Shown here piece after piece: positions 1-64,000 of a stretch of DNA of 64,000 nucleotides. Origin of the DNA: Parafrankia irregularis. Lineage in GTDB: Bacteria > Actinomycetota > Actinomycetes > Frankiales > Frankiaceae. Every line of letters starts with the position of its first letter. Position 1 is the first letter of the stretch. The notes beneath the pieces were generated by a model that saw nothing but the letters and a program-made list of their open reading frames with translations, made no database searches and was not told the origin of the DNA. The position numbers and the translations under genes are program-made. The stretch lies in the NCBI RefSeq assembly GCF_001536285.1, contig NZ_FAOZ01000008.1, positions 213,118-277,117 on the forward strand, written 5' to 3'.

Positions 1-567
1 GTGGAGCTGGAGATGTTGGTCGTGGCCGATGTCCGGGCGTGGCGAGCCTGGCTGGATGTGAACGAGGAGGTCTCCTCCGGGGTTTGGCTGGTGCTGGCGA
101 AGAAGGGCACCACATCTCCGACGTCGTTGGGCTACGACCACGCGCTGCTGGAGGCGCTGTGCAGTGGCTGGATCGACGGGCAGCGCAGAAGCCGGGACGC
201 CACCACCTTCCAGCAGCGGTTCACGCCCCGCCGCCGGGCCTCGCTGTGGTCCGAGCGGAACATCGGCCTCGTCGCCCGCCTGGTCGAGGAGGGTCGGATA
301 CGTCCCCGCGGCCAGGCCGAGATCGAGCGCGCCAAGGCCGACGGACGCTGGGAACGGGCCTACGCGGGGCCGGCGAACGCGCAGGTCCCAGACGATCTGG
401 CGACCGCACTGGCCGCCTCGGCGACCGCCTCGACGGCGTTCGCGGGCCTGAACGGCCGCGACCGTTACTCGGTCCTGCATCGTGTACTGACGGCGCCGAG
501 CCCGTCGAGCCGGCAGCAGCGGATCACGAAGCTCGTCGGGATGCTCGAACGCGGCGAGACGCCCTGA
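1..567 (+). CDS. YdeI/OmpD-associated family protein, possibly 5'-truncated by the window edge
   Basis: A small soluble protein of up to 188 residues with the hallmarks of the YdeI/OmpD-associated family. It has an early Trp-rich segment ending in GVWLVLAKKGT, then the conserved stretch EALCSGWIDGQ, the block FTPRRRASLWSERN, and a C-terminal helical region ending near the arginine-rich KLVGMLERGE. No signal peptide or membrane segment is visible. The biochemical role of this family is not established; some members are linked to bacteriocin or peptide tolerance. The reading frame is open at base 1 with a GTG codon there, so the true start may lie upstream of the window. It converges with the SDR gene downstream. 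Confidence 0.8.
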   Translation: MELEMLVVADVRAWRAWLDVNEEVSSGVWLVLAKKGTTSPTSLGYDHALLEALCSGWIDGQRRSRDATTFQQRFTPRRRASLWSERNIGLVARLVEEGRIRPRGQAEIERAKADGRWERAYAGPANAQVPDDLATALAASATASTAFAGLNGRDRYSVLHRVLTAPSPSSRQQRITKLVGMLERGETP

Positions 568-570
568 CCT

Positions 571-586
571 CGGGCCCCTTGGCCCG
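571..586. terminator. Short GC hairpin between convergent genes
   Basis: CGGGCC and GGCCCG form a 6-bp stem around a CCTT loop, directly after the stop of the YdeI-like gene and before the 3' end of the convergent SDR gene. There is no U-tract. This is a weak bidirectional terminator candidate. Confidence 0.3.
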
Positions 587-612
587 TCCGCTCTCCTGAG
601 GAGCTGCCCGGA

Positions 613-1347
613 TCAGGTGAGCCGCAGCCCGCCGTCACAGGGCAGGACCACGCCGGTGATGAATTCGTTCTCCAGTACCGCGACGATCGCCGCCGCGACC
701 TCGTCGGGCCGGCCGTTGCGCCGGACCGGCGCCCGACCGGCGAACTCGTCCAGCGCGGCGCGTCGAGCGTCCGCTGGCAGTTCGTCCCACCAGCCGGTCT
801 CGATGACGCCCGGGGACACCGCGTTCACCCGCCGGGGAGCGAGCTCGACGGCGAGTGGCGGCACTGCGGCTTCCAGGGCGCCGTTGACCGCGGCCAGCCC
901 CGCGGTCCCCGGCAGCGCGGCCTGAGCCGACCCCGCGGTCACCAGCGTGATCGAACCGTCCGCGGCAAGGGTCGGCATCGCCAGGGCCACCGCCCGCAGG
1001 TGAGCGACGGACTTGCCGAGAAACGCTCCGGCCAGGTCGGTGTCGGCGAGATCGGCCGCGGGTCCGGCCCCGCCTCGCCGGGTGACGGTGACGACCAGAT
1101 CGTTGATCGGTCCCGCCTCGCTGAAGAAGCGCCGCAGAGCGTCGACATCCTCCGCGTCGACCTCTATTCCCCGGGCCGTTCCGCCCAGCTCCTTGACGGC
1201 CGCCTCGAGCCGGCCGAGGTTGCGGCCGCCGATGGTGACGGCCGCGCCCCGGTCGGCCAGGAGCCGGGCCGTGGCGAACCCGATCCCGGCGCTGCCGCCG
1301 AGGACGGCGATGTGACGACCCTGCGTCCTGCTGCTGCTCGCGGACAT
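613..1347 (-). CDS. SDR-family oxidoreductase with a degenerate catalytic triad
   Basis: A 244-residue short-chain dehydrogenase/reductase fold. The N-terminal dinucleotide motif GGSAGIGFATA (about residues 18-28) and the C-terminal substrate/cofactor segment VNAVSPGVIETGW are intact. The usual Tyr-x-x-x-Lys catalytic pair is not seen: the expected place reads GLAAVNGALEA, although the preceding Ser (TAGSAQ) is present. It therefore binds a nucleotide by family knowledge, but ordinary SDR catalysis is doubtful. The ATG start is preceded by a GGAGG ribosome site. It is divergent from a TetR gene with two palindromes between them, so it is probably repressed by that regulator. Confidence 0.85.
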   Translation of the reverse strand: MSASSSRTQGRHIAVLGGSAGIGFATARLLADRGAAVTIGGRNLGRLEAAVKELGGTARGIEVDAEDVDALRRFFSEAGPINDLVVTVTRRGGAGPAADLADTDLAGAFLGKSVAHLRAVALAMPTLAADGSITLVTAGSAQAALPGTAGLAAVNGALEAAVPPLAVELAPRRVNAVSPGVIETGWWDELPADARRAALDEFAGRAPVRRNGRPDEVAAAIVAVLENEFITGVVLPCDGGLRLT

Positions 1348-1363
1348 CGCGAACCTCCATTTC

Positions 1364-1413
1364 CGAACGACCCGTTCGCAAACCCTACTACCAATACCGA
1401 ACGGGCCGTTCGG
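1364..1413. promoter_or_regulatory. Double palindromic operator between SDR and TetR genes
   Basis: Two copies of one inverted repeat lie in the 79-bp divergent gap: CGAACG-ACC-CGTTCG at 1364-1378 and CCGAACG-GGC-CGTTCGG at 1397-1413, centres 34 bp apart. The second copy is directly followed by TATGCT (1415-1420), a plausible -10 box. That would place the transcript start at or next to the GTG start codon of the TetR gene, suggesting a leaderless mRNA. This is the classic arrangement for an autoregulated TetR repressor controlling a divergent gene. The palindromes are seen directly; binding by the neighbour is inferred. Confidence 0.75.
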
Positions 1414-1426
1414 TTATGCTGCGGAG

Positions 1427-2050
1427 GTGAACGAGCAGCCCGCCCGCCGGCCCGGACGACCACGCAGCGAGCGAGCCCGCGCCGCGGTACTCGAAGCGAC
1501 GCTGGCGCTGGCAGCCGAGGCGGGGCCGGCTGGTCTGTCCATGGAGGCCATCGCGAGGCGGGCCGGCGTCAGCAAGGAGACGCTCTACCGCTGGTGGCCG
1601 TCCAAGATCGAGGTGATCCTGGCCGCGATGGTCGAGCACGGGCAGGTGAGCATCCCGCTCCCCGACAGCGGCGACCTGCCGGGCGACCTGCGCGCCTTCC
1701 TGAGGTCCACGATCGACGCGCTCGACGGCACCACCGCCCTCCTCCTGCGCGCGGTCGCCGCGGCGGCAGCCACCGACCAGGCGGTCGCCGATGGTGTCCG
1801 AGACCGTTTCCTCCACACCAGGCGCGCCGCGCTCGGGACGCTGCTCGACCGGGCCGTCGCCCGCGGCGAGATCCCCGACGAGCACACGACGTCGCTGGTC
1901 GACTTCGTCTACGGTTCGCTGTGGTATCGGCTGATCTTCGGCATCGGGCGGCTCGACCACCGGTGGGCCGACGAAACAGCCACCGCGATCACCGCGATCA
2001 CCGCGATCAGCCGGCAGCCGGCGCCGCTCCCGCCGCTCCCGCCGGGCTGA
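1427..2050 (+). CDS. TetR/AcrR family transcriptional regulator
   Basis: A 207-residue repressor-type protein. The N-terminal helix-turn-helix reads through SMEAIARRAGVSKETLYRWW (about residues 37-56) after a basic, proline-rich start (RRPGRPRSERARA). The C-terminal ligand-binding domain is the variable type expected for TetR proteins. The GTG start has a GGAG only about 2 bases upstream, which is too close for a normal ribosome site, so a leaderless transcript is more likely. The C-terminus carries a small in-frame repeat (TAITAITAI) coded by tandem gatcaccgc units. It is divergent from the SDR gene and probably controls it through the two palindromes between them. Confidence 0.9.
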   Translation: MNEQPARRPGRPRSERARAAVLEATLALAAEAGPAGLSMEAIARRAGVSKETLYRWWPSKIEVILAAMVEHGQVSIPLPDSGDLPGDLRAFLRSTIDALDGTTALLLRAVAAAAATDQAVADGVRDRFLHTRRAALGTLLDRAVARGEIPDEHTTSLVDFVYGSLWYRLIFGIGRLDHRWADETATAITAITAISRQPAPLPPLPPG

Positions 2051-2123
2051 TCGGCCCCACGGTCACCGTAGCCTGGCAGCACAGAACGCCGGGATGTCGA
2101 GATGGTGAGATGAGGTCGGACAG

Positions 2124-3026
2124 GTGCGGATCCTGCTGCCGCCGAGCGAGGCGAAGGCCGAGGGCGGCGACGGGCCGTCGCTACGGGCGGCCGGATTCGG
2201 CGACGGCCCGCTCGCGGTGGCCCGCGCCGAGGTAGCGCGGGCGGTCGCCGTGTTCTGCAGGGCCGACCCGAGCGCGGCGATCGCCGCGCTGCGGCTGCCG
2301 GCCTCGCGCGCGCAGGCCGACCTGGCCGCCAACATCTCGATGCCGGACGCACCGACGATGCCGGCGCTTGACCGATTCGTGGGCGTTCTCTACGAGGCGC
2401 TGGCGCCCGCGACGCTGCCACCCGCTGCACGAGCTGTGGCCAGCCAGGCGCTGTTCGTGTCCAACGGGGCGTTCGGCCTCCTCGGCGCGACCGAGCCGGT
2501 ACCCGACCACCGGGTCGGCATGGCGGCGGCGATTCCCGGCCTCGATGGACGTGCCGCGCCGACCGTGCTCGCGGCCTTCTGGCGCGCCCGGCTCGCGTCG
2601 GCCCTGCCCGACCTGCTCACCTGCGCCCCGGAGCCCGTCGGCGCCGTGGACGCTGTCAGCGCCGTGGACGCTGTCAGCGCGGTTGGCGCGGTTGGCGAGC
2701 ACCTCGTCGTGGACCTCCGTTCGTCGGACTACGCGACCGTGCCATCCCTTTCCGGGCCGATCCGTGCCAGCGCCCTGCCGGTGCGTGCCCTGACCGAGAA
2801 ACTCGTCGACGGGCGCTGGGCCCGCCGTCCGCTCAGCTACCAGGCGAAGCAGACCAAGGGCCTGCTGACCCGCGCTCTGCTGCTCGCCGAAGCCGCCGGC
2901 CGCGTGGTGAAGACCATCGACGACGTGGCCGAGGTGGCCGAGTCCGCCGGCCTCGTAGCCGAGCCACGCGGCACCGCGACCGCACCCACCCTCGACGTCA
3001 TCACCCGCTGGAACCCGACCGCCTGA
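2124..3026 (+). CDS. yaaA: Peroxide stress protein YaaA family (DUF328)
   Basis: A 300-residue cytoplasmic protein starting at GTG with the actinobacterial YaaA opening RILLPPSEAKAEGG. In E. coli, YaaA lowers intracellular free iron and limits Fenton damage during peroxide stress. Conserved family segments include FVSNGAFGLLGATEPVPDHR in the middle and SYQAKQTKGLLTRALL near the C-terminus, the latter being the typical positively charged helix. A low-complexity insertion, AVDAVSAVDAVSAVGAVG at about residues 174-191, is coded by tandem 18-bp and 9-bp units and is probably a surface loop that does not affect the fold. The gene stands alone and converges with the AveC-like gene downstream. Confidence 0.9.
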   Translation: MRILLPPSEAKAEGGDGPSLRAAGFGDGPLAVARAEVARAVAVFCRADPSAAIAALRLPASRAQADLAANISMPDAPTMPALDRFVGVLYEALAPATLPPAARAVASQALFVSNGAFGLLGATEPVPDHRVGMAAAIPGLDGRAAPTVLAAFWRARLASALPDLLTCAPEPVGAVDAVSAVDAVSAVGAVGEHLVVDLRSSDYATVPSLSGPIRASALPVRALTEKLVDGRWARRPLSYQAKQTKGLLTRALLLAEAAGRVVKTIDDVAEVAESAGLVAEPRGTATAPTLDVITRWNPTA

Positions 3027-3081
3027 CTTGCCGGCTCCTCGGCCCGGCTCGGCGGACCGGACGTCGAGGCGGTGTCCGATG

Positions 3082-3891
3082 TCATCGCCCGCCGCCCGCT
3101 CCGCCGTGCAGGGGTTGATTCGGTACGCCGGGGAACAGTTCGCCTGTCGGCCCCACGGTCACATCGCCGTTCAGCTTGGTGGCGAGATGTGGCGCGAACA
3201 CGGCGCCGTACAGCAGGTTGCCGAGGACGACCACGGAGACCACGGACAACGCGATCGCGCGGGGATGCGTCTTCGTCCTGCGCTCGGCCCACGTGTCGAT
3301 GACCGTGCGGCCCTCACTGTCGGTCCGCCCGAGGAGGTAGGTGAAGACCATCATCTGCACGCCCATCGCGAGAGCGTCGTACAGCGGGTACTGGTGCCTG
3401 GTGCCCTCGAACATCGCGAGGCCCGGGATGACACGGCCGTAGTAGAACACTCCCGCGCGGACGCCGAACACACCGTTGAAGGCAAGCGCCCAGACGTAGC
3501 CGACGACGAGCCCGACGGTCAGCAGACCGATCGGCCGTCGCCACCCGAACCTCGCGCGGAGCCGCCGCTCGAGCACGACACCCATGAGCGCCGGCAGCAC
3601 GAAGTATTCGATATACCCCAGGGGCACCGACACCGGCAGCCCGCCCCACGTCAGGTTCAGCGGCCACCAGGAGGGCATCCGCGGCAGGCCGGGCGCGAAC
3701 TGCGCGTACATCGCCCAGTCGTACGGCGCCTCGATCCACGAGAAGGAGATCGCCGAGACGCACAACAGCAGCAGTGGATGGAGGCGCCGTCGGCGCACAG
3801 TGAGAACGACGCCGAGCGCGAGAAACGACAGTCCGCCGGCATAGGCGAACACCTGGCCGAGAACCAGCGCGGGCGTCAGTTCGTCGCTCAC
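3082..3891 (-). CDS. AveC-like integral membrane protein (copy 1)
   Basis: A 269-residue polytopic membrane protein with about seven hydrophobic segments. It resembles the AveC spirocyclase-like family through an early aromatic motif, ISFSWIEAPYDWAMYAQF, followed by a Trp/Pro-rich loop and a Pro-Leu-Gly-Tyr-Ile-Glu-Tyr-Phe segment. AveC itself acts in avermectin spiroketal formation; most homologues outside that pathway have no known reaction. The GTG start overlaps the TGA stop of a 38-residue membrane peptide gene, so the two are translationally coupled behind an amidohydrolase and a P450. The likely role is a membrane step on a hydrophobic intermediate. Family assignment is moderate and the reaction is unknown. 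Confidence 0.65.
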   Translation of the reverse strand: MSDELTPALVLGQVFAYAGGLSFLALGVVLTVRRRRLHPLLLLCVSAISFSWIEAPYDWAMYAQFAPGLPRMPSWWPLNLTWGGLPVSVPLGYIEYFVLPALMGVVLERRLRARFGWRRPIGLLTVGLVVGYVWALAFNGVFGVRAGVFYYGRVIPGLAMFEGTRHQYPLYDALAMGVQMMVFTYLLGRTDSEGRTVIDTWAERRTKTHPRAIALSVVSVVVLGNLLYGAVFAPHLATKLNGDVTVGPTGELFPGVPNQPLHGGAGGGR

Positions 3892-4004
3892 CGTTCGTCC
3901 TCGGATTCCGGTGAGCCCCGCATCTCGGGGTCGAGACGCAGTACCAGAAAGAAGACGAGCGCGATGAGAGCGAACAGCGTTCCGAGCATGATGAGCGCGC
4001 CCAT
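3888..4004 (-). CDS. 38-residue single-pass membrane peptide coupled to the AveC-like gene
   Basis: This reading frame codes for a 38-residue peptide with one hydrophobic helix (LIMLGTLFALIALVFFLVL, residues 4-22) and an acidic, charged tail ending PESEDER. Support comes from context: an ATG preceded by GGGGGAG six to twelve bases upstream, a start 6 bp after the amidohydrolase stop, and a TGA stop overlapping the GTG of the AveC-like gene. That spacing is hard to explain unless it is translated. It may be a small subunit or assembly helper of the AveC-like protein. No homologue is recognised. Confidence 0.65.
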   Translation of the reverse strand: MGALIMLGTLFALIALVFFLVLRLDPEMRGSPESEDER

Positions 4005-4010
4005 GGATCC

Positions 4011-5303
4011 TCAGCTCCCCCCGGAGGTGGGTAACTGCCGGGCCAGGTCGAGCACGCTGACCGGGGCCGTGCCGACTTTCCTGAGGCGCTCCGACGACCG
4101 GTAGCCGAGGTCGACGTCACCTGCCCGCGCGCGCAGCGCGCCGACGGTGGCCTGCTCCCCGGGAAGATGCGAGAAGAGATCGAAGGAGAAAAGCCGTAGC
4201 GCGTTCTCGTGCGTGATCTTCGCGACATCTCGGTCGGGTACCCCGCCGAGACAGCGGCCGAGGGATTCGGGCGCGAGCGGCCAGGACGAGTCCGAGTGCG
4301 GATAGTCGCACTCCCACGTGACCATGTCGATGTTCAGCTTCTCGCGGCTGGCGACGCCGAACTCGTCCTCGATGAAACAGGTGACGATGCGCTGGAGGAA
4401 CAGCTCGCTGGGAAGCATGTCACCGAAGTCCTGATGGGTCCAGGCACGGTGCTGCTTGTAGACGCGGTCCACACGTTCGAGGAAGTACGGAATCCATCCG
4501 ATGCCCCCTTCGCTGAGGGCCAGGGTGAGGTCGGGGAACCGTCGGAGGAACGGTGACCAGATCAGGTCGGCGGCGGCCTGCACGATGCTCATCGGCTGCA
4601 GGGTGATCATTGTGTCGACGGGTGCGTCGAGAGAGGTGACGACGACCTGGGACGACGAGCCGATATGCAGGCAGACGACGGTGTTCTGGTCTGAGCAGGC
4701 CTGCCAGAAGGGATCCCAGTGGTCGCTGTGCAGCGACGGGTATCCGAGCTTCTCCGGGTTCTCCGAGAAGGTCACGGCGTGACAGCCCTTCGCGGCGACG
4801 CGCCGGACCTCCTGCGCCATCAGCGTGGGATCCCAGATCGGCGGCAGTGCCAGCGGGATCATCCGCCCCGGGTACGTGCCACACCACTCGTCGAGGTGCC
4901 AGTCGTTGTAGGCCCGCAGGACGGCCAGCGCGAGATCCTTGTCGCCTGCCCGCGCGAAGTACTGGCCGCAGAACTGCGGATAGGACGGGAAGTTCATCGA
5001 CGCCGCGAGGCCGCCTGCGTTCATGTCGCGGATGCGTTCATGGATGTCGAAGCACCCCGGCCGGATCTCGCTGAAACGGGTCGGCTCGGCGCCGTATTCG
5101 TCCGGGGGACGGCCGGCGACGGCGTTCAGGCCAACGTTCGTCGCCTCCTGGCCTTCGAAGACCCAGGCGTCGGTTCCGTCGTCCTTGGTGATGACCTTGG
5201 GTGCCTGGTCGGCGTACCGGGCGGGAAGCCGACCGGCGAACATGTCGGGGGGCTCCACCACATGATCGTCGACGGACACGAGAATCAGGTCGTTGATGTC
5301 CAC
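4011..5303 (-). CDS. Amidohydrolase-superfamily enzyme (amidohydrolase 2 / ACMSD-like)
   Basis: A 430-residue TIM-barrel metal-dependent hydrolase or decarboxylase. Metal-ligand motifs are in order: the first strand VSVDDHVVEPP with Asp12 and His14, a mid-barrel His in VCLHIGSSS, and the late Asp/His motif WECDYPHSDSSWP. The conserved SEGGIGWIPYFLERVD segment lies in between. Members act on carbon-nitrogen bonds or decarboxylate aromatic or enoic acids; the substrate here is unknown. The GTG start at 5303 is chosen over longer frames because AAGGAG lies just upstream and the homology begins there. It is close to the two amidohydrolases at 53.5 and 59.3 kb. It lies downstream of a P450 and upstream of the membrane peptide and AveC-like genes in one operon. 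Confidence 0.9.
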   Translation of the reverse strand: MDINDLILVSVDDHVVEPPDMFAGRLPARYADQAPKVITKDDGTDAWVFEGQEATNVGLNAVAGRPPDEYGAEPTRFSEIRPGCFDIHERIRDMNAGGLAASMNFPSYPQFCGQYFARAGDKDLALAVLRAYNDWHLDEWCGTYPGRMIPLALPPIWDPTLMAQEVRRVAAKGCHAVTFSENPEKLGYPSLHSDHWDPFWQACSDQNTVVCLHIGSSSQVVVTSLDAPVDTMITLQPMSIVQAAADLIWSPFLRRFPDLTLALSEGGIGWIPYFLERVDRVYKQHRAWTHQDFGDMLPSELFLQRIVTCFIEDEFGVASREKLNIDMVTWECDYPHSDSSWPLAPESLGRCLGGVPDRDVAKITHENALRLFSFDLFSHLPGEQATVGALRARAGDVDLGYRSSERLRKVGTAPVSVLDLARQLPTSGGS

Positions 5304-5377
5304 GGTCAGCTCCTTGCCGATCGGAGTTCCTGGACGAGCACCGCACCGGCGGCCAGGCGATGGTGGTGGCGGGCCGG

Positions 5378-6571
5378 TCAGGGGATCACGACCGGGAGCT
5401 TCTCCCAGCCGCGGACGGTCGATGTCAGCGCCAGGGTGGCGTTCTCCCAGTCGACGTCCCAGCGCGGGAATCGGGCGAGAAGCTCCTCCAGGGCGATCCG
5501 GCCCTGCAGCCGGGCCAGTGCGGCGCCGAGGCAGTAGTGCGCACCGAGCCCCAGGGTCAGGTGCTGCCCGACCTCGCGGTGGATGTCGAAGACGTCTGCG
5601 CGCGGGAAACGGCGGTCGTCCCGGTTGGCGCTCCCGACCAGGAAGACGAGCGCGGAACCGGCCGGCACGGTGCTGCCGTGCCATCCGACGTCCCTGGTCA
5701 CGTACCGGGAGACGGCCATGCTCGGCGGTTCGTACCGGAGCACCTCCTCGACCGCGTTCGGGATCAGGGCCGGGTCATCGACGAGTTCCTGCCGCTGATC
5801 GGGGTGCGCCGCCAGGGTGGATCCGATCCAGCCGACCAGCCGGCCGGTGGTCTCGTTGCCGGCCCCGGAGAGGATGTTGACGTAGCCGAGCACTTCGTCT
5901 CTGGTCAGCGTGCGGCGCACACCGTTCTCGTCGTCGAACTCGGTGTACAGCAGGTCCGTCATGAGGTCGTTGGACGGGTTGTCCCGCCGCCAGTCGATGT
6001 AGTCGCCGTATATCTCCCCGCTGAGGATCGCGGCGTCGGGGACGTCGATGCCGCCGCCGTCCTGGATCCGCATCGAGCTGTCGACGTGGTCACGGACGAA
6101 GGCCTGCTCGGCCTCCGGGATTCCGAGCAGCATCCCGATCACCCGCATGGGCAGCTCGCCGCCCAGCGCCTCCATCAGGTCGAACCGGTCACGGCTTCGG
6201 TAAGGGTCGAGGGCATTGGCGCAGAACTCCCGCACCCTGGGCTCCAACATGCTGATCCGCCGCGGGGTGAACACCCTGACCAGCAGGCGGCGGTGAATGG
6301 TGTGAACCGGCGGGTCCTCCATGATCAGCGTGCCCGGTGGAATCTCGATACCCGCCTTGATGATCTCCAGGACCATGCCGCGCCCGGACCGGTAGGTCTC
6401 CCAGTCGGGCAGCCCTCGCTCACAGTCGGCGTATCGGCTCAGCGCGTAGAAGTCATGCTCCTCGTTGTAGTAGAGCGGCGCCTCATCCCGCAGCCGCCGG
6501 TACGTCGGGTAGGGGTCGGCGGCGAGGCCTGAGTCGTACGGGTCCCACTGGACCGAGGCGATGCTGGTCAC
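5378..6571 (-). CDS. Cytochrome P450 (I)
   Basis: A 397-residue soluble bacterial P450. The I-helix oxygen-activation motif is GAGNETTGRLVGW, the K-helix ExxR pair lies in EEVLRYEPPS, and the heme ligand Cys is in LGLGAHYCLGAALARLQ. It would insert one oxygen atom into a hydrophobic substrate using electrons from a ferredoxin and reductase that are not encoded nearby. The GTG at 6571 is taken as the start because GGAGGAATCAC sits directly before it and the preceding residues are low-complexity. It is the first gene of the P450-amidohydrolase-peptide-AveC-like operon. A TTTGTTC-type palindrome lies about 210 bp upstream. Confidence 0.92.
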   Translation of the reverse strand: MTSIASVQWDPYDSGLAADPYPTYRRLRDEAPLYYNEEHDFYALSRYADCERGLPDWETYRSGRGMVLEIIKAGIEIPPGTLIMEDPPVHTIHRRLLVRVFTPRRISMLEPRVREFCANALDPYRSRDRFDLMEALGGELPMRVIGMLLGIPEAEQAFVRDHVDSSMRIQDGGGIDVPDAAILSGEIYGDYIDWRRDNPSNDLMTDLLYTEFDDENGVRRTLTRDEVLGYVNILSGAGNETTGRLVGWIGSTLAAHPDQRQELVDDPALIPNAVEEVLRYEPPSMAVSRYVTRDVGWHGSTVPAGSALVFLVGSANRDDRRFPRADVFDIHREVGQHLTLGLGAHYCLGAALARLQGRIALEELLARFPRWDVDWENATLALTSTVRGWEKLPVVIP

Positions 6572-6779
6572 GTGATTCCTCCGGCACGGACGCGGGGGAT
6601 CGAAGAGCACGGGCGGTGAGGTCGGGGCTGGATCGGCCGGCGGCGCACCGCGCGAGGGCGACCGGCCTGATCGCGATGAGATCCAGTGACTCCGGGCAAG
6701 GAGGCTCGGCGTGACCGCGAAGCGGTGCCGATCGTCGGTGCCGAAACACGGCCGACTGACGGCCATCGCCACCTTCAAC

Positions 6780-6800
6780 CTAATATTTGTTCACATCGGA
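6780..6800. promoter_or_regulatory. TTTGTTC motif in the 390-bp divergent gap (6572-6961)
   Basis: The gap between the P450 and the tandem TetR gene has no credible gene. Near its middle is an AT-richer site, CCTAATATTTGTTC then ACATCGG. It matches in order and spacing two other intergenic sites at 15642-15663 and 18452-18476 (CC, then AA, then TTTGTTC). It lies between the divergent P450 operon and the tandem TetR regulator, which makes it a candidate operator for that regulator. The sequence similarity is seen directly; the function is inferred. Confidence 0.45.
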
Positions 6801-6961
6801 AAGTACCGGCTTCCAGGTGGGCTGTAAAGTGATCGCGCCACGCGCGGCTGATTTCTGGCAGCCCTACGTCGGTGGGCCCGAGCGTCGTGCAGAACAGCGG
6901 CCCGAGCGTCATTCGGTAGCGTCGCCGGTACCGGCCGCAGGAGGTGTCGAAGGGGGAGGCC

Positions 6962-8272
6962 GTGTCGAGGGATGGTGCGCGCCGGGGTGAGATCCTCGAT
7001 GCCGCCGCGCGGCTGTTCGCCACCGCGGGGATCCGCGCGACGCTGAAGGACATCGCCGACGCGGCGGGAATCCTCGCCGGCAGCCTGTACCACCATTTCG
7101 ACTCCAAGGACGCCATCGTCGCCGAGCTGATCCGGCGCTACCACGCCGCGCTGGACGGGGTCGCGCAGGCCGCCGTCGAGGAACTGCGCCGGCCGGGCGG
7201 CCGGCCGCCGGACGAGCTGGTGGTGGCCTTCGGTGAGGCGATCGCCGGTTGTGCGGTGCAGCACCGGGCGGCCGTCCTGCTCTCGTACTACGAACCGCCG
7301 GTGGGAGCCAGCGACGAGCTCGTCCAGGTCTCGGCACGGACGCCGTCCGTCGTGCGCGCCGTGCTGCTGGAGCTGCTGGAGGCCGGTCGGGACAGCGGCT
7401 GGCTACGACCGGGCGTCGATCTGGCGCTGCTCGCCGACCGGATGTGCCAGAGCATGATCCATGTAGGCATCGGTGTGTCGCACCGGCTGCCGGGCGCGGA
7501 CCGGCTGCCCGCCCTGCGCTGCCGGATCCTGCTCGAGGGCGTCGCCGCCGGGCCGGTCGACGGCGCGGCGTTGGACCGGTCGGCCGCGTTCGCCGCCGCA
7601 CAGGAGCAGATCGCGAGCTGGCCCGAGGCGGACGAGTTGGCCGAGGCCGGCCGTCCCGCGCTGATCCGGGCGGCCGCACGGGCGGAGTTCGGCCGGCGCG
7701 GATACGAGGCGACGACGATTCGGGACATCGCGGCCGCCGCCGGCGTCAGCGTCGCCGGCGTCTACCGCGTCGCCGACTCCAAGGAGCAGTTGCTCGCGTC
7801 GATCATGACCTCGTACATCGAAGCCCTCAACGCCGGCTGGCGGGCCGTGCTCGCCGCGCCCGCGGGTGCGGTGGAGCGGCTCGACGCGCTGCTGTGGCTC
7901 AATGCGATGATCATGGAACGTTACAGCGAGGAGTTCCGGATCCAGTTCGGCGCGCTGCGCCAGTCGCCGCCGACCAGCCCGGACCTGGCCTGGTCGTTCC
8001 CGTCCCAGCTGCGGCAGGTCAAGAAACTGCTGACCGACGGCGGGAGGGACGGCGACCTGCGGCTCACCGGCTCGTCGGCCGACGTGCGGGCCCGGTCGCT
8101 GTTCGAGCTGCTGTTCACACCGGACGACATCGTCAGCGCCGTCGGGCCGCGCGGCGCGCTCGAGCTTGCCCGCGACACTGTCCTGCGCGGCGCCGCCAGG
8201 CCGGCCGCCCTCGAACGACCGGCCCTCGAACCAGCTCAGTCGGCGACGGGTGTGTTGCCGACGACCTCGTAG
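6962..8272 (+). CDS. Tandem-duplicated TetR regulator (two TetR units in one chain)
   Basis: A 436-residue protein made of two complete TetR units. Unit 1 has its helix-turn-helix in TLKDIADAAGILAGSLYHHF (about residues 27-46). Unit 2 starts near residue 235 with TIRDIAAAAGVSVAGVYRVA as its recognition region. Single TetR proteins are about 200 residues and dimerise; this chain could act as a built-in heterodimer binding an asymmetric operator. The GTG at 6962 is preferred over that at 6944 because GGGGGAG precedes it at good spacing. The 3' end overlaps the convergent binding-protein gene by 37 bp. It is probably the local regulator of cluster I. Confidence 0.85.
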   Translation: MSRDGARRGEILDAAARLFATAGIRATLKDIADAAGILAGSLYHHFDSKDAIVAELIRRYHAALDGVAQAAVEELRRPGGRPPDELVVAFGEAIAGCAVQHRAAVLLSYYEPPVGASDELVQVSARTPSVVRAVLLELLEAGRDSGWLRPGVDLALLADRMCQSMIHVGIGVSHRLPGADRLPALRCRILLEGVAAGPVDGAALDRSAAFAAAQEQIASWPEADELAEAGRPALIRAAARAEFGRRGYEATTIRDIAAAAGVSVAGVYRVADSKEQLLASIMTSYIEALNAGWRAVLAAPAGAVERLDALLWLNAMIMERYSEEFRIQFGALRQSPPTSPDLAWSFPSQLRQVKKLLTDGGRDGDLRLTGSSADVRARSLFELLFTPDDIVSAVGPRGALELARDTVLRGAARPAALERPALEPAQSATGVLPTTS

Positions 8273-9552
8273 TTGGTTGGCCTGCCGTCTCCGTCGAGGG
8301 TGGTGACGAGGCCGCCGCGGGTGCAGACGGCTGGCGTGTCCGGGACGGCCTTGCCGTTGCAGCGGAACTTCAGCCCGCCCGCGCCGGGGAGTTCCTGCTC
8401 GGGCATGTTCCTGATGGCGGCGAGCACGGACTGGGATGTGATGTCGCCCGCGATGTGCCCGACGGCCGTCTGGAAGCCGGCGAGCACGGTGAACATGACC
8501 AGGCCGTCCGCGACGCTGGGGTCGATGTCCTTGCCGTAGGTGTCCACCACGGCGTCGTAGAGGCGGGTCGACGGGTTGTCCGTGCCGATCGGTGAGTAGC
8601 TGCTGATCGCGACGCCTTTCAGGGTGGCGCCGGGCACGGCCTTCACGGTGGCGTCGGTGATGCATTCCGAGACGGCGGTGATCTTCCCGGTGTAGCCGAC
8701 GGCTTTCAGGCCGTTGAGCGCGCTGATGCAGAACGAGTCGTTGCCCGCGATGAAGACGACGCCGGGGTCACGGGACGAGACGCTCTGCGCCTGCGGTGTC
8801 ATGTCGGCGGTTCCGGGTGGCACGGCGACGAGTGTGTTCTCGACTCCGGCCTTTCGCAGGGTCGGCACCGCGACGTCGGTAAGGGCGGAAACAGCCGCCG
8901 GGACGTCGATGACGATCGACGTGATCCGGTTGGCGTGTTCCTGCCTGGCGATCTGCAGCGGCAGCTCGACGAGGGGGAAGTTCGGGCTGCTCAGGATGAA
9001 GGTCGACGCGCTGTCGCGGAGGAGGGCCACGTCACTCGAGCCGTAGAGCATGACCGGGATCTTCGCCGCGACGATCGGCTGCCAGATGCTCTCGACGACG
9101 CCGGTCGTGCCGATGAGGACCGCGGTCACGCCCTCCTCGATCATCCGGTTGCCGCAGTCGGTGCCTTTCGCGGGATCCGTCTGGGTGGTGCACTGCACCA
9201 GCTCGATCGGACGTCCGGAGAGGCCGGAGCGATGTTCGTTGAGGTACCTGACGGTCGCTTCGGCCACCCGGCCCTGGATGGACAGGTCACTGAAGGCGCC
9301 CTTGCCCTCGGTGACCACGCCGATCCGGATGGGAGCGCCGGTGGCGGCCGCCCGAGGGCCGAGTGCCTGGGACGCGCTGCCGTCGGTGGGCACGCCGGCC
9401 GGGCGCTCGTCGCCACCACCGCCAACGCCACCACAGCCCGCAGCAGCAAGCAGAGCCGCGGTCATCGCGGCCGCGGTGGCCAGCTGTGGTCTGGCCGGCC
9501 GCCGCCCTCGTGGGCGTGCGGACCGACGGGTCGGGATCCGTAAGAGCCGCAT
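8236..9552 (-). CDS. ABC-transporter substrate-binding lipoprotein (branched-chain amino acid type)
   Basis: A 438-residue exported binding protein. The basic N-terminus and hydrophobic segment end at a lipobox-like AAAGC, with Cys40 as the predicted lipid-modified residue. The -3 position is Ala rather than the usual Leu. A Gly-rich linker follows, and the mature domain begins with PIRIGVVTEGKGAFSDLS, the type I periplasmic-binding (Peripla_BP_6) opening. It should capture a small ligand outside the membrane. No permease or ATPase lies beside it, so it may feed the importer at 41.6-47.5 kb or act as a sensor. It is the last gene of the six-gene minus operon and is preceded by GGAGAAACCG. Confidence 0.85.
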   Translation of the reverse strand: MRLLRIPTRRSARPRGRRPARPQLATAAAMTAALLAAAGCGGVGGGGDERPAGVPTDGSASQALGPRAAATGAPIRIGVVTEGKGAFSDLSIQGRVAEATVRYLNEHRSGLSGRPIELVQCTTQTDPAKGTDCGNRMIEEGVTAVLIGTTGVVESIWQPIVAAKIPVMLYGSSDVALLRDSASTFILSSPNFPLVELPLQIARQEHANRITSIVIDVPAAVSALTDVAVPTLRKAGVENTLVAVPPGTADMTPQAQSVSSRDPGVVFIAGNDSFCISALNGLKAVGYTGKITAVSECITDATVKAVPGATLKGVAISSYSPIGTDNPSTRLYDAVVDTYGKDIDPSVADGLVMFTVLAGFQTAVGHIAGDITSQSVLAAIRNMPEQELPGAGGLKFRCNGKAVPDTPAVCTRGGLVTTLDGDGRPTNYEVVGNTPVAD

Positions 9553-9594
9553 CGGTTTCTCCAGTCGGTTCGGGGCGCGCCGCCGGTGCGGCGG

Positions 9595-10809
9595 CTACGC
9601 GGCCACGTCGAACAGGACGGGCAGGCTCGTGGGCGAGCGGAAGACCTGCCCGTGGATGTGCGGGTCGTCGCCGTCGGGGTCGAGGCGCAGCCCTGGGAGC
9701 CGGTCGAGCAGCGTCTCGAGCGCGACGCGCATCTCGAGCCTGGCCAGGTGCATGCCCAGGCAGATGTGGACGCCGTGGCCGAACGAGAGGTGCTGCCTTC
9801 CCTGCCGGCGGATGTCGAAGCGGTCGGGGTCGGGGTTGCGCTCGGCCTCCCGGTTGGCCGCGCCGAGCATCGGCATGACCGCGGAGCCGGCGGGGATGGG
9901 AACGCCGGACAGCGCGGTGTCGCGGGCCGCGACCCTGGTGATCGACAGCAGCGGCGGCTCCCAGCGGACCGCCTCCTCGATCGCCTGCGGGATCAGCGAA
10001 CGGTCGGCGCGCACGGCGTCGAGCTGGTCGGGGTGCGACAGGAGACCGAACAGCATGCTGCCGGTCGACCGATAGGTGGTCTCGACTCCGGCGGGCAGCA
10101 GCAGGCGCAGGAACGAGAAGATCTCGTCGTCGGTGAGCCGCCCGCCGTCGAGCTCGGCGGCGGCGAGGTCGCTGATGAGGTCGTCGCGGGGCTCGGCGCG
10201 GCGGGCGGCGAGGATCTGGGCGAAGTACTGCCTGAGGGCCGCGGCGGCGGCCAGGCCTCGTTCCCGGTTGGTCAGGATGCTCAGCAGCGCGATCGACCAG
10301 CGCTGGAACCGCGGGTAGTCGTCGGCGGGCAGGCCCAACAGGCTCGCTATGACCTTGGTCGGGAAGGGGAAGGTGAACTGCCGGACGAGGTCGGCCCGGC
10401 CGTCGGCGGCGAACTGGTCGACGAGTTCGCCCGCGATCCGCCCGACGAGGTCGTGCTCCCGGCGGGCCATCGCCTTCTGCGTGAACGCGCCGGCGACCAG
10501 CGCACGGTGGCGGCGGTGCGCCGGCTCGTCCATCCCGAGCATGACGTCCCTGCCCAGGGCGTCCCCGAAGAAGTCGAGGATGATGGACGAGGAGAACGTC
10601 TCGTTGTCCCGCAGCACACGGGCCACGTCGTCGTATCGGTAGACGAAGAAGATGGGCTTGTTCTCGTCGTGCGGCATGTCGGAGAGGTCGAGCCGCTGGA
10701 CCGGTTCGTCGCGGCGCATCCGCGCGAGCTCGGGGTAGGGGTCCCGGACGTCACCGGCGACGGTGTCGTCGAAGCTCCCGAAGTCCTCGAGGTCGTCGTA
10801 GAGCTGCAT
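9595..10809 (-). CDS. Cytochrome P450 (II)
   Basis: A 404-residue soluble P450. Its signatures are the I-helix LLPAGVETTYRSTG, the ExxR region EEAVRWEPPL and the heme-binding loop SFGHGVHICLGMHLARLE carrying the Cys ligand. The N-terminal conserved DPYPELARMRRDEPVQ matches the usual P450 opening. The ATG at 10809 has AGAGGGGATC upstream and lies 13 bp after the aldehyde dehydrogenase stop, so the two are co-transcribed. Substrate unknown. The neighbours (SDR and aldehyde dehydrogenase just upstream) suggest successive oxidation of an alkyl or alcohol carbon to an acid. Confidence 0.92.
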   Translation of the reverse strand: MQLYDDLEDFGSFDDTVAGDVRDPYPELARMRRDEPVQRLDLSDMPHDENKPIFFVYRYDDVARVLRDNETFSSSIILDFFGDALGRDVMLGMDEPAHRRHRALVAGAFTQKAMARREHDLVGRIAGELVDQFAADGRADLVRQFTFPFPTKVIASLLGLPADDYPRFQRWSIALLSILTNRERGLAAAAALRQYFAQILAARRAEPRDDLISDLAAAELDGGRLTDDEIFSFLRLLLPAGVETTYRSTGSMLFGLLSHPDQLDAVRADRSLIPQAIEEAVRWEPPLLSITRVAARDTALSGVPIPAGSAVMPMLGAANREAERNPDPDRFDIRRQGRQHLSFGHGVHICLGMHLARLEMRVALETLLDRLPGLRLDPDGDDPHIHGQVFRSPTSLPVLFDVAA

Positions 10810-10822
10810 TCGGTGATCCCCT

Positions 10823-12304
10823 CTAGGCCGGGTAGGCGACGGACTTGATCTCCAGGTACTGGTCGAAGCCGGCGTGGCCGTTCTGGCGGCCGACGCCACT
10901 GGCCTTGTAGCCCCCGAAGGGGACGTCGGCGCCGTAGGGAGCGGCCCCGTTCAGGCCGACGAACCCCGCGCGCAGCTGCCGGGCGACCGCGGCGGAATGC
11001 TCGATCGAGCCGGACATGACATTCCCGGCGAGGCCGTAGGCGCTGTCGTTGGCGATGCGAACGGCGTCCCGCTCGTCCTCGTAGGGAATGACGGCCAGGA
11101 CGGGCCCGAAGATCTCCTCCTGGGCGATCGTCATCGCGTTGTCGACGTCGACGAACAACGTCGGACGGACGTAGAAGCCCCGGTCGCGGCCCGCCGGAGC
11201 GTCAACGCCACCGACGAGCAGCTTCGCGCCCTCGTCGACGCCGCGCCGGATGTAGCCGAGGACGCGCTCCCGCTGCTTCGCCGAGATGACGGGGCCGCAC
11301 AGCGTGCCCGGGTCCTGGGGGTCTCCGGGCAGGACGCCCTCGTACATGGCACGCAGCAGCTCGACGCCCTCGGCGTACCGCGAGCGCGGCAGCAGCATCC
11401 GCGTCGGGATGGCGCAGCCCTGGCCGGCGTGCATGCAGGGCGCGATCCCGATGAGGCAGGCGGCGGCGAGATCGGCATCTTCCAGCACGATGGTCGCCGA
11501 CTTGCCGCCGAGCTCGAGGAACAGCCGCTTCATCGTCGCGGCGCCCTTCTCCATGATTCTCCGGCCGACCGCGGTGGAGCCGGTGAAGGAGATCAGGTCC
11601 ACCTTGGGGCTGAGTGTGAGCTCCTCACCGACGAGGTGGTCGGAGGCCGTGACGACGTTGACGACACCCGGCGGGATGTCGGTGTGCTCGACGACGAGCC
11701 GGCCGAGGCGGGTGGCGGAGAAGGGCGTGTCCGGCGCGGGCTTGAGCACCACCGTGTTCCCGGTCGCGAGTGCCTGGCCGAGCTTGTGGATCGCGACCTC
11801 GAACGGGAAGTTCCAGGGCACGATCGCGCCGACCACGCCCACCGGTTCCCGCCAGACCTTCCGGACACAGACCTGGTTGGTCAGGTCGGAATACGCCTCG
11901 CCGAGTTCGGTCTCCCAGGGGTAGGAGTCGATGAGCCCGGCGGGGTAGGTCAGCGCGTCGGCGAGCGGGGCGTCCAGCTGGGGCCCGTGGGTCACCAGCC
12001 GGGGGCAGCCGGCGTCGAGGATCAGCTCCTCGCGCAGCTGTTCGCGCTCCGCCTCCAGCGCGGTCTGTAACTGCTCCAGGCAGTGTTTGCGCAACACCCG
12101 GTCGGTGGACCAGTCGGTGTCGTCGAACGCGCGGCGAGCGGCGTCGATGGCCCGGTGCATATCCGCCGTCGACGCGTCCGCGACCTGGCCGACGGGCTCT
12201 TCCGTGGCCGGATTGATGGAGGTGAAGGTGCCGGATTCACCATCGACGAGCTCGCCGTCGATGAGCATTCTGGTCTCGAGCTGGACTGTCGGGGTGTCAG
12301 CCAT
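10823..12304 (-). CDS. NAD(P)-dependent aldehyde dehydrogenase (I)
   Basis: A 493-residue aldehyde dehydrogenase of standard length. The general base Glu264 lies in LFLELGGKS and the catalytic nucleophile Cys297 in HAGQGCAIPTR. The cofactor motifs IVPWNFP and FTGSTAVGRRI are present, as is the C-terminal EIFGPVLAVIPY. It oxidises an aldehyde to the carboxylic acid. Its ATG overlaps the stop of the upstream SDR gene by 8 bp, showing tight translational coupling, and the P450 follows 13 bp later. This arrangement supports alcohol-to-aldehyde-to-acid processing of one substrate. Confidence 0.95.
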   Translation of the reverse strand: MADTPTVQLETRMLIDGELVDGESGTFTSINPATEEPVGQVADASTADMHRAIDAARRAFDDTDWSTDRVLRKHCLEQLQTALEAEREQLREELILDAGCPRLVTHGPQLDAPLADALTYPAGLIDSYPWETELGEAYSDLTNQVCVRKVWREPVGVVGAIVPWNFPFEVAIHKLGQALATGNTVVLKPAPDTPFSATRLGRLVVEHTDIPPGVVNVVTASDHLVGEELTLSPKVDLISFTGSTAVGRRIMEKGAATMKRLFLELGGKSATIVLEDADLAAACLIGIAPCMHAGQGCAIPTRMLLPRSRYAEGVELLRAMYEGVLPGDPQDPGTLCGPVISAKQRERVLGYIRRGVDEGAKLLVGGVDAPAGRDRGFYVRPTLFVDVDNAMTIAQEEIFGPVLAVIPYEDERDAVRIANDSAYGLAGNVMSGSIEHSAAVARQLRAGFVGLNGAAPYGADVPFGGYKASGVGRQNGHAGFDQYLEIKSVAYPA

Positions 12305-13265
12305 GGTGTTCGCTCTCGTCGGGCCGTGGGGTGAGGGGGGCGAGCCGTCGCGGGTGCTCGCGCAGGCTGCCTGGTCGCGGCAGGCCCATCGCCCTGCTCG
12401 CCACGAGGCGGAAGACGCGGTCGGGCATGAGGCGGCGGCCGGTCAGCATCAGCCGGGCGTCCCTGCCGACGGGGTGGCGGGCGAACGGGGCCCGGTCGTT
12501 CAGCGCCTTTTCGAGCCCCGGCGGAAACTCCTCGGGAGGCTTCACGGATTTCAGGAGGCGCTGGCCGGCGCGTTCGAGCCGGGCGTGATGCTCGCCGTAC
12601 GGCCCCGTCAGGTCGGCGTGGGTGAAGGTCGAATCCAGGGAGGTGTCGAAGGCACCTGCGACGAGGACGGTGACACCGAGACCGAAGGGGGCGATCTCCT
12701 CGGCGAGTGCCTCCGCCCAGCGTTCGAGCGCGCCCTTGGACGCGGAGTAGGCGCTGATCGTGGGCATCCCGCGCACGCCTGCGGCGCTGGAGATCACGAC
12801 TATCCGGCCGCGGCCGGCGGCCCGCATGACGGGCAGGAGCTCCTGGGTGAGGCGGACGGGGCCGAGCAGGTTGGTGGAGAAGATCTGCTGCCAGATACCG
12901 GCCGGCATCTCCTCGACGCAGCCGACGGACATGTAGGCGGCGTTGTGCACGACGGCGTCCGGCGACCCGACGGCCTTCTCGACCGCCCGGGCGCAGCCGG
13001 TGATCGAGGCCGGGTCGTCGAGGTCGAGGCGGACGGCGCTCAGCCGCGGGTCATCCGGTGCCGCGCCGGTGGCCTCCCGCAGCCGCGCCAGGCCCGCGTC
13101 GGGCGAGCGCATCGCGGCCAGGACGTGCCAGCCCTCCCGGTGCAGGTGGGCGGCGGAGGCGAGCCCCAGGCCGCGGGACGCCCCCGTGATGACCACGCTG
13201 CGAGCGCGTCCCGTCGGGTGCTCGTCGTGATCGGCGTGATCGGCGTGATCGGCGTGATCAGCCAT
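12297..13265 (-). CDS. Classical SDR-family oxidoreductase with a DHA-repeat N-terminus
   Basis: A 322-residue SDR. The cofactor motif TGASRGLGLAS is intact. The catalytic Ser-Tyr-Lys set is visible in ISSAAGVRGM followed by SAYSASKGALE, with the NNA-equivalent VVHNAAYMSVG. It should oxidise an alcohol or reduce a carbonyl. The first residues are a tandem repeat (MADHADHADHADHDEH) coded by 9-bp gatcacgcc units, which makes a short His/Asp-rich leader ahead of the fold. Its start overlaps the stop of the AveC-like gene and its stop overlaps the start of the aldehyde dehydrogenase, so the three genes are translationally linked. Confidence 0.92.
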   Translation of the reverse strand: MADHADHADHADHDEHPTGRARSVVITGASRGLGLASAAHLHREGWHVLAAMRSPDAGLARLREATGAAPDDPRLSAVRLDLDDPASITGCARAVEKAVGSPDAVVHNAAYMSVGCVEEMPAGIWQQIFSTNLLGPVRLTQELLPVMRAAGRGRIVVISSAAGVRGMPTISAYSASKGALERWAEALAEEIAPFGLGVTVLVAGAFDTSLDSTFTHADLTGPYGEHHARLERAGQRLLKSVKPPEEFPPGLEKALNDRAPFARHPVGRDARLMLTGRRLMPDRVFRLVASRAMGLPRPGSLREHPRRLAPLTPRPDESEHHG

Positions 13266-14466
13266 CGTGGTCTCCGGCGCAGCGTCCGCCGTCGGCCGGT
13301 GGGGTCACGTTCGGACGTCCCGACTGGGCACTGGGCCAGCCGGACCAGATGCCCTCGAAGTAGGGGCCGGGCTGGCCGGCCTCCTCGTAGAAGCCGTTCG
13401 GGTCGTAGACCCTGGCCTCGGGATAGGGCCACGGGCAGGCGACCGACGTCGCGGACTTCGTGGCCCGGATGACGGCGAACCCGGCGCCGTAGGCGAAATA
13501 GGCGATGTTGAGGACCACGAACATCACCGCGAAGGTGCCCAGCGCCGGCCGGTGGCCGAGCAGCCTCAGCCGGTGGGCCAGCTTCTCCGCCTGGGTGCGC
13601 CCGGTGTCGTCCCGGTACACCAGCAGGCCCGCCGGAATCATCACCAGGGTGATGAGCCCGGACTCCCACAGCAGCGGGAACTGATACGGCTTCCCCGCCC
13701 ACAGCGAGCCGAACGGGATCACCTGCGAGTAGATGTAGAGCCCGGTGCGGATGCAGAAGATCTCCAGGATCGCGTCGTAGACGAAACCGATCACGAAGAT
13801 CAGCAGGCCCATGGTGATGAGCGGGTGCCGGGAGACGAACGCGTCCGGGCCCCGCCGGGCCTGCAGGCGCCGCACGATCCAGATCGCCGGAAAGTACGGC
13901 CCGGCGTAGAACGTCAGGTAGGACAGCACGATGAACGGCTCGACCGTGGGCGAGAGCGAGACCAGCGGCCAGTTCTCCGGCCAGTGCGTGACCTGGGGGT
14001 TGTAGACCGCGTACGGCGCCCAGTTCATGACCGGGTCCAGCCAGACGATCCCCGTGGACGCGAGCAGCATCAGCAGGACGGGGTGCTTCGGGTACTTCCG
14101 CCAGAAGAGCACGAACGCGACCACGACGGCGACCACGGTGAGAACCCACCCGGCCTCGTGCATGACGATCCAGTCCGATTTCCCGAACAGGAATCCCACC
14201 GCGCGTGGGGCGCCCTCGACGTCGGGGTTGGCGATCCGGTCCTCGACCGCTCCGCGCCGCATGTTGTACAGAACGGCGATGATCGCGACGTTCAGCACGA
14301 GCACGCCCAGCAGCACCCACCATCTCGGTGGCCGCGCCCGCGCGTGCGGCCGCGTGCGGGCCGGGCCGGGTGGCGTGGGTGGGGTGGCTGTGGCGGGTGG
14401 CGTGGGCGGAGTGGGTAGCGCGGCTGGCGTGGGTGGGGTGGCGGGTGAGCTGACGGTCTTCGCCAT
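13258..14466 (-). CDS. AveC-like integral membrane protein (copy 2)
   Basis: A 402-residue polytopic membrane protein. After a Pro/Thr/Ala-rich low-complexity N-terminus (residues 5-45) come six to eight hydrophobic segments. The first strongly conserved block is STGIVWLDPVMNWAPYAVYN, followed by a Trp-rich loop and VEPFIVLSYLTFY. This is the aromatic signature of spirocyclase AveC-like proteins. The C-terminus is a soluble, Gly/Pro-rich tail. It is larger than copy 1 at 3.1 kb and only distantly similar. Its ATG is 4 bp after the stop of the signal-less binding protein gene and its stop overlaps the SDR start. Reaction unknown; the location suggests a membrane-bound step on a lipophilic intermediate. 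Confidence 0.75.
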   Translation of the reverse strand: MAKTVSSPATPPTPAALPTPPTPPATATPPTPPGPARTRPHARARPPRWWVLLGVLVLNVAIIAVLYNMRRGAVEDRIANPDVEGAPRAVGFLFGKSDWIVMHEAGWVLTVVAVVVAFVLFWRKYPKHPVLLMLLASTGIVWLDPVMNWAPYAVYNPQVTHWPENWPLVSLSPTVEPFIVLSYLTFYAGPYFPAIWIVRRLQARRGPDAFVSRHPLITMGLLIFVIGFVYDAILEIFCIRTGLYIYSQVIPFGSLWAGKPYQFPLLWESGLITLVMIPAGLLVYRDDTGRTQAEKLAHRLRLLGHRPALGTFAVMFVVLNIAYFAYGAGFAVIRATKSATSVACPWPYPEARVYDPNGFYEEAGQPGPYFEGIWSGWPSAQSGRPNVTPPADGGRCAGDHDG

Positions 14467-14470
14467 CAGT

Positions 14471-15583
14471 TCAGTCCTGCCCGAAGCGGTCGACGAGGTG
14501 GGAGGTGACGCCGTCCGGGTCCAGCCTCCGCGCCACCAGGTAGCCCGCGCCCATCCAGCCCCGGTGGCTCCAGTTCCCGAACGTGATGTGCGTCCCGGGC
14601 GCCCCGGCGGCGGCGGGCAGCATCCTGACCCGCTCCAGGGCGTCGCGCACACCGAGCGGGGTCAGCGGATGGGCGTCCGCGAAGGCGCGCAGCAGCACCG
14701 TGGCGAAGTCCCGGTTCATCACCGGCACGCAGTACTGCGGCCGCCGCCCGTCGGCGGCCTCCAACCGGTCCAGGAACCGCTGGCCGACGAGGTTGCCCTC
14801 GTCGTACTGGTCGACGCCGGTCCAGCCCAGGATCGCGTTCCACATCACCGGGTTGATCCACGCGTTCTGGAACGCTGTCCCCATGAAGCGTGGCGGGTCC
14901 CAGCCGACCGCCGCGAGGGCCGGGTTGACCCGGGCGATCCCGAAACCGAAACCGAAGTGCACGAGCGCCGCCGCCTTCGACTCGTACAGCCGGCGCACCG
15001 CCGCGCCGATGTCCTGAGCCGTCTGCGCGATCGTCTCCACGGCCACGACGCGGATGCCCTGGTCGGCGCAGGCCCGCTGGAAGTTCTCGAGATAGGTCCG
15101 GCCGACCAGCGACTGCTCGACCAGCACGCCGACCTCCGTGTGCCCGCCCTTGGCCAGCAGACGCGACAGGAAGATCGGCTCCTCGGTCAACGAGCCCTGG
15201 GGCAGCGAGAAGGTCCACTCCCCCAGCCAGTCGTCCGACCCGGTGCAGCTGATCGCGGGCACCTGGAAACGCCGCTCGATCGCCGTCCGGGTCGGGACGC
15301 AGTTGTCGCTGATGGCGGGGCCGAACACGGCGAGGCAGCCTTCGTCGACGAGCTCCCCGTACGCGTCGATCACCGCCTTGATGGTGCCCTTGGGCAGACC
15401 CTCGACCTCCCGGAAGACGATCTCGACCGGCCGGTCGATGACCCCGTGCGCCAGGCCCTCGGCGAACACCAGCTCGAAGGGCCGCGTCAGGTCCTTGCGC
15501 ATCTGTTCCGGGAACTGCTCCGGTAACCGGAAATCGAACAGGTACCCGAGCTTGATCGGCTCCGCCGAGCTCTCATACGACAT
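14471..15583 (-). CDS. Type I binding-protein-fold protein lacking a signal peptide (copy 1)
   Basis: A 370-residue protein with the branched-chain amino acid binding-protein fold (opening IKLGYLFDFRLPEQFP, later DEGCLAVFGPAISDN, GSDDWLGEWTFSLPQGS and RRLYESKAAALVHFGFG). No hydrophobic leader or lipobox is present, so by sequence it stays in the cytoplasm. The start is fixed by AGGGAGAGACGAG before the ATG; upstream codons do not add a leader. It is 370 residues, exactly like its paralogue at 39990-41102, and the two share long identical blocks. It is the first gene of the six-gene operon, with a palindrome about 60 bp upstream. It could sense a metabolite or deliver a ligand to the downstream enzymes; no function is established. 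Confidence 0.8.
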   Translation of the reverse strand: MSYESSAEPIKLGYLFDFRLPEQFPEQMRKDLTRPFELVFAEGLAHGVIDRPVEIVFREVEGLPKGTIKAVIDAYGELVDEGCLAVFGPAISDNCVPTRTAIERRFQVPAISCTGSDDWLGEWTFSLPQGSLTEEPIFLSRLLAKGGHTEVGVLVEQSLVGRTYLENFQRACADQGIRVVAVETIAQTAQDIGAAVRRLYESKAAALVHFGFGFGIARVNPALAAVGWDPPRFMGTAFQNAWINPVMWNAILGWTGVDQYDEGNLVGQRFLDRLEAADGRRPQYCVPVMNRDFATVLLRAFADAHPLTPLGVRDALERVRMLPAAAGAPGTHITFGNWSHRGWMGAGYLVARRLDPDGVTSHLVDRFGQD

Positions 15584-15641
15584 CTCGTCTCTCCCTTTGG
15601 CGACGGGCACCGGCCTCACCGCGGCGATGCGGTATGTGAAG

Positions 15642-15663
15642 CCAAGATTTGTTCCGATCTTGG
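15642..15663. promoter_or_regulatory. Palindromic operator upstream of the six-gene operon
   Basis: CCAAGAT and ATCTTGG form a perfect 7-bp inverted repeat around the 8-base centre TTGTTCCG, about 59 bp before the start of the signal-less binding protein gene. It shares the TTTGTTCCG core and flanking CC with the site at 18452-18476 and, in part, with 6780-6800. It is a likely binding site of a local TetR-type regulator. Confidence 0.6.
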
Positions 15664-15683
15664 AAACAGCATGGTCAGACAGA

Positions 15684-16508
15684 TCAGGGTGCGATGGTTC
15701 TAGGCCCCGTGCGAGGCGTCGTCTCGCCGAGATAGGCGTCGATCAGCTGAGCGAGGCCGGCACCCACCACCGGGTCGTCGGTGAGCGGGCCGGCGACGGC
15801 GGCACGGGCCGCCGCCCGCAGCGGGAGCCCCTCCGCAGCGAGGCGCCCGGCGGCGATGAGCACCCGGGTCGAGGCCACCTCACGCAGCCCCGGCGTCTCC
15901 AGCCGGCGGACCGCCTGCCCCAGCCCCACCAGCCGAGCCGCCACCGCCGGGTCGACCCCCGCCTCGTGCGCGACGACCTTCTCCTCCACGTCGGGCGGCG
16001 GGAAGCCGAGCTCGACGGCGACCATGCGCTGTCGGGTCGAGTCCTTCAGGTCCTTGAGCACGCTCTGATACCCGGGGTTGTAGGAGACCACCAGACAGAA
16101 CCCGGGCGCGGCGTCCAACGTCACGCCCAGCCGGTCGATCGGCAGCTGCCGACGGTGATCCGCCAGCGGATGAAGCACCACGGTCGTGTCCTGGCGGGCC
16201 TCCACGACCTCGTCGAGGTAGCAGATGGCGCCGTCGCGCACGGCCCGCGTCAGCGGGCCGTCGACCCATTCGGTCTCGCCGCCCCGCAGCAGGAACCGCC
16301 CCACCAGGTCGGCGGTCGTCAGGTCGTCGTGGCAGGCCACGGTGATCAGCGGCCGGCCGAGGTCGTGCGCCATCGCCTGGACGAAGCTGGTCTTCCCGCA
16401 TCCCGTCGGTCCCTTGAGCAGGACCGGAAGACGCTGGCGGAACGCGGCCCCGAAGACCTGTTCCTCGTTGCCGACGGGCAGATAGTAGGGCCGCTCCGTG
16501 CGTCCCAT
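15684..16508 (-). CDS. MoxR/NorQ/CbbQ-type AAA+ ATPase
   Basis: A 274-residue AAA+ ATPase of the CbbQ/NirQ/NorQ/GpvN group. Walker A is GPTGCGKT at residues 33-40, Walker B lies in AICYLDEVVE, and the family segment VVSYNPGYQS follows. These ATPases act with a VWA partner as motors that insert metals or activate metalloenzymes such as Rubisco or nitric oxide reductase. GAGGAGAAACGGC precedes the ATG. The gene lies 66 bp downstream of the VWA-domain gene, matching the norD/norQ or cbbO/cbbQ pairing. The client is unknown; P450s or metal-dependent amidohydrolases of the same cluster are candidates. Confidence 0.9.
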   Translation of the reverse strand: MGRTERPYYLPVGNEEQVFGAAFRQRLPVLLKGPTGCGKTSFVQAMAHDLGRPLITVACHDDLTTADLVGRFLLRGGETEWVDGPLTRAVRDGAICYLDEVVEARQDTTVVLHPLADHRRQLPIDRLGVTLDAAPGFCLVVSYNPGYQSVLKDLKDSTRQRMVAVELGFPPPDVEEKVVAHEAGVDPAVAARLVGLGQAVRRLETPGLREVASTRVLIAAGRLAAEGLPLRAAARAAVAGPLTDDPVVGAGLAQLIDAYLGETTPRTGPRTIAP

Positions 16509-16574
16509 GCCGTTTCTCCTCTCGCCCGCTGCCGTCGATGGACGTGCCTGTGGGGGTGTGCCGGTGGGAGCGCG

Positions 16575-18437
16575 CTACGGGCCGCGGCGCCTCGCCTCGG
16601 CGCCGCGCAGCGCCGTCCGGAACAGCGGCCCGACGACCTGGCTCAGCTGGTCCGACCGCGGGATCGACCCGTGCGCCGCCGCCCCGAAGACCTCCCGCAG
16701 TGCGGCGGCGTCCGTGCTCGTGCCGACGCTCAGGCAGACGGCGCCTACGCCACGCCGTCGGGCCTGCGCGAGCGCCCGTCTGGCGTCGGCCTCGCCGTAC
16801 GAACGCTCGTAGCCGTGGTCATAGGCGAGACCGTCGGACAGCACGACGAGCAGCCGCCGAGACGTGCCACCGTGATCGGACAGCACCGACACGCCGTGGC
16901 GGATCGCCGCGCCGAGCCGCGTGTAGCCGCCGGGCACCAGGCCACCGAGGCGACGCAGCGCCACGGTGCCGAGCCTGTCGTCGAACCGCTTGACCGGTTC
17001 AAGGTGGACGGCCGACCTTCCCTGGGAACGGAACGCGTAGAGCGCCACGCGGTCCCCCAGGTCGTGCAGCGCGGTCACGAGAGCCGCGGCCGCGGTGCGC
17101 TGGTGCTCGTGCACCGTCCCGCCGGAGACGGCCGGCTCGGCGACCGAACCCGAGCAGTCGAGCAGGACGAGCACCGACAGATCGCGGCGACGGCGCAGCC
17201 GGTCGACGTAGACGGCCTCGTCGCATGCCAGACCGGCGAGCGTCGTGACCCGCGCCTCGACCAGCGCGTCGACGTCGAGGTCGTCGCCCTGCCGCTGACG
17301 GGGGCTGCGGTCCAGCCCGACGCCGAGGCGCGCGAGTGGTCGGCGCAGCGCGTGCCCGGCAGGCAAGGCGACCGGCGCCCGGCCGAGAGGCGACATGACC
17401 TCCCGCACCGTGCACCAGTCCGGACGGTAGCGACCCGCGTGGACGTCCCACTCGGGATACCTCCACCCCTGGCCGCGGGCCTCAGGCATGCCGACCACCG
17501 GATCCGGGCTCGCGCTCCCGATCGTCACCGTGCGCCCGGCACGGATGCCGGCCCGCGACCGGTGCGTCACCGGGTCCGCGCCCGTCGGTCCATCGCCGCC
17601 GGATGACCGTGCCGCCGCGAACATCCGCGCGAGCAGACGACCGACAGCTCCCCCACCGCCGACCGGGCTCGCGAGGAGATCCAGGACCACGGAGGGGCCG
17701 TCCTCCCCGGGCAGCTCGGCGAGATCGCGACGACTTCCCGTTCGCCGCGCGGCGATGCCCTGAACGGACGCGGCGGGCACGGCGGACCCGGCGCGTGCCC
17801 GCGCCGCGAGCAGGCGCCGGGCGTCGATCGTGCCGAAGCTCTTCGGCGGGTCGCCTGTCGCCAACCCGCTGCGCGCGGCGGCCAGGGAGCCGGCGGCCGA
17901 ACCGGCAAGCGCGGCGACGTCCCGGTCGATGAGCGACCGCAGACCGGGCGGAAGGAGATCCTCGTTCGCCGCGAGCGCACGATGGCCCTCGACGAGCAGG
18001 TAACGCCGCGCGAGAGCCGAACGCCGCGACAGCTCGCGCAGCAGGCCCGGTTCCAGACTTCCGCTGGCCAGCAGCGAGGCCTGCACGGCGAGCGTCTCCA
18101 GCTGGCGGCGCCTGCCCGCGGCGGGGTCCACGAAGACCGTGACACCGTCGGTCCAGGCAGGCTCGTCACCGTCGGCCGCCGCGACCCGCACGGCGCGGCC
18201 GGCCATGGCTGACGCCAACAGGCTCAGACCGCCCAGGCCCTCGTCGTCCACGCCGTCAACGCCTGACAGCGCGCGGGGCGGCAGAGCTCGCCAGCCCAAC
18301 GGATATGCCCCTTTCGGGACGGACGCGGGCAAGCGCGGCCAGGCCACGGGCCGTACGTCGTCCACGCTGGCGCCCCGATTGTTCGGGAGCCTCGAGGGCC
18401 GCGCTGACGTCGACTGACACGGCCGACCTCCATCCAC
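16575..18437 (-). CDS. NorD/CbbO-like VWA-domain protein
   Basis: A protein of about 620 residues whose C-terminal third is a von Willebrand factor A domain. The metal-ion-dependent adhesion motif LLDCSGS lies near residue 425, and downstream pieces include the MIDAS-supporting Thr (GGYTRLGAAIRHG) and LLVVLSDGLAYDHGYE. The N-terminal two thirds are Ala/Arg-rich helices as in NorD. With the AAA+ partner downstream it would form an activation complex. The ATG at 18437 gives a 25-base leader from the predicted promoter but has a weak ribosome site; a GTG at 18365 is the alternative start. The N-terminal 25 residues are therefore uncertain. Confidence 0.82.
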   Translation of the reverse strand: MDGGRPCQSTSARPSRLPNNRGASVDDVRPVAWPRLPASVPKGAYPLGWRALPPRALSGVDGVDDEGLGGLSLLASAMAGRAVRVAAADGDEPAWTDGVTVFVDPAAGRRRQLETLAVQASLLASGSLEPGLLRELSRRSALARRYLLVEGHRALAANEDLLPPGLRSLIDRDVAALAGSAAGSLAAARSGLATGDPPKSFGTIDARRLLAARARAGSAVPAASVQGIAARRTGSRRDLAELPGEDGPSVVLDLLASPVGGGGAVGRLLARMFAAARSSGGDGPTGADPVTHRSRAGIRAGRTVTIGSASPDPVVGMPEARGQGWRYPEWDVHAGRYRPDWCTVREVMSPLGRAPVALPAGHALRRPLARLGVGLDRSPRQRQGDDLDVDALVEARVTTLAGLACDEAVYVDRLRRRRDLSVLVLLDCSGSVAEPAVSGGTVHEHQRTAAAALVTALHDLGDRVALYAFRSQGRSAVHLEPVKRFDDRLGTVALRRLGGLVPGGYTRLGAAIRHGVSVLSDHGGTSRRLLVVLSDGLAYDHGYERSYGEADARRALAQARRRGVGAVCLSVGTSTDAAALREVFGAAAHGSIPRSDQLSQVVGPLFRTALRGAEARRRGP

Positions 18438-18451
18438 CCATCAAGGTCATA

Positions 18452-18497
18452 CCTAACCTTTGTTCCGTACGGTAGGGCTCGATCTCCGCACCGTCAA
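18452..18497 (-). promoter_or_regulatory. Promoter with overlapping palindrome for the NorD/NorQ-like pair
   Basis: On the minus strand TTGACG (18497-18492) and TACCGT (18474-18469) are separated by exactly 17 bp, a good sigma-70-type promoter, placing the transcript start near 18462. An imperfect inverted repeat (CCTAACC ... CGGTAGG, 18452-18476) with a TTTGTTCCG core covers the -10 box and the start point. This is the position expected for a repressor site. The promoter fit is seen in sequence; repression is inferred. Confidence 0.6.
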
Positions 18498-18968
18498 CCC
18501 GCTCGAACCACCTTGCGCATATGGGGTGCCGGCATTCGACCGCTGCCGTTGACCTGCGTGTTCAGCCACCGACGATGCCCGCGCTCGATTGCGTCACGGG
18601 CGCGCCGCCGGGCTCCAGCTCCGATTCCGGCTTCGGCCCCGGCGGCGCCGGAACCCGACCGCGCGCACATCCGGCCCTCAGCTCGGTTCGGCGACCCTGG
18701 CGTCGACGGTCGTGACCGAAACGGTCAGGGGTCGGAACGTTTGATTTTTGCCGTAGAGGCCGGAGGCACCCTGACGCATCAGGGGCTCAATACCGTCAAA
18801 ATCCGACAAGAGGCCCCTGACCTGCAGATCTGGTCCGCCGAGGGGCAGCACGAATCAATACTGCAAATTACCCTTAACGGTAGTATCGTGCCTTCGGGAT
18901 GACGGAGTCGCCCGACGGGGGCCGTTGACGCGAAGCAGGAAATACCCGATTTTGGCGGCGGGGGAGCT
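18498..18968. other. Intergenic region before the acyltransferase gene
   Basis: No convincing gene. The last 240 bp are clearly AT-richer than the surroundings. They contain TAGTAT (18881-18886), a possible -10 for the acyltransferase gene without a good -35. There is also a widely spaced inverted repeat, TCAGGGGC (18779-18786) with GCCCCTGA (18813-18820). A 129-codon open frame on the plus strand has no ribosome site and low-complexity composition, so it is not called. Confidence 0.4.
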
Positions 18969-20267
18969 GTGCGAGATCGAAAGGTGCCGGCACCAGCCGA
19001 GCACTACCACCACATGGACGCGCTGCGCGCCAGCTTTATGCTGCTCGGCGTCTTCGTCCATGCGTCGTCACTCGGGCACGACCCGATTTTCAACGGGATT
19101 GCGCATGCCTCCGCCCTCTTCCGGATGGAGGACTTCTTCCTCATCTCCGGGTTCCTCTCCGCGATGCTGGTGGGAAAGTACGGGCCGGGCCGCACCGTAC
19201 GCCGCCGCCTTGCCAGCGTGGGAATCCCACTGCTGTGCGCGGGGCTGCTGCTCAACCCGGCCGCCATCTGGCTGAGCTACAACTTCCACAACGATCCGGA
19301 CGTCTCGTTCCTGGACTATCTCCACGGGCGGACCATCGCCGACCCGGTGGGCGAGCTGCGCTGGCACCTGCACCTGTGGTTCCTGGTCGTGCTTCTTCCC
19401 TACGCGCTGATCACGCCCGCCGCGGTGTCCCTACTGACCCGCCTGGCCCCGCACTCCCTCTTCCGGCGGGCGACAACCGGGCGTTTGCGGACCATGACCA
19501 CGATCACCCTCCTGACTCTGTCGGGAGTCGTCGTCGTTCGTGGTACGCACAAGGCACTGCTGGACCCGGTCTTCGCCGGGACGCTCCTCGACTACCCGGC
19601 CGAGCAGACGATGGAGTACCTCCCGTTCTTCCTCCTCGGCATGCTGCTGTACCTGGAGCGGGATCGGGTTCTGCCGTCCTTCCAGCGCCCCGCGCCGGTG
19701 CTGCTCGCCGTGTCCGCGTCAGGTCTGCTGGCGGGTTCGCGGGGATGGATCGGCGTGCTGGCCTCCAACAACGGCAGGCTGCTCTGCGAGACGGTGTTCA
19801 CGGTCGCGCTCACCGCCACGTTCTTCGCGCTGGCCGGCCGGTTCATCAACGGGCCGCGGCCCGTCGTCAGGTACCTGGCGGACGCGTCCTACACGGTCTA
19901 TCTGTTCCACTACTTCTGGATCTATGTGATCGCGACTCTGCTGGGGTTCGACTCCGGGGCCAGGTGGCCGCAGATGCTCCTGGTGGCCTTCCTGACGTTC
20001 GGCGTGACGTTCGCGATTCATCATTTCGTCATCCTGCGCTCGCGGGTCCTACGCGGAGTCTTCAACGGGAAGTTTCCGATCAGAACGCGCTCGTCTCGGC
20101 GGGCGGCCGGCGTCCACCAGCCCGCCGCCGCGACCGTCGCCCCCGATCCCTCGTACATGTCCGGAGCGCCCACGCTCCCGCTGCGCAGAGTGACCGCAGG
20201 ATCCGGTGGCCCCGCGTTCCCCACCGTGACCGATGCGCCCACAATGCCGCTGCGGATCGATATCTGA
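18969..20267 (+). CDS. Membrane acyltransferase, acyltransferase-3 / MdoC-like
   Basis: A 432-residue integral membrane protein with about ten hydrophobic helices. It opens with HYHHMDALRASFMLLGVFVH, the acyltransferase-3 signature carrying a conserved His at the end of helix 1. The conserved segment DFFLISGFLSAMLVG follows. Members transfer acyl (often acetyl or succinyl) groups to sugars, glucans, antibiotics or lipids at the membrane. The GTG start has GGGGGAG directly upstream. After the last helix there is a soluble tail of about 65 residues with two similar short motifs (APTLPLRR and APTMPLRI), which is unusual for the family. It precedes the cysteine-repeat surface protein in the same direction, so it may modify the envelope. 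Confidence 0.88.
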   Translation: MRDRKVPAPAEHYHHMDALRASFMLLGVFVHASSLGHDPIFNGIAHASALFRMEDFFLISGFLSAMLVGKYGPGRTVRRRLASVGIPLLCAGLLLNPAAIWLSYNFHNDPDVSFLDYLHGRTIADPVGELRWHLHLWFLVVLLPYALITPAAVSLLTRLAPHSLFRRATTGRLRTMTTITLLTLSGVVVVRGTHKALLDPVFAGTLLDYPAEQTMEYLPFFLLGMLLYLERDRVLPSFQRPAPVLLAVSASGLLAGSRGWIGVLASNNGRLLCETVFTVALTATFFALAGRFINGPRPVVRYLADASYTVYLFHYFWIYVIATLLGFDSGARWPQMLLVAFLTFGVTFAIHHFVILRSRVLRGVFNGKFPIRTRSSRRAAGVHQPAAATVAPDPSYMSGAPTLPLRRVTAGSGGPAFPTVTDAPTMPLRIDI

Positions 20268-20794
20268 CCCATCAGGAAAAGATCATCCTCCCGGGCGCAG
20301 AACGCCGGTCCCGGGCGGCGGCGTCGGCGCGGGCCGCGGTCCGGCGCCGGGGTCTGACACAGACATCGTCGCCGCCGGGCACCTCCCTCCACACGAAACC
20401 TGCATGCGGGTATGCGGACCGTACGAATCACCCACGCATCGGGACGGCAGCACGGCGACCGCAGGACACAAAGCCGACTCGACGGATTATCGCGGAATGG
20501 GCACTTCCCGCCGAGTTGCAGTAAGATCCGCCAAGGGGATTCCGCTGGCTGCGCACCGCCCCAAAGAGGGGTCGACGGTCCCTGCACGCACAGCAGAGCA
20601 GAGCAGTTTAACGAAATACATGTAGTATTCGAAGATCCCCCGGTGTTCGATTCTCACCATAGAGACACGGTGAAGACCACGCCATTTACCGGCGAGGATC
20701 AGTCTGCGCACGGCTGGCTCGTCTCTGATACTTGCACCCGTGCCGCTACCCGACCCGGGCCACGGCGTGACGTGCATGGGGGTAGCCACCGGAT
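20268..20794. other. Intergenic region before the cysteine-repeat protein gene
   Basis: A 527-bp gap without a supported gene. An AT-rich patch near 20608-20640 contains ATAC-ATGTA-GTAT, a small inverted repeat, and lies about 160 bp upstream of the next start, so it may hold the promoter. No hairpin terminator was found behind the acyltransferase gene. Confidence 0.35.
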
Positions 20795-23236
20795 ATGCGT
20801 CCAGGCACTCGGCAATGGCGGCTGGAACGGGTCCGCGTCAGATCTCTCGCGCTGGACTTGGTGGCGCTGGTCTCGGTGGCGCTGGTCGCGCTCACGTTCG
20901 TCGCCGTTATCGCGAACACCACTACGGCCGACCACGGCACTGCTCGCCCGGCCGGCACCTCGAACCCGGGATCCCTGGCAGGACCACCAGTTCCGGCGGG
21001 CACAGCGATGGGCGTGCGGCCGGCGACGCTCATCCTCCCGCTGAGCGGGAGCACCCCCCAGTCCGCGAGTGTCCCCCGGACGGAGAGCGCCGGGCGCTGC
21101 CCGCCTCACACCAGTCTCGCCAGTGCCTCCGGGCAGTGTGTCGCTGCGCCCGAGGTCTCCTGCGTCGCCGCGGCCGGTGCGCGGGACGGGGCCTGCACCG
21201 AGCCGGCCACGGCGAGCTGCCCCGGCGGCTGGGCCCGCGAGGGTGAGATCTGCACCCGCCCCGCCGACCTCGTGTGCAGTGACGGTGGGCCACCGGCCGA
21301 CGGCCAGTGCGTCACCGCCACGACGTGGACCTGCGCGCCCGGCTGGACCCTCGACGATGCCACCTGCCGGGCCCGTGCGACGCCGACCTGCCCGGCGGAG
21401 TGGACCATGGACGGTGGGACCTGCGTCGCCGACACCGTGTGGACGTGCCCCGGCGGCGGGACCCTCAACGGGCGGACCTGCGTCGCACCCGTGCGGTACG
21501 TCTGCGACGACGGCGTTCCGGCGCAGGGGCAGTCCTGTGACCGGCCCGCGGCCACGTGCGGCACCAACTGGCGGCTCGTCGGGAACCAGTGCGTCAACGA
21601 GGCGGAGCGCTGTACCGGGGTGTCGGAGGTGGACGGCTGTTCGTTCCCCGTCTGCTCAGCGCCGTCGTCGCGGTTCGACGGGGTGGGCACATGTGTCGCC
21701 GAAGCGCGGCCGGAATGCCGCGAGGACTGGCCGCCCTCCTCGCAACCGCCCGGCTGCCTGTCCGACGCCACGCCGACCTGCCCCGGCGGCATCGTCCCGG
21801 ACGGGGCCGGCCGCTGCGTGACGAGCACGCAACAGGTCTGCCGAGGCATGACCGACGTCGGTCCGGACGAGACGGGCCAGTGCACCGCCAGAGCGAAGCC
21901 CACCTGCGCTGGGAACATCGAGCCCGAGGAGGACACCGGGCGGTGTGTCGCGCCGCCGATCGAGACCTGCGCCTCGGGCCAGCCGACCGGTGGCGACGGC
22001 CCCAGGCGCTGCACCCGGCCGGTGAGCTGGACCTGCGCGGACGGGGCATCGCCCGACGCGGCCCACATCTGCTCGTCGACCCGTATCCTGCGCTGCCCGG
22101 CCGGCACCTCCCTCGATGGCGAAATGTGTGTGGGCCCGGCCTGCCCGGCCGGCACCCTGCTCGCGGGGACCCGTGAATGCGTCCCGCCGGTGGCGCGATG
22201 CCCGTCGGGCACGACGCGGGACGGGGCCGGGCTGTGCCACAGCGCCCCACCCGGCTGTCCCGAGGGCTACACCGCGACCTCGTCCGGGGTGTGCGCACAG
22301 CTAGTGCCAGCGTGCCCTCCCGGCACAACACGGACCGCCCGGGGCCTGTGCCGCCTGCCGGATCCCAGGCCACCGCGCGGCGTGGAGAACGCACACTCGC
22401 GAAGCCCTGCGGCCAGCCCCGGTACCAGCGCAGGCAGCGAGGCCGAGCCATCGCCAACCGTCGTCAGCCAGGAGTGGCCCGCCGCACGCGCAGCGCTGGT
22501 GGGGGCGACGGTGCTGACCGTCGGGCTGTTGACGTCAGGCGGTGGAGTCCTGCTGTGGAGGCGGCGGCCAGGATCGACGGCGGTTCCCGACGATCAGTGG
22601 GCCGGCGCCGTCTCTCCCAACCTCCCGCCCATCGCGCCGGTTTCGCCGCGGCCGCCATCCTCCGCGCCGCGTCCGGCCGATTCCGATGAGCCTGACAAGC
22701 CTGACGAGCCAACACCGTTCCCGAACCAGCTGCTTTCCGCGCCAGGCCGGAGTCGATCCGGGGCCGGCCTGTTCGCGACATCACCATTCGACGGCGATCG
22801 AGAGCGCCGGCAGGTACGTCTGGAAATCCGTACCCGCGTCCCGCGATCCTCGGTGCGGGAACGAACACCCGCGTTCGAACCTCCCAGGCTGCTGCTCCGG
22901 CCCGACCGCACGGTGACGAGCTCCGCGCCGCGGACAGCCCACCCACCGGCTCGGGTCGTTGCCAGTCGGCCGCGCGTGGCCCGAGATGACCTCGTCCTGC
23001 TGGCATCGCATCCAGTCCTTGTGGGGGCCGGCGCGACGTCCTCGGGAACCCGCGGCGAACCCGTCGCCATCTGCCTGCGGCAGACGGTGACGACCATCAG
23101 CGACGCCGTCACTGGCGCCGTGGACGCGACGTCGCTGGAGGAACGCCGGCTACCGAGCGTCCTTCTACGGATCTTCACCGTTGCACCCCCGCCCCTCGAA
23201 GGAGAAGCTGCATGCCTGCCACCGATCCGGACCTGA
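20795..23236 (+). CDS. Surface-anchored cysteine-repeat protein of unknown function
   Basis: An 813-residue protein with four parts. Residues 1-16 are basic and 17-41 form a hydrophobic signal or anchor. Residues about 101-525 are an array of roughly twenty short units of the form C-P-x-G-(5-8)-G-x-C (for example CAPGWTLDDATC, CPAEWTMDGGTC, CPAGTSLDGEMC), giving more than forty cysteines. A second hydrophobic helix spans about 566-588 (AALVGATVLTVGLLTSG), followed by RRR. Residues 590-813 are Pro/Arg-rich and probably cytoplasmic. Paired cysteines at regular spacing suggest a disulfide-stacked rod outside the cell. The organisation recalls cysteine-rich wall proteins of protists more than known actinobacterial families, and I do not recognise it. 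The next gene overlaps its 3' end by 25 bp. Confidence 0.75.
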   Translation: MRPGTRQWRLERVRVRSLALDLVALVSVALVALTFVAVIANTTTADHGTARPAGTSNPGSLAGPPVPAGTAMGVRPATLILPLSGSTPQSASVPRTESAGRCPPHTSLASASGQCVAAPEVSCVAAAGARDGACTEPATASCPGGWAREGEICTRPADLVCSDGGPPADGQCVTATTWTCAPGWTLDDATCRARATPTCPAEWTMDGGTCVADTVWTCPGGGTLNGRTCVAPVRYVCDDGVPAQGQSCDRPAATCGTNWRLVGNQCVNEAERCTGVSEVDGCSFPVCSAPSSRFDGVGTCVAEARPECREDWPPSSQPPGCLSDATPTCPGGIVPDGAGRCVTSTQQVCRGMTDVGPDETGQCTARAKPTCAGNIEPEEDTGRCVAPPIETCASGQPTGGDGPRRCTRPVSWTCADGASPDAAHICSSTRILRCPAGTSLDGEMCVGPACPAGTLLAGTRECVPPVARCPSGTTRDGAGLCHSAPPGCPEGYTATSSGVCAQLVPACPPGTTRTARGLCRLPDPRPPRGVENAHSRSPAASPGTSAGSEAEPSPTVVSQEWPAARAALVGATVLTVGLLTSGGGVLLWRRRPGSTAVPDDQWAGAVSPNLPPIAPVSPRPPSSAPRPADSDEPDKPDEPTPFPNQLLSAPGRSRSGAGLFATSPFDGDRERRQVRLEIRTRVPRSSVRERTPAFEPPRLLLRPDRTVTSSAPRTAHPPARVVASRPRVARDDLVLLASHPVLVGAGATSSGTRGEPVAICLRQTVTTISDAVTGAVDATSLEERRLPSVLLRIFTVAPPPLEGEAACLPPIRT

Positions 23237-24045
23237 CGTCCTCCCCGGATCACTCCACGGCCCGAAGGCCGGGTCCTCCTCCGGGGTCCCCGGTGACGCG
23301 TCCGGACTCCCCCGACCAGATCGCCGGTGACCCTGCGGGCCCGGGCGGGGAAACCGGGTCGGCAGGGGAAACCGGGTCGGCGGCGGACGCGGCGAGTCCC
23401 CTGCTCACCAGCGCCGGATCTCTGCTGTTCCAGGCCGACGACGCCGTCCCCGAACTCCACGACCTGCTGACCGAGCAGCTCCCCGAGGTCTGGACCCGCC
23501 TGACCCAGACCGGGATCGGGCTCGACCTGGTGGCTCAGGTGACCGGTGAGCTGGCCGCCGAGATTGTCGGCCTCGTCCAGATCGACATCGTCGGCGCCGC
23601 GCTGCGCGCCTGGGCGGGATCCCAGAGCGCGCGGACAGCGGCCCGCGCATCCGCTGGCCCGCCGCCGAGCACTCAGACGCTGGTCCTCGGGCCGCACACG
23701 CTGACCTCCGTGCTTGAGCGGTCGATCGAGATCCTGGTCGGCGATATCCAGGTCGCAAGCATCCCCATCAGCCTGGAGCTGAGCGTCGATGCGTCACATG
23801 CGAGCGTGACCGCGCAGGCCGGCCGACTGGTCCGGCTACGTCCAGGTCCGGCCGAGATCGCACTCACCCTGTCCGTGGCGTCGCGGGTGGTGCGCACGGC
23901 GCGCGGCGCCCTCCCGCTGCCGGCGTCCATCCCGCTGGGCCGCTGGGCGCCACTCGACGAGAACCCGCTCCCGGACCGTGGCAGCGACACCGCCCCGCCC
24001 GAACCCGCTGGGGCTCCGGGGAGGCTGCCGCGCCAGCGCGTCTGA
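23212..24045 (+). CDS. Unknown protein coupled to the cysteine-repeat protein
   Basis: A 277-residue protein with no recognised family. The ATG has an excellent GAAGGAGAAGCTGC ribosome site placed inside the end of the previous gene, so the two are translationally coupled. The first 60 residues are Pro/Gly/Ser-rich and contain a tandem repeat (GETGSAGETGSA). Residues about 65-140 are helical and amphipathic (LLTEQLPEVWTRLTQTGIG). From about 150 the sequence becomes strand-rich (LVLGPHTLTSVLERSIEILV, ELSVDASHASVTAQAGRLVR). There is no signal peptide or membrane helix, so it is probably a cytoplasmic partner of the preceding protein's C-terminal tail. Confidence 0.7.
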   Translation: MPATDPDLTSSPDHSTARRPGPPPGSPVTRPDSPDQIAGDPAGPGGETGSAGETGSAADAASPLLTSAGSLLFQADDAVPELHDLLTEQLPEVWTRLTQTGIGLDLVAQVTGELAAEIVGLVQIDIVGAALRAWAGSQSARTAARASAGPPPSTQTLVLGPHTLTSVLERSIEILVGDIQVASIPISLELSVDASHASVTAQAGRLVRLRPGPAEIALTLSVASRVVRTARGALPLPASIPLGRWAPLDENPLPDRGSDTAPPEPAGAPGRLPRQRV

Positions 24046-24448
24046 GGCCGTCGCTCACGCCAGCACCACCGCGGGTCGGGCGTGGCTGTCGGCGCGCGGG
24101 CGGTCTGCCGCCGGCGCGTCAGGCCGGATCGACGGCTGTCGTGGGGCCAGCTGATGTCAAGGGGCCAGATCGACTGTCAGAAGGCCGGATCGACGCGGAT
24201 ATCGGGATCGCCGTCCGGCAGTACTACAACTGTTCCGTCGCCGCGTTGCCAGCCGGCGGGCAGCAGAAACCACCGTCCCGCATTGCGCTCCGGTGACTCC
24301 GCGGGGGGCGGGGATGCAGGGGCGGTCGGCGGGTCCGGGCTCCACCCCAGGTGACCGGTGGCCTCGCACCGGTCCGGTATAGCCCGAGCATTGCGTTCGC
24401 CTCCTCGCATCTGTTGGGATGTAGACGACATCGAGGTAGGAGGCGCCT
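24046..24448. other. Intergenic region with short gccggatcgac repeats
   Basis: A 403-bp gap. Between 24122 and 24195 three imperfect copies of a GCCGGATCGAC-like unit occur, one reading GCCAGATCGAC. On the minus strand an open frame ends near 24177 and includes an ordered-looking stretch, WFLLPAGWQRGDGTVVVLPD. It has no clear start and might be a decayed gene. A strong GTAGGAGG ribosome site for the next gene ends the gap. Confidence 0.3.
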
Positions 24449-24904
24449 GTGAACGAGCAAAACGGCGGTTCGGCGGAGGACCTCGCGACATACTTTCTTT
24501 CCGCGGAGGGTCTGCGCGGTGTCGAGGTAACACCGCACAGCCACGGAACCGGAACGTCGACGAGCGTGCGCGACTTCGAATACAAGGGTCATCAGGCGAG
24601 GATCGAGACCACCTACCGCATCACAATCGACGGAAAACCCCTCGTCGGCCATGTCGAGGCGCTCCCCTCGGGGGAGGTTCACTACCACCGGTTCCCGCAG
24701 TACGCACCGAACTCCGCCGTCGACGTGGTGAAAACCATCATCGACACAAGTCTCTGGGAGAAGCCGGCCGTCCCTGACGAGCTGGCGGCCGAGCACGGGC
24801 CCGAGCAGCCAGAACACGAACATCACGGGCACACCGAACACGGACCTCACGGGCACACCGAAAGTGCCCATGGAGATCGGCGTGCGGACGGAGGCCACCG
24901 GTGA
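24449..24904 (+). CDS. MelC1-like tyrosinase caddy with a C-terminal histidine tail, no signal peptide
   Basis: A 151-residue protein. Residues 41-100 follow the MelC1 (tyrosinase cofactor or caddy) pattern: FEYKGHQARIE, then YRITIDGKPLVGHVEALPSG, HYHRFPQYAP and a helix AVDVVKTIID. In Streptomyces, MelC1 is secreted, binds apo-tyrosinase and delivers copper. Here the His-rich part is at the C-terminus (about ten His between residues 116 and 150, for example HEHHGHTEHGPHGH) and no export signal is seen. The GTG start has AGGAGG upstream. Its TGA overlaps the GTG of the tyrosinase gene by 4 bp, ensuring co-production. The assignment rests on pattern and context, not on an alignment. Confidence 0.7.
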   Translation: MNEQNGGSAEDLATYFLSAEGLRGVEVTPHSHGTGTSTSVRDFEYKGHQARIETTYRITIDGKPLVGHVEALPSGEVHYHRFPQYAPNSAVDVVKTIIDTSLWEKPAVPDELAAEHGPEQPEHEHHGHTEHGPHGHTESAHGDRRADGGHR

Positions 24905-25863
24905 CCGCCGTCCGGACCCACATCCTCGACGACCTCACCGCGGCACAGCGCTACCTCGACGCGGCCGTCGGCCTGAGTACGGAGCTCACCTCGGTCACCG
25001 CCCGCTCCGTGAGTCAGGTACTCGCGCGGGTGATACCCGGGTTCCGCATGCGCGGAATCGAGCAGCGACTGTCGGTGTGGGATCTGTTCGTCGTCTGGCA
25101 CTGGGCCTCCATGCAGCTGACGACGTCACCCGAAACCGCCATGCGCAATCGGGCCCACGGCGGCCCGGTGTTCCTGCCGTGGCACCGGATGTACCTCCTG
25201 CGGCTGGAACAGCAGCTCCAACGGCACAGCGGCGTCGCCGACGCCGGCCTGCCCTACTGGGACTGGGCCGTGGCCGGCGGTGATCTGGCCCCCGACCAAC
25301 AGCTCAACCATGTCCTCTGGACCGACAAGTTCCTGGGCCCGCCGCTGGGTTCCGTCACGACGGGCCCGCTCGCCGCCCACGTCGTCCGGATCGAGGAGCG
25401 TGACGACGGCCTCTGGTCCGTTCCACCCCGGCCGATCGTGCGCGCGGCCGGCACCCAGGTCGGCACCCTCCCCCGGTCCTCCGACGTGCGGGCGACGCTC
25501 AACAACGATCGTTACGACCGTGATCCGTGGGATATCTCGGTCGTCTCTCATCGCAACCTCGTCGAGGGCTGGGTGAACGGGCCTCGGATGCATAATCGCG
25601 TGCACGTCTGGGTGGGCGGCGACATGCTGCCCGGCACCTCCCCGAACGATCCGGTCTTCTTCCTGAACCACTGCAACGTGGACCGGATCTGGGAGTCCTG
25701 GATGACCCGCCACGGCCGGACCTACGAGCCGGGGAGCGGTGTGCAGGGAGCGCCGGTCGGCCATCGGATCGACGATGACATGATTGCCCTGCTCGGCAGG
25801 TCGTTCACGCCGGGGCAGGTTCTCGACTCCAGTGCCTGGTATTCCTACGACGTCCTGCCGTAA
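24901..25863 (+). CDS. Tyrosinase-family type 3 copper enzyme
   Basis: A 320-residue binuclear copper monooxygenase or oxidase. CuA ligands are His67 (VVWHWAS), His86 and His95 (AHGGPVFLPWHRM). CuB ligands are His231 and His235 (MHNRVHVWVGG) and His257 (PVFFLNHCNVDRIW). It would hydroxylate monophenols and oxidise catechols to quinones. No twin-arginine or other signal is present, so it appears cytoplasmic unless carried out by its partner. Its start overlaps the stop of the caddy gene. It is longer at the N-terminus and in the central insert than the Streptomyces MelC2 enzyme (about 270 residues), closer to the N-acetylhexosaminyl or o-aminophenol oxidase types; the exact substrate is unknown. 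Confidence 0.93.
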   Translation: MTAVRTHILDDLTAAQRYLDAAVGLSTELTSVTARSVSQVLARVIPGFRMRGIEQRLSVWDLFVVWHWASMQLTTSPETAMRNRAHGGPVFLPWHRMYLLRLEQQLQRHSGVADAGLPYWDWAVAGGDLAPDQQLNHVLWTDKFLGPPLGSVTTGPLAAHVVRIEERDDGLWSVPPRPIVRAAGTQVGTLPRSSDVRATLNNDRYDRDPWDISVVSHRNLVEGWVNGPRMHNRVHVWVGGDMLPGTSPNDPVFFLNHCNVDRIWESWMTRHGRTYEPGSGVQGAPVGHRIDDDMIALLGRSFTPGQVLDSSAWYSYDVLP

Positions 25864-25879
25864 CGCCTGACCTCCCTGA

Positions 25880-25908
25880 CCCCGGGCGAGCAGTTCGCCC
25901 GCCCGGGG
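25880..25908. terminator. Strong GC hairpin between convergent tyrosinase and pnkp genes
   Basis: CCCCGGGCG and CGCCCGGGG pair over 9 bp with an 11-base loop that can itself rearrange into a 7-bp alternative stem (CGGGCGA/TCGCCCG). It lies between the two convergent stop codons and is followed by GTAAAA, with no long U-tract. It is probably a shared bidirectional terminator. Confidence 0.6.
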
Positions 25909-25939
25909 CCCGTAAAACCCAACAGTGCGTTTCTGGTGC

Positions 25940-28780
25940 CTACAGCCGTGGATCGACCGGCTCGGACTCCAGGGCCAGCACCGCGAACACACATTCGTGG
26001 ACCCGCCACAGCGGCTCTCCGGCCGCGGTCCGTTCGAGTGCCTCCAGGCCCAGTGCGTACTCGCGGAACGCCAGGGAGCGTTTGCGGCCCAGCCCCCGCT
26101 CGCGCAGCCGATCCAGGTGCACCGCCTCGGTGTAGTCGGCGCCGTAGATGATGCGCAGGTACTCCCGGCCCCGCACCTTCACGCCGGCCAGGGCCAGCCC
26201 TCGTTTTCCCCGGGCCAGGCCCGCGAACGGCTTGACCACCATGCCCTCGCCGCCGGCGGCGGTCAGCTCCTCCCACCACCGTGTTCCGGCGGCCACCGAG
26301 TCCGGGTCGGCCGGGTCGACCCGGATCCGTGCGGTGGTGGCCAGCAGCTCGGGATCGGCTGCGGCGAGGCGGTCCGCCACCGCCAGGTGCCACAGGTTGT
26401 CCCGGTCCAGGTAGGTCGTCGCGGTCTGCCCGTCGCCGGCGTGGGCTCCCACGCCCGCGGCCGGACCCGCGTGGCTGGTCGGCGGGACTCCCCCGGCTGC
26501 CAGCAGCATGAACGGCGCGAACCGCAGGCCGTCCAGGCCGTCGACGGGCCAGCAGTACGGCTGGTACGCCGCCGTGAACGCGTCCGCGTTGGCCGCCCGG
26601 CCGCGGGTGCGTTCCAGCAGGTCCGCGACGTCGACACCGCGGCCCATGGCCCGGGCCAGGGCGTCGACGGCAACCGGGAGGACGGCGCGGGCCGCCGCGC
26701 CGGTTGCCGCGTACTGGCGGCGGATCAGCGCGTGGGCCTTGGCGCTCCACGGCATGATCTCCCCGTCGAACACCGCCCATCCGGCCGCCAGCTCGTCCCA
26801 CAGGCCACTGGCGGTCATCGCCGCCCGGAGCCGGGCCAGCAGCGCCTCGGTCAGGTCCGGGGCGAGGAACGGCCGTCCGGTACGGGTGTAGACCGCGCCG
26901 GTGACCCCGTCGGGCGCGCCGAATCGCCCGCGGGCGGTGGCGGCATCCCGGCAGATGACGACCACGGCCCGTGAACCCATGTGCTTCTGCTCGCACAGAA
27001 GATCCTCGACGCCGTCCGCGCGATAGGCCTCGAAGGCCTCCGCCGGATGTTCGAGCAGGCCCGGCAGGGTCGAGGTCGGCGGCGGGCTCATCGTCGGCGG
27101 AAGGTAGACGAGCCAGCGTGGGTCGACGGCGAAGCGGCTCATCACCTCCAGCGCCGCGAGCGCGTTCGGCTCCTCGATCCGTACGCGGCCACCGTGGCGC
27201 GTCTCGATGAACCTGCGGCCGAGGACGTCGTTGACGTGAAGCGTGTCGGGGCGCGCGGTCGGGCCGGTGGTGGCGACGACCGAGGCGCCGGTGTCGATGA
27301 CCAGGCTGACCGGGGCGGGGACGGAGGCCCCGGCAGCGGGCGGGTCGACGGCGCCGTCGTCGACGGACGCCGGCCCCGGCTCGGGCTGTGTCGCCGTTTC
27401 CTCCGCCGGCAGCTCGGCGGGCTGCTCCGTCAGCGGCCGCCGCGGCTCGAAGTACTCGCGGGCCGCCGGCACGGACACCAGTTCCCGCTCCGGGTAGCGC
27501 AGCGCGGTGAGACGTCCACCGAACACACACCCGGTGTCGAGGCACAGGGTGTTGTTCTCCCACCGCGGCTCCGGGACGGGTGTGTGGCCGTAGAGCACCA
27601 TCGCCTTCCCCCGGTAGTCGCGGGCCCACGGGTAGCGCACCGGCAGCCCGTACTCGTCGCTCTCACCGGTGGTGTCCCCGTAGAGAGCGAACGACCGGAC
27701 CCGGCCGGAGGCCCGGCCCTGGTAGGCCTCCTTCAGCCCGGCGTGCGCGACGACGAGACGTCCGCCGTCGAGGACGAGATGCGAGACCAGCCCGTCGCAG
27801 AACTGTTCGACCTCGGTACGGAACTCGGGTGTCTCCCCGCCGAGCTGCGCCAGCGACTCGGCGAGACCGTGCCCGATCCGCACCTGCCGGCCGCGCAGGG
27901 CACGGACGAGCTTGTTCTCATGGTTGCCGGGCACCGCGAACGCCTCGCCGGCGGCGACCATGCCCATCGCCAGCCGCAGGACCCCGGGCGTGTCGGGCCC
28001 GCGGTCCACCAGGTCGCCGAGGAAGATGACGCGCCGGCCTTCCGGGTGGGTACCGCCGACCGCACGGCCCTCGTCGTCGCGGCGCAGCTGGTAGCCCAGC
28101 CGGATCAGCAACGCCTCCAGCTCGTCGCGACAGCCGTGCACGTCACCGATCACGTCGAACGGGCCGGTGAGCTCGCGGCGGTCGTTGAGCAGCGGGGTGT
28201 ACTCGATCGTCGCGGTGGCGATCTCCGCCTCGGAGCGCAGGACGTGCACGCGGCGGAAGCCCTCGCGGGCCAGCCCGCGCAGTGACCGGCGCAGCTCGCC
28301 GTGCTGGCGGCGGACGACGTGCGCGCCGAAGGCCCGGTCGGGGCGCTCCGCGTTGCGCGCGACGCAGACCGACTCCGGCACGTCGAGCACGATGGCGACG
28401 GGCAGCACGTCGTGCGCTCTGGCCAGCTCCACCAGGCGGGCACGGGACGTCCGCTGCACGTTGGTCGCGTCCACGACGGTCAGGCGCCCGGCGGTGAGCC
28501 GGCGGGCGGCGATGAAGTTCAGGACGTCGAACGCGTCCGCCGTCGCGGACTGGTCGTTCTCGTCGTCGGCGACGAGCCCACGGCAGAAGTCCGACGACAG
28601 CACCTGGGTCGGCAGGAAGTGCCGGCGCGCGAACGTCGACTTGCCGGAGCCGGTCACCCCCACCAGCACGACGAGGCTCGGGTTGGGAATTGTCAGCGGC
28701 TCGATCGGCGTCTCGTTCAGCGGCTCGGACGGCGGCGTCTCGTTCAGCGGCTCGGACGGGAGCTGGCTCGTCTCGCTCAT
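25940..28780 (-). CDS. pnkp: Polynucleotide kinase-phosphatase-ligase Pnkp (bacterial RNA repair)
   Basis: A 946-residue three-domain RNA end-healing and sealing enzyme. The 5' kinase has Walker A GVTGSGKST at residues 41-49. The metallophosphoesterase (2',3' phosphatase) has GDVHG at 212-216, GDLVDRG at 255-261, GNHE at 285-288 and AGL/GHTP motifs. The ligase or adenylyltransferase has nucleophile Lys599 in EQKHMGSR and later EGMVVKP. An 80-residue Pro/Ala linker separates phosphatase and ligase, so it is somewhat longer than the 870-residue Clostridium thermocellum enzyme. The N-terminus carries a repeated PSEPLNETP motif. The ATG overlaps the hen1 stop by 4 bp, and Hen1 is its known partner. 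Confidence 0.96.
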   Translation of the reverse strand: MSETSQLPSEPLNETPPSEPLNETPIEPLTIPNPSLVVLVGVTGSGKSTFARRHFLPTQVLSSDFCRGLVADDENDQSATADAFDVLNFIAARRLTAGRLTVVDATNVQRTSRARLVELARAHDVLPVAIVLDVPESVCVARNAERPDRAFGAHVVRRQHGELRRSLRGLAREGFRRVHVLRSEAEIATATIEYTPLLNDRRELTGPFDVIGDVHGCRDELEALLIRLGYQLRRDDEGRAVGGTHPEGRRVIFLGDLVDRGPDTPGVLRLAMGMVAAGEAFAVPGNHENKLVRALRGRQVRIGHGLAESLAQLGGETPEFRTEVEQFCDGLVSHLVLDGGRLVVAHAGLKEAYQGRASGRVRSFALYGDTTGESDEYGLPVRYPWARDYRGKAMVLYGHTPVPEPRWENNTLCLDTGCVFGGRLTALRYPERELVSVPAAREYFEPRRPLTEQPAELPAEETATQPEPGPASVDDGAVDPPAAGASVPAPVSLVIDTGASVVATTGPTARPDTLHVNDVLGRRFIETRHGGRVRIEEPNALAALEVMSRFAVDPRWLVYLPPTMSPPPTSTLPGLLEHPAEAFEAYRADGVEDLLCEQKHMGSRAVVVICRDAATARGRFGAPDGVTGAVYTRTGRPFLAPDLTEALLARLRAAMTASGLWDELAAGWAVFDGEIMPWSAKAHALIRRQYAATGAAARAVLPVAVDALARAMGRGVDVADLLERTRGRAANADAFTAAYQPYCWPVDGLDGLRFAPFMLLAAGGVPPTSHAGPAAGVGAHAGDGQTATTYLDRDNLWHLAVADRLAAADPELLATTARIRVDPADPDSVAAGTRWWEELTAAGGEGMVVKPFAGLARGKRGLALAGVKVRGREYLRIIYGADYTEAVHLDRLRERGLGRKRSLAFREYALGLEALERTAAGEPLWRVHECVFAVLALESEPVDPRL

Positions 28781-30396
28781 CGGTTCGCCCCTCGCGCCGG
28801 CGCCGCCAGCTCCAGGACCGCGAGCTGAGTCGGCTGGCCGACCTCGGGGTCGTCGGCACCGATGCCGCCGATCCTCGCGCGGTAGGGGTAGCCGGCCACG
28901 AGGTCGTCGATCCAGGCGGTGAACTCGGCGCGGGTCCATTCGAAGCGGTGGTCCCGATGCCGCAGATCGCCGGGGGGCAGTCCCTCGTAGCGCACGTTGT
29001 ACTCCCGGTTCGGAGTGGTGATGAGAAGGGTCCCGGGCCGCGCGTGCCCGAGCAGGACGTCGGCGAGCACCGGCAGCCGGGGCGGGTCGACGTGCTCGAC
29101 CACCTCGGAGAGCACGATCGCGTCCAGCCCGGTGAGGCGGTCGTCCCGGTACACCAGCGAGGAGACGACCAGGCGGACCCGTTCGCGGTCGCGGTCGGAC
29201 ATCTGCTCGACGTGCAGTCTGCGGGCGGTGAGCTCGAGCGCGCGGTGGGAGACGTCGACCGCGACGATCTCGGTGAAGGCCCGGTCGGCGACCAGGCGGG
29301 CCACCAGCCGGCCGGCACCGCAGCCGACGTCGGCGACGCGGCGCGCGCCGGCCGTCCGCAGCTCGGCCAGGATCGCGCGGCGCCGCTGCTCCGCCAGCGT
29401 CAGCGGCGGCGCCAGCGCGTCGCCGCTGTTCACCGTGTCGGTGCCGGACCCGGCCGCCGCGCTCAGCCCCTGTCCCGCCCCCGGGCTCAGGCCCGGTTCC
29501 ACCGCCTCGACCAGGCCAGCTTCCGCTTCCGCCGCCGGTTCCGGGTTCCCGGTGCCGTCGGGTTCCGCGTCCACGGCCGAATCTGGTTCCGTCGCGTCGG
29601 AGGTGAGCCGTCCCGGTTCGAAGCCGTCGGGGATGCCCTCGGCGGTGAGGTCCTCGGCCACGGACAGCTGCGTCAGGGCCGCCGTCGCCAGGCCGGAGCG
29701 GTGGGCGAGGTAGCGGCGTGCGATCAGTCGCTGCTCCGGGTGGCCGGGCAGCCAGCGGGCACCTTCACGGACGAGCTTGTCGATCTCGTCGCGGCCGACG
29801 TGGTAGTGCTTGGCGTCGTCGAGCACGGGCAGGAGCACGTAGACCTGGGTGAGGGCGTCCGCCAGCAGGGCGGTTCCGGTCAGCGTGACGTCGTGATGCG
29901 GCGCGTGACCCCAGTCCGGGAAGTCCGGGTCGAGTGGTAGCGGGTTCGCCTCGACCTGCCAGCCCAACGGTTCGAACAGCCGCCGGACGAGGTCGGCGCC
30001 GCCACCGCGGCACGGCAGCGACGGAAGCCGGATGCTCAGCGGCAGCGGCGTCGTGACCAGCTCCGGCCGGGCCCGGCATCGGCCCGCCATCGCCGTCGAG
30101 AAGACGGCCGCCATCGCGACCGCGAGCAGGCTGGACGCCGCGTAGGGCCGATCGTCCACGTAGTGCGCGCCGGCGGTGTCCCGGCGGCCGGTGGATCGCG
30201 AGCCTCCCCGGACCAGTCCCACCGGGTCGACCTCCAGCAGCAGTGCCGCGGTGCAGCGCGCGTCGGTCGCCTCGGGGTAGAAGACGTGCGCCTGACCGGC
30301 CGCCGTATCGAAGCGATGAACCCGGTCGGGGTGCTTGTGCAGCAGGAAGCCCAGATCGGTCGCTGGCTGGTAGGTCGTCGACACCGTCAGGAACAT
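28777..30396 (-). CDS. hen1: 3'-terminal RNA ribose 2'-O-methyltransferase Hen1
   Basis: A 539-residue protein. The N-terminal half (residues 1-260) is the bacterial Hen1 domain that activates the Pnkp ligase. The C-terminal half is a methyltransferase with SAM motif DVGCGAG (about 356-362) and the Hen1 metal site Glu431, Glu434, His435 (SEVVEHVDPP) and His480/His483 (LRHRDHRFEW). It 2'-O-methylates the 3' end at a break before ligation, so that a ribotoxin cannot cut the repaired site again. A 65-residue acidic, Gly/Ala-rich linker (about 265-330) is longer than usual. The ATG at 30396 is the first codon matching the family opening. Two-gene operon with pnkp. Confidence 0.96.
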   Translation of the reverse strand: MFLTVSTTYQPATDLGFLLHKHPDRVHRFDTAAGQAHVFYPEATDARCTAALLLEVDPVGLVRGGSRSTGRRDTAGAHYVDDRPYAASSLLAVAMAAVFSTAMAGRCRARPELVTTPLPLSIRLPSLPCRGGGADLVRRLFEPLGWQVEANPLPLDPDFPDWGHAPHHDVTLTGTALLADALTQVYVLLPVLDDAKHYHVGRDEIDKLVREGARWLPGHPEQRLIARRYLAHRSGLATAALTQLSVAEDLTAEGIPDGFEPGRLTSDATEPDSAVDAEPDGTGNPEPAAEAEAGLVEAVEPGLSPGAGQGLSAAAGSGTDTVNSGDALAPPLTLAEQRRRAILAELRTAGARRVADVGCGAGRLVARLVADRAFTEIVAVDVSHRALELTARRLHVEQMSDRDRERVRLVVSSLVYRDDRLTGLDAIVLSEVVEHVDPPRLPVLADVLLGHARPGTLLITTPNREYNVRYEGLPPGDLRHRDHRFEWTRAEFTAWIDDLVAGYPYRARIGGIGADDPEVGQPTQLAVLELAAPARGANR

Positions 30397-30764
30397 GGCG
30401 AGGATTCTCGCGGATCGGACAGTCGGCGTCGCGTGAGTATTCCGCTGGAGTGCTGGGCGACGTGGCTCTCGGCCATCGGGAGCGGCTGCGGGCTCGTGAA
30501 CCGGGCCGGGCCCCGGTGCAGCGTCGTGGGATGGTGGGTCGCGGTCACGCGTCCGGCCGACGTCCGCTACGTACGATGAGCCGAGCAAGCAAAGCCGTGG
30601 CGGGAGAGGGAAGTGTCAAAGGGACGTTCGACCAGCCGACCCGGGCGGCCAGGTGCCGAGGGTAGGCGGAGTCGCCGCGAGTGCTCCAGCGCCCGGGGAG
30701 GTCTGCACCGGCGCGCGGGAGCACGGGACACGGACCCGAGCGGCCGATTCACAGGGCTGTCGGC
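30397..30764. other. Divergent gap between hen1 and a TetR gene
   Basis: No gene supported. This 368-bp gap must hold promoters for hen1 (minus) and the TetR gene (plus), but I found no clear -35/-10 pair or palindrome. The TetR frame is open through the second half, so its true start could lie anywhere from 30681 to 30825. Confidence 0.3.
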
Positions 30765-31496
30765 ATGACTCCCGAGCCTGTCGGGGTCGGCCGACGGTCG
30801 GCGGGCCGTGCGCGGACCAGCGCCGTGGCAGAGGACGAGGATGCCGCTGTCGCGCGGCCAGCCGCGGTGGAGAGCCCCAAGACCACCCGGCGGCGTCGGG
30901 GTGAGCCGCGGCGTCTGCTCCTCGCGGCCGCCCGGGAGCTGTTCTCGGCGCAGGGCTACGCGGTCATCAGCACCCGTGAGATAGCGGAGCACGCGGGGGT
31001 GTCGGAGACACTCCTGTTCCGGCACTTCGGGTCGAAGGCGGGCCTGTTCCGGGAAGCGCTCGCCCTGCCGTTCGTCGAGTTCATCCAGGATTTCAGCCAC
31101 CGGTGGCGCTCCGGTGAGATGGACGCCCTCGACGACGAGTCCTTCGCGCGTCAGCTCAACGGCGGCCTGTACGACCTGTTCCGGCAGAACCGGAGCCTGG
31201 TCCTGATGCTGTGGGCCGACAACCTGCCCCGGGACGACGAGTGGGCGAGCATCGGCATGGCCGAGATCGACAAGGCGATGCGCGAGCTCGTCAAGATCGG
31301 TAACGAGGAGACGATCCGCCGGCAGGGCAAGGCGATGCCTCGTCACGACCTGGCGACCCGGGCGACGCTCGCCATGGTCGCCGGTATGGCTGTCTTCGGG
31401 GAGTCGTTCTACGGGAAGCGCAGACCGTCACGACGGGCGATCGTCGAGGAGCTCACCCAGACCTCGATGCACGGCCGGCTACACCGCAGCGTCTGA
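30765..31496 (+). CDS. TetR/AcrR family transcriptional regulator
   Basis: A regulator of about 243 residues. After a basic, Arg-rich lead (KTTRRRRGEPRRLLLAAA) the helix-turn-helix reads STREIAEHAGVSETLLFRHF, followed by GSKAGLFREAL, typical of TetR proteins. The C-terminal domain is all-helical. The ATG at 30765 is a compromise: the ribosome site is poor, and GTG at 30825 would remove 20 residues of disordered sequence without touching the DNA-binding domain. It converges with the SDR end of the LuxCE operon and shares a strong hairpin with it, so it may regulate that operon, but it is not next to that operon's promoter. Confidence 0.88.
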   Translation: MTPEPVGVGRRSAGRARTSAVAEDEDAAVARPAAVESPKTTRRRRGEPRRLLLAAARELFSAQGYAVISTREIAEHAGVSETLLFRHFGSKAGLFREALALPFVEFIQDFSHRWRSGEMDALDDESFARQLNGGLYDLFRQNRSLVLMLWADNLPRDDEWASIGMAEIDKAMRELVKIGNEETIRRQGKAMPRHDLATRATLAMVAGMAVFGESFYGKRRPSRRAIVEELTQTSMHGRLHRSV

Positions 31497-31582
31497 AGGA
31501 CGCAGGCCGGTCACGGGCGCACCGTTCCCGTCGACCGGCGGTTTGTGACGCACACACTGATTTGGAGCCTGCGGATACGAAA

Positions 31583-31623
31583 GGTCGTGCCGGCCACCTG
31601 TCGGACAGGTGGCCGGCACGACC
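31583..31623. terminator. Perfect 18-bp hairpin between convergent genes
   Basis: The arms at 31583-31600 and 31606-31623 are perfectly complementary over 18 bp with a 5-base loop (TCGGA). It lies between the TetR stop and the SDR stop on the opposite strand. There is no U-tract, as is common in high-GC actinomycetes. This is a very likely bidirectional terminator. Confidence 0.8.
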
Positions 31624-31637
31624 GTCATGCGCCACGC

Positions 31638-32414
31638 CTACTTCGTCAGGTATCCGCCGTCGACGGGCAGGAGGATGCCGGTGACGTTCGTCGACAGGTC
31701 GCAGGCCAGGTAGAGCGCGGCCCGCGCGCAGTCCTCCGGGGTGATGATCTCGCCGATCGGGTGCAGTGACCGCAGCACCTTGGCCTCGGCCTCGTCGGGG
31801 GGGCGGAACTCCTCACCCTTGGCGAACGCGAGGTTGGTCCAGATACCCCCGGGGCAGATGGCATTGACACGGATCTTGTCCGACGCGACCTCGGCGGCCA
31901 GCGCCCGGGTGAGCTGGTTGACGAGGCCCTTGGTGGCGCCGTAGACGACACCACCCCAGGAGATCATGCCGGCGATGGAGCCGGTGTTGACGATGACCCC
32001 GCCGCCGCCCTGCTGTTTGAACTGGCGCACGGCCTCCTTGCAGCCGTTGAACACACCCCGGCCGTTGACCGCGACAAGGTGGTCGAAGTCCTTGACCGTG
32101 TGATCCTCGATCGTCATGCCGGAGCGGGGGGAGGCGATTCCCGCGTTGTTCACCATGACGTCGAGGCGACCGTAGGTCGCGACGGCGGTGGCGACGACGG
32201 CGGCGACCTGGTCGGGATCGGCCACGTCGCAGGCGGCGGGGATGGCGGTGCCGCCTGCGGCCTCGATGGCCGCCGAGGCCCCTTCGGCCCACTCGCGGCG
32301 CAGGTCGGCGCAGACGATGTTGGCGCCTTCCTGGGCGAACAGCTGTGCGATGGCCCGGCCGATGCCGGCCCCGGCGCCGGTGACGACAACCGTCCGATCT
32401 GCGAGCAGGCTCAT
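31638..32414 (-). CDS. Classical SDR-family oxidoreductase
   Basis: A 258-residue SDR with all family motifs: TGAGAGIGRAIA for cofactor binding, NNAG in VMVNNAGIA, catalytic Ser in NTGSIAGM, Tyr and Lys in VVYGATKGLV, and the PGGIWT segment. The acidic residue after the second strand (CADLRREW) suggests NAD(H). GGGAGGCTTGGA precedes the ATG. It is the last gene of the LuxE-LuxC-P450-SDR operon, 52 bp after the P450. It may interconvert an alcohol and ketone or aldehyde made by its neighbours. Confidence 0.93.
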   Translation of the reverse strand: MSLLADRTVVVTGAGAGIGRAIAQLFAQEGANIVCADLRREWAEGASAAIEAAGGTAIPAACDVADPDQVAAVVATAVATYGRLDVMVNNAGIASPRSGMTIEDHTVKDFDHLVAVNGRGVFNGCKEAVRQFKQQGGGGVIVNTGSIAGMISWGGVVYGATKGLVNQLTRALAAEVASDKIRVNAICPGGIWTNLAFAKGEEFRPPDEAEAKVLRSLHPIGEIITPEDCARAALYLACDLSTNVTGILLPVDGGYLTK

Positions 32415-32466
32415 TCCAAGCCTCCCGGTGCGATTTCCCGGACCTGCCGCCGGGCCGGTCGGGACC

Positions 32467-33726
32467 TCATGCGTCCTCCGACGCACTCGCCGCCTCGCCG
32501 GCGTCGACGGCCTCCTCGTCGATGACGATCCGCACCGTGTGCGGACCCTGCAGCATCGCCGTGGGCACCGCGTCGTAGCGGTCCGGCTCCACCAGGTGGT
32601 AGGAGACGACCCGCTCGGTGAAGGCCCGCATGGCGGCACGCATCTCCATACGGGCGAGTCCCGCGCCCGGGCAGATGTGCGGGCCCGAGCCGAAGGCGAG
32701 GTGCGACCTGTCCGTCCGGTCGAGGCGGAACTCGTTCGGGTTCTCGTGCTTGCTCTCGTCCCGGTTCGCCGAGCCGATGCACATGAACACCTTCTGCCCG
32801 GCCTCCACCTGCCGACCGTCCAGCTCCATCGGGCTGGCGCAGGTACGCACCATCCACTGCGCGGGCGCGTCGATCCGCAGCGCCTCCTCGATGGCCGCGT
32901 CGATCAGCGCCGGGTTGCGGCGCAGTTCCGCGTAGGCCTCGGGGTCCAGGCCCAGCCGGTAGATCAGGCTGCCGAGGGTGTTACGCGTGGTGTCGCTGCC
33001 GGCGCCGATCATGAACATGATCTGGGCCCTGATGTTGCGGGGGGTGAGCGTCTCGCCCTCCACCTCGGTGACCAGGAAGCGGGTCAGCGCGTCGTTGGGC
33101 CACTCGTCGCGGGGCACGGCCAGCCGCTCGTCGATACGAGCCTGGACGTAGCCGCTGAGCGAGTCCGAGCTGTCGGAGATGGAGATGCTCTTCCCGGTCG
33201 CCGCCGCCTCCTGGAACCGCCTGCCGCTCTCCCGGATCCAGCCGTAGTAGGCCATCGAGTCCGCTTCCGGGAACCCGAACAGGCGGGCCATGGCGGCCGG
33301 CGGGATCGGCTCGGCGACGTGGGCGGCGAAGTCGACGCCGGCCGCGCCCGCCTCGCGGGCCTCGGCGAGCATCTGCTCCACCAGCTTCGTGCTCAGGTCC
33401 CTGAGGTACGGCTCGATCTTCTGGCTGCGGTGGACCGCGACGACCGAGTTGATGATCCGCCGGACCTTGCCGTGCCGCGGCTCGACCAGCGCCGCGATGT
33501 TCTTGTCCTCCTCGGGCAGGTTGTCGGCACCCGCGCTGCCCGAGAAGTTCTCGACACTGCGCAGGCCGAGGTCGACCGATGAGTAGGACACGGCGGCGAG
33601 TACGCCGTTGAGGCCGGGGAAGGGCACGACACCACCGGTGTCGCGCAGTTCCCGGAACGCGGCGGCCCGCTCCTCCGGATCCACGGCCAGCGGCGTGGGG
33701 CCAGCCCCAACGGTCTTTTCGGACAC
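32467..33726 (-). CDS. Cytochrome P450 (III)
   Basis: A 419-residue P450. The I-helix is MIGAGSDTTRNTLGSL, ExxR lies in EEALRIDAPA, and the heme Cys is in AFGSGPHICPGAGLARME. The GTG at 33726 is favoured because GGGAGG precedes it at good spacing; an ATG at 33759, overlapping the LuxC-like stop, is the alternative and would add 11 residues. It directly follows the acyl reductase gene, so its substrate may be the aldehyde or alcohol produced there, or it may make the acid that feeds LuxE/LuxC. The C-terminus is acidic and Ala/Glu-rich. Confidence 0.92.
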   Translation of the reverse strand: MSEKTVGAGPTPLAVDPEERAAAFRELRDTGGVVPFPGLNGVLAAVSYSSVDLGLRSVENFSGSAGADNLPEEDKNIAALVEPRHGKVRRIINSVVAVHRSQKIEPYLRDLSTKLVEQMLAEAREAGAAGVDFAAHVAEPIPPAAMARLFGFPEADSMAYYGWIRESGRRFQEAAATGKSISISDSSDSLSGYVQARIDERLAVPRDEWPNDALTRFLVTEVEGETLTPRNIRAQIMFMIGAGSDTTRNTLGSLIYRLGLDPEAYAELRRNPALIDAAIEEALRIDAPAQWMVRTCASPMELDGRQVEAGQKVFMCIGSANRDESKHENPNEFRLDRTDRSHLAFGSGPHICPGAGLARMEMRAAMRAFTERVVSYHLVEPDRYDAVPTAMLQGPHTVRIVIDEEAVDAGEAASASEDA

Positions 33727-33748
33727 GAGTCCCTCCCGGACTGGCAGA

Positions 33749-35131
33749 TCAGCAGTCATCGACGAGCCATTTCACGAACCGCGCGAGCGGGTAGAAGCCG
33801 TCATGCGGCAGCCCGGCGGCGACGTCCACGACCTCGCCCAACGGAACGAGGCGTTGCATGCCCCGGGAGGCGAGCCGGTCCCGCAGCGCCTCGGCTCTGG
33901 CCGCCGGGTAGATCCCGATGGTCTGCGTCGCGACGTTCACGTGATCGAGCGCCGCGTCGAGCGACGGGACCCGCACGACGTTGACCGTCTTGCCGCTGGG
34001 ATGGAAGTCCACCGGGTCGTCGGACAGCACGACGAGGCCGCTGCCGTCCTCGGCGCCGAACACCTCGTAGTCCGGCGACATCGTGCGCAGTACCTCGACC
34101 TCGGCCCGGATGTCCGCGGGCAGGGTGGAGACGATGGCGTCGGCGTAGGTCCGCTCGGTGGCCAGCGCCCGGGCGAGGTCGGCACACCACGCGGCGAGGC
34201 CACCGTCGGTGTCGTCCTCGGCGTAGACGAACCGGCTGGCGGCGCAGACCTCCTGGTTGAACAGGCTGGTGTCCTCCGCCGCGGCGCTGGCCGACGCGCG
34301 CCGCACCTCCTCGGAGCCGAGTGCCTCCCGGCCGAGCAGCGAGATCGAGACCTTCGGGTCGAACGACACCAGCTCGAAGCCGGGGGCGACGTAGCCGATG
34401 GCGTTGCGGATGGCGGCGTCACCGCCCCAGGCGACCAGCCGGTCGAAGTACTGGGCGCGGAACAGCGCGCTCTCGACCGTCGCGTCACCGCCCCGCCAGT
34501 ACACGCAGGAAAACGATCGGGTCACGGGGTGGTCGGGGTCGACATCCGCCAGGGTCCGCAGTACGGCGCTGCCGGTGAACAGGTCGTTCGACGGCAGTTT
34601 CAGCAGGTGCACCCCTTTGCAGAGGGCGCCGCGCACAACCGTCGCGGCGGTGACCCCCGGGGTGTTCCCGGCGAGGACGTGCACGAGCCGCGGCGGGAAC
34701 GCCCGGACCCGGCGGACGCGGCCCTGGAGGTCGGTGATCTCCTTCCAGCCGTCCAGCGCCTCCCGGCCGATCTCCTGCTCGACCTGGAACCACATCGTCT
34801 TCGGGTCGAAGAGGTGTTTCAGGTCCCGGTAGGTCCGTTCGAGGATGCGGGGGCCCAGCGAGCTGCACGCCGCGCTCCGCTCGAGCGCCTCCTGCAGGTA
34901 CGTGTTGGTGTCGAGGTCGAGCCGGTCACCGACGGCGGCGAGGAACTCGATGATCTCGGCGACCGGCAGGTCGAACGCCGGGCCCGGCTCGGACCGCGGC
35001 CACACCAGTTCGTCGAGGTCGAGCACCGGCGTGCTGAAGTCGGGGTAGTCGATCGTCCCGGCCTCCTCGTCCGGGAGCACGGTCCGTCCCCTGACGAAGT
35101 GCGGGACAGCCAGCCGCGTGAGGCCAGTCAT
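33749..35131 (-). CDS. LuxC-like acyl-(enzyme/CoA) reductase
   Basis: A 460-residue aldehyde-dehydrogenase-fold reductase of the LuxC family. The predicted acyl-accepting Cys296 lies in SLFNQEVCAASRF, the position of the LuxC nucleophile. The cofactor-binding segment VHVLAGNTPGVTAATVVRG and the conserved RLVAWGGDAAIRNA also fit. In luminous bacteria LuxC reduces acyl groups handed over by LuxE to the long-chain aldehyde using NADPH. Here no luciferase genes are nearby, so the aldehyde must serve another purpose. The ATG overlaps the LuxE-like stop (ATGA), and the P450 follows. Confidence 0.88.
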   Translation of the reverse strand: MTGLTRLAVPHFVRGRTVLPDEEAGTIDYPDFSTPVLDLDELVWPRSEPGPAFDLPVAEIIEFLAAVGDRLDLDTNTYLQEALERSAACSSLGPRILERTYRDLKHLFDPKTMWFQVEQEIGREALDGWKEITDLQGRVRRVRAFPPRLVHVLAGNTPGVTAATVVRGALCKGVHLLKLPSNDLFTGSAVLRTLADVDPDHPVTRSFSCVYWRGGDATVESALFRAQYFDRLVAWGGDAAIRNAIGYVAPGFELVSFDPKVSISLLGREALGSEEVRRASASAAAEDTSLFNQEVCAASRFVYAEDDTDGGLAAWCADLARALATERTYADAIVSTLPADIRAEVEVLRTMSPDYEVFGAEDGSGLVVLSDDPVDFHPSGKTVNVVRVPSLDAALDHVNVATQTIGIYPAARAEALRDRLASRGMQRLVPLGEVVDVAAGLPHDGFYPLARFVKWLVDDC

Positions 35132-36465
35132 GATGTCATCACTCCACGTACATAGGCATCGACCGTTCCGGCGCAGGTCAGCTTGTCGTCCCCGCCCTCG
35201 GCCAGGCTGTAGCGGACGATGCCGCCGGGGACGATGCTGAGGTTCGGTGTCGTCAGGTCCACCGTCACCCGGTCGCCGGTGACGACGCCGCCCCATCGGC
35301 CCTGGACCGCGAGGTCCAGGAAGGCGAAGCGGCCGGTCACGGACTCCCCCTCCAGGGGCAGCACCTGCGTCCCGCTGTCGTCGAGGATCAGCGGGATCAC
35401 CCACGGCGCTGGCCGGTACCGGCCCGCCACCTCGTAGGCGGCCGCGGACAGCTCCGACATCCCGTAGCCGCTCTGCACGTTCGCCCGCGGGATACCGAAG
35501 AACTCGAGGATCTGGGTCTCGTAGTCGGGCGGCAGGTCCGCGCCCTTGGTCCCGCCGCCGCCGGTGACGATCGTCTCCGGATGGAACTCACCGGGCCGCA
35601 CGCCGCGGGCCCGCGCCCGCTCGACGATCGTCCAGTACTGCGCCCAGAACCCACCGATGATCATTGGCTCGCTCCGGTGCGCGATGAGCTTGTCGATGAG
35701 GGCGTCGAGCCGCTCGGCCGCCAGGCGCTGGTTCGCCGCCGCGCTCCGCTCCAGCTCCGCGATCTCGTTCGGCAGGGCGGTGCCCGCCGCGATCCGCTTC
35801 CGCAGGTCCGCCGCCCGCTGCTGATCGGACGCCTGCAGCGGCTCCTCGCTGAGGAAGAACCGGGCGTCCGGCCGCCCGAACTCCTCGGCGATGGTGCGGA
35901 AGTGCAGCGCGGACCGGTGTGGGCCGTACCTGGGCCCGAGGACGAACACCGCGCGGTCCTGCTTCGGCACGATGCCGCGCTGCTCGCCGAAGGCCGCCAC
36001 CAGCGACCGCAACGCCAGGTCGCTGTCGGCGCGGGTCGAGGGCAGGAAGGAGCTCTTGCCGGTGGTGCCGCTGCTGACCAGCACCACACAGCCCGCGGCA
36101 TCCAGCCGGCCGAGCCAGCCCTCCTGGTCGGTCACGCCCGCGACGTCGACCTCGGTGATACGCCGCGACGAGAGCGTGTCGAGCCAGCGGGTCAGCAGCG
36201 GCCACCGACCCCGGTTGACGAAGGACTCCGGGTACGACTTGTAGGACGAGTGCGCGAACAGCAGCGGCACCAGGTCCTGAAACGAGCTGATCCGGTCGAT
36301 TCCGAGCTCGTCCGCGAGCTTTCCCAGCACGGGGATCCGCTCGCGCTGCACGGCGAGCCGCTCGCCCGCCGCCTCGATCCACAACGGCTCGAGCTCGGTG
36401 CGGGGCAGCTCGTGGAAGCGCGGGTCGGCGACGTGGCCGAGTAGCTCCTCGTGGGCCGTGGTCAC
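35128..36465 (-). CDS. LuxE-like acyl-protein synthetase (ATP-dependent acid activation)
   Basis: A 445-residue adenylate-forming enzyme of the LuxE family. The AMP-binding loop SSGTTGKS is at residues 131-138, and downstream segments VQSGYGMSELSAAAYE and VTGDRVTVDL match the adenylation core. It would activate a carboxylic acid as acyl-AMP and pass it to the LuxC-like partner. The GTG start lies 13 bp after the stop of the upstream small protein, and its stop overlaps the luxC-like start. It is longer than Vibrio LuxE (about 370 residues). The acyl specificity cannot be read from sequence. Confidence 0.87.
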   Translation of the reverse strand: MTTAHEELLGHVADPRFHELPRTELEPLWIEAAGERLAVQRERIPVLGKLADELGIDRISSFQDLVPLLFAHSSYKSYPESFVNRGRWPLLTRWLDTLSSRRITEVDVAGVTDQEGWLGRLDAAGCVVLVSSGTTGKSSFLPSTRADSDLALRSLVAAFGEQRGIVPKQDRAVFVLGPRYGPHRSALHFRTIAEEFGRPDARFFLSEEPLQASDQQRAADLRKRIAAGTALPNEIAELERSAAANQRLAAERLDALIDKLIAHRSEPMIIGGFWAQYWTIVERARARGVRPGEFHPETIVTGGGGTKGADLPPDYETQILEFFGIPRANVQSGYGMSELSAAAYEVAGRYRPAPWVIPLILDDSGTQVLPLEGESVTGRFAFLDLAVQGRWGGVVTGDRVTVDLTTPNLSIVPGGIVRYSLAEGGDDKLTCAGTVDAYVRGVMTS

Positions 36466-36478
36466 TGCTCCACCCTCC

Positions 36479-37156
36479 TCATGTCAGCGGGGACCACGGC
36501 GTGGTCCGCAGCATCCGACTCGTCAGGCGCGTGCCCTCGGGCAGCGCCGGCGTGACCGATCCGGACCAGTCGCCCCAGCCGTGGTCCGCACCGAAGGCCG
36601 CCGTCCACTGCTCCCGCGGTGCAACCCGGTAGAGGACGCGCAGCGACCCGTCCGCACCGAGCGCGGGCGCGAACGCGGCGACGCAGCTCAGGACGCCGTC
36701 GTCACCGGTCTCGCCAACGTGGGCCGGCACCGGTGGCACAAGCAGGTCGGCACCCCGGACGGTGTCCTCGCGCAGGACGACCACCTCACGCTCGGGGCCG
36801 GTCGTACCGGGCACCTCGTCGAGGTCGATCGCGCCGAGCGGGGACCAGTCGGTCTGCACGAGCAGCGAGCTCGTCGACCCGTAACGCATGGCGTCGACCC
36901 GCGCGCTCCAGTCCGCGAGATCGCCACGGCGCAACCGGTGGACCAGCCGCTCCCAGGCGGCGCCATCCGGCACCGCCGTGATCGTAATGATCTTGTATGC
37001 CTCACCCGCGCCGTGGGTGGCGTGCAGGTACCAGAGCAGCCTGGCCCCGTCCTTGGCGACGGCGGGCCCGTACTCGTCACGGACCGCGTCCTCGAAGTCG
37101 AACTCCCGCTCGCCGATCACGGCATGGACGTCGTGTATGAACAGCACCGGATTCAT
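36479..37156 (-). CDS. Small paired protein 1, possibly NIPSNAP/dimeric alpha-beta barrel fold
   Basis: A 225-residue soluble protein opening MNPVLFIHDVHAV. It has two halves of about 110 residues, each strand-helix-strand in character (KIITITAVPDGAAWERLVHR in the first; DGVLSCVAAFAP in the second), ending RMLRTTPWSPLT. It is a paralogue of the gene just upstream (MFFVHEIHS ... ALPWSPTA). The pattern resembles NIPSNAP or EthD-type ferredoxin-like barrels, which often bind small hydrophobic ligands or act in P450 and polyketide clusters. I hold this loosely. It lies 13 bp before the LuxE-like gene, and stable pairing with it suggests a substrate-handling role. Confidence 0.65.
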   Translation of the reverse strand: MNPVLFIHDVHAVIGEREFDFEDAVRDEYGPAVAKDGARLLWYLHATHGAGEAYKIITITAVPDGAAWERLVHRLRRGDLADWSARVDAMRYGSTSSLLVQTDWSPLGAIDLDEVPGTTGPEREVVVLREDTVRGADLLVPPVPAHVGETGDDGVLSCVAAFAPALGADGSLRVLYRVAPREQWTAAFGADHGWGDWSGSVTPALPEGTRLTSRMLRTTPWSPLT

Positions 37157-37247
37157 CCCCCGCAGTCAGGCTGGCTGGGTAGTTGCGACGTGCGTGTCGG
37201 GTCGCCGCGCCGGGCCGGCGCCGCAGTGGCACCAGCCCGGCTGCGAC

Positions 37248-37943
37248 TCAGGCCGTCGGTGACCACGGCAGCGCCCTCACCAGCCGTGACGTCCAGGTGT
37301 CGCGCAGCTTCAGCGAGTCATGCAGCCAGCTGCCCGGCCTGATCGATTCACGGGGATTGCCGTGGCTGAGCAGCCGGGTGCCCGCAGCGGGATTCTGGAT
37401 CTGGGTGATCATCAGGTTCTCGGGAACGTCGCCACCGCCGGCCACGGTCTCGAATCCGCCCCACATGACGAAGTCCGAGTACTCGACGTCGAGCGCGCGC
37501 AGGAACACCTGCTCCATGGCGTCCTCGTACGGCCGCTGCATCCCGGTGCGAGGCAGGACGAAGTCGTGGATGTACAACGCGTCGGACGCCTCGGAGGGCT
37601 CCGCGAGCAGCGTCGCGAGGTCGGGTTCGTATCGGCTGAACCTCAGCGGAGCGAGCATCCTCCTGGTGATCCCGACGCGTTCCGCGGCGAGAGCGACAGC
37701 GGCGGCACGGAGGTCACCGCGCCGCGTGCGCTCCCCCAGATCGGCGAGGGTGGCCCCGTCCGCGACCGCGGTCAGCGTGACGATCTCGGGGAGCGTGTGG
37801 GAGCCGGGTACGGACCGCACGCACCACACCAGGCGGGTGCGGTCGTCGCCGGCCAAGGCCGGTCCCCACAGCTCCCGCAGCAGGCTCTCGTACCTCGGCG
37901 CCCTGGCGGGCGTGAGCGAATGGATCTCGTGGACGAAGAACAT
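37248..37943 (-). CDS. Small paired protein 2, paralogue of the next gene
   Basis: A 231-residue protein beginning MFFVHEIHSLTP, preceded by TAGGAGACCG. Similarity to the downstream paralogue covers the opening, the Leu-rich VVWCVRSV / LLWYLHAT strand, the EIVTLTAVADGATLADLGER helix region and the LPWSP ending. It probably forms a heterodimer or tandem barrel with that paralogue. It is the first gene of the six-gene minus operon leading to LuxE, LuxC, P450 and SDR. Longer upstream frames (Arg-rich) are rejected as starts. Function unknown; NIPSNAP-like fold is a guess. Confidence 0.65.
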   Translation of the reverse strand: MFFVHEIHSLTPARAPRYESLLRELWGPALAGDDRTRLVWCVRSVPGSHTLPEIVTLTAVADGATLADLGERTRRGDLRAAAVALAAERVGITRRMLAPLRFSRYEPDLATLLAEPSEASDALYIHDFVLPRTGMQRPYEDAMEQVFLRALDVEYSDFVMWGGFETVAGGGDVPENLMITQIQNPAAGTRLLSHGNPRESIRPGSWLHDSLKLRDTWTSRLVRALPWSPTA

Positions 37944-38459
37944 CGGTCTCCTACGACGTCGGCCACAGCGGTGCCGCCACGTCTGCCGGCGCAGCGGACG
38001 GAGTCGGGTAGCAGTCGTGTGCCTGCGAGGACGCCCAGCCGCCAAAACCGCCTAGTCAGCGCCCCCAAGCTAGTGATCACTACCTTAACAGGTCAGCGGA
38101 CACTCGTCTCGGCACACCGTCGCCGACGTTTCCTCCGGCCCGGAAACATGCTTCGGTCCAGCATCTGGCCGCCGCATGTGGGGTCTGTTCGCGGAGTGGA
38201 CGGCCGCCCTATATTCGAGTTTCATACCTCGCCATACTGTCACGCTAGTACAGCGTTCACTACACCATCGAGGCTCGCGGCGCCGATCGGAGACCGGTCC
38301 ACGCGCGGGCGACGCACCGGAGCCCCGTCGGCTCGACGAGGAGGATGACGTGCCTGATCTCCGCACCAGAACGAGCACCCCGTGGTGGTGGTCGACCGCT
38401 GCCGGGCAGCGGACCGGGGTGCTCGCGCACCGCCGCCGCACGAACGGGCGGTCCGGACG
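37944..38459. promoter_or_regulatory. Divergent control region of cluster II with palindromes
   Basis: The 516-bp gap between the LuxCE operon and the aldehyde dehydrogenase gene holds no gene. It contains a perfect 12-bp palindrome TAGTGATCACTA at 38071-38082, about 128 bp upstream of the first minus-strand start. A related imperfect site at 38246-38262 (TAGTA, 7 bases, CACTA) overlaps CTGT-(9)-ACAG. AT-richer DNA surrounds both. One regulator could act on both directions through the two TAGT/ACTA sites. Confidence 0.5.
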
Positions 38460-39935
38460 ATGACCGAGCAGGCGGTGCCCGCCCCCGAGAACCGGCCAGG
38501 CTTCCTGGAGCCCGGGCTCGTCCTGGGTGACCGGTTCGTCGCCACATCAATCGGTGGCGAGATGGAGCACTTCAACCCCGCTACCGGCAGGGTGAACAAG
38601 GCCTTCCCTGTCGCCACCCTCGACGAGGTCGACGAGGCCGTGAGCGCCGCGCGGGCGGCGTTCGAGGAATGGCGCCGGTGGACGCCGGATGCCCGGCGCG
38701 CCGCGCTGCTGCGGCTGGCCGACATCATGGTCGAGCGCCGCAGGGAGATCGGCGTCATCGCGGCGCTGGAGAGCGGCACGATCTACAACGAGTTCGTCGC
38801 CGCGTACACGGCCGACTGGTTTCGGTACTACGCCGGCTGGGCCGACAAGCTCACCGGCGAGAGCATCAACCCGTACCCGTTCCGGGGCCTGGACTTCACC
38901 GTCCCCGAGCCGGTGGGGGTGGTCGCCCTGTTCGTCGCCTCGAACGGGCCGATCGGGTTCTTCGGCATGGCCGGCGCGCCGGCACTGGCCGCCGGCTGCA
39001 CCCTGGTGGTCAAGCCACCCGAGCTGGGCCCGTTCTCCTCGGTCTCGTTCGCCCGCTGGTGCCTGGAGGCAGGTATCCCCCCGGGCGTCGTCAACGTCGT
39101 GGGCGGCGGCCCCGAGGTCAGCCAGGCGCTGGTCCGCCACCCTGGCGTCGACAAGATCAGCTTTACCGGCAGCACGCAGACCGGGCGCCGCCTCCAGGAG
39201 GCGGCCGCACAGAACGTCAAGCCGTTGGTGATGGAGCTCGGTGGCAAGTCCGCGAACATCGTCTTCGCGGACGCGGACCTCGACGCCGTGATTCCCGGCG
39301 CCGCCCGGTTCATCAACAGCGCCGGGCAGGGCTGCTCGATGCCGACCCGCCTGCTCGTCCAGCGTCCCCGGTACGACCGAGCCATCGAGGAGGTTGCCCG
39401 GATCGCGAGCGGCGTCGTCGCCGGCGACCCGTTCACCCCCGGGGTGACCATGGGCCCGGTCATCAGCGAGAGCTCCGCGCGCCGCATCACCGGCCTCGTC
39501 AGTGACGCCAAGGAGAGCGGCGCGGCCCGTGTCCACCAGGGCGGCGGGCGCATCGGTGGTGAGCTCGCGAACGGCTACTTCGTCGAGCCGACGCTGCTCG
39601 TCGACGTCGACAACGCGGCACCCATCGCGCAGACCGAGATCTTCGGCCCGGTGCTGTGCGTCATCCCGTTCGACGACGAGGACGAGGCGATCGCGTTGGC
39701 CAACGGCACCGGCTTCGGCCTCGTGGCCTACGCCCACACCCAGGACATGCGGCGCGCCCGCCGTCTCATCGACTCGCTACGGGCCGGCAGCGTGCACATC
39801 AACTCCTCCGGCCCCGGCCCGGTCTCGCCGGCCTCGCCGTTCGGCGGGGTGAAGGACAGCGGCTACGGCCGGCAGGGCAGCCGGCTCGGCATCGAGGAGT
39901 TCCTCTCCTACAAGAACGTGTACCTGAACATCTGA
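38460..39935 (+). CDS. NAD(P)-dependent aldehyde dehydrogenase (II)
   Basis: A 491-residue aldehyde dehydrogenase with Glu259 (VMELGGKS) and catalytic Cys292 (SAGQGCSMPTR). The cofactor loop reads FVASNGPIGFF instead of the usual PWNFP, though the key Asn is kept. FTGSTQTGRRL and EIFGPVLCVIPF are normal. It converts aldehydes to acids, which is the reverse direction of the LuxCE pair encoded divergently. ATG 38460 is chosen from the family N-terminus; the ribosome site is weak. The signal-less binding protein gene follows after 54 bp, as in cluster I, where the same two gene types also sit in one operon. Confidence 0.93.
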   Translation: MTEQAVPAPENRPGFLEPGLVLGDRFVATSIGGEMEHFNPATGRVNKAFPVATLDEVDEAVSAARAAFEEWRRWTPDARRAALLRLADIMVERRREIGVIAALESGTIYNEFVAAYTADWFRYYAGWADKLTGESINPYPFRGLDFTVPEPVGVVALFVASNGPIGFFGMAGAPALAAGCTLVVKPPELGPFSSVSFARWCLEAGIPPGVVNVVGGGPEVSQALVRHPGVDKISFTGSTQTGRRLQEAAAQNVKPLVMELGGKSANIVFADADLDAVIPGAARFINSAGQGCSMPTRLLVQRPRYDRAIEEVARIASGVVAGDPFTPGVTMGPVISESSARRITGLVSDAKESGAARVHQGGGRIGGELANGYFVEPTLLVDVDNAAPIAQTEIFGPVLCVIPFDDEDEAIALANGTGFGLVAYAHTQDMRRARRLIDSLRAGSVHINSSGPGPVSPASPFGGVKDSGYGRQGSRLGIEEFLSYKNVYLNI

Positions 39936-39989
39936 CCGGTCACCATCGCCAGCCCCGACGTTCCGACCGCCCGAGCAAAGGATGACGAC

Positions 39990-41102
39990 GTGGTCAACAG
40001 CCGTATCGCCGAGCCGATCAGGATCGGCTGGTTGCTCGACACCCGGTTCCCGGAGGTGATGGAGCTGGACACCCGCAGTGACCTGCGGGAACCGTTCGAG
40101 CTGGTCTTCAACGACGCCTACGAGCAGGGCGTCCTCGACCGTCCGGTCCAGGTGATCTTCAAGGAGGTCGACGGCCTGCCGCGCGGGTCGGTCAGAGCGG
40201 TCATCGACGCGTACGGCGAGCTGTGCGACGAGGGCTGTCTCGCCGTGTTCGGGCCGCACGTGTCCGAGAACATCCTGCCGGTCAAGGAGGCGATCGAGGA
40301 GCGGTTCCGGGTGCCGTCGATCGGCCTCTACGGCTCCGACGAGGGCCTCGGGGAGTGGACGTTCGCGCTGCCCAACGGGTCGATGACCGACGAGCCGATC
40401 ATCTGGGCCGAGCTGATGCGCCGCGGCGGCCACGAGCGGGTCGGAGTGCTCGTCGAGCGGTCCCAGACCGGCGCGGAGCACCTCGCCGGCTTCCGCAGGG
40501 CGTGCCGGGACGAGGGGCTGCAGATCGTCGCCGAGGAGTCGATCGCCCAGGTCGGCCGGGACGTCACCGACCAGGTCACCCGGATCCGCGACGCGGGCGC
40601 GACCACGCTCGCGCTCTGCGGGTTCGGGATGGGCCTGTGGGGTGTCAACGCCGCGCTGCGCAAGCTCGGCTGGGACCCGCCCCGCTACACCGGAACCGCA
40701 CTCGAGGACGCCTACGCGGTGCCGGACCTTTGGGAGCCGGTGGTGGGCTGGATCGGTCTCGAGCAGTACGACGAGGCGAACAAGGTCGGCCAGAAGTTCC
40801 TGGACCGGTTCGAGGAGGTCTACGGCCGGCGGCCGGAGTACTTCGCGCCGGTGGTGGTCCGGGACGCCGCGGTCTGCTTCCTGGACGCGCTGGTCAACGC
40901 CCGGCCGCTGTCGCCGCGGGGGGTCAAGGAGGCACTGGAGCGGGTCAAGATGCTCCCTGCTGCCTCCGGCTCGCCGGGTACCCGGCTCTCCTTCGGGAAG
41001 TGGACCCGCCGGGGCTGGATGGGCGCCGGCTACCTGGTGGCCCGCCGGCTCGACCCCGATGGGAAGACCTCGCACTTCGTCGCCCGATACGGCGACGAAT
41101 AG
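39990..41102 (+). CDS. Type I binding-protein-fold protein lacking a signal peptide (copy 2)
   Basis: A 370-residue paralogue of the protein at 14471-15583. Shared features include PIRIGWLLDTRFPE, RPVQVIFKEVDGLPRG, AVIDAYGELCDEGCLAVFGP, GEWTFALPNGS, WMGAGYLVARRLDPDGKTSH and a conserved Cys in DEGCLAVFG. There is no export signal, so it is cytoplasmic. Its GTG start is preceded by AAAGGATGACGAC. It follows an aldehyde dehydrogenase gene in the same direction and ends before a strong hairpin. Classical roles of this fold are ligand capture or allosteric sensing. The repeated link to aldehyde dehydrogenase and P450 genes suggests a specific, unrecognised job in these pathways. Confidence 0.8.
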   Translation: MVNSRIAEPIRIGWLLDTRFPEVMELDTRSDLREPFELVFNDAYEQGVLDRPVQVIFKEVDGLPRGSVRAVIDAYGELCDEGCLAVFGPHVSENILPVKEAIEERFRVPSIGLYGSDEGLGEWTFALPNGSMTDEPIIWAELMRRGGHERVGVLVERSQTGAEHLAGFRRACRDEGLQIVAEESIAQVGRDVTDQVTRIRDAGATTLALCGFGMGLWGVNAALRKLGWDPPRYTGTALEDAYAVPDLWEPVVGWIGLEQYDEANKVGQKFLDRFEEVYGRRPEYFAPVVVRDAAVCFLDALVNARPLSPRGVKEALERVKMLPAASGSPGTRLSFGKWTRRGWMGAGYLVARRLDPDGKTSHFVARYGDE

Positions 41103-41209
41103 CCGGATGTCGCTGACGGGTCCACGCCCCGACCACGCGTGAGGCCGACCTGAACCTGTTCGGCCTGGTGATGTTGAACAAGCAGCTCCGCGGCTGCCGG
41201 TGAGCGTCT

Positions 41210-41236
41210 GCGTGGCCGAGCCCGGCTCGGCCACGC
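41210..41236 (+). terminator. 12-bp perfect hairpin terminator
   Basis: GCGTGGCCGAGC and GCTCGGCCACGC form a 12-bp perfect stem with a 3-base loop, about 108 bp after the end of the signal-less binding protein gene. A smaller stem (AGGCCGA/TCGGCCT, 41142-41166) precedes it. No U-tract. A likely terminator of the aldehyde dehydrogenase operon. Confidence 0.65.
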
Positions 41237-41390
41237 CTGCACCCACACCCCGAGGACACCCCTGGAGCGCAGCATCTACTGCCCCGATAGGGCAGTGGAC
41301 GCTAGCATGCCGGCCTCAGGCGCGCCGTGCCGCCAAGAGTTTCAGGGGCGAGAATCTGTTGCTCCTCGCCGGACGGTCGCATACATAGAG

Positions 41391-41407
41391 TCATCAGACT
41401 CTGATGA
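41391..41407. promoter_or_regulatory. Perfect 17-bp palindrome upstream of the ABC importer
   Basis: TCATCAGA-C-TCTGATGA is a perfect inverted repeat about 250 bp before the start of the binding lipoprotein gene, in a gap (41103-41656) that has no supported gene and is AT-richer than the coding DNA after 41380. A wider GAGT ... ACTC frame surrounds it. This looks like an operator for a dimeric regulator; no regulator gene is adjacent. Confidence 0.6.
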
Positions 41408-41656
41408 TCGACTCACCCAGCGAACAGCCATCTTCCTTTTAACCAGCGGGTTTAACGTTTCAACCGCCAGTACGGAGCGCCGGAATTCACTACCATGCGT
41501 CACTTTCGATCACTCCAAATGGTCGTCGCCTGACTACATAACGTTCACATGACGCCGAAGCCTGCAGGTCGCCGCACCCTTGACGATCCACGGAAAGTTG
41601 CCTTACAAGTTCAGTGCTCACACCACTATTGGTCGCCGACACTAGGGGAAGATCGC

Positions 41657-42892
41657 ATGCGTAGACGTAGTCGACTCTGGGGCTTAGGCCTGGCCGCGAG
41701 CCTCGCGGCCGCCGTCCTGGCGGGTTGCGGAGGGTCCGGCTCAGGCGGGTCGGAATCCTCAAATGCTCGCGGCATCGAGGGCAGGACCATCAAGATCGGC
41801 GGACTGGTCGAGCAACGCGCCTTCGGTGGCGCCGACGACGGGTTCAAGGCACGGATCGATCGCGCCAACTCGACGAAGGAGCTGGGCGACTACACGATCG
41901 ACTACCTGGGCTCCACCGACCCGGGCCAGGGCGCCGTCGACAAGGCGCTGGCAACGACCCAGAGCCTCATCGACCGCGACGACGTGTACGCGGTCGCACC
42001 GGTTCTCACCACCAGTTTCCAGCAGTCCGTCGCGAACTACGCCGTGGCCAGGAAAGTGCCCTATTTCGGGGGCGGATTCACTCCTGCGTTCTGCTCTCCG
42101 AACCAGTACGGCTTCAGCACCATCGGCTGCTACATCAGCGCGGACTACGGCTACACCACGCCGGTGGAGGGCGTCGCGAAGGCACTGGGCAAGAAGCCGG
42201 ACCAGGTCCGGTGGGCTGTCGTCTCACTCGCCCAGCCCGACGGCCAGAAGCTCGCCGACAACTACCGCAAGCTGATCGAGACCGTCAACGGGAAGGTCGT
42301 GTACAGCGAAGCGACCGTGCCGCCCGGCGGCGGCGGCGACCTGCAGCCGTTCGTCAGCGCGGTGATGGATTCGAAGCCGGACGCCGTCTGGCTTCTCCTC
42401 GGCAGCGAGGTCCTCGGTTTCTCGTCGGCGATGAAGGCCGCCGGGTACACGGGGGCGTTGGTCAACTCGTCGTTCTACCTGCCCGGAACGCTTCAGAAGG
42501 TCCCGACGGTGGCGGCGGCACTCGAGGGCGCCATCGTGTCCACGAACACGCCGGTCCTGGAGTCGAACAGCACGTACATCCAGCAGCTGGAAAAGGACTT
42601 CAAGGCCATCGGGAAGTCCGCCGACGATGTCACCTTCGGGGCGTTGAGCGGTTACCAGGCCGCGGACATGATGATCGCGATGATGAAGAAGGTCGCGCCG
42701 GACTTCGGCGACCTGGTGTCGACGATCGGCAAGGGCTTCAAGTACGAGCCCGGGAGGGACGCCGCCCCGGTGTCGTGGCCGGAGGCGTTCGACGGCAGCG
42801 TGGGCTGCAACACCGTACTGCGCGTCGAGAACGGCTCATACAAGATCGTGGCGCCGTACTCCTGCACCGGCAGGAAGGTCGAGTTCGACTGA
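41657..42892 (+). CDS. ABC-transporter substrate-binding lipoprotein
   Basis: A 411-residue exported binding protein. The signal peptide MRRRSRLWGLGLAASLAAAV ends in a canonical lipobox LAGC, with Cys24 lipidated, then a Gly/Ser linker. The mature domain opens TIKIGGLVEQRAFGG and has the type I binding-protein order, with ADYGYTTPVEGVAKALG in the middle. It captures the ligand for the LivHM-type permease encoded next. The ATG at 41657 is chosen because AGGGGAAG precedes it and the signal peptide starts there. Ligands of such importers in actinomycetes range from amino acids to aromatic acids and steroid fragments; which one applies is unknown. Confidence 0.93.
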   Translation: MRRRSRLWGLGLAASLAAAVLAGCGGSGSGGSESSNARGIEGRTIKIGGLVEQRAFGGADDGFKARIDRANSTKELGDYTIDYLGSTDPGQGAVDKALATTQSLIDRDDVYAVAPVLTTSFQQSVANYAVARKVPYFGGGFTPAFCSPNQYGFSTIGCYISADYGYTTPVEGVAKALGKKPDQVRWAVVSLAQPDGQKLADNYRKLIETVNGKVVYSEATVPPGGGGDLQPFVSAVMDSKPDAVWLLLGSEVLGFSSAMKAAGYTGALVNSSFYLPGTLQKVPTVAAALEGAIVSTNTPVLESNSTYIQQLEKDFKAIGKSADDVTFGALSGYQAADMMIAMMKKVAPDFGDLVSTIGKGFKYEPGRDAAPVSWPEAFDGSVGCNTVLRVENGSYKIVAPYSCTGRKVEFD

Positions 42893-42933
42893 CAGACCAG
42901 CTGGATCCGCTGGTTTACGACCGAGGTTGGTGG

Positions 42934-45144
42934 ATGTCACCTCGACGTCCACCCACCGTCATCCTGTCAGTTCTTCTCGCCTTCCTCGTCCTTACTGCCA
43001 GCGGAGTCATACCGATGGATCAGTTCGTACGTGACGTCATCACCGGGTCGGTCAACGGAAGCATCTACGCCCTGATCGCGGCCGGGCTCGTCCTGACCTA
43101 CACGACAACGGGAATCTTCAACCTCGGCTACGCGGGTATCGCCTTCTCCGCCGCCTATGTCTTCTTCGAGCTGAACACCGGACTGCACTGGCCGCAGTGG
43201 GCGGCGGCGACTCTCGTCATCCTGGTGTTCTGCCCCCTGCTGGGGCTGTTGCTGGACGTCGCGATGTTCCGGCGGCTCGCGCGGGCGCCGGAGGTGGTGC
43301 AGCTCGTGGCATCCGTGGGTGTCCTGCTCGCGCTGCCGGCATCGTTCACCTTCCTCGTCGGCCGCGGAATCACCCAGTTCGGCTGGTCGATCCCCACCGG
43401 GACCGACGTCGAGCTGGCTCCCGGCGTCGGCCCACAGCCACGCAAGGTGTTCGGCCTGTTCAGCGGAGTCGTGATCACCTCCGACCAGATCATCGTCCTC
43501 GGGACGACGGTGGTCTGCGTTGTGCTGCTCTCGGTGTTCCTTCGCTCGACGCGGACCGGGCTGCGGATGCGAGCGGTGGCGGACCGCCACGACCTCGCGG
43601 CCCTGCGCGGCGTCGACCCGACGCGCACCTCCCAGCTGGCCTGGGTGCTCGGGACCGTCCTCGCCGGAATCGCCGGCGTGGTCGGCTCACCGATCCTGCG
43701 TGTCCTGAACCCGGACGCCTACGCGCTCGCGGTGTTCGTCGCGATCGCGGCCGCGGTGGTCGGCGGCTTCCGTTCGGTCCCGCTGGCCTTCGCCGGCGCG
43801 GTGCTCGTCGCCGTCGCCAGCAACCTCACCTACTCGTGGGCGGGCTTCGCCCAGGACATCCCGGGTTTCAACAGCGCACTTCCGTTCCTGCTGCTCATCG
43901 TCGGCCTGATCGTCATGGCCCGCTCCCGGGCACGTGTCGCCGGGTCCATCGCCGCGGAATCCGCACCGCCCGACCACAGGCGCGACCAGCCGCCATGGCG
44001 GCGCGTCCTGCCCAGCGTGGTCGGCGTGGCGCTGTTGCTGTACGGCATCTTCGTCGGGTTCGACGACTACTGGCTCACCCTCACCACACGCGCCCTGATC
44101 TTCAGCCTGATCTTCCTGTCGTTCACCATCGTGACCGGGCTCGGTGGAATGGTGAGCCTGGCGCAGGCGTCGTTCGTTGCCGGCGGACAGCTGTTGGCCG
44201 GCTATCTGATCAACCAGCACGGTTTCCCGTGGTGGCTCGCCTGCGTGGCTGCCGTCCTGGCCGCGATGGTGCTCGGCGTCCTGGTCGCGTTGCCGTCGCT
44301 GCGGCTCGGCGGGGTGGCACTCGCGCTCGTCACGCTCGCGCTCGCGTTCGTCTGCGGCCAGGTGCTGTTCCAGCTGGACTGGCTGCGCAACGGTGAGTAC
44401 GGCTGGAGCTTCACCCGGCCGGTCTTCGGTCCGCTGGATCTGAACGAGACCCGCAACCTCGCCGGGTTCGTGCTCGTCCTGATCGCCCTGGTCGTCTGGG
44501 TGATCCGCAATCTGGAGCGTTCGCACACGGGGCGGGAGATGCTCGCCGTTCGCAACGCGGCCGCAGCGGCGGCCGCGATCGGGGTCTCCCCCACCATCAC
44601 GAAGCTGAAGGTCTTCGCGTTGTCGGCCGGAGTCGCCGGTCTTGGTGGTGTCCTGCTCGCCACGAACGACATCTCCGTCACCAGCAACTCCGTACCGGCG
44701 ATGTCCGGCCTGCTGTGGCTGGCGGGCGTCGCCCTCCTCGGTCTGCGCCGACCGTCCGGCGCGATTCTCGCCGGCCTGTTCATCGGGCTCGTGCCCGGTG
44801 TGCTCAGCGGCTTCTCCCTGCCGTTCGGGCTGTGGGAGTGGTCCGGCTCGAAGGCGTCCGAAGTGCCGACGATCCTGTTCGGCCTCGGTGCCATCGCACT
44901 CGCCCGGCAGCCTGACGGCATGCTGGCGGACATCGCGCGGCGCAACTTCCAGCGCCGGGCACGCCGCCGCGCCGCCGCCACCGCGAGCGTCTCGGGAGCC
45001 GCTCCGCGCGTCCCTGAGATCACGGCGGATGTCCCGGGCAGCGCGGCGGTCGACCTCGGCGGCACCGACAGCCGCGGCGCACGGGCCCGCGTCAGCGAGG
45101 CAGGTGCCAGCGACCTGGAAGCGAGCGGAGGAGTCGCCCTGTGA
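42934..45144 (+). CDS. Fused LivH-LivM ABC permease
   Basis: A 736-residue membrane protein joining two permease domains. The first half is LivH-like (SVNGSIYALIAAGLVLTYTT, then NLGYAGIAFSAAY, about residues 30-310). The second half is LivM-like (FSLIFLSFTIVTGLGGMVSL and later LGLRRPSGAILAGLFIGL, about 385-650). About 80 residues of Arg/Ala-rich, disordered sequence follow. Standard systems use two separate proteins. The ATG at 42934 gives one extra N-terminal helix; a start at ATG 43015 is possible. It lies 41 bp after the binding protein gene, and its stop overlaps the GTG of the LivF-like ATPase. Confidence 0.93.
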   Translation: MSPRRPPTVILSVLLAFLVLTASGVIPMDQFVRDVITGSVNGSIYALIAAGLVLTYTTTGIFNLGYAGIAFSAAYVFFELNTGLHWPQWAAATLVILVFCPLLGLLLDVAMFRRLARAPEVVQLVASVGVLLALPASFTFLVGRGITQFGWSIPTGTDVELAPGVGPQPRKVFGLFSGVVITSDQIIVLGTTVVCVVLLSVFLRSTRTGLRMRAVADRHDLAALRGVDPTRTSQLAWVLGTVLAGIAGVVGSPILRVLNPDAYALAVFVAIAAAVVGGFRSVPLAFAGAVLVAVASNLTYSWAGFAQDIPGFNSALPFLLLIVGLIVMARSRARVAGSIAAESAPPDHRRDQPPWRRVLPSVVGVALLLYGIFVGFDDYWLTLTTRALIFSLIFLSFTIVTGLGGMVSLAQASFVAGGQLLAGYLINQHGFPWWLACVAAVLAAMVLGVLVALPSLRLGGVALALVTLALAFVCGQVLFQLDWLRNGEYGWSFTRPVFGPLDLNETRNLAGFVLVLIALVVWVIRNLERSHTGREMLAVRNAAAAAAAIGVSPTITKLKVFALSAGVAGLGGVLLATNDISVTSNSVPAMSGLLWLAGVALLGLRRPSGAILAGLFIGLVPGVLSGFSLPFGLWEWSGSKASEVPTILFGLGAIALARQPDGMLADIARRNFQRRARRRAAATASVSGAAPRVPEITADVPGSAAVDLGGTDSRGARARVSEAGASDLEASGGVAL

Positions 45145-45938
45145 GCGAGCCGACCGAACCGACGGTGCTGGCTGAACCGACGGTGCTGACTGAACCGACT
45201 GAACCGACTGGGCCCACGCACCCCAGGCTGGCGGTTCACGGCCTGCACGCCGGATACGGCGACGCAGGGGTGCTGCACGGCGTCGATCTGGTCCTCCCGA
45301 GCGGCCGGATCGGTGCCGTCCTCGGCCCCAACGGCGCGGGCAAGTCCACCACCTGCAAGACCCTCGTCGGCCTCGTCCGGGCAGCCGCCGGCACCATCGC
45401 GGTCGACGGCCGCGACGTCACGACCGCGCCGACCTGGCGTCGCGCACGGGCCGGAATGTTCCTCGTTCCCGAAGGCCGCGGGGTTTTTCCCGGGCTCAGC
45501 GTCGAGGACAACCTGCGCCTCATGGTGAACCGGAACACCGATATCGCGTCGGTGTACGAGCGCTTCCCGGCGCTCGGCACCCGGCGGCGCCAGCACGCGG
45601 GAAGCCTGTCGGGCGGCGAGCAGCAGATGCTGTCACTGGCCCCGATGCTGGCCGAGCCGACGGAGCTGCTCATCGCCGACGAGCCGATGCTCGGCCTGGC
45701 ACCTCGCATCGCGGACCAGATCCTCGGCGTGTTCGACGACCTGCGGGTGCGCGGCACCACCATCCTGCTGGTGGGGGAAAGCCCGCACGGCATCGTGGAC
45801 ATCGCCGACCAGGTCTCGCTCATCCACGCCGGTCGGATGACCTGGTCCGGCCTGGCATCCGACCTTGACCGCACCGTGCTCGAGCAGGCGTACTTCGGGC
45901 CCGACGCCGCCGGTCCTCCCAGGAAGTCCGTCTTCTAG
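45141..45938 (+). CDS. LivF-type ABC transporter ATPase
   Basis: A 265-residue nucleotide-binding subunit. Walker A is GPNGAGKST, the ABC signature is LSGGEQQ, and Walker B leads into LLIADEPMLGLAP, the LivF-type D-loop. It energises the fused permease with the LivG-type partner on the other strand. The first 27 residues are a Glu-Pro-Thr repeat (EPTVLAEPTVLTEPTEP) coded by tandem 15-bp units, which is not part of the ATPase fold. The GTG start overlaps the permease stop, so the two are translationally coupled. Confidence 0.95.
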   Translation: MSEPTEPTVLAEPTVLTEPTEPTGPTHPRLAVHGLHAGYGDAGVLHGVDLVLPSGRIGAVLGPNGAGKSTTCKTLVGLVRAAAGTIAVDGRDVTTAPTWRRARAGMFLVPEGRGVFPGLSVEDNLRLMVNRNTDIASVYERFPALGTRRRQHAGSLSGGEQQMLSLAPMLAEPTELLIADEPMLGLAPRIADQILGVFDDLRVRGTTILLVGESPHGIVDIADQVSLIHAGRMTWSGLASDLDRTVLEQAYFGPDAAGPPRKSVF

Positions 45939-45962
45939 GCGGGATGGGCGGACGTCCCGGCC

Positions 45963-45996
45963 GCCGATGGGTCGCCCTCGTCGACGATCCATCGGC
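45963..45996. terminator. 8-bp hairpin after the LivF-type gene
   Basis: GCCGATGG and CCATCGGC pair over 8 bp around an 18-base loop, 25 bp after the LivF-type stop. The rest of the 251-bp gap to the next gene shows no further structure. A weak to moderate terminator candidate. Confidence 0.4.
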
Positions 45997-46189
45997 ACAT
46001 CCGGCTGGACGAGCGGGATGCCCGCGAAGGACACCCACTCCGGGCCGTCGCCGAACCCGGCTTTTCCGCGAAGGCAGGGGCTCCGAGCGACGCACCCACT
46101 CCGGCAGTCACCGCACTGTCAACCTTGGCGCCGGCCAGGTCATCTCACCAAGATGCCCTGCAGCGCCCCGCACAGACGATGTGAGGACG

Positions 46190-46630
46190 ATGTCGAGCGA
46201 CGACTTCTGGGAACTCAGCAATCTTGTGGCTCGTTACGCCGAGCTGCTCAACCTTGGGCAGATCGAGGCACTCGGCGCGCTGTTCGAGCACGGCCGGATC
46301 TCCTCGTCGAACATAGCCGATGTACATGTGGGGCCTGCTGCGGTCACCGAGATGTACCGGCGGTCGGTGGTGTTCCCCGAAAAGGTCCCCGACACGCTGC
46401 TGTTCACCAGCAACCTGCAGTTCCGGATCGACGGCGACGAGGCCTCCGGAAAGGCCTGTTTCATGGCCGTGCACCAGGCCGAGGCCGGCGTGGTCCCGGT
46501 GCTCGCGGGCCGGTATCACGACGAGTTCCGCAAGATCGATGGCCGGTGGTGGTTCCACCACCGGCACATGCTTCCCGACCTCGTCGGGGATCTCTCGACT
46601 CACCTGCACGAGCCGCTGGAGGGCGTGTAG
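46190..46630 (+). CDS. SnoaL/NTF2-like domain protein
   Basis: A 146-residue cone-shaped alpha+beta barrel protein of the NTF2/SnoaL type. The opening helix has ELSNLVARYAELLNLGQIEA, the central strand region is TSNLQFRIDGDEASGKACF, and the end has the typical YHDEFRKIDGRWWFHHRHM. Members are isomerases, dehydratases or ligand binders on hydrophobic molecules. The ATG at 46190 follows GTGAGGACG; longer upstream frames lack homology. It is convergent with the LivG-type gene and sits inside the importer locus, so it may act on the imported compound. Confidence 0.85.
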   Translation: MSSDDFWELSNLVARYAELLNLGQIEALGALFEHGRISSSNIADVHVGPAAVTEMYRRSVVFPEKVPDTLLFTSNLQFRIDGDEASGKACFMAVHQAEAGVVPVLAGRYHDEFRKIDGRWWFHHRHMLPDLVGDLSTHLHEPLEGV

Positions 46631-46652
46631 CCGGCGGCTCGGTGGGCCCACC

Positions 46653-46685
46653 CGGCCCCGGCGGTCGATGGCGGCACCGGGGCCG
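46653..46685. terminator. GC hairpin between convergent NTF2-like and LivG-type genes
   Basis: CGGCCCCGG and CCGGGGCCG form a 9-bp stem with a 15-base loop between the two convergent stops. Flanking GGCCCA and TGGGCC can extend the pairing. A likely shared terminator. Confidence 0.55.
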
Positions 46686-46701
46686 GCTGGTGGGCCGGCT
46701 G

Positions 46702-47490
46702 TCAGCTGAGGTAGGCGTCCTGTACGGCCTCGTTGCGCATGATCTCCTCCGGAGTGCCATGCGCGATCAATCGGCCCAGCTCCAGGACGCTCACCTCGGC
46801 GCTGTGGCGCATCACGAACGGGATGTGGTGCTCGATCAGCAGGACTCCGCAGTCGTCCGTCCCGGCCAGCTGGTCGAGGATCTCCCCCAGCTCCTCGATC
46901 TCGTGGTCCTCCAGCCCGGAGGTCGGCTCGTCGAGCAGTAACAGCCGAGGCGAGTCGACGATCGCCCGGGCGAGCTCGACCCGCCGCAGTTCACCGATCG
47001 ACAGCCCGCCGGCGAGCTCGTTGCGCAGCCGGAGCAGGCCACAGCGCTCGAGGACGGCCTCGACCCGCTCACGCCGTTCGCGCTCCCGGCGCCGCCGAGA
47101 CGGCAACCCGAGAAGATCACCGATCATGCCACCGCCACCGCCGTGCCACTCGACCGCCAGGAGCACGTTGTCCTCCACCGACAGCCAGCCGAACACCTGC
47201 TGACGCTGGAAGGTGCGTCGCAGCCCACGCCGGGCCCGCCGCACGGAGCTCTCGTTCGTCACGTCGTGCCCGTCGAGCAGGATGGTGCCGCCGACGGGCC
47301 GTCGGATGCCGGCGATGCAGTCGAAGAACGTCGTCTTGCCCGCGCCGTTCGGTCCGATCAGGCCATGCACGGTGCCCGCCCGGACCGTGATGCTGGCGCC
47401 GTCGACGGCCGTGATCCCACCGAAACGCTGGATGACGTCACGGACCTCCAACAGCGGGGCCGAGCCGACGACAGTGGACTGACTAGACAT
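46702..47490 (-). CDS. LivG-type ABC transporter ATPase
   Basis: A 262-residue ATPase of the LivG type. Walker A is GPNGAGKTTF, the LivG-specific RTFQRQQVFGWLSVEDN follows, the signature region is LSIGELRRVELARA (Ile in place of the usual second Gly), and Walker B is LLLLDEPTSGLEDHE. GGGGAGTGAA precedes the ATG. It completes the importer of 41.6-45.9 kb, but it is on the opposite strand, separated by the NTF2-like gene, and needs its own promoter. That split is unusual, since livG normally lies between livM and livF. Confidence 0.94.
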   Translation of the reverse strand: MSSQSTVVGSAPLLEVRDVIQRFGGITAVDGASITVRAGTVHGLIGPNGAGKTTFFDCIAGIRRPVGGTILLDGHDVTNESSVRRARRGLRRTFQRQQVFGWLSVEDNVLLAVEWHGGGGGMIGDLLGLPSRRRRERERRERVEAVLERCGLLRLRNELAGGLSIGELRRVELARAIVDSPRLLLLDEPTSGLEDHEIEELGEILDQLAGTDDCGVLLIEHHIPFVMRHSAEVSVLELGRLIAHGTPEEIMRNEAVQDAYLS

Positions 47491-47740
47491 TTCACTCCCC
47501 AGACGCCGGGCGCGCCAACCCGGCGCGGGGATCCCCGCTGTCGGGGCCGGCAATGGCGATGTCATGGTGTGGACACTGTCCTGCATCACCCGGGTCGACG
47601 CTTCCGGACGCGCTCCCACGCTGGTTCGGAACTACCGAAAGTGCTGGTGTGCAGCTGCCCGACCGGTTGGACGAGCCCAGGGTGACCTGCAGCGGGACAG
47701 TAGCTGATCGCACTACGGGAACGCAATGTCTAGCCAGTGA

Positions 47741-47758
47741 GCACTGTTCTAACAGTGC
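47741..47758. promoter_or_regulatory. Perfect 18-bp inverted repeat upstream of livG-type gene
   Basis: GCACTGTT-CT-AACAGTGC is a perfect 8-bp inverted repeat in the 629-bp gap (47491-48119) between the minus-strand LivG-type gene and the plus-strand acyl-CoA dehydrogenase gene. It is about 250 bp from the LivG start and 360 bp from the other. Apart from this and the site at 47993 I see nothing firm in the gap. An 85-codon plus-strand frame beginning at the palindrome lacks a ribosome site. Confidence 0.55.
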
Positions 47759-47992
47759 CGTCGAGATCGGTCGTGGACTTCCTGGTCGGCCGCATTGACA
47801 TCGCCCGCCTGTCGGTCACCATCGACGAAGCCGAGCGCAACACCATGGGGTCCGCGGCAGCGCTGGCGCCGGTATCCGTGGCGGCCGTTGATGAGCGCAC
47901 AGTCCTCGGCCCCGTTCAAGCGGCTCGGCGCGCACCCCGGCCAGGTGAGCCAGCAGCCGGCGCGGCAGCCCTGGCCCACCAGTCCACCCCCT

Positions 47993-48010
47993 GATATATC
48001 TAGAGATATC
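47993..48010. promoter_or_regulatory. Near-perfect AT-rich palindrome upstream of the acyl-CoA dehydrogenase operon
   Basis: GATATATCTAGAGATATC is palindromic except for one mismatched pair, about 110 bp before the acyl-CoA dehydrogenase start. In a 70% GC background this is conspicuous. The inner ATATCTAGAGATAT matches 12 of 14 positions of the site at 56041-56054, and its GATA-ATCTAGAG part recurs at 55874-55892. A probable operator of a cluster III regulator. Confidence 0.6.
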
Positions 48011-48119
48011 GGCTACGGCAGGCGCGTGACAGCAGAGCCGAAGCGCCAGGACGACCGCGACAACCGTCAGGACATCCCGGGCGAACCGCGCAGACGGACA
48101 GGACATCCCAGGAGGGCCG

Positions 48120-49304
48120 ATGTTCACGCAGACCGCGGACCAGGACTTACTCGAGGCCACCACGGAGCAGTACCTCGCGGCCACCTACCCACCCACACGC
48201 ATCCGTGAGCTGTCCCGGCAGGACTCGACCTTCGATCCGGTGCTGTGGAAGCGGGGCGCCGAGCTCGGCTGGACGTCGCTGCTGGTGCCGGAGGGCTCCG
48301 GGGGCGGATCGGTCAGCGGCAACGGCCTCGCCGACCTCCTCGCGGTCGCCTTCCAGTTCGGGCGGCACGCCGCGCCCGGGCCGCTGATCGGGACGAACGT
48401 GGTCGCCGCGGCGCTGGGCCGGTGGGGCAGCAAGGAGCGGCACGGCGGGCCACTGGCGGAGCTGCTCGACGGAGCCGCCACCGCCGCCTGGGGGTACTCG
48501 CCGGGCACCGGGCCGCGCGCCGGTGCCGCGGTGCGCGCGACCCGGTCCGGTGACGGTTTCCTCCTGGACGGGGTGGTGCCCTGCGTCGAGAGCGGCGCTC
48601 CGAACGGCTACCTTCTGGTCGCCGCCTCCGACGGCACCACCGCTGACGGGGATGACGCACGGTCGCACTACCTGGTTCCGCTCGACGCCCCCGGCGTGCG
48701 GACCTCCCCACTCGGCGGCATCGACCTCACCCGGAGGCATGTTTCGGTCACGCTGGTGGAGGTCGCCATACCAGCGACCGCCCAGGTCGGTGAACCCGGA
48801 TCGGCCGACGATCACGACGAGCTGCTCCTCGATCTCACCGCCGTGCTGCAGGCCGGCGAGATCGTCGGCGCGATGGAACGCGCCTTCGCGATGACCCTTC
48901 GGTGGGTGAACGACCGGTACTCCTTCGGCCGACCACTCGGGTCCTATCAGGAGATCAAGCATCGGATGGCCGACCTGCGCACCCAGCTCGAGGCGAGCGC
49001 GGCGGTCACCGAGAAGGCCGCGCGGCGCGTCGGCGAGGGCGCGCCTGACGCGCGCTCGTGGGCCAGCGCGGCGAAGGCACACGTCGGACGGGTCGGTCCG
49101 GAGGTCATCCAGGACTGCGTCCAGCTGCACGGCGGAATCGGGATCACCTTCGAGCACGACCTGCACCTCCACCTTCGGCGCGCCACCCTCGACGCGCAGC
49201 TGTTCGGCACGCCGGCCACCTTCGCCGACCGGCTCGTCGGCCTGACTGAGACCGCACTGACCGAGACCGCGCTGGCAGAGACCGCCCCGGGCGGTGGGAA
49301 GTGA
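48120..49304 (+). CDS. Acyl-CoA dehydrogenase subunit (two-subunit type, partner 1)
   Basis: A 394-residue acyl-CoA dehydrogenase-fold protein. The N-terminal domain (LGWTSLLVPEGSGGG), the middle strand domain and the C-terminal FAD-contacting segment (DCVQLHGGIGITFEHDLHLH) are in the usual order. Together with the next gene it forms the paired arrangement seen in FadE-type alpha2beta2 enzymes of steroid side-chain or ring degradation. The C-terminus carries a short tandem repeat (LTETALTETALAETA). CAGGAGGGCCG precedes the ATG, and its TGA overlaps the GTG of the partner gene. Confidence 0.92.
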   Translation: MFTQTADQDLLEATTEQYLAATYPPTRIRELSRQDSTFDPVLWKRGAELGWTSLLVPEGSGGGSVSGNGLADLLAVAFQFGRHAAPGPLIGTNVVAAALGRWGSKERHGGPLAELLDGAATAAWGYSPGTGPRAGAAVRATRSGDGFLLDGVVPCVESGAPNGYLLVAASDGTTADGDDARSHYLVPLDAPGVRTSPLGGIDLTRRHVSVTLVEVAIPATAQVGEPGSADDHDELLLDLTAVLQAGEIVGAMERAFAMTLRWVNDRYSFGRPLGSYQEIKHRMADLRTQLEASAAVTEKAARRVGEGAPDARSWASAAKAHVGRVGPEVIQDCVQLHGGIGITFEHDLHLHLRRATLDAQLFGTPATFADRLVGLTETALTETALAETAPGGGK

Positions 49305-50581
49305 GCGAGACCGTGACCGACGTCGCCGAGTTCGCGGCGCGCGCCCGCGCCTGGCTGGCCGAGAACATGCCGCCCGCGAATCCCGATCGGGACACCTTCT
49401 TCCTCTACGCCGCCACCCACCCCACCGACGAGGAGGTGCTCGCGCGGGCCGCGACCTGCCGCGAGCTGCAGCGCCGGCTCTTCGACGGCGGGTTCGCCGG
49501 CATCTGCGTGCCGACGCGGTACGGCGGGCAGGGGCTGACCCCGGCACACCAGGCCGCGTTCAACCGGGAGATCAAGGGCTACGACTATCCCGCCGAGATC
49601 CAGGCGTCCACCTTCATTCCGTGCATGGCCGTGCTGCTGGAGTTCGGTACCGAGGAGCAGAAACAGCGCCACATCCCGCGGATGCTGCGCGGCGAGGAGA
49701 TCTGGGTCCAGCTCCTGTCCGAGCCGGGCGGCGGCTCGGACGCCGCCGGCGCGGTCACCACCGCCACCCGCGACGGCGACCGCTGGATCCTCAACGGCTC
49801 GAAGGTCTGGACAACGTCCGGATGGTGGGGCGACTGGGCGCTCTGCCTGGCCCGCACGAACTGGGACGTCGCGAAGCACCAGGGCCTGACCGTGTTCAGC
49901 CTGCCGATGTCAGCCCCGGGGCTGGAGATCAGCCAGATCGAGCTGGTGAACGGTTCGAAGGACTTCTGCCAGGAGTTCCTCACCGACGTCGTCGTGCCCG
50001 ACGCCGACCGGATCGGCGACGTCGACGCCGGATGGAACGTCATGGGCCGCTGGCTGTACCACGAGCGCACGATCTCGGGCGGCTCCCCCTACGTGACCGG
50101 CGGTGGGAACCGGCCGAACGACGGCCCGTACGAGACCGCGGCGATGATCGAGGCCGCCCGCCGGCTCGGGACGATCGACGACAGCCGCACGCGGGCCCTC
50201 CTCGGCGAGGCGCAGACGAGTTCCCTCGTTCTGCGGGCGCTGGTCGAGTCCGTCACCCGCAAGATGGCCGGCGGTGTGCTCCCCCACCACGCGGCGGCGA
50301 TGACGCGGCTGTTCGGTGGCACGACCAACGCCCGCCGCGCGGCGATCGCGACGGAGCTGTACGGCGGCGCGGGAGTGGTCTGGGCCCCGGGCGAGGAGAC
50401 CGCCGCCCAGGTTGGGCTCAGCTACCTGGCCCGGCAGGCCGCCTGCATCGGCGGGGGCACCACGGAGATGGCACGCAACGTCGTCGCCGAGCGGCTCCTC
50501 GGCCTGCCGCGCGAGCAGCGCGCCGACACAGGCGCCTTCCGGGACGTTCCCCGCGGACCACAGGCCAGCGGAAACCCGTGA
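49301..50581 (+). CDS. Acyl-CoA dehydrogenase subunit (two-subunit type, partner 2)
   Basis: A 426-residue acyl-CoA dehydrogenase. The characteristic LLSEPGGGSDAAG and WTTSGWWGDWALCLART loops contact flavin and substrate, and the C-terminal CIGGGTTEMARNVVAERLLG is the family signature. It introduces a double bond alpha-beta to the thioester. The start overlaps the partner stop by 4 bp, supporting a stoichiometric heteromer. No electron-transfer flavoprotein genes are nearby. Downstream lies an amidohydrolase gene in the same direction after a 73-bp gap with an AT-rich site. Confidence 0.94.
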   Translation: MSETVTDVAEFAARARAWLAENMPPANPDRDTFFLYAATHPTDEEVLARAATCRELQRRLFDGGFAGICVPTRYGGQGLTPAHQAAFNREIKGYDYPAEIQASTFIPCMAVLLEFGTEEQKQRHIPRMLRGEEIWVQLLSEPGGGSDAAGAVTTATRDGDRWILNGSKVWTTSGWWGDWALCLARTNWDVAKHQGLTVFSLPMSAPGLEISQIELVNGSKDFCQEFLTDVVVPDADRIGDVDAGWNVMGRWLYHERTISGGSPYVTGGGNRPNDGPYETAAMIEAARRLGTIDDSRTRALLGEAQTSSLVLRALVESVTRKMAGGVLPHHAAAMTRLFGGTTNARRAAIATELYGGAGVVWAPGEETAAQVGLSYLARQAACIGGGTTEMARNVVAERLLGLPREQRADTGAFRDVPRGPQASGNP

Positions 50582-50610
50582 GCGACCGCCTTTGCACCGT
50601 CACACCAACC

Positions 50611-50636
50611 GAGTAAAAACATCTATCTATTTTTCA
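50611..50636. promoter_or_regulatory. AT-rich site before the amidohydrolase gene
   Basis: TAAAAACATCTATCTATTTTT stands out in the 73-bp gap between the acyl-CoA dehydrogenase and amidohydrolase genes. ACATCTATCTATTTT matches about 11 of 15 positions of AATATCTATACATATT at 56040. It may be an internal promoter or operator of the same regulon. Confidence 0.35.
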
Positions 50637-50654
50637 CCTGACCGGGAGGCAGTC

Positions 50655-51863
50655 ATGGCAGATGAGCAGGGACGGGAACAGGTGGCATCGCGGCCGGTCG
50701 ACGCGGACAACCACTACTACGAGACCCTCGACGCGTTCACGCGCCACCTCGACCGTAAGTTCCGCGACCGCGGCGTGCGCGTCTTCCAGGACGGCCGACA
50801 CACCGAGATGGTCATCGGCGGAAAGGTCAACGGCTTCATCCCGAACCCGACGTTCGACCCGGTGATCGTCCCCGGCTGCCTCGACCTGCAGTTCCGCGGC
50901 CAGATCCCGGAGGGGGTCGACCCGCGCAGCCTCACCAGGGTCGAGCCCATCCGGCCCGAGTACCGGGACCGGGAGGCACGGCTGGCGACGATGGACGCCC
51001 AGGGCCTCGACGCGATACTGCTCTTCCCGACCCTGGGCTGCGGTGTCGAGCAGGCGCTGCGGTACGACGTCCCGGCCACCATGGCGAGCCTCAACGCCTT
51101 CAACCGCTGGCTCGAGGACGACTGGGGCTACTTCCACCAGGAGCGGATCATCTCCGCGCCGATGCTCTCGCTGGCCGACCCCGAGGCGGCGCTCGCCGAG
51201 GTCGACCGGGTGCTGGGCCTCGGCGCGCGGGTCGTCCACGTCCGCCCGGCCCCGGTCCCGACCGGGACCGGCAAGGGCCGCTCGCTGGGCAACCGTGCGC
51301 ACGACCCCGTCTGGGCCCGACTCGCCGAGGCGGGTGTGCCGGTCGCGTTCCACCTCGGCGACAGCGGATACAACGCGATGGTGGGCGCGCCCTGGGGCGG
51401 CGCCGAGGAGTTCGCCCCGTTCCGCGCCCCCGACCTGCTCGGCAGCGTGCTCGTCGGCGACCGGGCCATCCACGACACCGTCGCGAGCCTGATCGTCGAC
51501 GGCGTCTTCACCCGCCACCCGACGCTGAAGGTGGCCAGTATCGAGAACGGCTCCGACTGGGTCTACCCCCTGGTCAAGGGCCTGCGGAAGCTGGCGAACC
51601 GGGTCCCGTCGAAGTTTGCCGAGGACCCGCTGGACACGATCCGCAAGCACATCTGGGTCACCCCGTACTACGAGGAGGACCTGCGCAAGCTCGCGGACAC
51701 GATCGGCGTCGGCCGAGTCCTGTTCGGCTCGGACTGGCCGCACGGCGAAGGCCTGGCCGACCCGGCGGCGTTCACCGACGAGCTCACCGCGTTCAGCCCC
51801 GACGAGGTGCAGCTGATCATGCGCACCAACTGCGCCGAGCTCATCGGGCTTCCCACCTCCTGA
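50655..51863 (+). CDS. Amidohydrolase-superfamily enzyme (divergent subgroup)
   Basis: A 402-residue amidohydrolase-2 type TIM barrel. The first metal motif is VDADNHYYE (Asp18, His20), a mid-barrel His is in VAFHLGDSGYN, and the last Asp in VLFGSDWPHGEG. It is only distantly similar to the other three amidohydrolases in the window and lacks their VDDH-VEPP opening. It is probably a hydrolase or decarboxylase of a CoA-pathway intermediate. GGGAGGCAGTC precedes the ATG at 50655; the much longer open frame upstream overlaps the previous gene and is rejected. Confidence 0.9.
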   Translation: MADEQGREQVASRPVDADNHYYETLDAFTRHLDRKFRDRGVRVFQDGRHTEMVIGGKVNGFIPNPTFDPVIVPGCLDLQFRGQIPEGVDPRSLTRVEPIRPEYRDREARLATMDAQGLDAILLFPTLGCGVEQALRYDVPATMASLNAFNRWLEDDWGYFHQERIISAPMLSLADPEAALAEVDRVLGLGARVVHVRPAPVPTGTGKGRSLGNRAHDPVWARLAEAGVPVAFHLGDSGYNAMVGAPWGGAEEFAPFRAPDLLGSVLVGDRAIHDTVASLIVDGVFTRHPTLKVASIENGSDWVYPLVKGLRKLANRVPSKFAEDPLDTIRKHIWVTPYYEEDLRKLADTIGVGRVLFGSDWPHGEGLADPAAFTDELTAFSPDEVQLIMRTNCAELIGLPTS

Positions 51864-51954
51864 CCCGGGACCGGCGGCCACCCGCAGCCTCCTTCCGGGA
51901 CGGCTGGTTCCGCTCGCTACCGACCGAGGCTGGTCACGCGAGGAACCATCACGC

Positions 51955-53472
51955 TCACACCAGCACCTCCGGAGGGAGCAGGCGCCGCGCGACCTTGCCG
52001 GTCAGCAGCCGCGGCAGCTCGGTCAGGAACACGACCGAGCGGGGGCATTTGTAGTGGGCGGCGCGATCCCGGGTGAAGGCGATGAGCTCGGCCTCCAGAG
52101 CGGCCGGATCGGCGGGCGGCGTCGCCGGCTCGACGATGGCGCGCACCGACTCCCCCATCTCGGCGTCGGGCACGCCGATCACGACGACGTCGGTGACGGC
52201 TGGATGCAGGATCAGCACGTCCTCGATCTCACGCGGGTAGATGTTCACCCCACCAGATATGATCATGTTCGAGACCCGGTCGGTGAGGTAGAGGTAGCCC
52301 TCCTCGTCGACCCAGCCGACCTCGCCGAAGGTGGCCCACCCACGCTCGTCGAACGCGTCGGCCGTCTTCTCCGGGTCACCCTGGTACTCGAACCGCTGGG
52401 GCGACTCGAAGTACACCCGGCCCTCGGCGCGCGGCGGCACCTCGGTGCCCGTCTCGTCGACGATGTGCACCGCGCCGAGCATCGACTTTCCGACCGACCC
52501 CGGATGGGCGAGCCACTCCTGCGGCCCGATCGTGCAGAACCCGGCGCCCTCGCTGCCGGAGTAGTACTCATGCACAATCGGCCCGAGCCAGTCCAGGACG
52601 GCCCGCTTGACCTCGGGCGGGCAGGGCGCCGCGGCATGCACCACGGTCTTCAGGCTCGACAGGTCGAACCGGGCCCGATCGGCCTGCGGCAGCTTCAGCA
52701 GCCGGACCAGGTGTGTCGGTACCACCTGGGTCAGCGTCGCCCGGTGCCGCTCCACGAGGCCGAGGAAGTCCAGCGCGTCGAACCGATCGGTGCAGACGAC
52801 CGTCCCGCCGATCCGGTGGATCGCGGTCGCCCAGCCCAGCGGGGCGGCGTGGTAGAGCGGCGCCGGGCTCAGGTAGACGGTCGACTCGTCGCCGCCGTAC
52901 AGGAAACGGATCATCGCGGTGAACCGGCTGGGCTCACCCAGCGGGGCACCGACCGTCGCCGGCCTGATCCCCTTCGGCCGGCCGGTGGTCCCCGACGAGT
53001 AGAACATCCAGGTGCCCTCGCACTCGTCGTCGATCGGCGAGGTGGGCTGGGCACCGATGACGTCCTCATACCGGTCGAACCCGTCGATCGGACCACCGAC
53101 GGCCAGCCGCACCTTCACCGCCGGCGCGTCGATGCCGGCGACCACATCGGCGCACGCCACGGAGGTCACCAGCGCGGCGGCACCACAGTTCTCGACGACG
53201 TACTCCGCCTCCGCGGCGGACAGGTGCCAGTTGATCGGGGTGACGAACAGGCCGGCACGCAGCCCGGCCCAGATCACCTCGAAGTACTCGGCCCGGTTGT
53301 CCATCAGCACGGCGAGGTGGCTGCCGATACCGAGGCCTGACGATCTGAGCGCGTGGGCGAGCTGGTTCGAACGCGCGTCGAGCTCCCGGTACGAGACCAC
53401 CCGGTCACCGATGATCACCGCCGGCCGTTCCGGTGCGGACACGGCGAACCGCTTCGGATGCTCGATTCCCAT
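51955..53472 (-). CDS. AMP-binding acyl-CoA synthetase
   Basis: A 505-residue adenylate-forming ligase of standard length. The A3 loop is YSSGTTGRPKG, the A5 region is HEYYSGSEGAG, and GYLYLTDRVSNMIISGG and YPREIEDVL follow. The catalytic lysine lies near the C-terminus in LPRLLTGKVARR. It converts a carboxylic acid to its CoA thioester. It is last in a minus operon after the Rieske oxygenase and an amidohydrolase (28 bp gap), and would supply substrates for the acyl-CoA dehydrogenases. AGGGAGTCCGC precedes ATG 53472. No matching terminator was found in the 91-bp convergent gap that follows. Confidence 0.94.
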   Translation of the reverse strand: MGIEHPKRFAVSAPERPAVIIGDRVVSYRELDARSNQLAHALRSSGLGIGSHLAVLMDNRAEYFEVIWAGLRAGLFVTPINWHLSAAEAEYVVENCGAAALVTSVACADVVAGIDAPAVKVRLAVGGPIDGFDRYEDVIGAQPTSPIDDECEGTWMFYSSGTTGRPKGIRPATVGAPLGEPSRFTAMIRFLYGGDESTVYLSPAPLYHAAPLGWATAIHRIGGTVVCTDRFDALDFLGLVERHRATLTQVVPTHLVRLLKLPQADRARFDLSSLKTVVHAAAPCPPEVKRAVLDWLGPIVHEYYSGSEGAGFCTIGPQEWLAHPGSVGKSMLGAVHIVDETGTEVPPRAEGRVYFESPQRFEYQGDPEKTADAFDERGWATFGEVGWVDEEGYLYLTDRVSNMIISGGVNIYPREIEDVLILHPAVTDVVVIGVPDAEMGESVRAIVEPATPPADPAALEAELIAFTRDRAAHYKCPRSVVFLTELPRLLTGKVARRLLPPEVLV

Positions 53473-53500
53473 GCGGACTCCCTTGGTGGTGCGTGCCGGC

Positions 53501-54781
53501 TCAGGCGGTCGCGTTCCGGGCGAGGTCGAGGGCGTGGACGCCGATCTGCTTCTCGAAGCGGCCCTGGTCGAAGCTCCGGACGGAGACGTCGTGCCCGGCG
53601 GCCGCGGCCCGCAGCGCGCCGACGGTGGACTTCTCCCTGGGCAGGTGGGCGAACGGGTCGAACGAGTACCAGCGGCACGCGTTCTCGAAGGTGATCTTGT
53701 TGATCTCGTCGTCGGGCACACCGGCGGTGACCGCCGCCAGTTCCTCCGCGGCCGAGGGCCAGGACGAGTCCGAATGCGGGTAGTCGCATTCCCACGAGAT
53801 GTTGTCGATGCCGATGTCGTGGCGCAGCTTCACCCCGACCGGGTCGGCGATGAAACAGGTGAGGAACCGCTCGCGGAAGATCTCGCTCGGCATCTTCCCG
53901 CCGAAGTTCTGGCCGGTCCACAGGTGATGCATCTCGTAGGTCCGGTCGATACGGTCCAGGAAGTACGGGATCCACCCCGTGCCGCCCTCGGAGAGCGCGA
54001 TCCGCAGGCCCGGGAACTCCTTGATCACCCGCGACCACAGGAGGTCCGCGGCGGCCTGGCAGATGTTCATCGGCTGCAGTGTGATCATCACGTCGATCGG
54101 TGCGTCCGACGCGGTCACCGACAGTTTCCCGGATGACCCGAGATGGATCGACAGCACCGTTCCGGTGTCCGACAGCGCCTTCCACACCGGGTCCCAGTAG
54201 GTGTCGTGGAAGCTCGGGTAACCGAGCGTCGCCGGGTTCTCGGTGAACGTCAGCGAGTGACAGCCTCTGGCCGCGTTCCGGCGCACCTCCGCGGCACACA
54301 GCTCGGCATCCCACAGAATCGGCAGGCCCATCGGGATGAAGCGGCCGGGATAGGCACCGCACCATTCCTCGATATGCCAGTCGTTGTAGGCCCGGGTCAC
54401 CGCCAGTGCGAGGTCCTTGTCCTGCGCCGCGGCGAACAGCCGGCCGCTGAAACCCGGGAACGACGGGAAGCACATCGACCCCAGGACCCCGCCGGCGTTC
54501 ATGTCCCTGACCCGCTCGTGCACGTCATAGCAGCCCGGGCGCATCTCCTCGAACGCCGTCGGCTCGACCCCGTACTCCTCCCGCGGCCGTCCCGCCACCG
54601 CGTTCAGCCCGATATTGGGGATCACCGACCCGTTGAACGTCCAGACATCACTGCCCTCATCCGTCCGGACGACCTTCGGCCCTGCTTCGACGAACCGCGC
54701 CGGCAGCCGCCCCTCGAACACATCAGGCGGCTCGACGAGGTGATCGTCAACACTCACCAGGATCATGTCGTCTGCGTTCAC
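53501..54781 (-). CDS. Amidohydrolase-superfamily enzyme (VDDH-VEPP subgroup)
   Basis: A 426-residue TIM-barrel enzyme closely related to the one at 4011-5303. It shares VSVDDHLVEPPD (Asp12, His14), NAVAGRPREEYG, the mid-barrel His in SIHLGSSG, and WECDYPHSDSSWPSA. The two are alike over their whole length, including the C-terminal HLPREKSTVGALRA block, so they probably do similar chemistry in two separate clusters. The GTG at 54781 is chosen because GAGGG lies just upstream and the family begins there. It lies between the Rieske oxygenase and acyl-CoA synthetase genes. Confidence 0.92.
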   Translation of the reverse strand: MNADDMILVSVDDHLVEPPDVFEGRLPARFVEAGPKVVRTDEGSDVWTFNGSVIPNIGLNAVAGRPREEYGVEPTAFEEMRPGCYDVHERVRDMNAGGVLGSMCFPSFPGFSGRLFAAAQDKDLALAVTRAYNDWHIEEWCGAYPGRFIPMGLPILWDAELCAAEVRRNAARGCHSLTFTENPATLGYPSFHDTYWDPVWKALSDTGTVLSIHLGSSGKLSVTASDAPIDVMITLQPMNICQAAADLLWSRVIKEFPGLRIALSEGGTGWIPYFLDRIDRTYEMHHLWTGQNFGGKMPSEIFRERFLTCFIADPVGVKLRHDIGIDNISWECDYPHSDSSWPSAAEELAAVTAGVPDDEINKITFENACRWYSFDPFAHLPREKSTVGALRAAAAGHDVSVRSFDQGRFEKQIGVHALDLARNATA

Positions 54782-54860
54782 AGCACCCTCACCTCGTATG
54801 TCACCTGCAAGCACATTCGTGCACCATCACTGAAATATGGAAATCCGCCGCCGATGGCGG

Positions 54861-55856
54861 TCACTCCCCCGGCGGGACCTCGTAGAACTGGGTCGCCCAG
54901 CGGCGGTAGGCCATGTACGGCTTGGCATCCTGCCTGGCCATGATGGGACGCTCGATGTACTCCTGATACCGCCAGATCCCGAGGTCGTCGTCGAGTGTGG
55001 AGAGGAACTCCTTCTCCACCCGTTCGAGCACGTCCGGCGGCGGAACATCGGAGGTGTCGCCCGGGATCCGGGGCCACCAGATCGAGTAGAACATGTCCGA
55101 GGCGCCGTCCTCGACGGGCGTGGTCGCGAAGATCAGACGGTAGTTGTCCACGCCGGCGAACGCGCTGATCGCACCGCCGAGGCCGAACAGGTAGCTGTGG
55201 ATCCGCAGGACCATCGCGTCGGGATCGTCGCTGCGGCGGTCGGGCCAGCCGGTCTCGAACAGCCACCCGTGGTCGTCGGCCTTCCAGTCACGCAGGACCG
55301 GCGTCACGGTGGAGTGGTGGACGTACTGGAAGTGCATGCTGTCGGCGGCGTTCTCACCCGGGATCTGCGGGTGCACCGGCTCGCGCTCCATCTTGCGGGA
55401 CAGCGCCGGGTAGGGCGGATAGTAGGCGTCGGGATCGGTCTCGAACTGCGAGAAGATCCGGAAGATGTCGGTCATCGGCCAGCGCGGCGCCTCGCCCCGC
55501 GGCTGATGCCAGACGAACACGCAGCCGTACTGCTCATGCACCGGGTACACCCGCAGCTGGGCGGCGCGGTTGGGCTTGTCCTGGTACGGGATGTAGTGGT
55601 TCCTGCCGTCCGGCCCCCAGCCCCAGCCGTGGAACGGGCACTCGATGCAGTCGCCGTTGACCTTGCCGCCGTGGCCGAGGTGGGCGCCCATGTGCCGGCA
55701 GTGGGCCGCCAGCACATGCATCTCACCGGACTCGTCGCGGTAGGCGACCAGCTCCTCGCCGAAGTACCGCAGCGGCCGGACCTGACCCGTGCGGAACTCG
55801 GCCGACCAGCCGACCATGAACCATCCGGTGGGCTTCCAGGTGAACGGAACCTTCAT
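54861..55856 (-). CDS. Rieske non-heme iron oxygenase, KshA-like
   Basis: A 331-residue terminal oxygenase. The [2Fe-2S] Rieske ligands are Cys53/His55 and Cys73/His76 (CRHMGAHLG and CPFHGWGWG). The mononuclear iron site is in ENAADSMHFQYVHH with His175 and His180. Length and motifs resemble 3-ketosteroid 9-alpha-hydroxylase oxygenase (KshA), though substrates of this group vary. No reductase is encoded nearby. ATG 55856 follows GAGGGGACGTCGC. It is the first gene of the operon Rieske - amidohydrolase - acyl-CoA synthetase, divergent from the fused acyl-CoA dehydrogenase gene, with two AT-rich palindromes in the gap. Confidence 0.93.
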   Translation of the reverse strand: MKVPFTWKPTGWFMVGWSAEFRTGQVRPLRYFGEELVAYRDESGEMHVLAAHCRHMGAHLGHGGKVNGDCIECPFHGWGWGPDGRNHYIPYQDKPNRAAQLRVYPVHEQYGCVFVWHQPRGEAPRWPMTDIFRIFSQFETDPDAYYPPYPALSRKMEREPVHPQIPGENAADSMHFQYVHHSTVTPVLRDWKADDHGWLFETGWPDRRSDDPDAMVLRIHSYLFGLGGAISAFAGVDNYRLIFATTPVEDGASDMFYSIWWPRIPGDTSDVPPPDVLERVEKEFLSTLDDDLGIWRYQEYIERPIMARQDAKPYMAYRRWATQFYEVPPGE

Positions 55857-55873
55857 GCGACGTCCCCTCGTCG

Positions 55874-55892
55874 AAAGCTCTAGATTTATCTT
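55874..55892. promoter_or_regulatory. TCTAGA-type operator 18 bp before the Rieske gene
   Basis: On the minus strand the site reads AAGATAAATCTAGAGCTTT. GATA-ATCTAGAG matches the left part of the palindrome at 47993-48010 at 12 of 13 positions. It lies directly upstream of the Rieske oxygenase start, where a repressor would block initiation. Confidence 0.45.
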
Positions 55893-56002
55893 GCACCGGG
55901 CCGAGTGTGCCGGCAAGGGTGCGGACGGCGGCCGGGCGGCAGCCCCACCGGCAGCGGGTCCCTCCCGAGGAGCCTCGGGCCCCCGACACAGGCGCGGACC
56001 GG

Positions 56003-56032
56003 TCGACCGACCTCGACCGACCTCGACCGACC
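56003..56032. repeat. Three tandem 10-bp direct repeats
   Basis: TCGACCGACC occurs three times in perfect tandem, immediately before the palindrome at 56039-56056 in the divergent gap. A 10-bp period is one DNA turn, so the copies face the same side of the helix. This fits cooperative protein binding, but slippage of GC-rich DNA is an equally simple cause. Confidence 0.6.
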
Positions 56033-56038
56033 CGTAAA

Positions 56039-56056
56039 TAATATCTATACATATTA
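56039..56056. promoter_or_regulatory. Perfect AT-rich palindrome before the fused acyl-CoA dehydrogenase gene
   Basis: TAATAT-CTATAC-ATATTA is a perfect 6-bp inverted repeat, 58 bp upstream of the acyl-CoA dehydrogenase start. ATATCTATACATAT differs from the core at 47993-48010 at only two positions. It is probably the operator for a shared cluster III regulator, and its AT-richness means it may overlap a -10 box. Confidence 0.6.
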
Positions 56057-56113
56057 AGTGGCTCGCGGCCATCATGCCGCCAGCTGTGCGGTGACCGGCA
56101 TTCGGAGGCGTGC

Positions 56114-58471
56114 ATGGACCTGTCGTTGGACGAGGCGTCGCGAGCGGCGCAGGAGCTGGCCACAGCCGTGCTCGCCCGCAGTCCGGGGCTTGCGGCGGCC
56201 CGGGCAGCCGAGCCGCTGGGGCACGACCCGACGCTGTGGGCGCAGCTGTGCGCGACGGGACTGCCAGGGCTCGCCATCGCAGAGAAGCACGACGGCGGCG
56301 GCGCCGGCCTGCACGCGCCGGTCATCGCGGCGATCGAGCTGGGGCGGGCACTCGCGCCAGTGCCGTTCGCCGAGCACGTCGCGGCGGCGCGGCTGCTCGC
56401 CGCCGTCGCGCCGGACCATCCCGACCTGCCCGCCGTCGTCGCCGGGGAGCTGATCGCGACGCTGGCACCGCGGGTGCACGCCGGCACCGCCGTCGCGGTT
56501 CCGGCGGGGGCGGTCGCCGGGCTGGTGCTCGCGGTGCGCGACGGTCAGCTGGTCGCGGCACGCTCCGTCCCGCCCGGCATCGCCGTGGCCAACCAGGGCG
56601 ACCTGCCGGTGGCCGACCGTGATCTGCGCGAGGCGGTGGTCCTCGGCGGCCCGGCGGCGGTGGCGGCGTTCGCGCGGGCCCGGTCGGAATGGCTCATCCT
56701 GATGGCTGGTTGGCTCGCGGGCCTTGCCGACGGCGCGCTGGAGCTGGCGACCCGATGGGTGAAGGAACGAGTTCAGTTCGGTGTGCCGATCGGATCGTTC
56801 CAGGGGGTGCAGCACGGCCTCGCGGACCTGCCGGGGCTGGTGGACGGGGCCACGCTGTTGTCGCGGGAGGCGGCCTGGAGCCTGGACACCGGGCAACGGT
56901 CGGTCACCGGAGCCGACGGGGATCAGCTCGCGGCGATGGCGGCGTTGTTCGCCACCGAGGCGGCACGGCAGGCCACGGACCGGGCGGTTCAGTACCACGG
57001 CGGCCTCGGGGTCTCCCTGGAGCACGACGCGCAGCTGTTCTTCCGCCGCGCCCGCGCCTACCCCGCGCTCGCCGGCGCACCTCGTGCGCTCGCCCGCGAA
57101 CTGGGCCGCGATCTTGTGGACGGCAGGTCGCTCATCGCGGACGCCCCGGCGGTCACCGGCGACATCCCGCAGGCCGGCGAGCCGACCGAGCCGACCGTGT
57201 CGGCCCTGGGCGGTACGGACTTCAACCACAACCCGTCCGTCTCCGCGTTCGCCGCCGAGATCAGCGACTTCGTCCGGTCCTGGCTGACGGACGAGGTCCG
57301 CCACGAGGCTCGCCGGACCGGCACCGTGCATGTACCCGCGCTGCACAAGGCCCTCGCCGAACGCGGCTGGCTCGCCGCGTCGGCACCGGGCGGCCGCGCC
57401 GCACGGGATCCCTATGAGCTGGCCGCCCTCTTCCGGGAGCTGGAGCTCGCGGACGCTCCCTACCACGGCATCGGCACCACCATGATCGTCGCAGGTGTGC
57501 TCGACCAGATCGGGAGCCCGGCGCTGCGCGCCGACGTCCTGCCCCGGCTGCTGGCCGGCGAGGCGACCGCCGTGCTGGGTTACTCCGAGCCCGGCGCGGG
57601 CTCCGACGTCGCGTCCGCGCGGACCCGGGCCACCCCGGTTGACGACGCGCACACCTCCTGGCGGATCAACGGGCAGAAGATGTGGACCACCCTGGCCCAC
57701 ACCGCCGCGCACTGCCTGCTGCTGACCCGCACGAATCCCGATGTGCCCAAGCACCGCGGACTGACGATGTTCCTCGTCCCGCTGGACACCCCGGGGATCA
57801 CGATCCAGCCGATCCACACGATCGCCGACGAGCGCACCAACATCGTCTTCTATGACGACGTGATCGTCCCGGACTCCTGCCGAGTCGGCGGGGTCGACGA
57901 GGGCTGGCAGGTCATGGCGATCGGGCTGAGCCTGGAACGCGGCGTCATGGGCAGCACCGCCACCCTCGAGCCGCTGCTCGCCGCGGTGACCGCCTGGGCC
58001 CGCGTCCCCGCGCCGGCGGGCGGCTGGCAGGAAGGGGAACGACCGGGCGACGACCCCGCCGTGCTGACCGCGATCGCACGAGCCAGGGCCGACGCGGAGG
58101 TCTCCTTCCTGCTCACCCAGCGGACCGCGTGGCTCAACATCGCCGGCCAGTCACCCGCCGTCGCGGGCACGATCGCGAAGCTGTTCGCCTCGACCGCGTA
58201 CCAGCGCGACAGCCGCGAACTCCAGGACGTCTCCGGCCTCGGTGGCATCCTGCGTGCACCTGCCAGCGGGAGCACCATCGCGTCGGCCGCCGGCGGCGAG
58301 ATCGAACGCGCCGCCCGTCACTCCAGCGCCGTCACCATCCAGGGCGGCACCACCGAGATCGCCCGCAACCTCGTCGCCGAACAGCGCCTCGGCCTGCCGA
58401 AGACCCGCCGAGGCACCCGCGCCTCCGCCGACCAGGCAGCGACGACACCGCAACGGAATCCCGTGCCCTGA
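56114..58471 (+). CDS. Fused double acyl-CoA dehydrogenase (FadE34-like architecture)
   Basis: A 785-residue protein with two acyl-CoA dehydrogenase domains. Domain 1 (about 1-345) contains WVKERVQFGVPIGSFQGVQH and QYHGGLGVSLEHDAQLFFRR. Domain 2 (about 376-765) contains GYSEPGAGSDVASA, INGQKMWTTLAHTAAH and IQGGTTEIARNLVAEQRLG, the complete flavin and substrate motifs. A linker (GEPTEPTVSALGG) joins them. In this order it resembles fused FadE enzymes such as mycobacterial FadE34 that act on steroid side chains; domain 1 would be the structural half. CGGAGGCGTGC precedes the ATG. It is the fused counterpart of the two-gene pair at 48.1-50.6 kb. Confidence 0.92.
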   Translation: MDLSLDEASRAAQELATAVLARSPGLAAARAAEPLGHDPTLWAQLCATGLPGLAIAEKHDGGGAGLHAPVIAAIELGRALAPVPFAEHVAAARLLAAVAPDHPDLPAVVAGELIATLAPRVHAGTAVAVPAGAVAGLVLAVRDGQLVAARSVPPGIAVANQGDLPVADRDLREAVVLGGPAAVAAFARARSEWLILMAGWLAGLADGALELATRWVKERVQFGVPIGSFQGVQHGLADLPGLVDGATLLSREAAWSLDTGQRSVTGADGDQLAAMAALFATEAARQATDRAVQYHGGLGVSLEHDAQLFFRRARAYPALAGAPRALARELGRDLVDGRSLIADAPAVTGDIPQAGEPTEPTVSALGGTDFNHNPSVSAFAAEISDFVRSWLTDEVRHEARRTGTVHVPALHKALAERGWLAASAPGGRAARDPYELAALFRELELADAPYHGIGTTMIVAGVLDQIGSPALRADVLPRLLAGEATAVLGYSEPGAGSDVASARTRATPVDDAHTSWRINGQKMWTTLAHTAAHCLLLTRTNPDVPKHRGLTMFLVPLDTPGITIQPIHTIADERTNIVFYDDVIVPDSCRVGGVDEGWQVMAIGLSLERGVMGSTATLEPLLAAVTAWARVPAPAGGWQEGERPGDDPAVLTAIARARADAEVSFLLTQRTAWLNIAGQSPAVAGTIAKLFASTAYQRDSRELQDVSGLGGILRAPASGSTIASAAGGEIERAARHSSAVTIQGGTTEIARNLVAEQRLGLPKTRRGTRASADQAATTPQRNPVP

Positions 58472-58521
58472 ACGCCCACCGATCCGTTCACCGGCCAACC
58501 CCGGATCGGCTTCGGGGGCGG

Positions 58522-58557
58522 CGTGACGTCGCCGGGCGGCAGCTCGGCGACGTCACG
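58522..58557. terminator. 13-bp hairpin overlapping the aldolase stop
   Basis: CGTGACGTCGCCG and CGGCGACGTCACG form a perfect 13-bp stem with a 10-base loop between the convergent acyl-CoA dehydrogenase and aldolase genes. The right arm includes the aldolase stop codon. A likely bidirectional terminator. Confidence 0.65.
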
Positions 58558-59290
58558 GGAGCAGGCTGGGATCGGAGCGCAGTTCGGCGCGGACAGCGGA
58601 CTCCCAGAACCCGACGAAGCCGTCGCCGTCGGAGTTCTTCAGGTGGTTCAGGAAGCCCGCCGGGAGGACCGGAGCCGGGGAGCCGCCCGCGGCACGGATG
58701 TGCCAGGCGCGCTGACAGCGCTGTTCCAGCGCCACGGCGCGCTGGAAGATGGCGCGGGCGGATCCGCCGAGCACGAAGACGCCATGGCCCGCGAGGAGGG
58801 CGAGGTCGCCGCCGTGCATGGCGTCGATCGCCCCCCGGGCGGTGGTGGGATCGTTGACGGGGCCCTGGTACTCGTTGACGAGGACGAGGTCGCCGCCACC
58901 GCCCAGCGCCGAGCTCTGGTCGTAGATCGGTGGGATCTCGCCGAGATCCGCCCAGACGGTGCCGTACAGCGGGTGGTTGTGCACAGCCCAGGTGACGTCG
59001 GTACGCGCGGAATGCAGCGCGAGGTGCAGCGGAATACCCAGCGGGACGGGCCAGTCCCCCTCGACCACCCTGCCAGCGAGGTCGATGCGGATGACCTGCT
59101 CCGGGCGCAGTTCGTCCCAGCGGACCAGCCACGGGTTGCACAGCAGGGTGCCATCCGGCTGCAGGGCCGTGATGTGGCCGGCCAGGTGGTCGTTGTAGCC
59201 CTGCCGCCACAGGGCCCGGGCCAGCAGGGCGATCTCCTCGCGGGGGGTGAGCTCCGGCATGAGTTTCTCGGCGGTCGGGATGAACGTCAT
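58553..59290 (-). CDS. Class II aldolase/adducin family protein
   Basis: A 245-residue zinc-dependent aldolase-fold protein. The conserved zinc-binding pair is seen in VTWAVHNHPLYG, and a later His in LALLAGHGVFVLGG; the acidic residue expected before them is in the ALQPDG/IDLAG region. Members cleave or form carbon-carbon bonds (for example fuculose phosphate) or decarboxylate. Its ATG follows GAAGGACGCGACC and lies 11 bp after the upstream amidohydrolase stop, so the two are one operon. Such pairs occur in aromatic and steroid pathway clusters, where the aldolase partner may act on a hydroxy-acyl intermediate. Confidence 0.88.
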   Translation of the reverse strand: MTFIPTAEKLMPELTPREEIALLARALWRQGYNDHLAGHITALQPDGTLLCNPWLVRWDELRPEQVIRIDLAGRVVEGDWPVPLGIPLHLALHSARTDVTWAVHNHPLYGTVWADLGEIPPIYDQSSALGGGGDLVLVNEYQGPVNDPTTARGAIDAMHGGDLALLAGHGVFVLGGSARAIFQRAVALEQRCQRAWHIRAAGGSPAPVLPAGFLNHLKNSDGDGFVGFWESAVRAELRSDPSLLP

Positions 59291-59301
59291 GGTCGCGTCC
59301 T

Positions 59302-60582
59302 TCAGTCGGCCGGCAGGACTGTCGGCGGGAGGGGGTGGCGGAACAGGGCCGCGGCGTTCTCGCAGCACATCGCCCGGATCTCGGCGGGCGGAACGTGGCC
59401 CCAGACGTCGGCGAGCACGCTCTGGGTGTCCGGCCAGGTGCCGTCTCCGTGCGGATAGTCCGTCTCGACCATGATGTTCTCGACGCCGATCCGGTGGCGG
59501 GTGTCGATCGTCGACGGGTCGTCAAGGGTGCAGAACCAGAAGTTGCGGCGCAGCACCTCGGCGGGGCGCAGGTCCCAGCCGGTGCCGTAGCCGGACCGGT
59601 CGACGATGTTGTCGAGCCGGTCGAGCAGCATCGCGACCCAGCCGATCCCGCCCTCGCTCATCGCGATCTTCAACGTCGGGAGGCGGGCCGGGTGGCCCGA
59701 CCACAGCCACTCCGCGCAGGCGGTGAGCGAGGCCTGGCCGAACAGCGTCGCACCCAGCTGCAGGCCGGGCGCGCCGGGCGGCGCGTCGGACAGGCCCGAG
59801 CTGCCCACGTGCAGGGTGATGACGGTGTCCGTCTCCACACAGGCGTTGATGATCGGGTCCCAGTGGTCACGATCCCACAGCGACGGCAGGCCGATCGAGT
59901 GCGGGCGCTCCGGGAAGGTGACGGCGGTGAAGCCGCGGGCGGCGTTGCGGCGGATCTCCGCGGCGGCGAGTGCCGGGTCCGCCAGGTAGGTGATGCCCAT
60001 CGGCACGACCCGCTCGGGGTAGGCCTGGAACCATTCCTCGTGCAGCCAGTCGTTCCAGGCACGCACACAGGCGAGGCCGAGATCGCGGTCGCGGGCGCCG
60101 AAGAACACCCGGCCGCAGAAGCCGGTGATCTGCGAGGGGAAGTTCACCGACGCCCAGACCCCGTTGACGTCCATGTCGCGGACCCTGGCGTCGATGTCGT
60201 AGCAGCCGGGACGCATGTGCTCGAACCGGAACGGCTCCAGCTTCACCGTCTCCGGCCGCCGCCCGGCGACGGCGTTCATCCCGACCTGGGTGAAGGTCTG
60301 GTCCTCGAAGTGCCACACCTGGTGGCCCTGGTCGGTTTCGACGATGCGTGGCGCGGCGTCGGCGAACCGTGCCGGAACCCGCCCCTCGAACAGGTGCGGA
60401 GGCTCGACAACGTGATCGTCAACGGAGATGACGGTGTACCGGACAGCCCGCGGACCGGGCTCGGGTAAGAACAGCGCGGGGTCGAGGTCGGTGGGCACGC
60501 CGGTGTCGCTCACTGCGGCAGTGCCGCTCACTGCGGCAGTGCCGCTCACTGCGGCGGTGCCGCTCACTGCGGTGCTGTTCAT
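59302..60582 (-). CDS. Amidohydrolase-superfamily enzyme with a repetitive N-terminal leader
   Basis: A 426-residue member of the VDDH-VEPP subgroup: VISVDDHVVEPPH (Asp55, His57), GMNAVAGRRPETV, mid-barrel His in ITLHVGSSG, and VETDYPHGDGTWP. The first 28 residues, MNSTAVSGTAAVSGTAAVSG and so on, are a tandem 6-residue repeat coded by four 18-bp units and are not part of the fold. The core is therefore similar in size to the amidohydrolases at 4.0 and 53.5 kb but more distant from either than they are from each other. It is the first gene of the amidohydrolase-aldolase operon, divergent from the alcohol dehydrogenase. Confidence 0.9.
   Translation of the reverse strand: MNSTAVSGTAAVSGTAAVSGTAAVSDTGVPTDLDPALFLPEPGPRAVRYTVISVDDHVVEPPHLFEGRVPARFADAAPRIVETDQGHQVWHFEDQTFTQVGMNAVAGRRPETVKLEPFRFEHMRPGCYDIDARVRDMDVNGVWASVNFPSQITGFCGRVFFGARDRDLGLACVRAWNDWLHEEWFQAYPERVVPMGITYLADPALAAAEIRRNAARGFTAVTFPERPHSIGLPSLWDRDHWDPIINACVETDTVITLHVGSSGLSDAPPGAPGLQLGATLFGQASLTACAEWLWSGHPARLPTLKIAMSEGGIGWVAMLLDRLDNIVDRSGYGTGWDLRPAEVLRRNFWFCTLDDPSTIDTRHRIGVENIMVETDYPHGDGTWPDTQSVLADVWGHVPPAEIRAMCCENAAALFRHPLPPTVLPAD
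60503..60574 (-). repeat. Four 18-bp tandem repeats in a coding leader
   Basis: The unit GTGCCGCTCACTGCGGCA (plus strand) occurs four times with one or two changes per copy and codes the AVSGTA repeat of the amidohydrolase. The length is a multiple of three, so copy-number change would keep the frame. Confidence 0.85.
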
Positions 60583-61162
60583 GAAGGCCTTCCCAGGAGG
60601 ACGAGGGTGAGGAAGAGCGCGCCGAACCGCCCGCGGTGCGCAACTCGCCTCCGGCGCACGCCGCCCAGAACGGCTCGGTCAGCGGCGCGCGTGGGGCGAA
60701 CGACATCCCGGCCGCCTGGGGCCGCAACCATGCATCACCGCTAGGACTATTAGTTCGAGCGGATGGTGACGGAACTGCGGGAGAAGAATCGCTCACGGCA
60801 GCCCTCGCCGCCTCCTTCGACCTGCGACTCGGCAGATCACGCTGCTCTGGTCATCGTGGAGCTACCAGGGACGACACCGGCTGGTGCGGACGATTCACTT
60901 CACCACACTCCCGTTTGGAGCTCAATAGTCTTTTAGACTGCAGGTCGTCGAGGAGAACGACGCGGAGGGCGCTCAGACGCGCCTTGTCGGCCGATTCGCC
61001 CGTCAGGCCCCCGGCTCCGGCCCAGGTCGTCTCCCGTGCCTTCCCGCAGCTCGTGGCCGGCGCGCCCACGGCTGGCCGGTACGGGGAAGGACGACTCCCT
61101 CTTGCGCGGACACGGACCACAGCCTAAACATATAGACATATTCCGTCCGAAACGGAGGAGAT
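60583..61162. promoter_or_regulatory. Divergent control region before the alcohol dehydrogenase gene
   Basis: No gene supported in this 580-bp gap. It contains a 13-bp palindrome AGTCT-TTT-AGACT at 60925-60937 and a second AT-rich spot ACATATAGACATATT at 61128-61142, about 20 bp before the alcohol dehydrogenase start. The reverse of the latter, AATATGTCTATATG, is similar to the ATATCTA palindromes of cluster III. A 163-codon open frame here is low-complexity and lacks a ribosome site. Confidence 0.45.
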
Positions 61163-62281
61163 ATGAAGAGCAGGGCGGCCGTGCTGCACGAACAGCCCGG
61201 GAAATGGCAGATCGCCGAGATCGAGGTCGAGCCACCCCGGCAGGGAGAACTCCTCGTCCGGATGGTCGCGGCCGGGTTATGCCATTCCGATGATCACGTC
61301 GCGACCGGCGACATGCCGTTCACCGGCGCGCTGCCCCTCGTCGGCGGCCACGAGGGAGCGGGCATCGTCGAGCAGGTCGGCCCGCACACCGACGGGTGGC
61401 AGGTCGGCGACCATGTCGTCCTGCCTTTCCTTCCGGCATGCGGGAGGTGCCGCTGGTGCTCGTCGGGGATGCAGAACCTCTGCGACAACGGAGCCCGGAC
61501 GCTTTCCGGCGCGCGCGAGGACGGCTCCAGCCGGCTGTCTCTCGACGGCCGGCCGGTGGGCCAGATGGCCAGCCTCGCGACCTTCAGCGAGTACACGACC
61601 CTGTCCGTGAACTCGGCCGTCAAGGTCTCCACCGATCTCGATCTCGTCTCGGCCTGCCTCACCAGCTGCTGCGTGTCGACCGGCTGGGGCGCGGCGGTGA
61701 ACTCGGCCGAGGTCCGGCCCGGCGACGTCATCATCGTGCTGGGTGTCGGGGGCATCGGGATGAACGCGGTGCAGGGCGCCGCCCACGCCGGCGCACGGGT
61801 TCTCGTGGCGGTCGACCCCGTGGAATGGAAGCGTCAGCGCGCACTGGAGTTCGGCGCCACGCACGCGGTGGCATCCGTCGAGGAGGCGACCGAGATCGCC
61901 CGCGCGCACAGCAACGGGCAGGGCGCCGACGCGACGATCGTCTGCGTCGGCGTGACGAACGGCGCGAACATCGGGGCGGCCTTCTCCAGCATCCGGAAGG
62001 CCGGAACCTGCGTCGTCGTCGGGCTGGGCAACATCCTCCAGGACGGCAACCTGCCGCTGTCGCTGCATGAGCTCGTGCTGTTCCAGAAGCGGCTGCAGGG
62101 CTCTTTGTTCGGCGCGTGCAACCCGATGCGGGACATCCCGGCCCTGCTGGACCTGTACCGCGCCGGCAAGCTGCGCCTGGACGAGCTGATCACCACCCGC
62201 TACTCGCTGGAGCAGATCAACGACGGCTTCGCGGACATGCACGCCGGGCGAAACATCCGTGGCGTCATCACCTTCGGCTAG
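61163..62281 (+). CDS. Zinc alcohol dehydrogenase, NDMA-dependent type
   Basis: A 372-residue medium-chain dehydrogenase. Catalytic zinc ligands are Cys40 (GLCHSDDH) and His63/Glu64 (GGHEGAGIVE). The structural zinc is held by Cys93, Cys96, Cys99 and Cys107 (CGRCRWCSSGMQNLC). The nucleotide motif is GVGGIGMNAVQGAAHAGAR. The sequence follows the NDMA-dependent group of actinobacterial alcohol dehydrogenases, which keep a tightly bound NAD and are linked with the redox cofactor mycofactocin. CGGAGGAGAT precedes the ATG. It is followed after 108 bp by an aldehyde dehydrogenase gene, giving an alcohol-to-acid module. Confidence 0.93.
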   Translation: MKSRAAVLHEQPGKWQIAEIEVEPPRQGELLVRMVAAGLCHSDDHVATGDMPFTGALPLVGGHEGAGIVEQVGPHTDGWQVGDHVVLPFLPACGRCRWCSSGMQNLCDNGARTLSGAREDGSSRLSLDGRPVGQMASLATFSEYTTLSVNSAVKVSTDLDLVSACLTSCCVSTGWGAAVNSAEVRPGDVIIVLGVGGIGMNAVQGAAHAGARVLVAVDPVEWKRQRALEFGATHAVASVEEATEIARAHSNGQGADATIVCVGVTNGANIGAAFSSIRKAGTCVVVGLGNILQDGNLPLSLHELVLFQKRLQGSLFGACNPMRDIPALLDLYRAGKLRLDELITTRYSLEQINDGFADMHAGRNIRGVITFG

Positions 62282-62389
62282 CACGGCCAGCACCGCGACC
62301 ACGGCCCACGCGGGGCCGAAACGCCCCGTGGCGGAAGTGCCGAACCCGGGACGTCCGGCCACGGCGTGATGAGAACAAGGAGGCACGCG

Positions 62390-63892
62390 ATGAGCGTGGC
62401 GACAGGCATCGAGCAACACGTAAAGCACCCGGACCAGTTGTACATCGGCGGCCAGTGGGTCGCCCCGTTATCCACCGCGTTGATCGACGTCGTCGACTCG
62501 GCGACCGAGGAGGTCTTCCTCCGGGTCGCCGAGGCAGGCGAGGCGGACCTGGACCGGGCCATCACCGCCGCCCGCTCGGCCTTCGACGACGGGCCGTGGC
62601 CTTCCCTCGCGCACACCGAGCGCGCAGCCTACCTGCGCCGGTTCGCCGCCGAGCTGGCGACCCGCGGGGAGGCCATCACGCAGCTCTGGCCGCGGGAGTC
62701 CGGGGCGCTCGCGATGGTGGCCCCGCACATGGCACCGATGGCCGCGGGCGTCTTCGAGTACTACGCCGGCCTGGCCGACACCTATCCGTTCGAGGAGCCG
62801 GTCACACCGACGATGGGCAGCGGGTTCGGTCTGCTCGTCCGGGAAGCGGTCGGTGTCGTGGGCGCGATCATCCCCTGGAACGTGCCACTGCAGCTCGCCG
62901 TCCAGAAGGTCGCGCCGGCGCTGCTGGCGGGCTGCACGGTCGTGCTCAAGGCGGCCCCCGAGGCGCCCGGGTCGGCGTACGTGCTGGCCGAATGCGCCGA
63001 GGCCGCCGGCCTGCCAGCGGGCGTGTTCAACGTCGTGACGGCCGACCGCGCGGTGTCCGAGCGGCTGGTGACCGACGCCCGGGTCGACAAGATCGCCTTC
63101 ACCGGCTCCACCGCCGCCGGCCGGCGGATCGCGTCGCTGTGCGGGCAGCGCATCGCCCGGTTCACGCTCGAGCTCGGCGGGAAGTCCGCCGCGGTCGTGC
63201 TCGACGACGCCGACCTGACGAAGGCCGCGACGGCCCTCGCCGGCGCCGAGTGCTTCCTGACCGGCCAGGTCTGCGCCTCGCTCACCCGCATCGTCGTCCC
63301 GCGCGGCGTGCACGACGAGTTCGTGGAGACTCTCGCGCAGGTGTTCTCCCAGGTGGTCGTGGGCGATCCCTATGACCCGGCGACGCAGATGGGCCCGCTG
63401 GCGATGGCCCGGCAGCGTGATCGCGTCGAGGGCTACATCCGGGCCGGCGTCGACAGCGGCGCGAAGCTGGTCACCGGCGGCGGGCGGCCGGGCCATCTGG
63501 AGCGCGGCTACTACATCGAACCGACGGTCTTCGGCGGCGTCGACAACAGCTCGACGATCGCCCAGGAGGAGATCTTCGGCCCGGTGCTCAGCGTGATCCC
63601 GGCGGCCGACGAGGCCGACGCGATCAGGATCGCGAACGACACGATCTACGGGCTGAACGCCGCGGTGTTCACCGAGGACGTCGACCGGGCACGTGCCGTC
63701 GCCGGCAGGCTGCGGTCCGGGACGGTCGGCCACAACGCGATGCGGGCCGACACCGGCATCGCGTTCGGCGGGTTCAAGCAGTCGGGCATCGGGCGGGAAG
63801 GCGGCCTCGAGGGCCTGCTGCCCTATCTGGAGACGAAGATGATCCTGCTGGACGAGGCGCCGGCCAGGTACCGCGAGGAAGCGGCGCATTGA
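62390..63892 (+). CDS. NAD(P)-dependent aldehyde dehydrogenase (III)
   Basis: A 500-residue aldehyde dehydrogenase. The general base is Glu261 (TLELGGKS) and the nucleophile Cys295 (LTGQVCASLTR). IIPWNVPLQL and FTGSTAAGRRI contact the cofactor, and the C-terminal FGGFKQSGIGREGG and LLPYLETK are normal. The active-site context (GQVCAS) differs from the GQGC of the other two copies, so specificity is likely different. ACAAGGAGGCACGCG precedes the ATG. Together with the upstream alcohol dehydrogenase it would oxidise a primary alcohol to an acid. Confidence 0.95.
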   Translation: MSVATGIEQHVKHPDQLYIGGQWVAPLSTALIDVVDSATEEVFLRVAEAGEADLDRAITAARSAFDDGPWPSLAHTERAAYLRRFAAELATRGEAITQLWPRESGALAMVAPHMAPMAAGVFEYYAGLADTYPFEEPVTPTMGSGFGLLVREAVGVVGAIIPWNVPLQLAVQKVAPALLAGCTVVLKAAPEAPGSAYVLAECAEAAGLPAGVFNVVTADRAVSERLVTDARVDKIAFTGSTAAGRRIASLCGQRIARFTLELGGKSAAVVLDDADLTKAATALAGAECFLTGQVCASLTRIVVPRGVHDEFVETLAQVFSQVVVGDPYDPATQMGPLAMARQRDRVEGYIRAGVDSGAKLVTGGGRPGHLERGYYIEPTVFGGVDNSSTIAQEEIFGPVLSVIPAADEADAIRIANDTIYGLNAAVFTEDVDRARAVAGRLRSGTVGHNAMRADTGIAFGGFKQSGIGREGGLEGLLPYLETKMILLDEAPARYREEAAH

Positions 63893-63967
63893 TCTCGCCT
63901 CCCGCGCCCGGCGACTTCCTGGGCCGCTGCCTGGTCGGCAGGTGCGCCTTCTCCACCGTACGAGCTA

Positions 63968-63984
63968 CTAGAACCAGAATCTAG
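63968..63984. promoter_or_regulatory. CTAGA...TCTAG palindrome at the window end
   Basis: CTAGA and TCTAG form a 5-bp inverted repeat with a 7-base spacer, 75 bp after the aldehyde dehydrogenase stop. It resembles the TCTAGA core of the cluster III sites. It may control a gene beyond the window. The rest of 63893-64000 shows no gene. Confidence 0.35.
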
Positions 63985-64000
63985 AATGGTCTCGATCGGG

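Follow-up and report, generated by a model that had tools for sequence, protein, structure and literature searches.

A predicted LuxE/LuxC carboxylic acid reductase in an importer-linked gene cluster of Parafrankia irregularis

What reaction could a LuxE–LuxC pair serve beside a cytochrome P450, a short-chain dehydrogenase/reductase (SDR) and two small paralogous proteins? This gene group lies in a 64,000-nucleotide stretch of Parafrankia irregularis DNA, referred to here as the window. On the basis of sequence, we propose with a probability of roughly 0.6 that it encodes an ATP- and NAD(P)H-dependent LuxE/LuxC carboxylic acid reductase working within an oxidation cluster that is linked to an importer and probably catabolic. 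An ORF check of the window found all six genes on the minus strand at 31638-37943, where the initial annotation had placed them. In the order of transcription they encode smB (37248..37943, 231 aa), smA (36479..37156, 225 aa), a LuxE-like acyl-protein synthetase (35128..36465, 445 aa), a LuxC acyl-thioester reductase (33749..35131, 460 aa), the P450 (32467..33759, 430 aa) and the SDR (31638..32414, 258 aa). The successive intergenic gaps are 91, 13, −4, −11 and 52 bases, and the spacing of the six genes is operon-like. The initial annotation gave a range from a 4-bp overlap to about 91 bp; the maximum gap and the 4-base LuxE/LuxC overlap are as described, but the largest overlap is 11 bases (LuxC/P450) if the first ATG is used. 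Its term "fused" was loose, since the genes adjoin or overlap and none is fused.

The P450 matched PF00067 above the cut-off (116.8 bits, E 1.4e-33) and contains the heme cysteine motif FGSGPHICPG from residue 356 and AGSDTT, while the SDR (PF13561, E 5.6e-61) contains TGAGAGIG and YGATK. Because these motifs are present, both enzymes look intact. In agreement with the reported absence of luxAB and LuxD, tblastn searches of the 64-kb window at E<=1e-8 detected no luciferase-like relative (LuxA/LuxB; one LLM query) and no LuxD-like relative (Photorhabdus LuxD query). A 4HBT thioesterase partner, sought at the same threshold with the thioesterase of another genome (G025, see below), was likewise not detected, and all three candidate partners were rejected.

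By sequence, LuxC is a true member of its family, with a match far beyond chance (PF05893, 164.2 bits against a gathering score of 21 bits, E 5.6e-48). It also matched the solved structure 7xc6_A (E 1.2e-27). The predicted catalytic residue, Cys296, aligned with a cysteine of 7xc6_A and is kept in 19/19 LuxC relatives; its assignment in the initial annotation was right to the residue. The score against the NCBIfam equivalog LuxC NF052251 was 135.4 bits, below the cut-off of 750 bits, and the protein is therefore not a luminescence LuxC proper.

The LuxE-like protein is far more diverged, with 18% identity to Photorhabdus LuxE (alignment A7). No LuxE family model matched it in Pfam (E<=1) or NCBIfam (E<=0.01). 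The best solved match of the LuxE family profile A2 was LuxE itself (7xc6_E, E 1.6e-4), followed by PaaK entries at 0.056 and worse, and hhalign against Photorhabdus LuxE gave probabilities of 97.8% (global) and 95.4% (local). LuxE homology is established by profile only, and the protein lies outside the LuxE models. The SSGTTGK loop is present, and Cys431, 14 residues before the C-terminus, is the only invariant cysteine in a 16-row family alignment; it is kept in 20/20 other loci and in the 6/6 plasmid rows aligned. Cys360 of Photorhabdus LuxE is 10 residues from its end. It coincides with Cys431 in the MAFFT L-INS-i alignment and in two of four hhalign runs, is 11 residues off in another hhalign run and is displaced by 4 residues in alignment A7, made with default MAFFT; one local hhalign run stops short of it.

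The family assignment, the profile matches and the conserved cysteines thus support the suggested acid-to-aldehyde relay. In this relay, LuxE would adenylate the acid, the acyl group would pass to Cys431 of LuxE and then to Cys296 of LuxC, and LuxC would reduce the thioester to the aldehyde. We regard this chemistry, taken alone, as highly probable; our confidence was lowered slightly because different aligners disagree on whether Cys431 matches the cysteine of Photorhabdus LuxE. The same proteins might instead work in the oxidative direction: LuxC would capture an aldehyde to form a thioester, which LuxE would transfer or release. Acylating aldehyde dehydrogenases are reversible, and the setting is an oxidative one with a separate aldehyde dehydrogenase (ALDH), both of which speak for this direction. 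However, the LuxE-like protein keeps a loop and a C-terminal cysteine that oxidation would hardly need, and reductases follow LuxC in some lineages; oxidation is very unlikely.

Carboxylic acid reductase (CAR) is one long adenylation-carrier-reductase chain with a phosphopantetheine arm. The inferred overall reaction is the same (acid + ATP + NADPH to aldehyde), whereas the unit contains no such chain and encodes two separate proteins with a putative cysteine relay and no carrier domain in either (Pfam). Another related system is the Lux fatty acid reductase of luminous bacteria (LuxC–LuxE, with LuxD; structure 7xc6). Common features are the LuxC family with its catalytic cysteine, adjacent genes, and, for LuxE, profile homology, the loop motif and a C-terminal cysteine. 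Besides the low LuxE identity and the lack of LuxA/B-like or LuxD-like matches, the window differs in its order, LuxE then LuxC, and in having a P450, an SDR and a barrel-protein pair alongside. The Mycobacterium mel2 locus (melF–melK) is a non-luminous actinobacterial locus with lux-like domains; MelK is likened to LuxC, and a luciferase-like MelF but no clear LuxE is reported there (PMC1793995). The unit described here does include a relative of LuxE, and tblastn of the 64 kb detected nothing luciferase-like.

The LuxE–LuxC pair recurs elsewhere. Among 42 listed LuxE places outside the window, 20 were read: LuxC is present in 19, being directly adjacent in 18 and in reverse order in one, and is missing in one. 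Eight of 48 plasmid records were examined, and LuxC adjoins a LuxE relative in all seven non-lux records; six of these are annotated, and in each of them the neighbour of the LuxC-like "acyl-CoA reductase" gene is called hypothetical. These arrangements indicate that LuxE–LuxC is a portable module. Of eight post-LuxC genes scanned, three encode an aldo/keto reductase and five encode non-reductases (MFS transporter, thioesterase, AMP ligase, YebC-like and family-5 substrate-binding protein); in Caballeronia, an annotated alcohol dehydrogenase follows LuxC. One LuxE–LuxC locus (G064) contains a P450 and an SDR 51% identical to that of the window, and in another (G308) Liv-type importer genes are directly upstream of LuxE. 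A Pseudonocardia plasmid carries a polyketide synthase (PKS), LuxE, LuxC, an unknown gene and a P450 in a row; the module therefore also serves what looks like biosynthesis. Enrichment of LuxE/LuxC loci in P450 or SDR genes is weak at best: a P450 is near 5/18 LuxE loci and in 2/20 comparison stretches (p 0.16), and for SDR against 20 comparison stretches p is 0.026, uncorrected. The plasmid of a tomato-associated Sphingobium strain also carries LuxE–LuxC. We claim no role for it in a tomatine link; the terms LuxC, acyl-CoA reductase and cytochrome P450 did not appear in a search confined to the main text of PMC10653915. Among the papers listed by searches on LuxE/LuxC in such clusters, we recognised no description of the six-gene unit.

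The two small proteins are paralogues of about 230 residues, as first noted, with 35% identity over 103 aa. The AlphaFold2 model of smB (mean pLDDT 92.4, pTM 0.89) shows two beta-alpha-beta-beta-alpha-beta units arranged as a dimeric alpha-beta barrel (DABB) in tandem. Its Foldseek/VIA matches are tandem DABB proteins (3mcs_A, Z 16.9, rmsd 3.5, 198 aligned) and include the anthrone oxidase-like 5f9p and the monooxygenase PenE 9kdp. The model of smA is poor beyond residue 108; only its first half shows the fold, and the second half has diverged. No Pfam family (E<=1) or NCBIfam (E<=0.01) matched smB, no solved relative of either protein was found by sequence at better than E 0.09, and smA, used as the only query in an initial scan of named genomes, gave no match. 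smA reached 15.4 bits (E 0.022) against NIPSNAP (PF07978), below the gathering score of 22.3 bits, and smB had no match; assignment to that family was rejected. EthD/NIPSNAP proteins are small DABB proteins near P450s, and the likeness is a small alpha-beta-barrel protein beside a P450; smA and smB differ in their double length, their two paralogues and their scores.

The tandem-DABB family is present in mycobacteria, Frankiales, Acidimicrobiia, Myxococcota and others. Two copies occur in 41/79 loci, and these counts and the tree make smA/smB look like an old pair, which upholds one part of the proposed "dedicated two-protein accessory". The dedication to LuxE/LuxC is not upheld: the usual neighbour of smB relatives is an AMP-forming acid ligase (55/79 loci; a P450 in a few), and none of the 79 named loci has LuxE/LuxC beside the small proteins. 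One other genome, G025, has both on one contig, about 22 kb apart with other genes between. The pair is therefore not a dedicated accessory, and a general rule to that effect was rejected. The small-protein alignment A6 comprised 22 of 116 candidates (80% redundancy cut) and four others, smA of G025 being left out; that protein lacks both histidines of His-x-x-His. In the tree, the window rows are on long branches that drew a long-branch warning, and their placement is unsure.

The surroundings of the unit bear on whether it builds or breaks down a compound. An ALDH gene (38460..39935, plus strand; PF00171, E 1.5e-143, scanned from 38457) is divergent from smB across ~510 bases. It is followed on the same strand by two Liv-type (Peripla_BP_6) substrate-binding proteins (39990..41102, PF13458, E 7.7e-22; 41549..42892, E 9.1e-34), an open frame (41725..45144) with branched-chain-type ABC permease domains in its 3' part (two stretches matching PF02653, E 1.6e-57), whose actual start codon probably lies beyond 42892, and an ABC transporter ATPase assigned by the Walker A motif in its translation (45141..45938). 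A branched-chain-type ATPase (46702..47619; PF00005, PF12399) is on the minus strand. Convergent with the unit is a plus-strand TetR-family gene (30681..31496, PF00440), a possible cluster regulator; the G025 cluster contains a relative with 45% identity to it. An NDMA-dependent (mycofactocin-type) alcohol dehydrogenase (61163..62281, plus strand; TIGR03989, 534.9 bits, cut-off 440) shares 83% identity with a counterpart in the G025 cluster and is a possible member of a larger cluster. Acyl-CoA dehydrogenases and four amidohydrolase-type ORFs are also found around the unit.

The initial annotation favoured a biosynthetic or modification route. In such a route, LuxE/LuxC would put an aldehyde (or alcohol) on a specialised metabolite, the P450 and SDR would decorate it and smA/smB would cyclise or oxygenate it. 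The oxygenases among the smB fold matches and the Pseudonocardia gene row fit this scheme, but the subset of window ORFs that was scanned yielded no recognisable PKS, NRPS or terpene synthase, and the Liv-type importer, acyl-CoA dehydrogenase, amidohydrolase-type and NDMA-type alcohol dehydrogenase genes point to uptake and breakdown. Because these genes surround the unit, we consider biosynthetic tailoring unlikely and a catabolic setting rather likely. Acid-to-aldehyde reduction beside an ALDH looks futile unless both act on different carbons.

A lack of joint conservation of the six genes in relatives had been named as grounds for refutation. Genome searches scored at most 4 candidates per genome for LuxE and the P450 and at most 7 for the small proteins (alignment search), so that copies may be missed. 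Within these candidates, a P450 relative at E<=1e-60 was found in 2/393 genomes, the own genome and G025 (1/392 others), and within family f1 the small-protein family occurred only in the same two (2/35). In the 16-row tree, the LuxE rows of these two genomes group as a clade (support 99/98). G025, the one other genome of 393 whose scored candidates include the window's LuxE subclade together with the small-protein pair and a close relative of the P450, has all of these on one contig together with Liv-type importer genes and an ALDH (61% identical to that of the window, two genes upstream of LuxE). The order differs, the closest SDR is only ~34% identical, and a 4HBT-type gene comes right after LuxC. 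A conserved six-gene block was rejected.

A common LuxE–LuxC module, a P450/SDR and the small-protein pair might then merely have come together in a gene-rich catabolic island. Among the candidates scored per genome, the small-protein genes and LuxE/LuxC are apart in all sampled loci except those of two genomes, and P450 enrichment near LuxE is weak, as chance neighbours would predict. Tight spacing with two overlaps and the co-occurrence of the P450 relative, the pair and the LuxE subclade in the same 2/393 genomes argue against chance, which we judge improbable; a pathway shared by smA/smB, the P450 and LuxE/LuxC is likely.

Under the proposed acid reductase in a catabolic cluster, the P450 would work on the aldehyde or its acid precursor, and the oxidation state of the end product would be fixed by the SDR, the ALDH or the alcohol dehydrogenase. 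A heteromeric tandem-DABB pair of smA and smB could act on the same substrate as a barrel that binds hydrophobic compounds, perhaps with oxygenase or isomerase activity that needs no cofactor, and the TetR protein may respond to the substrate. A far more speculative version, to which we give little credence, is that a beta-oxidation-resistant carboxylate is stripped: LuxE/LuxC would reduce a blocked-carbon acid to the aldehyde, the P450 would oxidatively deformylate it, and smA/smB, as a new heteromeric tandem-DABB enzyme accompanying LuxE here and AMP-forming ligases elsewhere, would hold or rearrange the substrate.

The hypothetical label on the LuxE relative means that a possible complete two-protein acid reductase is easily missed in these bacteria. 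With a nameable candidate relay cysteine, an aldehyde route in Actinomycetota and Proteobacteria becomes testable. Enzyme discovery has a clear target in the unnamed tandem-DABB family, whose genes often neighbour that of an acid-activating enzyme. The locus also shows, outside luminescence, a setting for chemistry that may have gone into the making of bacterial light.

The six minus-strand open reading frames placed by the initial annotation at 31638–37943 are present there, in the transcription order smB, smA (paralogous small proteins), LuxE (a LuxE-like protein), LuxC (an acyl-thioester reductase), P450 and SDR. Their spacing had been described as ranging from a 4-bp overlap to about 91 bp; the successive gaps measure 91, 13, −4, −11 and 52 bases, and the largest overlap is therefore 11 bases, between LuxC and P450 if the latter starts at its first ATG. 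A TetR gene (30681–31496) is convergent with the unit. An aldehyde dehydrogenase (ALDH) gene (ATG at 38460) and, from 38.4 kb on, genes for two Liv-type substrate-binding proteins and a Liv-type permease and ATPase run in the opposite direction. The genome carrying the window is 9.5 Mb in size.

LuxC matched the Pfam LuxC family with an E value of 5.6e-48, and its only solved relative at E ≤ 0.01 was the LuxC of the LuxC–LuxE complex 7xc6 (1.2e-27). Cys296, the residue predicted initially, was aligned with a 7xc6 cysteine and is the right one. The NCBIfam luminescence LuxC cut-off was far from reached (135 vs 750 bits). For the LuxE-like protein, no LuxE family was found in Pfam (E ≤ 1) or NCBIfam (E ≤ 0.01), and AMP-binding at 0.016 was the only family appearing in these scans. 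The best solved match of a 16-row LuxE profile was the LuxE chain 7xc6_E (E value of 1.6e-4), with phenylacetate-CoA ligases trailing from 0.056, and hhalign against Photorhabdus LuxE, whose sequence was taken from a plasmid record, gave 97.8% in global mode and 95.4% in local mode.

In known LuxE proteins, a cysteine near the C-terminus accepts the acyl group. The sole cysteine invariant across the 16 LuxE rows is Cys431, which all 20 other loci also retain, as do the 6 plasmid rows of the default-MAFFT alignment. Its correspondence to Photorhabdus Cys360 is method-dependent: the two share a column in the 22-row MAFFT L-INS-i alignment and in half of the four hhalign runs, and are 11 residues apart in the third run and 4 residues apart in default MAFFT, the fourth hhalign run ending short of the region. 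Cys431 and Cys360 lie 14 and 10 residues from the C-terminus, respectively. Most LuxE relatives carry a CxCG motif upstream of Cys431 that is absent from the rows of the window and of G025, another genome of the 393-genome class set, and likewise from Photorhabdus LuxE and the Paraburkholderia rows. Taken together, homology and the cysteines suggest that the LuxE/LuxC pair would function as an acid reductase.

LuxE protein matches were present in 28 of the 393 genomes (up to 4 candidates scored per genome). Twenty of the 42 places outside the window, mostly the higher-scoring ones, were read, and LuxC was found in 19 of them, directly after LuxE in 18 and before it in one (L063); the remaining stretch, L048, has a LuxE relative and no LuxC, and both L048 and L063 come from genome G035. 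The genome of the window itself contains a second LuxE–LuxC pair (G000:C3:209035-211778; L010 7830–10600) followed by an MFS transporter, and no small-protein gene was found near this pair in 20 kb. Among 72,556 plasmid records, 48 matched LuxC. Eight of these were read: one lux plasmid and seven others, from Paraburkholderia, Novosphingobium, Sphingobium (two), Caballeronia, Mycobacterium and Pseudonocardia, in which a LuxE relative stands beside LuxC and is labelled as a hypothetical protein in all six annotated records. Because of this plasmid occurrence and labelling, the pair is portable and easily overlooked.

The Paraburkholderia sprentiae plasmid (L198 16404–20073) has two LuxE relatives close to one LuxC. 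On the Caballeronia plasmid (L206 8422–20255), a LuxE relative, LuxC and an alcohol dehydrogenase are followed about 6 kb on by a gene of the wax ester synthase family. The Pseudonocardia plasmid (L203 5136–15523) carries, in a row, a type I PKS, a LuxE relative, LuxC, an unknown gene and a P450, and a biosynthetic use of the module is possible there.

The gene directly after LuxC was an aldo/keto reductase in 3 of 8 scanned cases, all from one clade; the other five were an MFS transporter, a thioesterase, an AMP ligase, a YebC-like protein and a family-5 substrate-binding protein. In Caballeronia, LuxC is followed by a gene annotated as an alcohol dehydrogenase; in Sphingobium V4, it is followed by an SDR relative. 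Such reductases would fit a conversion of acid to aldehyde to alcohol, yet they are a minority pattern. In a comparison of 18 LuxE loci with 20 comparison stretches (one-sided, uncorrected p values; L044 and L010 left out as the source of the reference proteins), relatives of SDR were found in 10 vs 4 (p = 0.026), P450 in 5 vs 2 (p = 0.16), ligase in 5 vs 1 (p = 0.069), amidohydrolase in 4 vs 1 (p = 0.14), ALDH in 1 vs 0 and acyl-CoA dehydrogenase in 1 vs 1. On these figures, the wider gene links of LuxE loci are suggestive only.

The smB model was confidently predicted (pLDDT 92.4, pTM 0.89) to consist of two ferredoxin-like units. It resembles the putative monooxygenases 3mcs and 3f44 (3mcs_A, Z 16.9, rmsd 3.5 over 198), as well as anthrone oxidase-like 5f9p, PenE 9kdp and the sulfur oxygenase reductases; coproheme decarboxylases are similar too, standing at rank 2 in Foldseek and at a Z of about 11 in VIA. 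A common fold in a model is no proof of function. In a 26-row family alignment, an N-terminal His-x-x-His keeps its second His in every row and its first in 25. The G025 smA, which is outside this alignment, has neither. The family occurs in 17 of the 393 class genomes, and of the 35 genomes in family f1, an smA search found it in just two, the window's own and G025. A scan of named genomes found 94 relatives, the best 80 of which correspond to 79 loci, mostly from Mycobacterium and also from Frankiales, Acidimicrobiia, Myxococcota and Pseudomonadota bins; these loci are not independent, because most come from one genus. An AMP-forming ligase adjoins the small-protein gene on the same strand in 55 of the 79 loci. 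Contig ends truncate some of the 79; among the 61 flanked by 3 kb each way, 41 have the ligase. At least two small-protein genes occur in 41 of the 79 loci, an adjoining P450 in 4, and LuxE or LuxC nearby in none. Six of 20 inspected non-mycobacterial loci have a P450 within 3 kb, three of the six being close relatives. The family tree, in which the window rows are long-branched, puts the two mycobacterial copies into separate clades. One Pseudomonadota bin carries a member of both clades, and the pairing therefore looks old.

The six genes are not conserved in relatives as one block. Apart from the window's own genome, G025 alone of the 393 contains a P450 relative passing E ≤ 1e-60, at 50% identity, and its smB and smA lie on the same contig, one gene from the P450. 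About 22 kb on, beyond Liv-type importer genes, are ALDH (61%), an amidohydrolase, LuxE (47%), LuxC (57%) and a 4HBT-type thioesterase. The LuxE proteins of both genomes form a clade in the 16-row tree (99/98), and the window and G025 also have in common an NDMA-type alcohol dehydrogenase, 83% identical, and amidohydrolases, with three open reading frames matching at 60, 57 and 42%. No close SDR partner was found in G025 (best about 34%); an SDR at 51% is located inside the LuxE–LuxC locus of another genome, G064, with a P450. As the same kinds of genes are arranged differently, the window and G025 share a gene pool and not a gene order.

Elsewhere in the window, a second oxidation cluster (8236–18437) contains a P450, an ALDH, an SDR-like open reading frame, a substrate-binding protein 56% identical to Liv-type SBP1 (39990–41102, plus strand), another such protein at 8236, an AveC-like protein (PF17198) and a CbbQ-type AAA and VWA pair. 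An additional P450 is at 5378–6778. The region 48120–60582 holds two adjacent acyl-CoA dehydrogenase open reading frames and further stretches of this type, a FadD-type ligase and three amidohydrolase-type open reading frames, a fourth being at 4065–5297; this content resembles that of large degradation islands. Judged by motifs, 25940–30588 probably encodes a polynucleotide kinase-phosphatase-ligase and a methyltransferase, which resemble a bacterial Pnkp/Hen1 RNA repair pair.

Among the papers listed by literature searches on LuxE/LuxC in such clusters, none was recognised as describing the smB-smA-LuxE-LuxC-P450-SDR arrangement. The mel2 locus of Mycobacterium is a known lux-like locus (PMC1793995); it is reported there to have no clear LuxE, whereas the window unit has a LuxE relative. 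The most economical account, judged from sequence, is that the unit probably encodes a LuxE/LuxC-type acid reductase in an importer-linked oxidative cluster that is probably catabolic.
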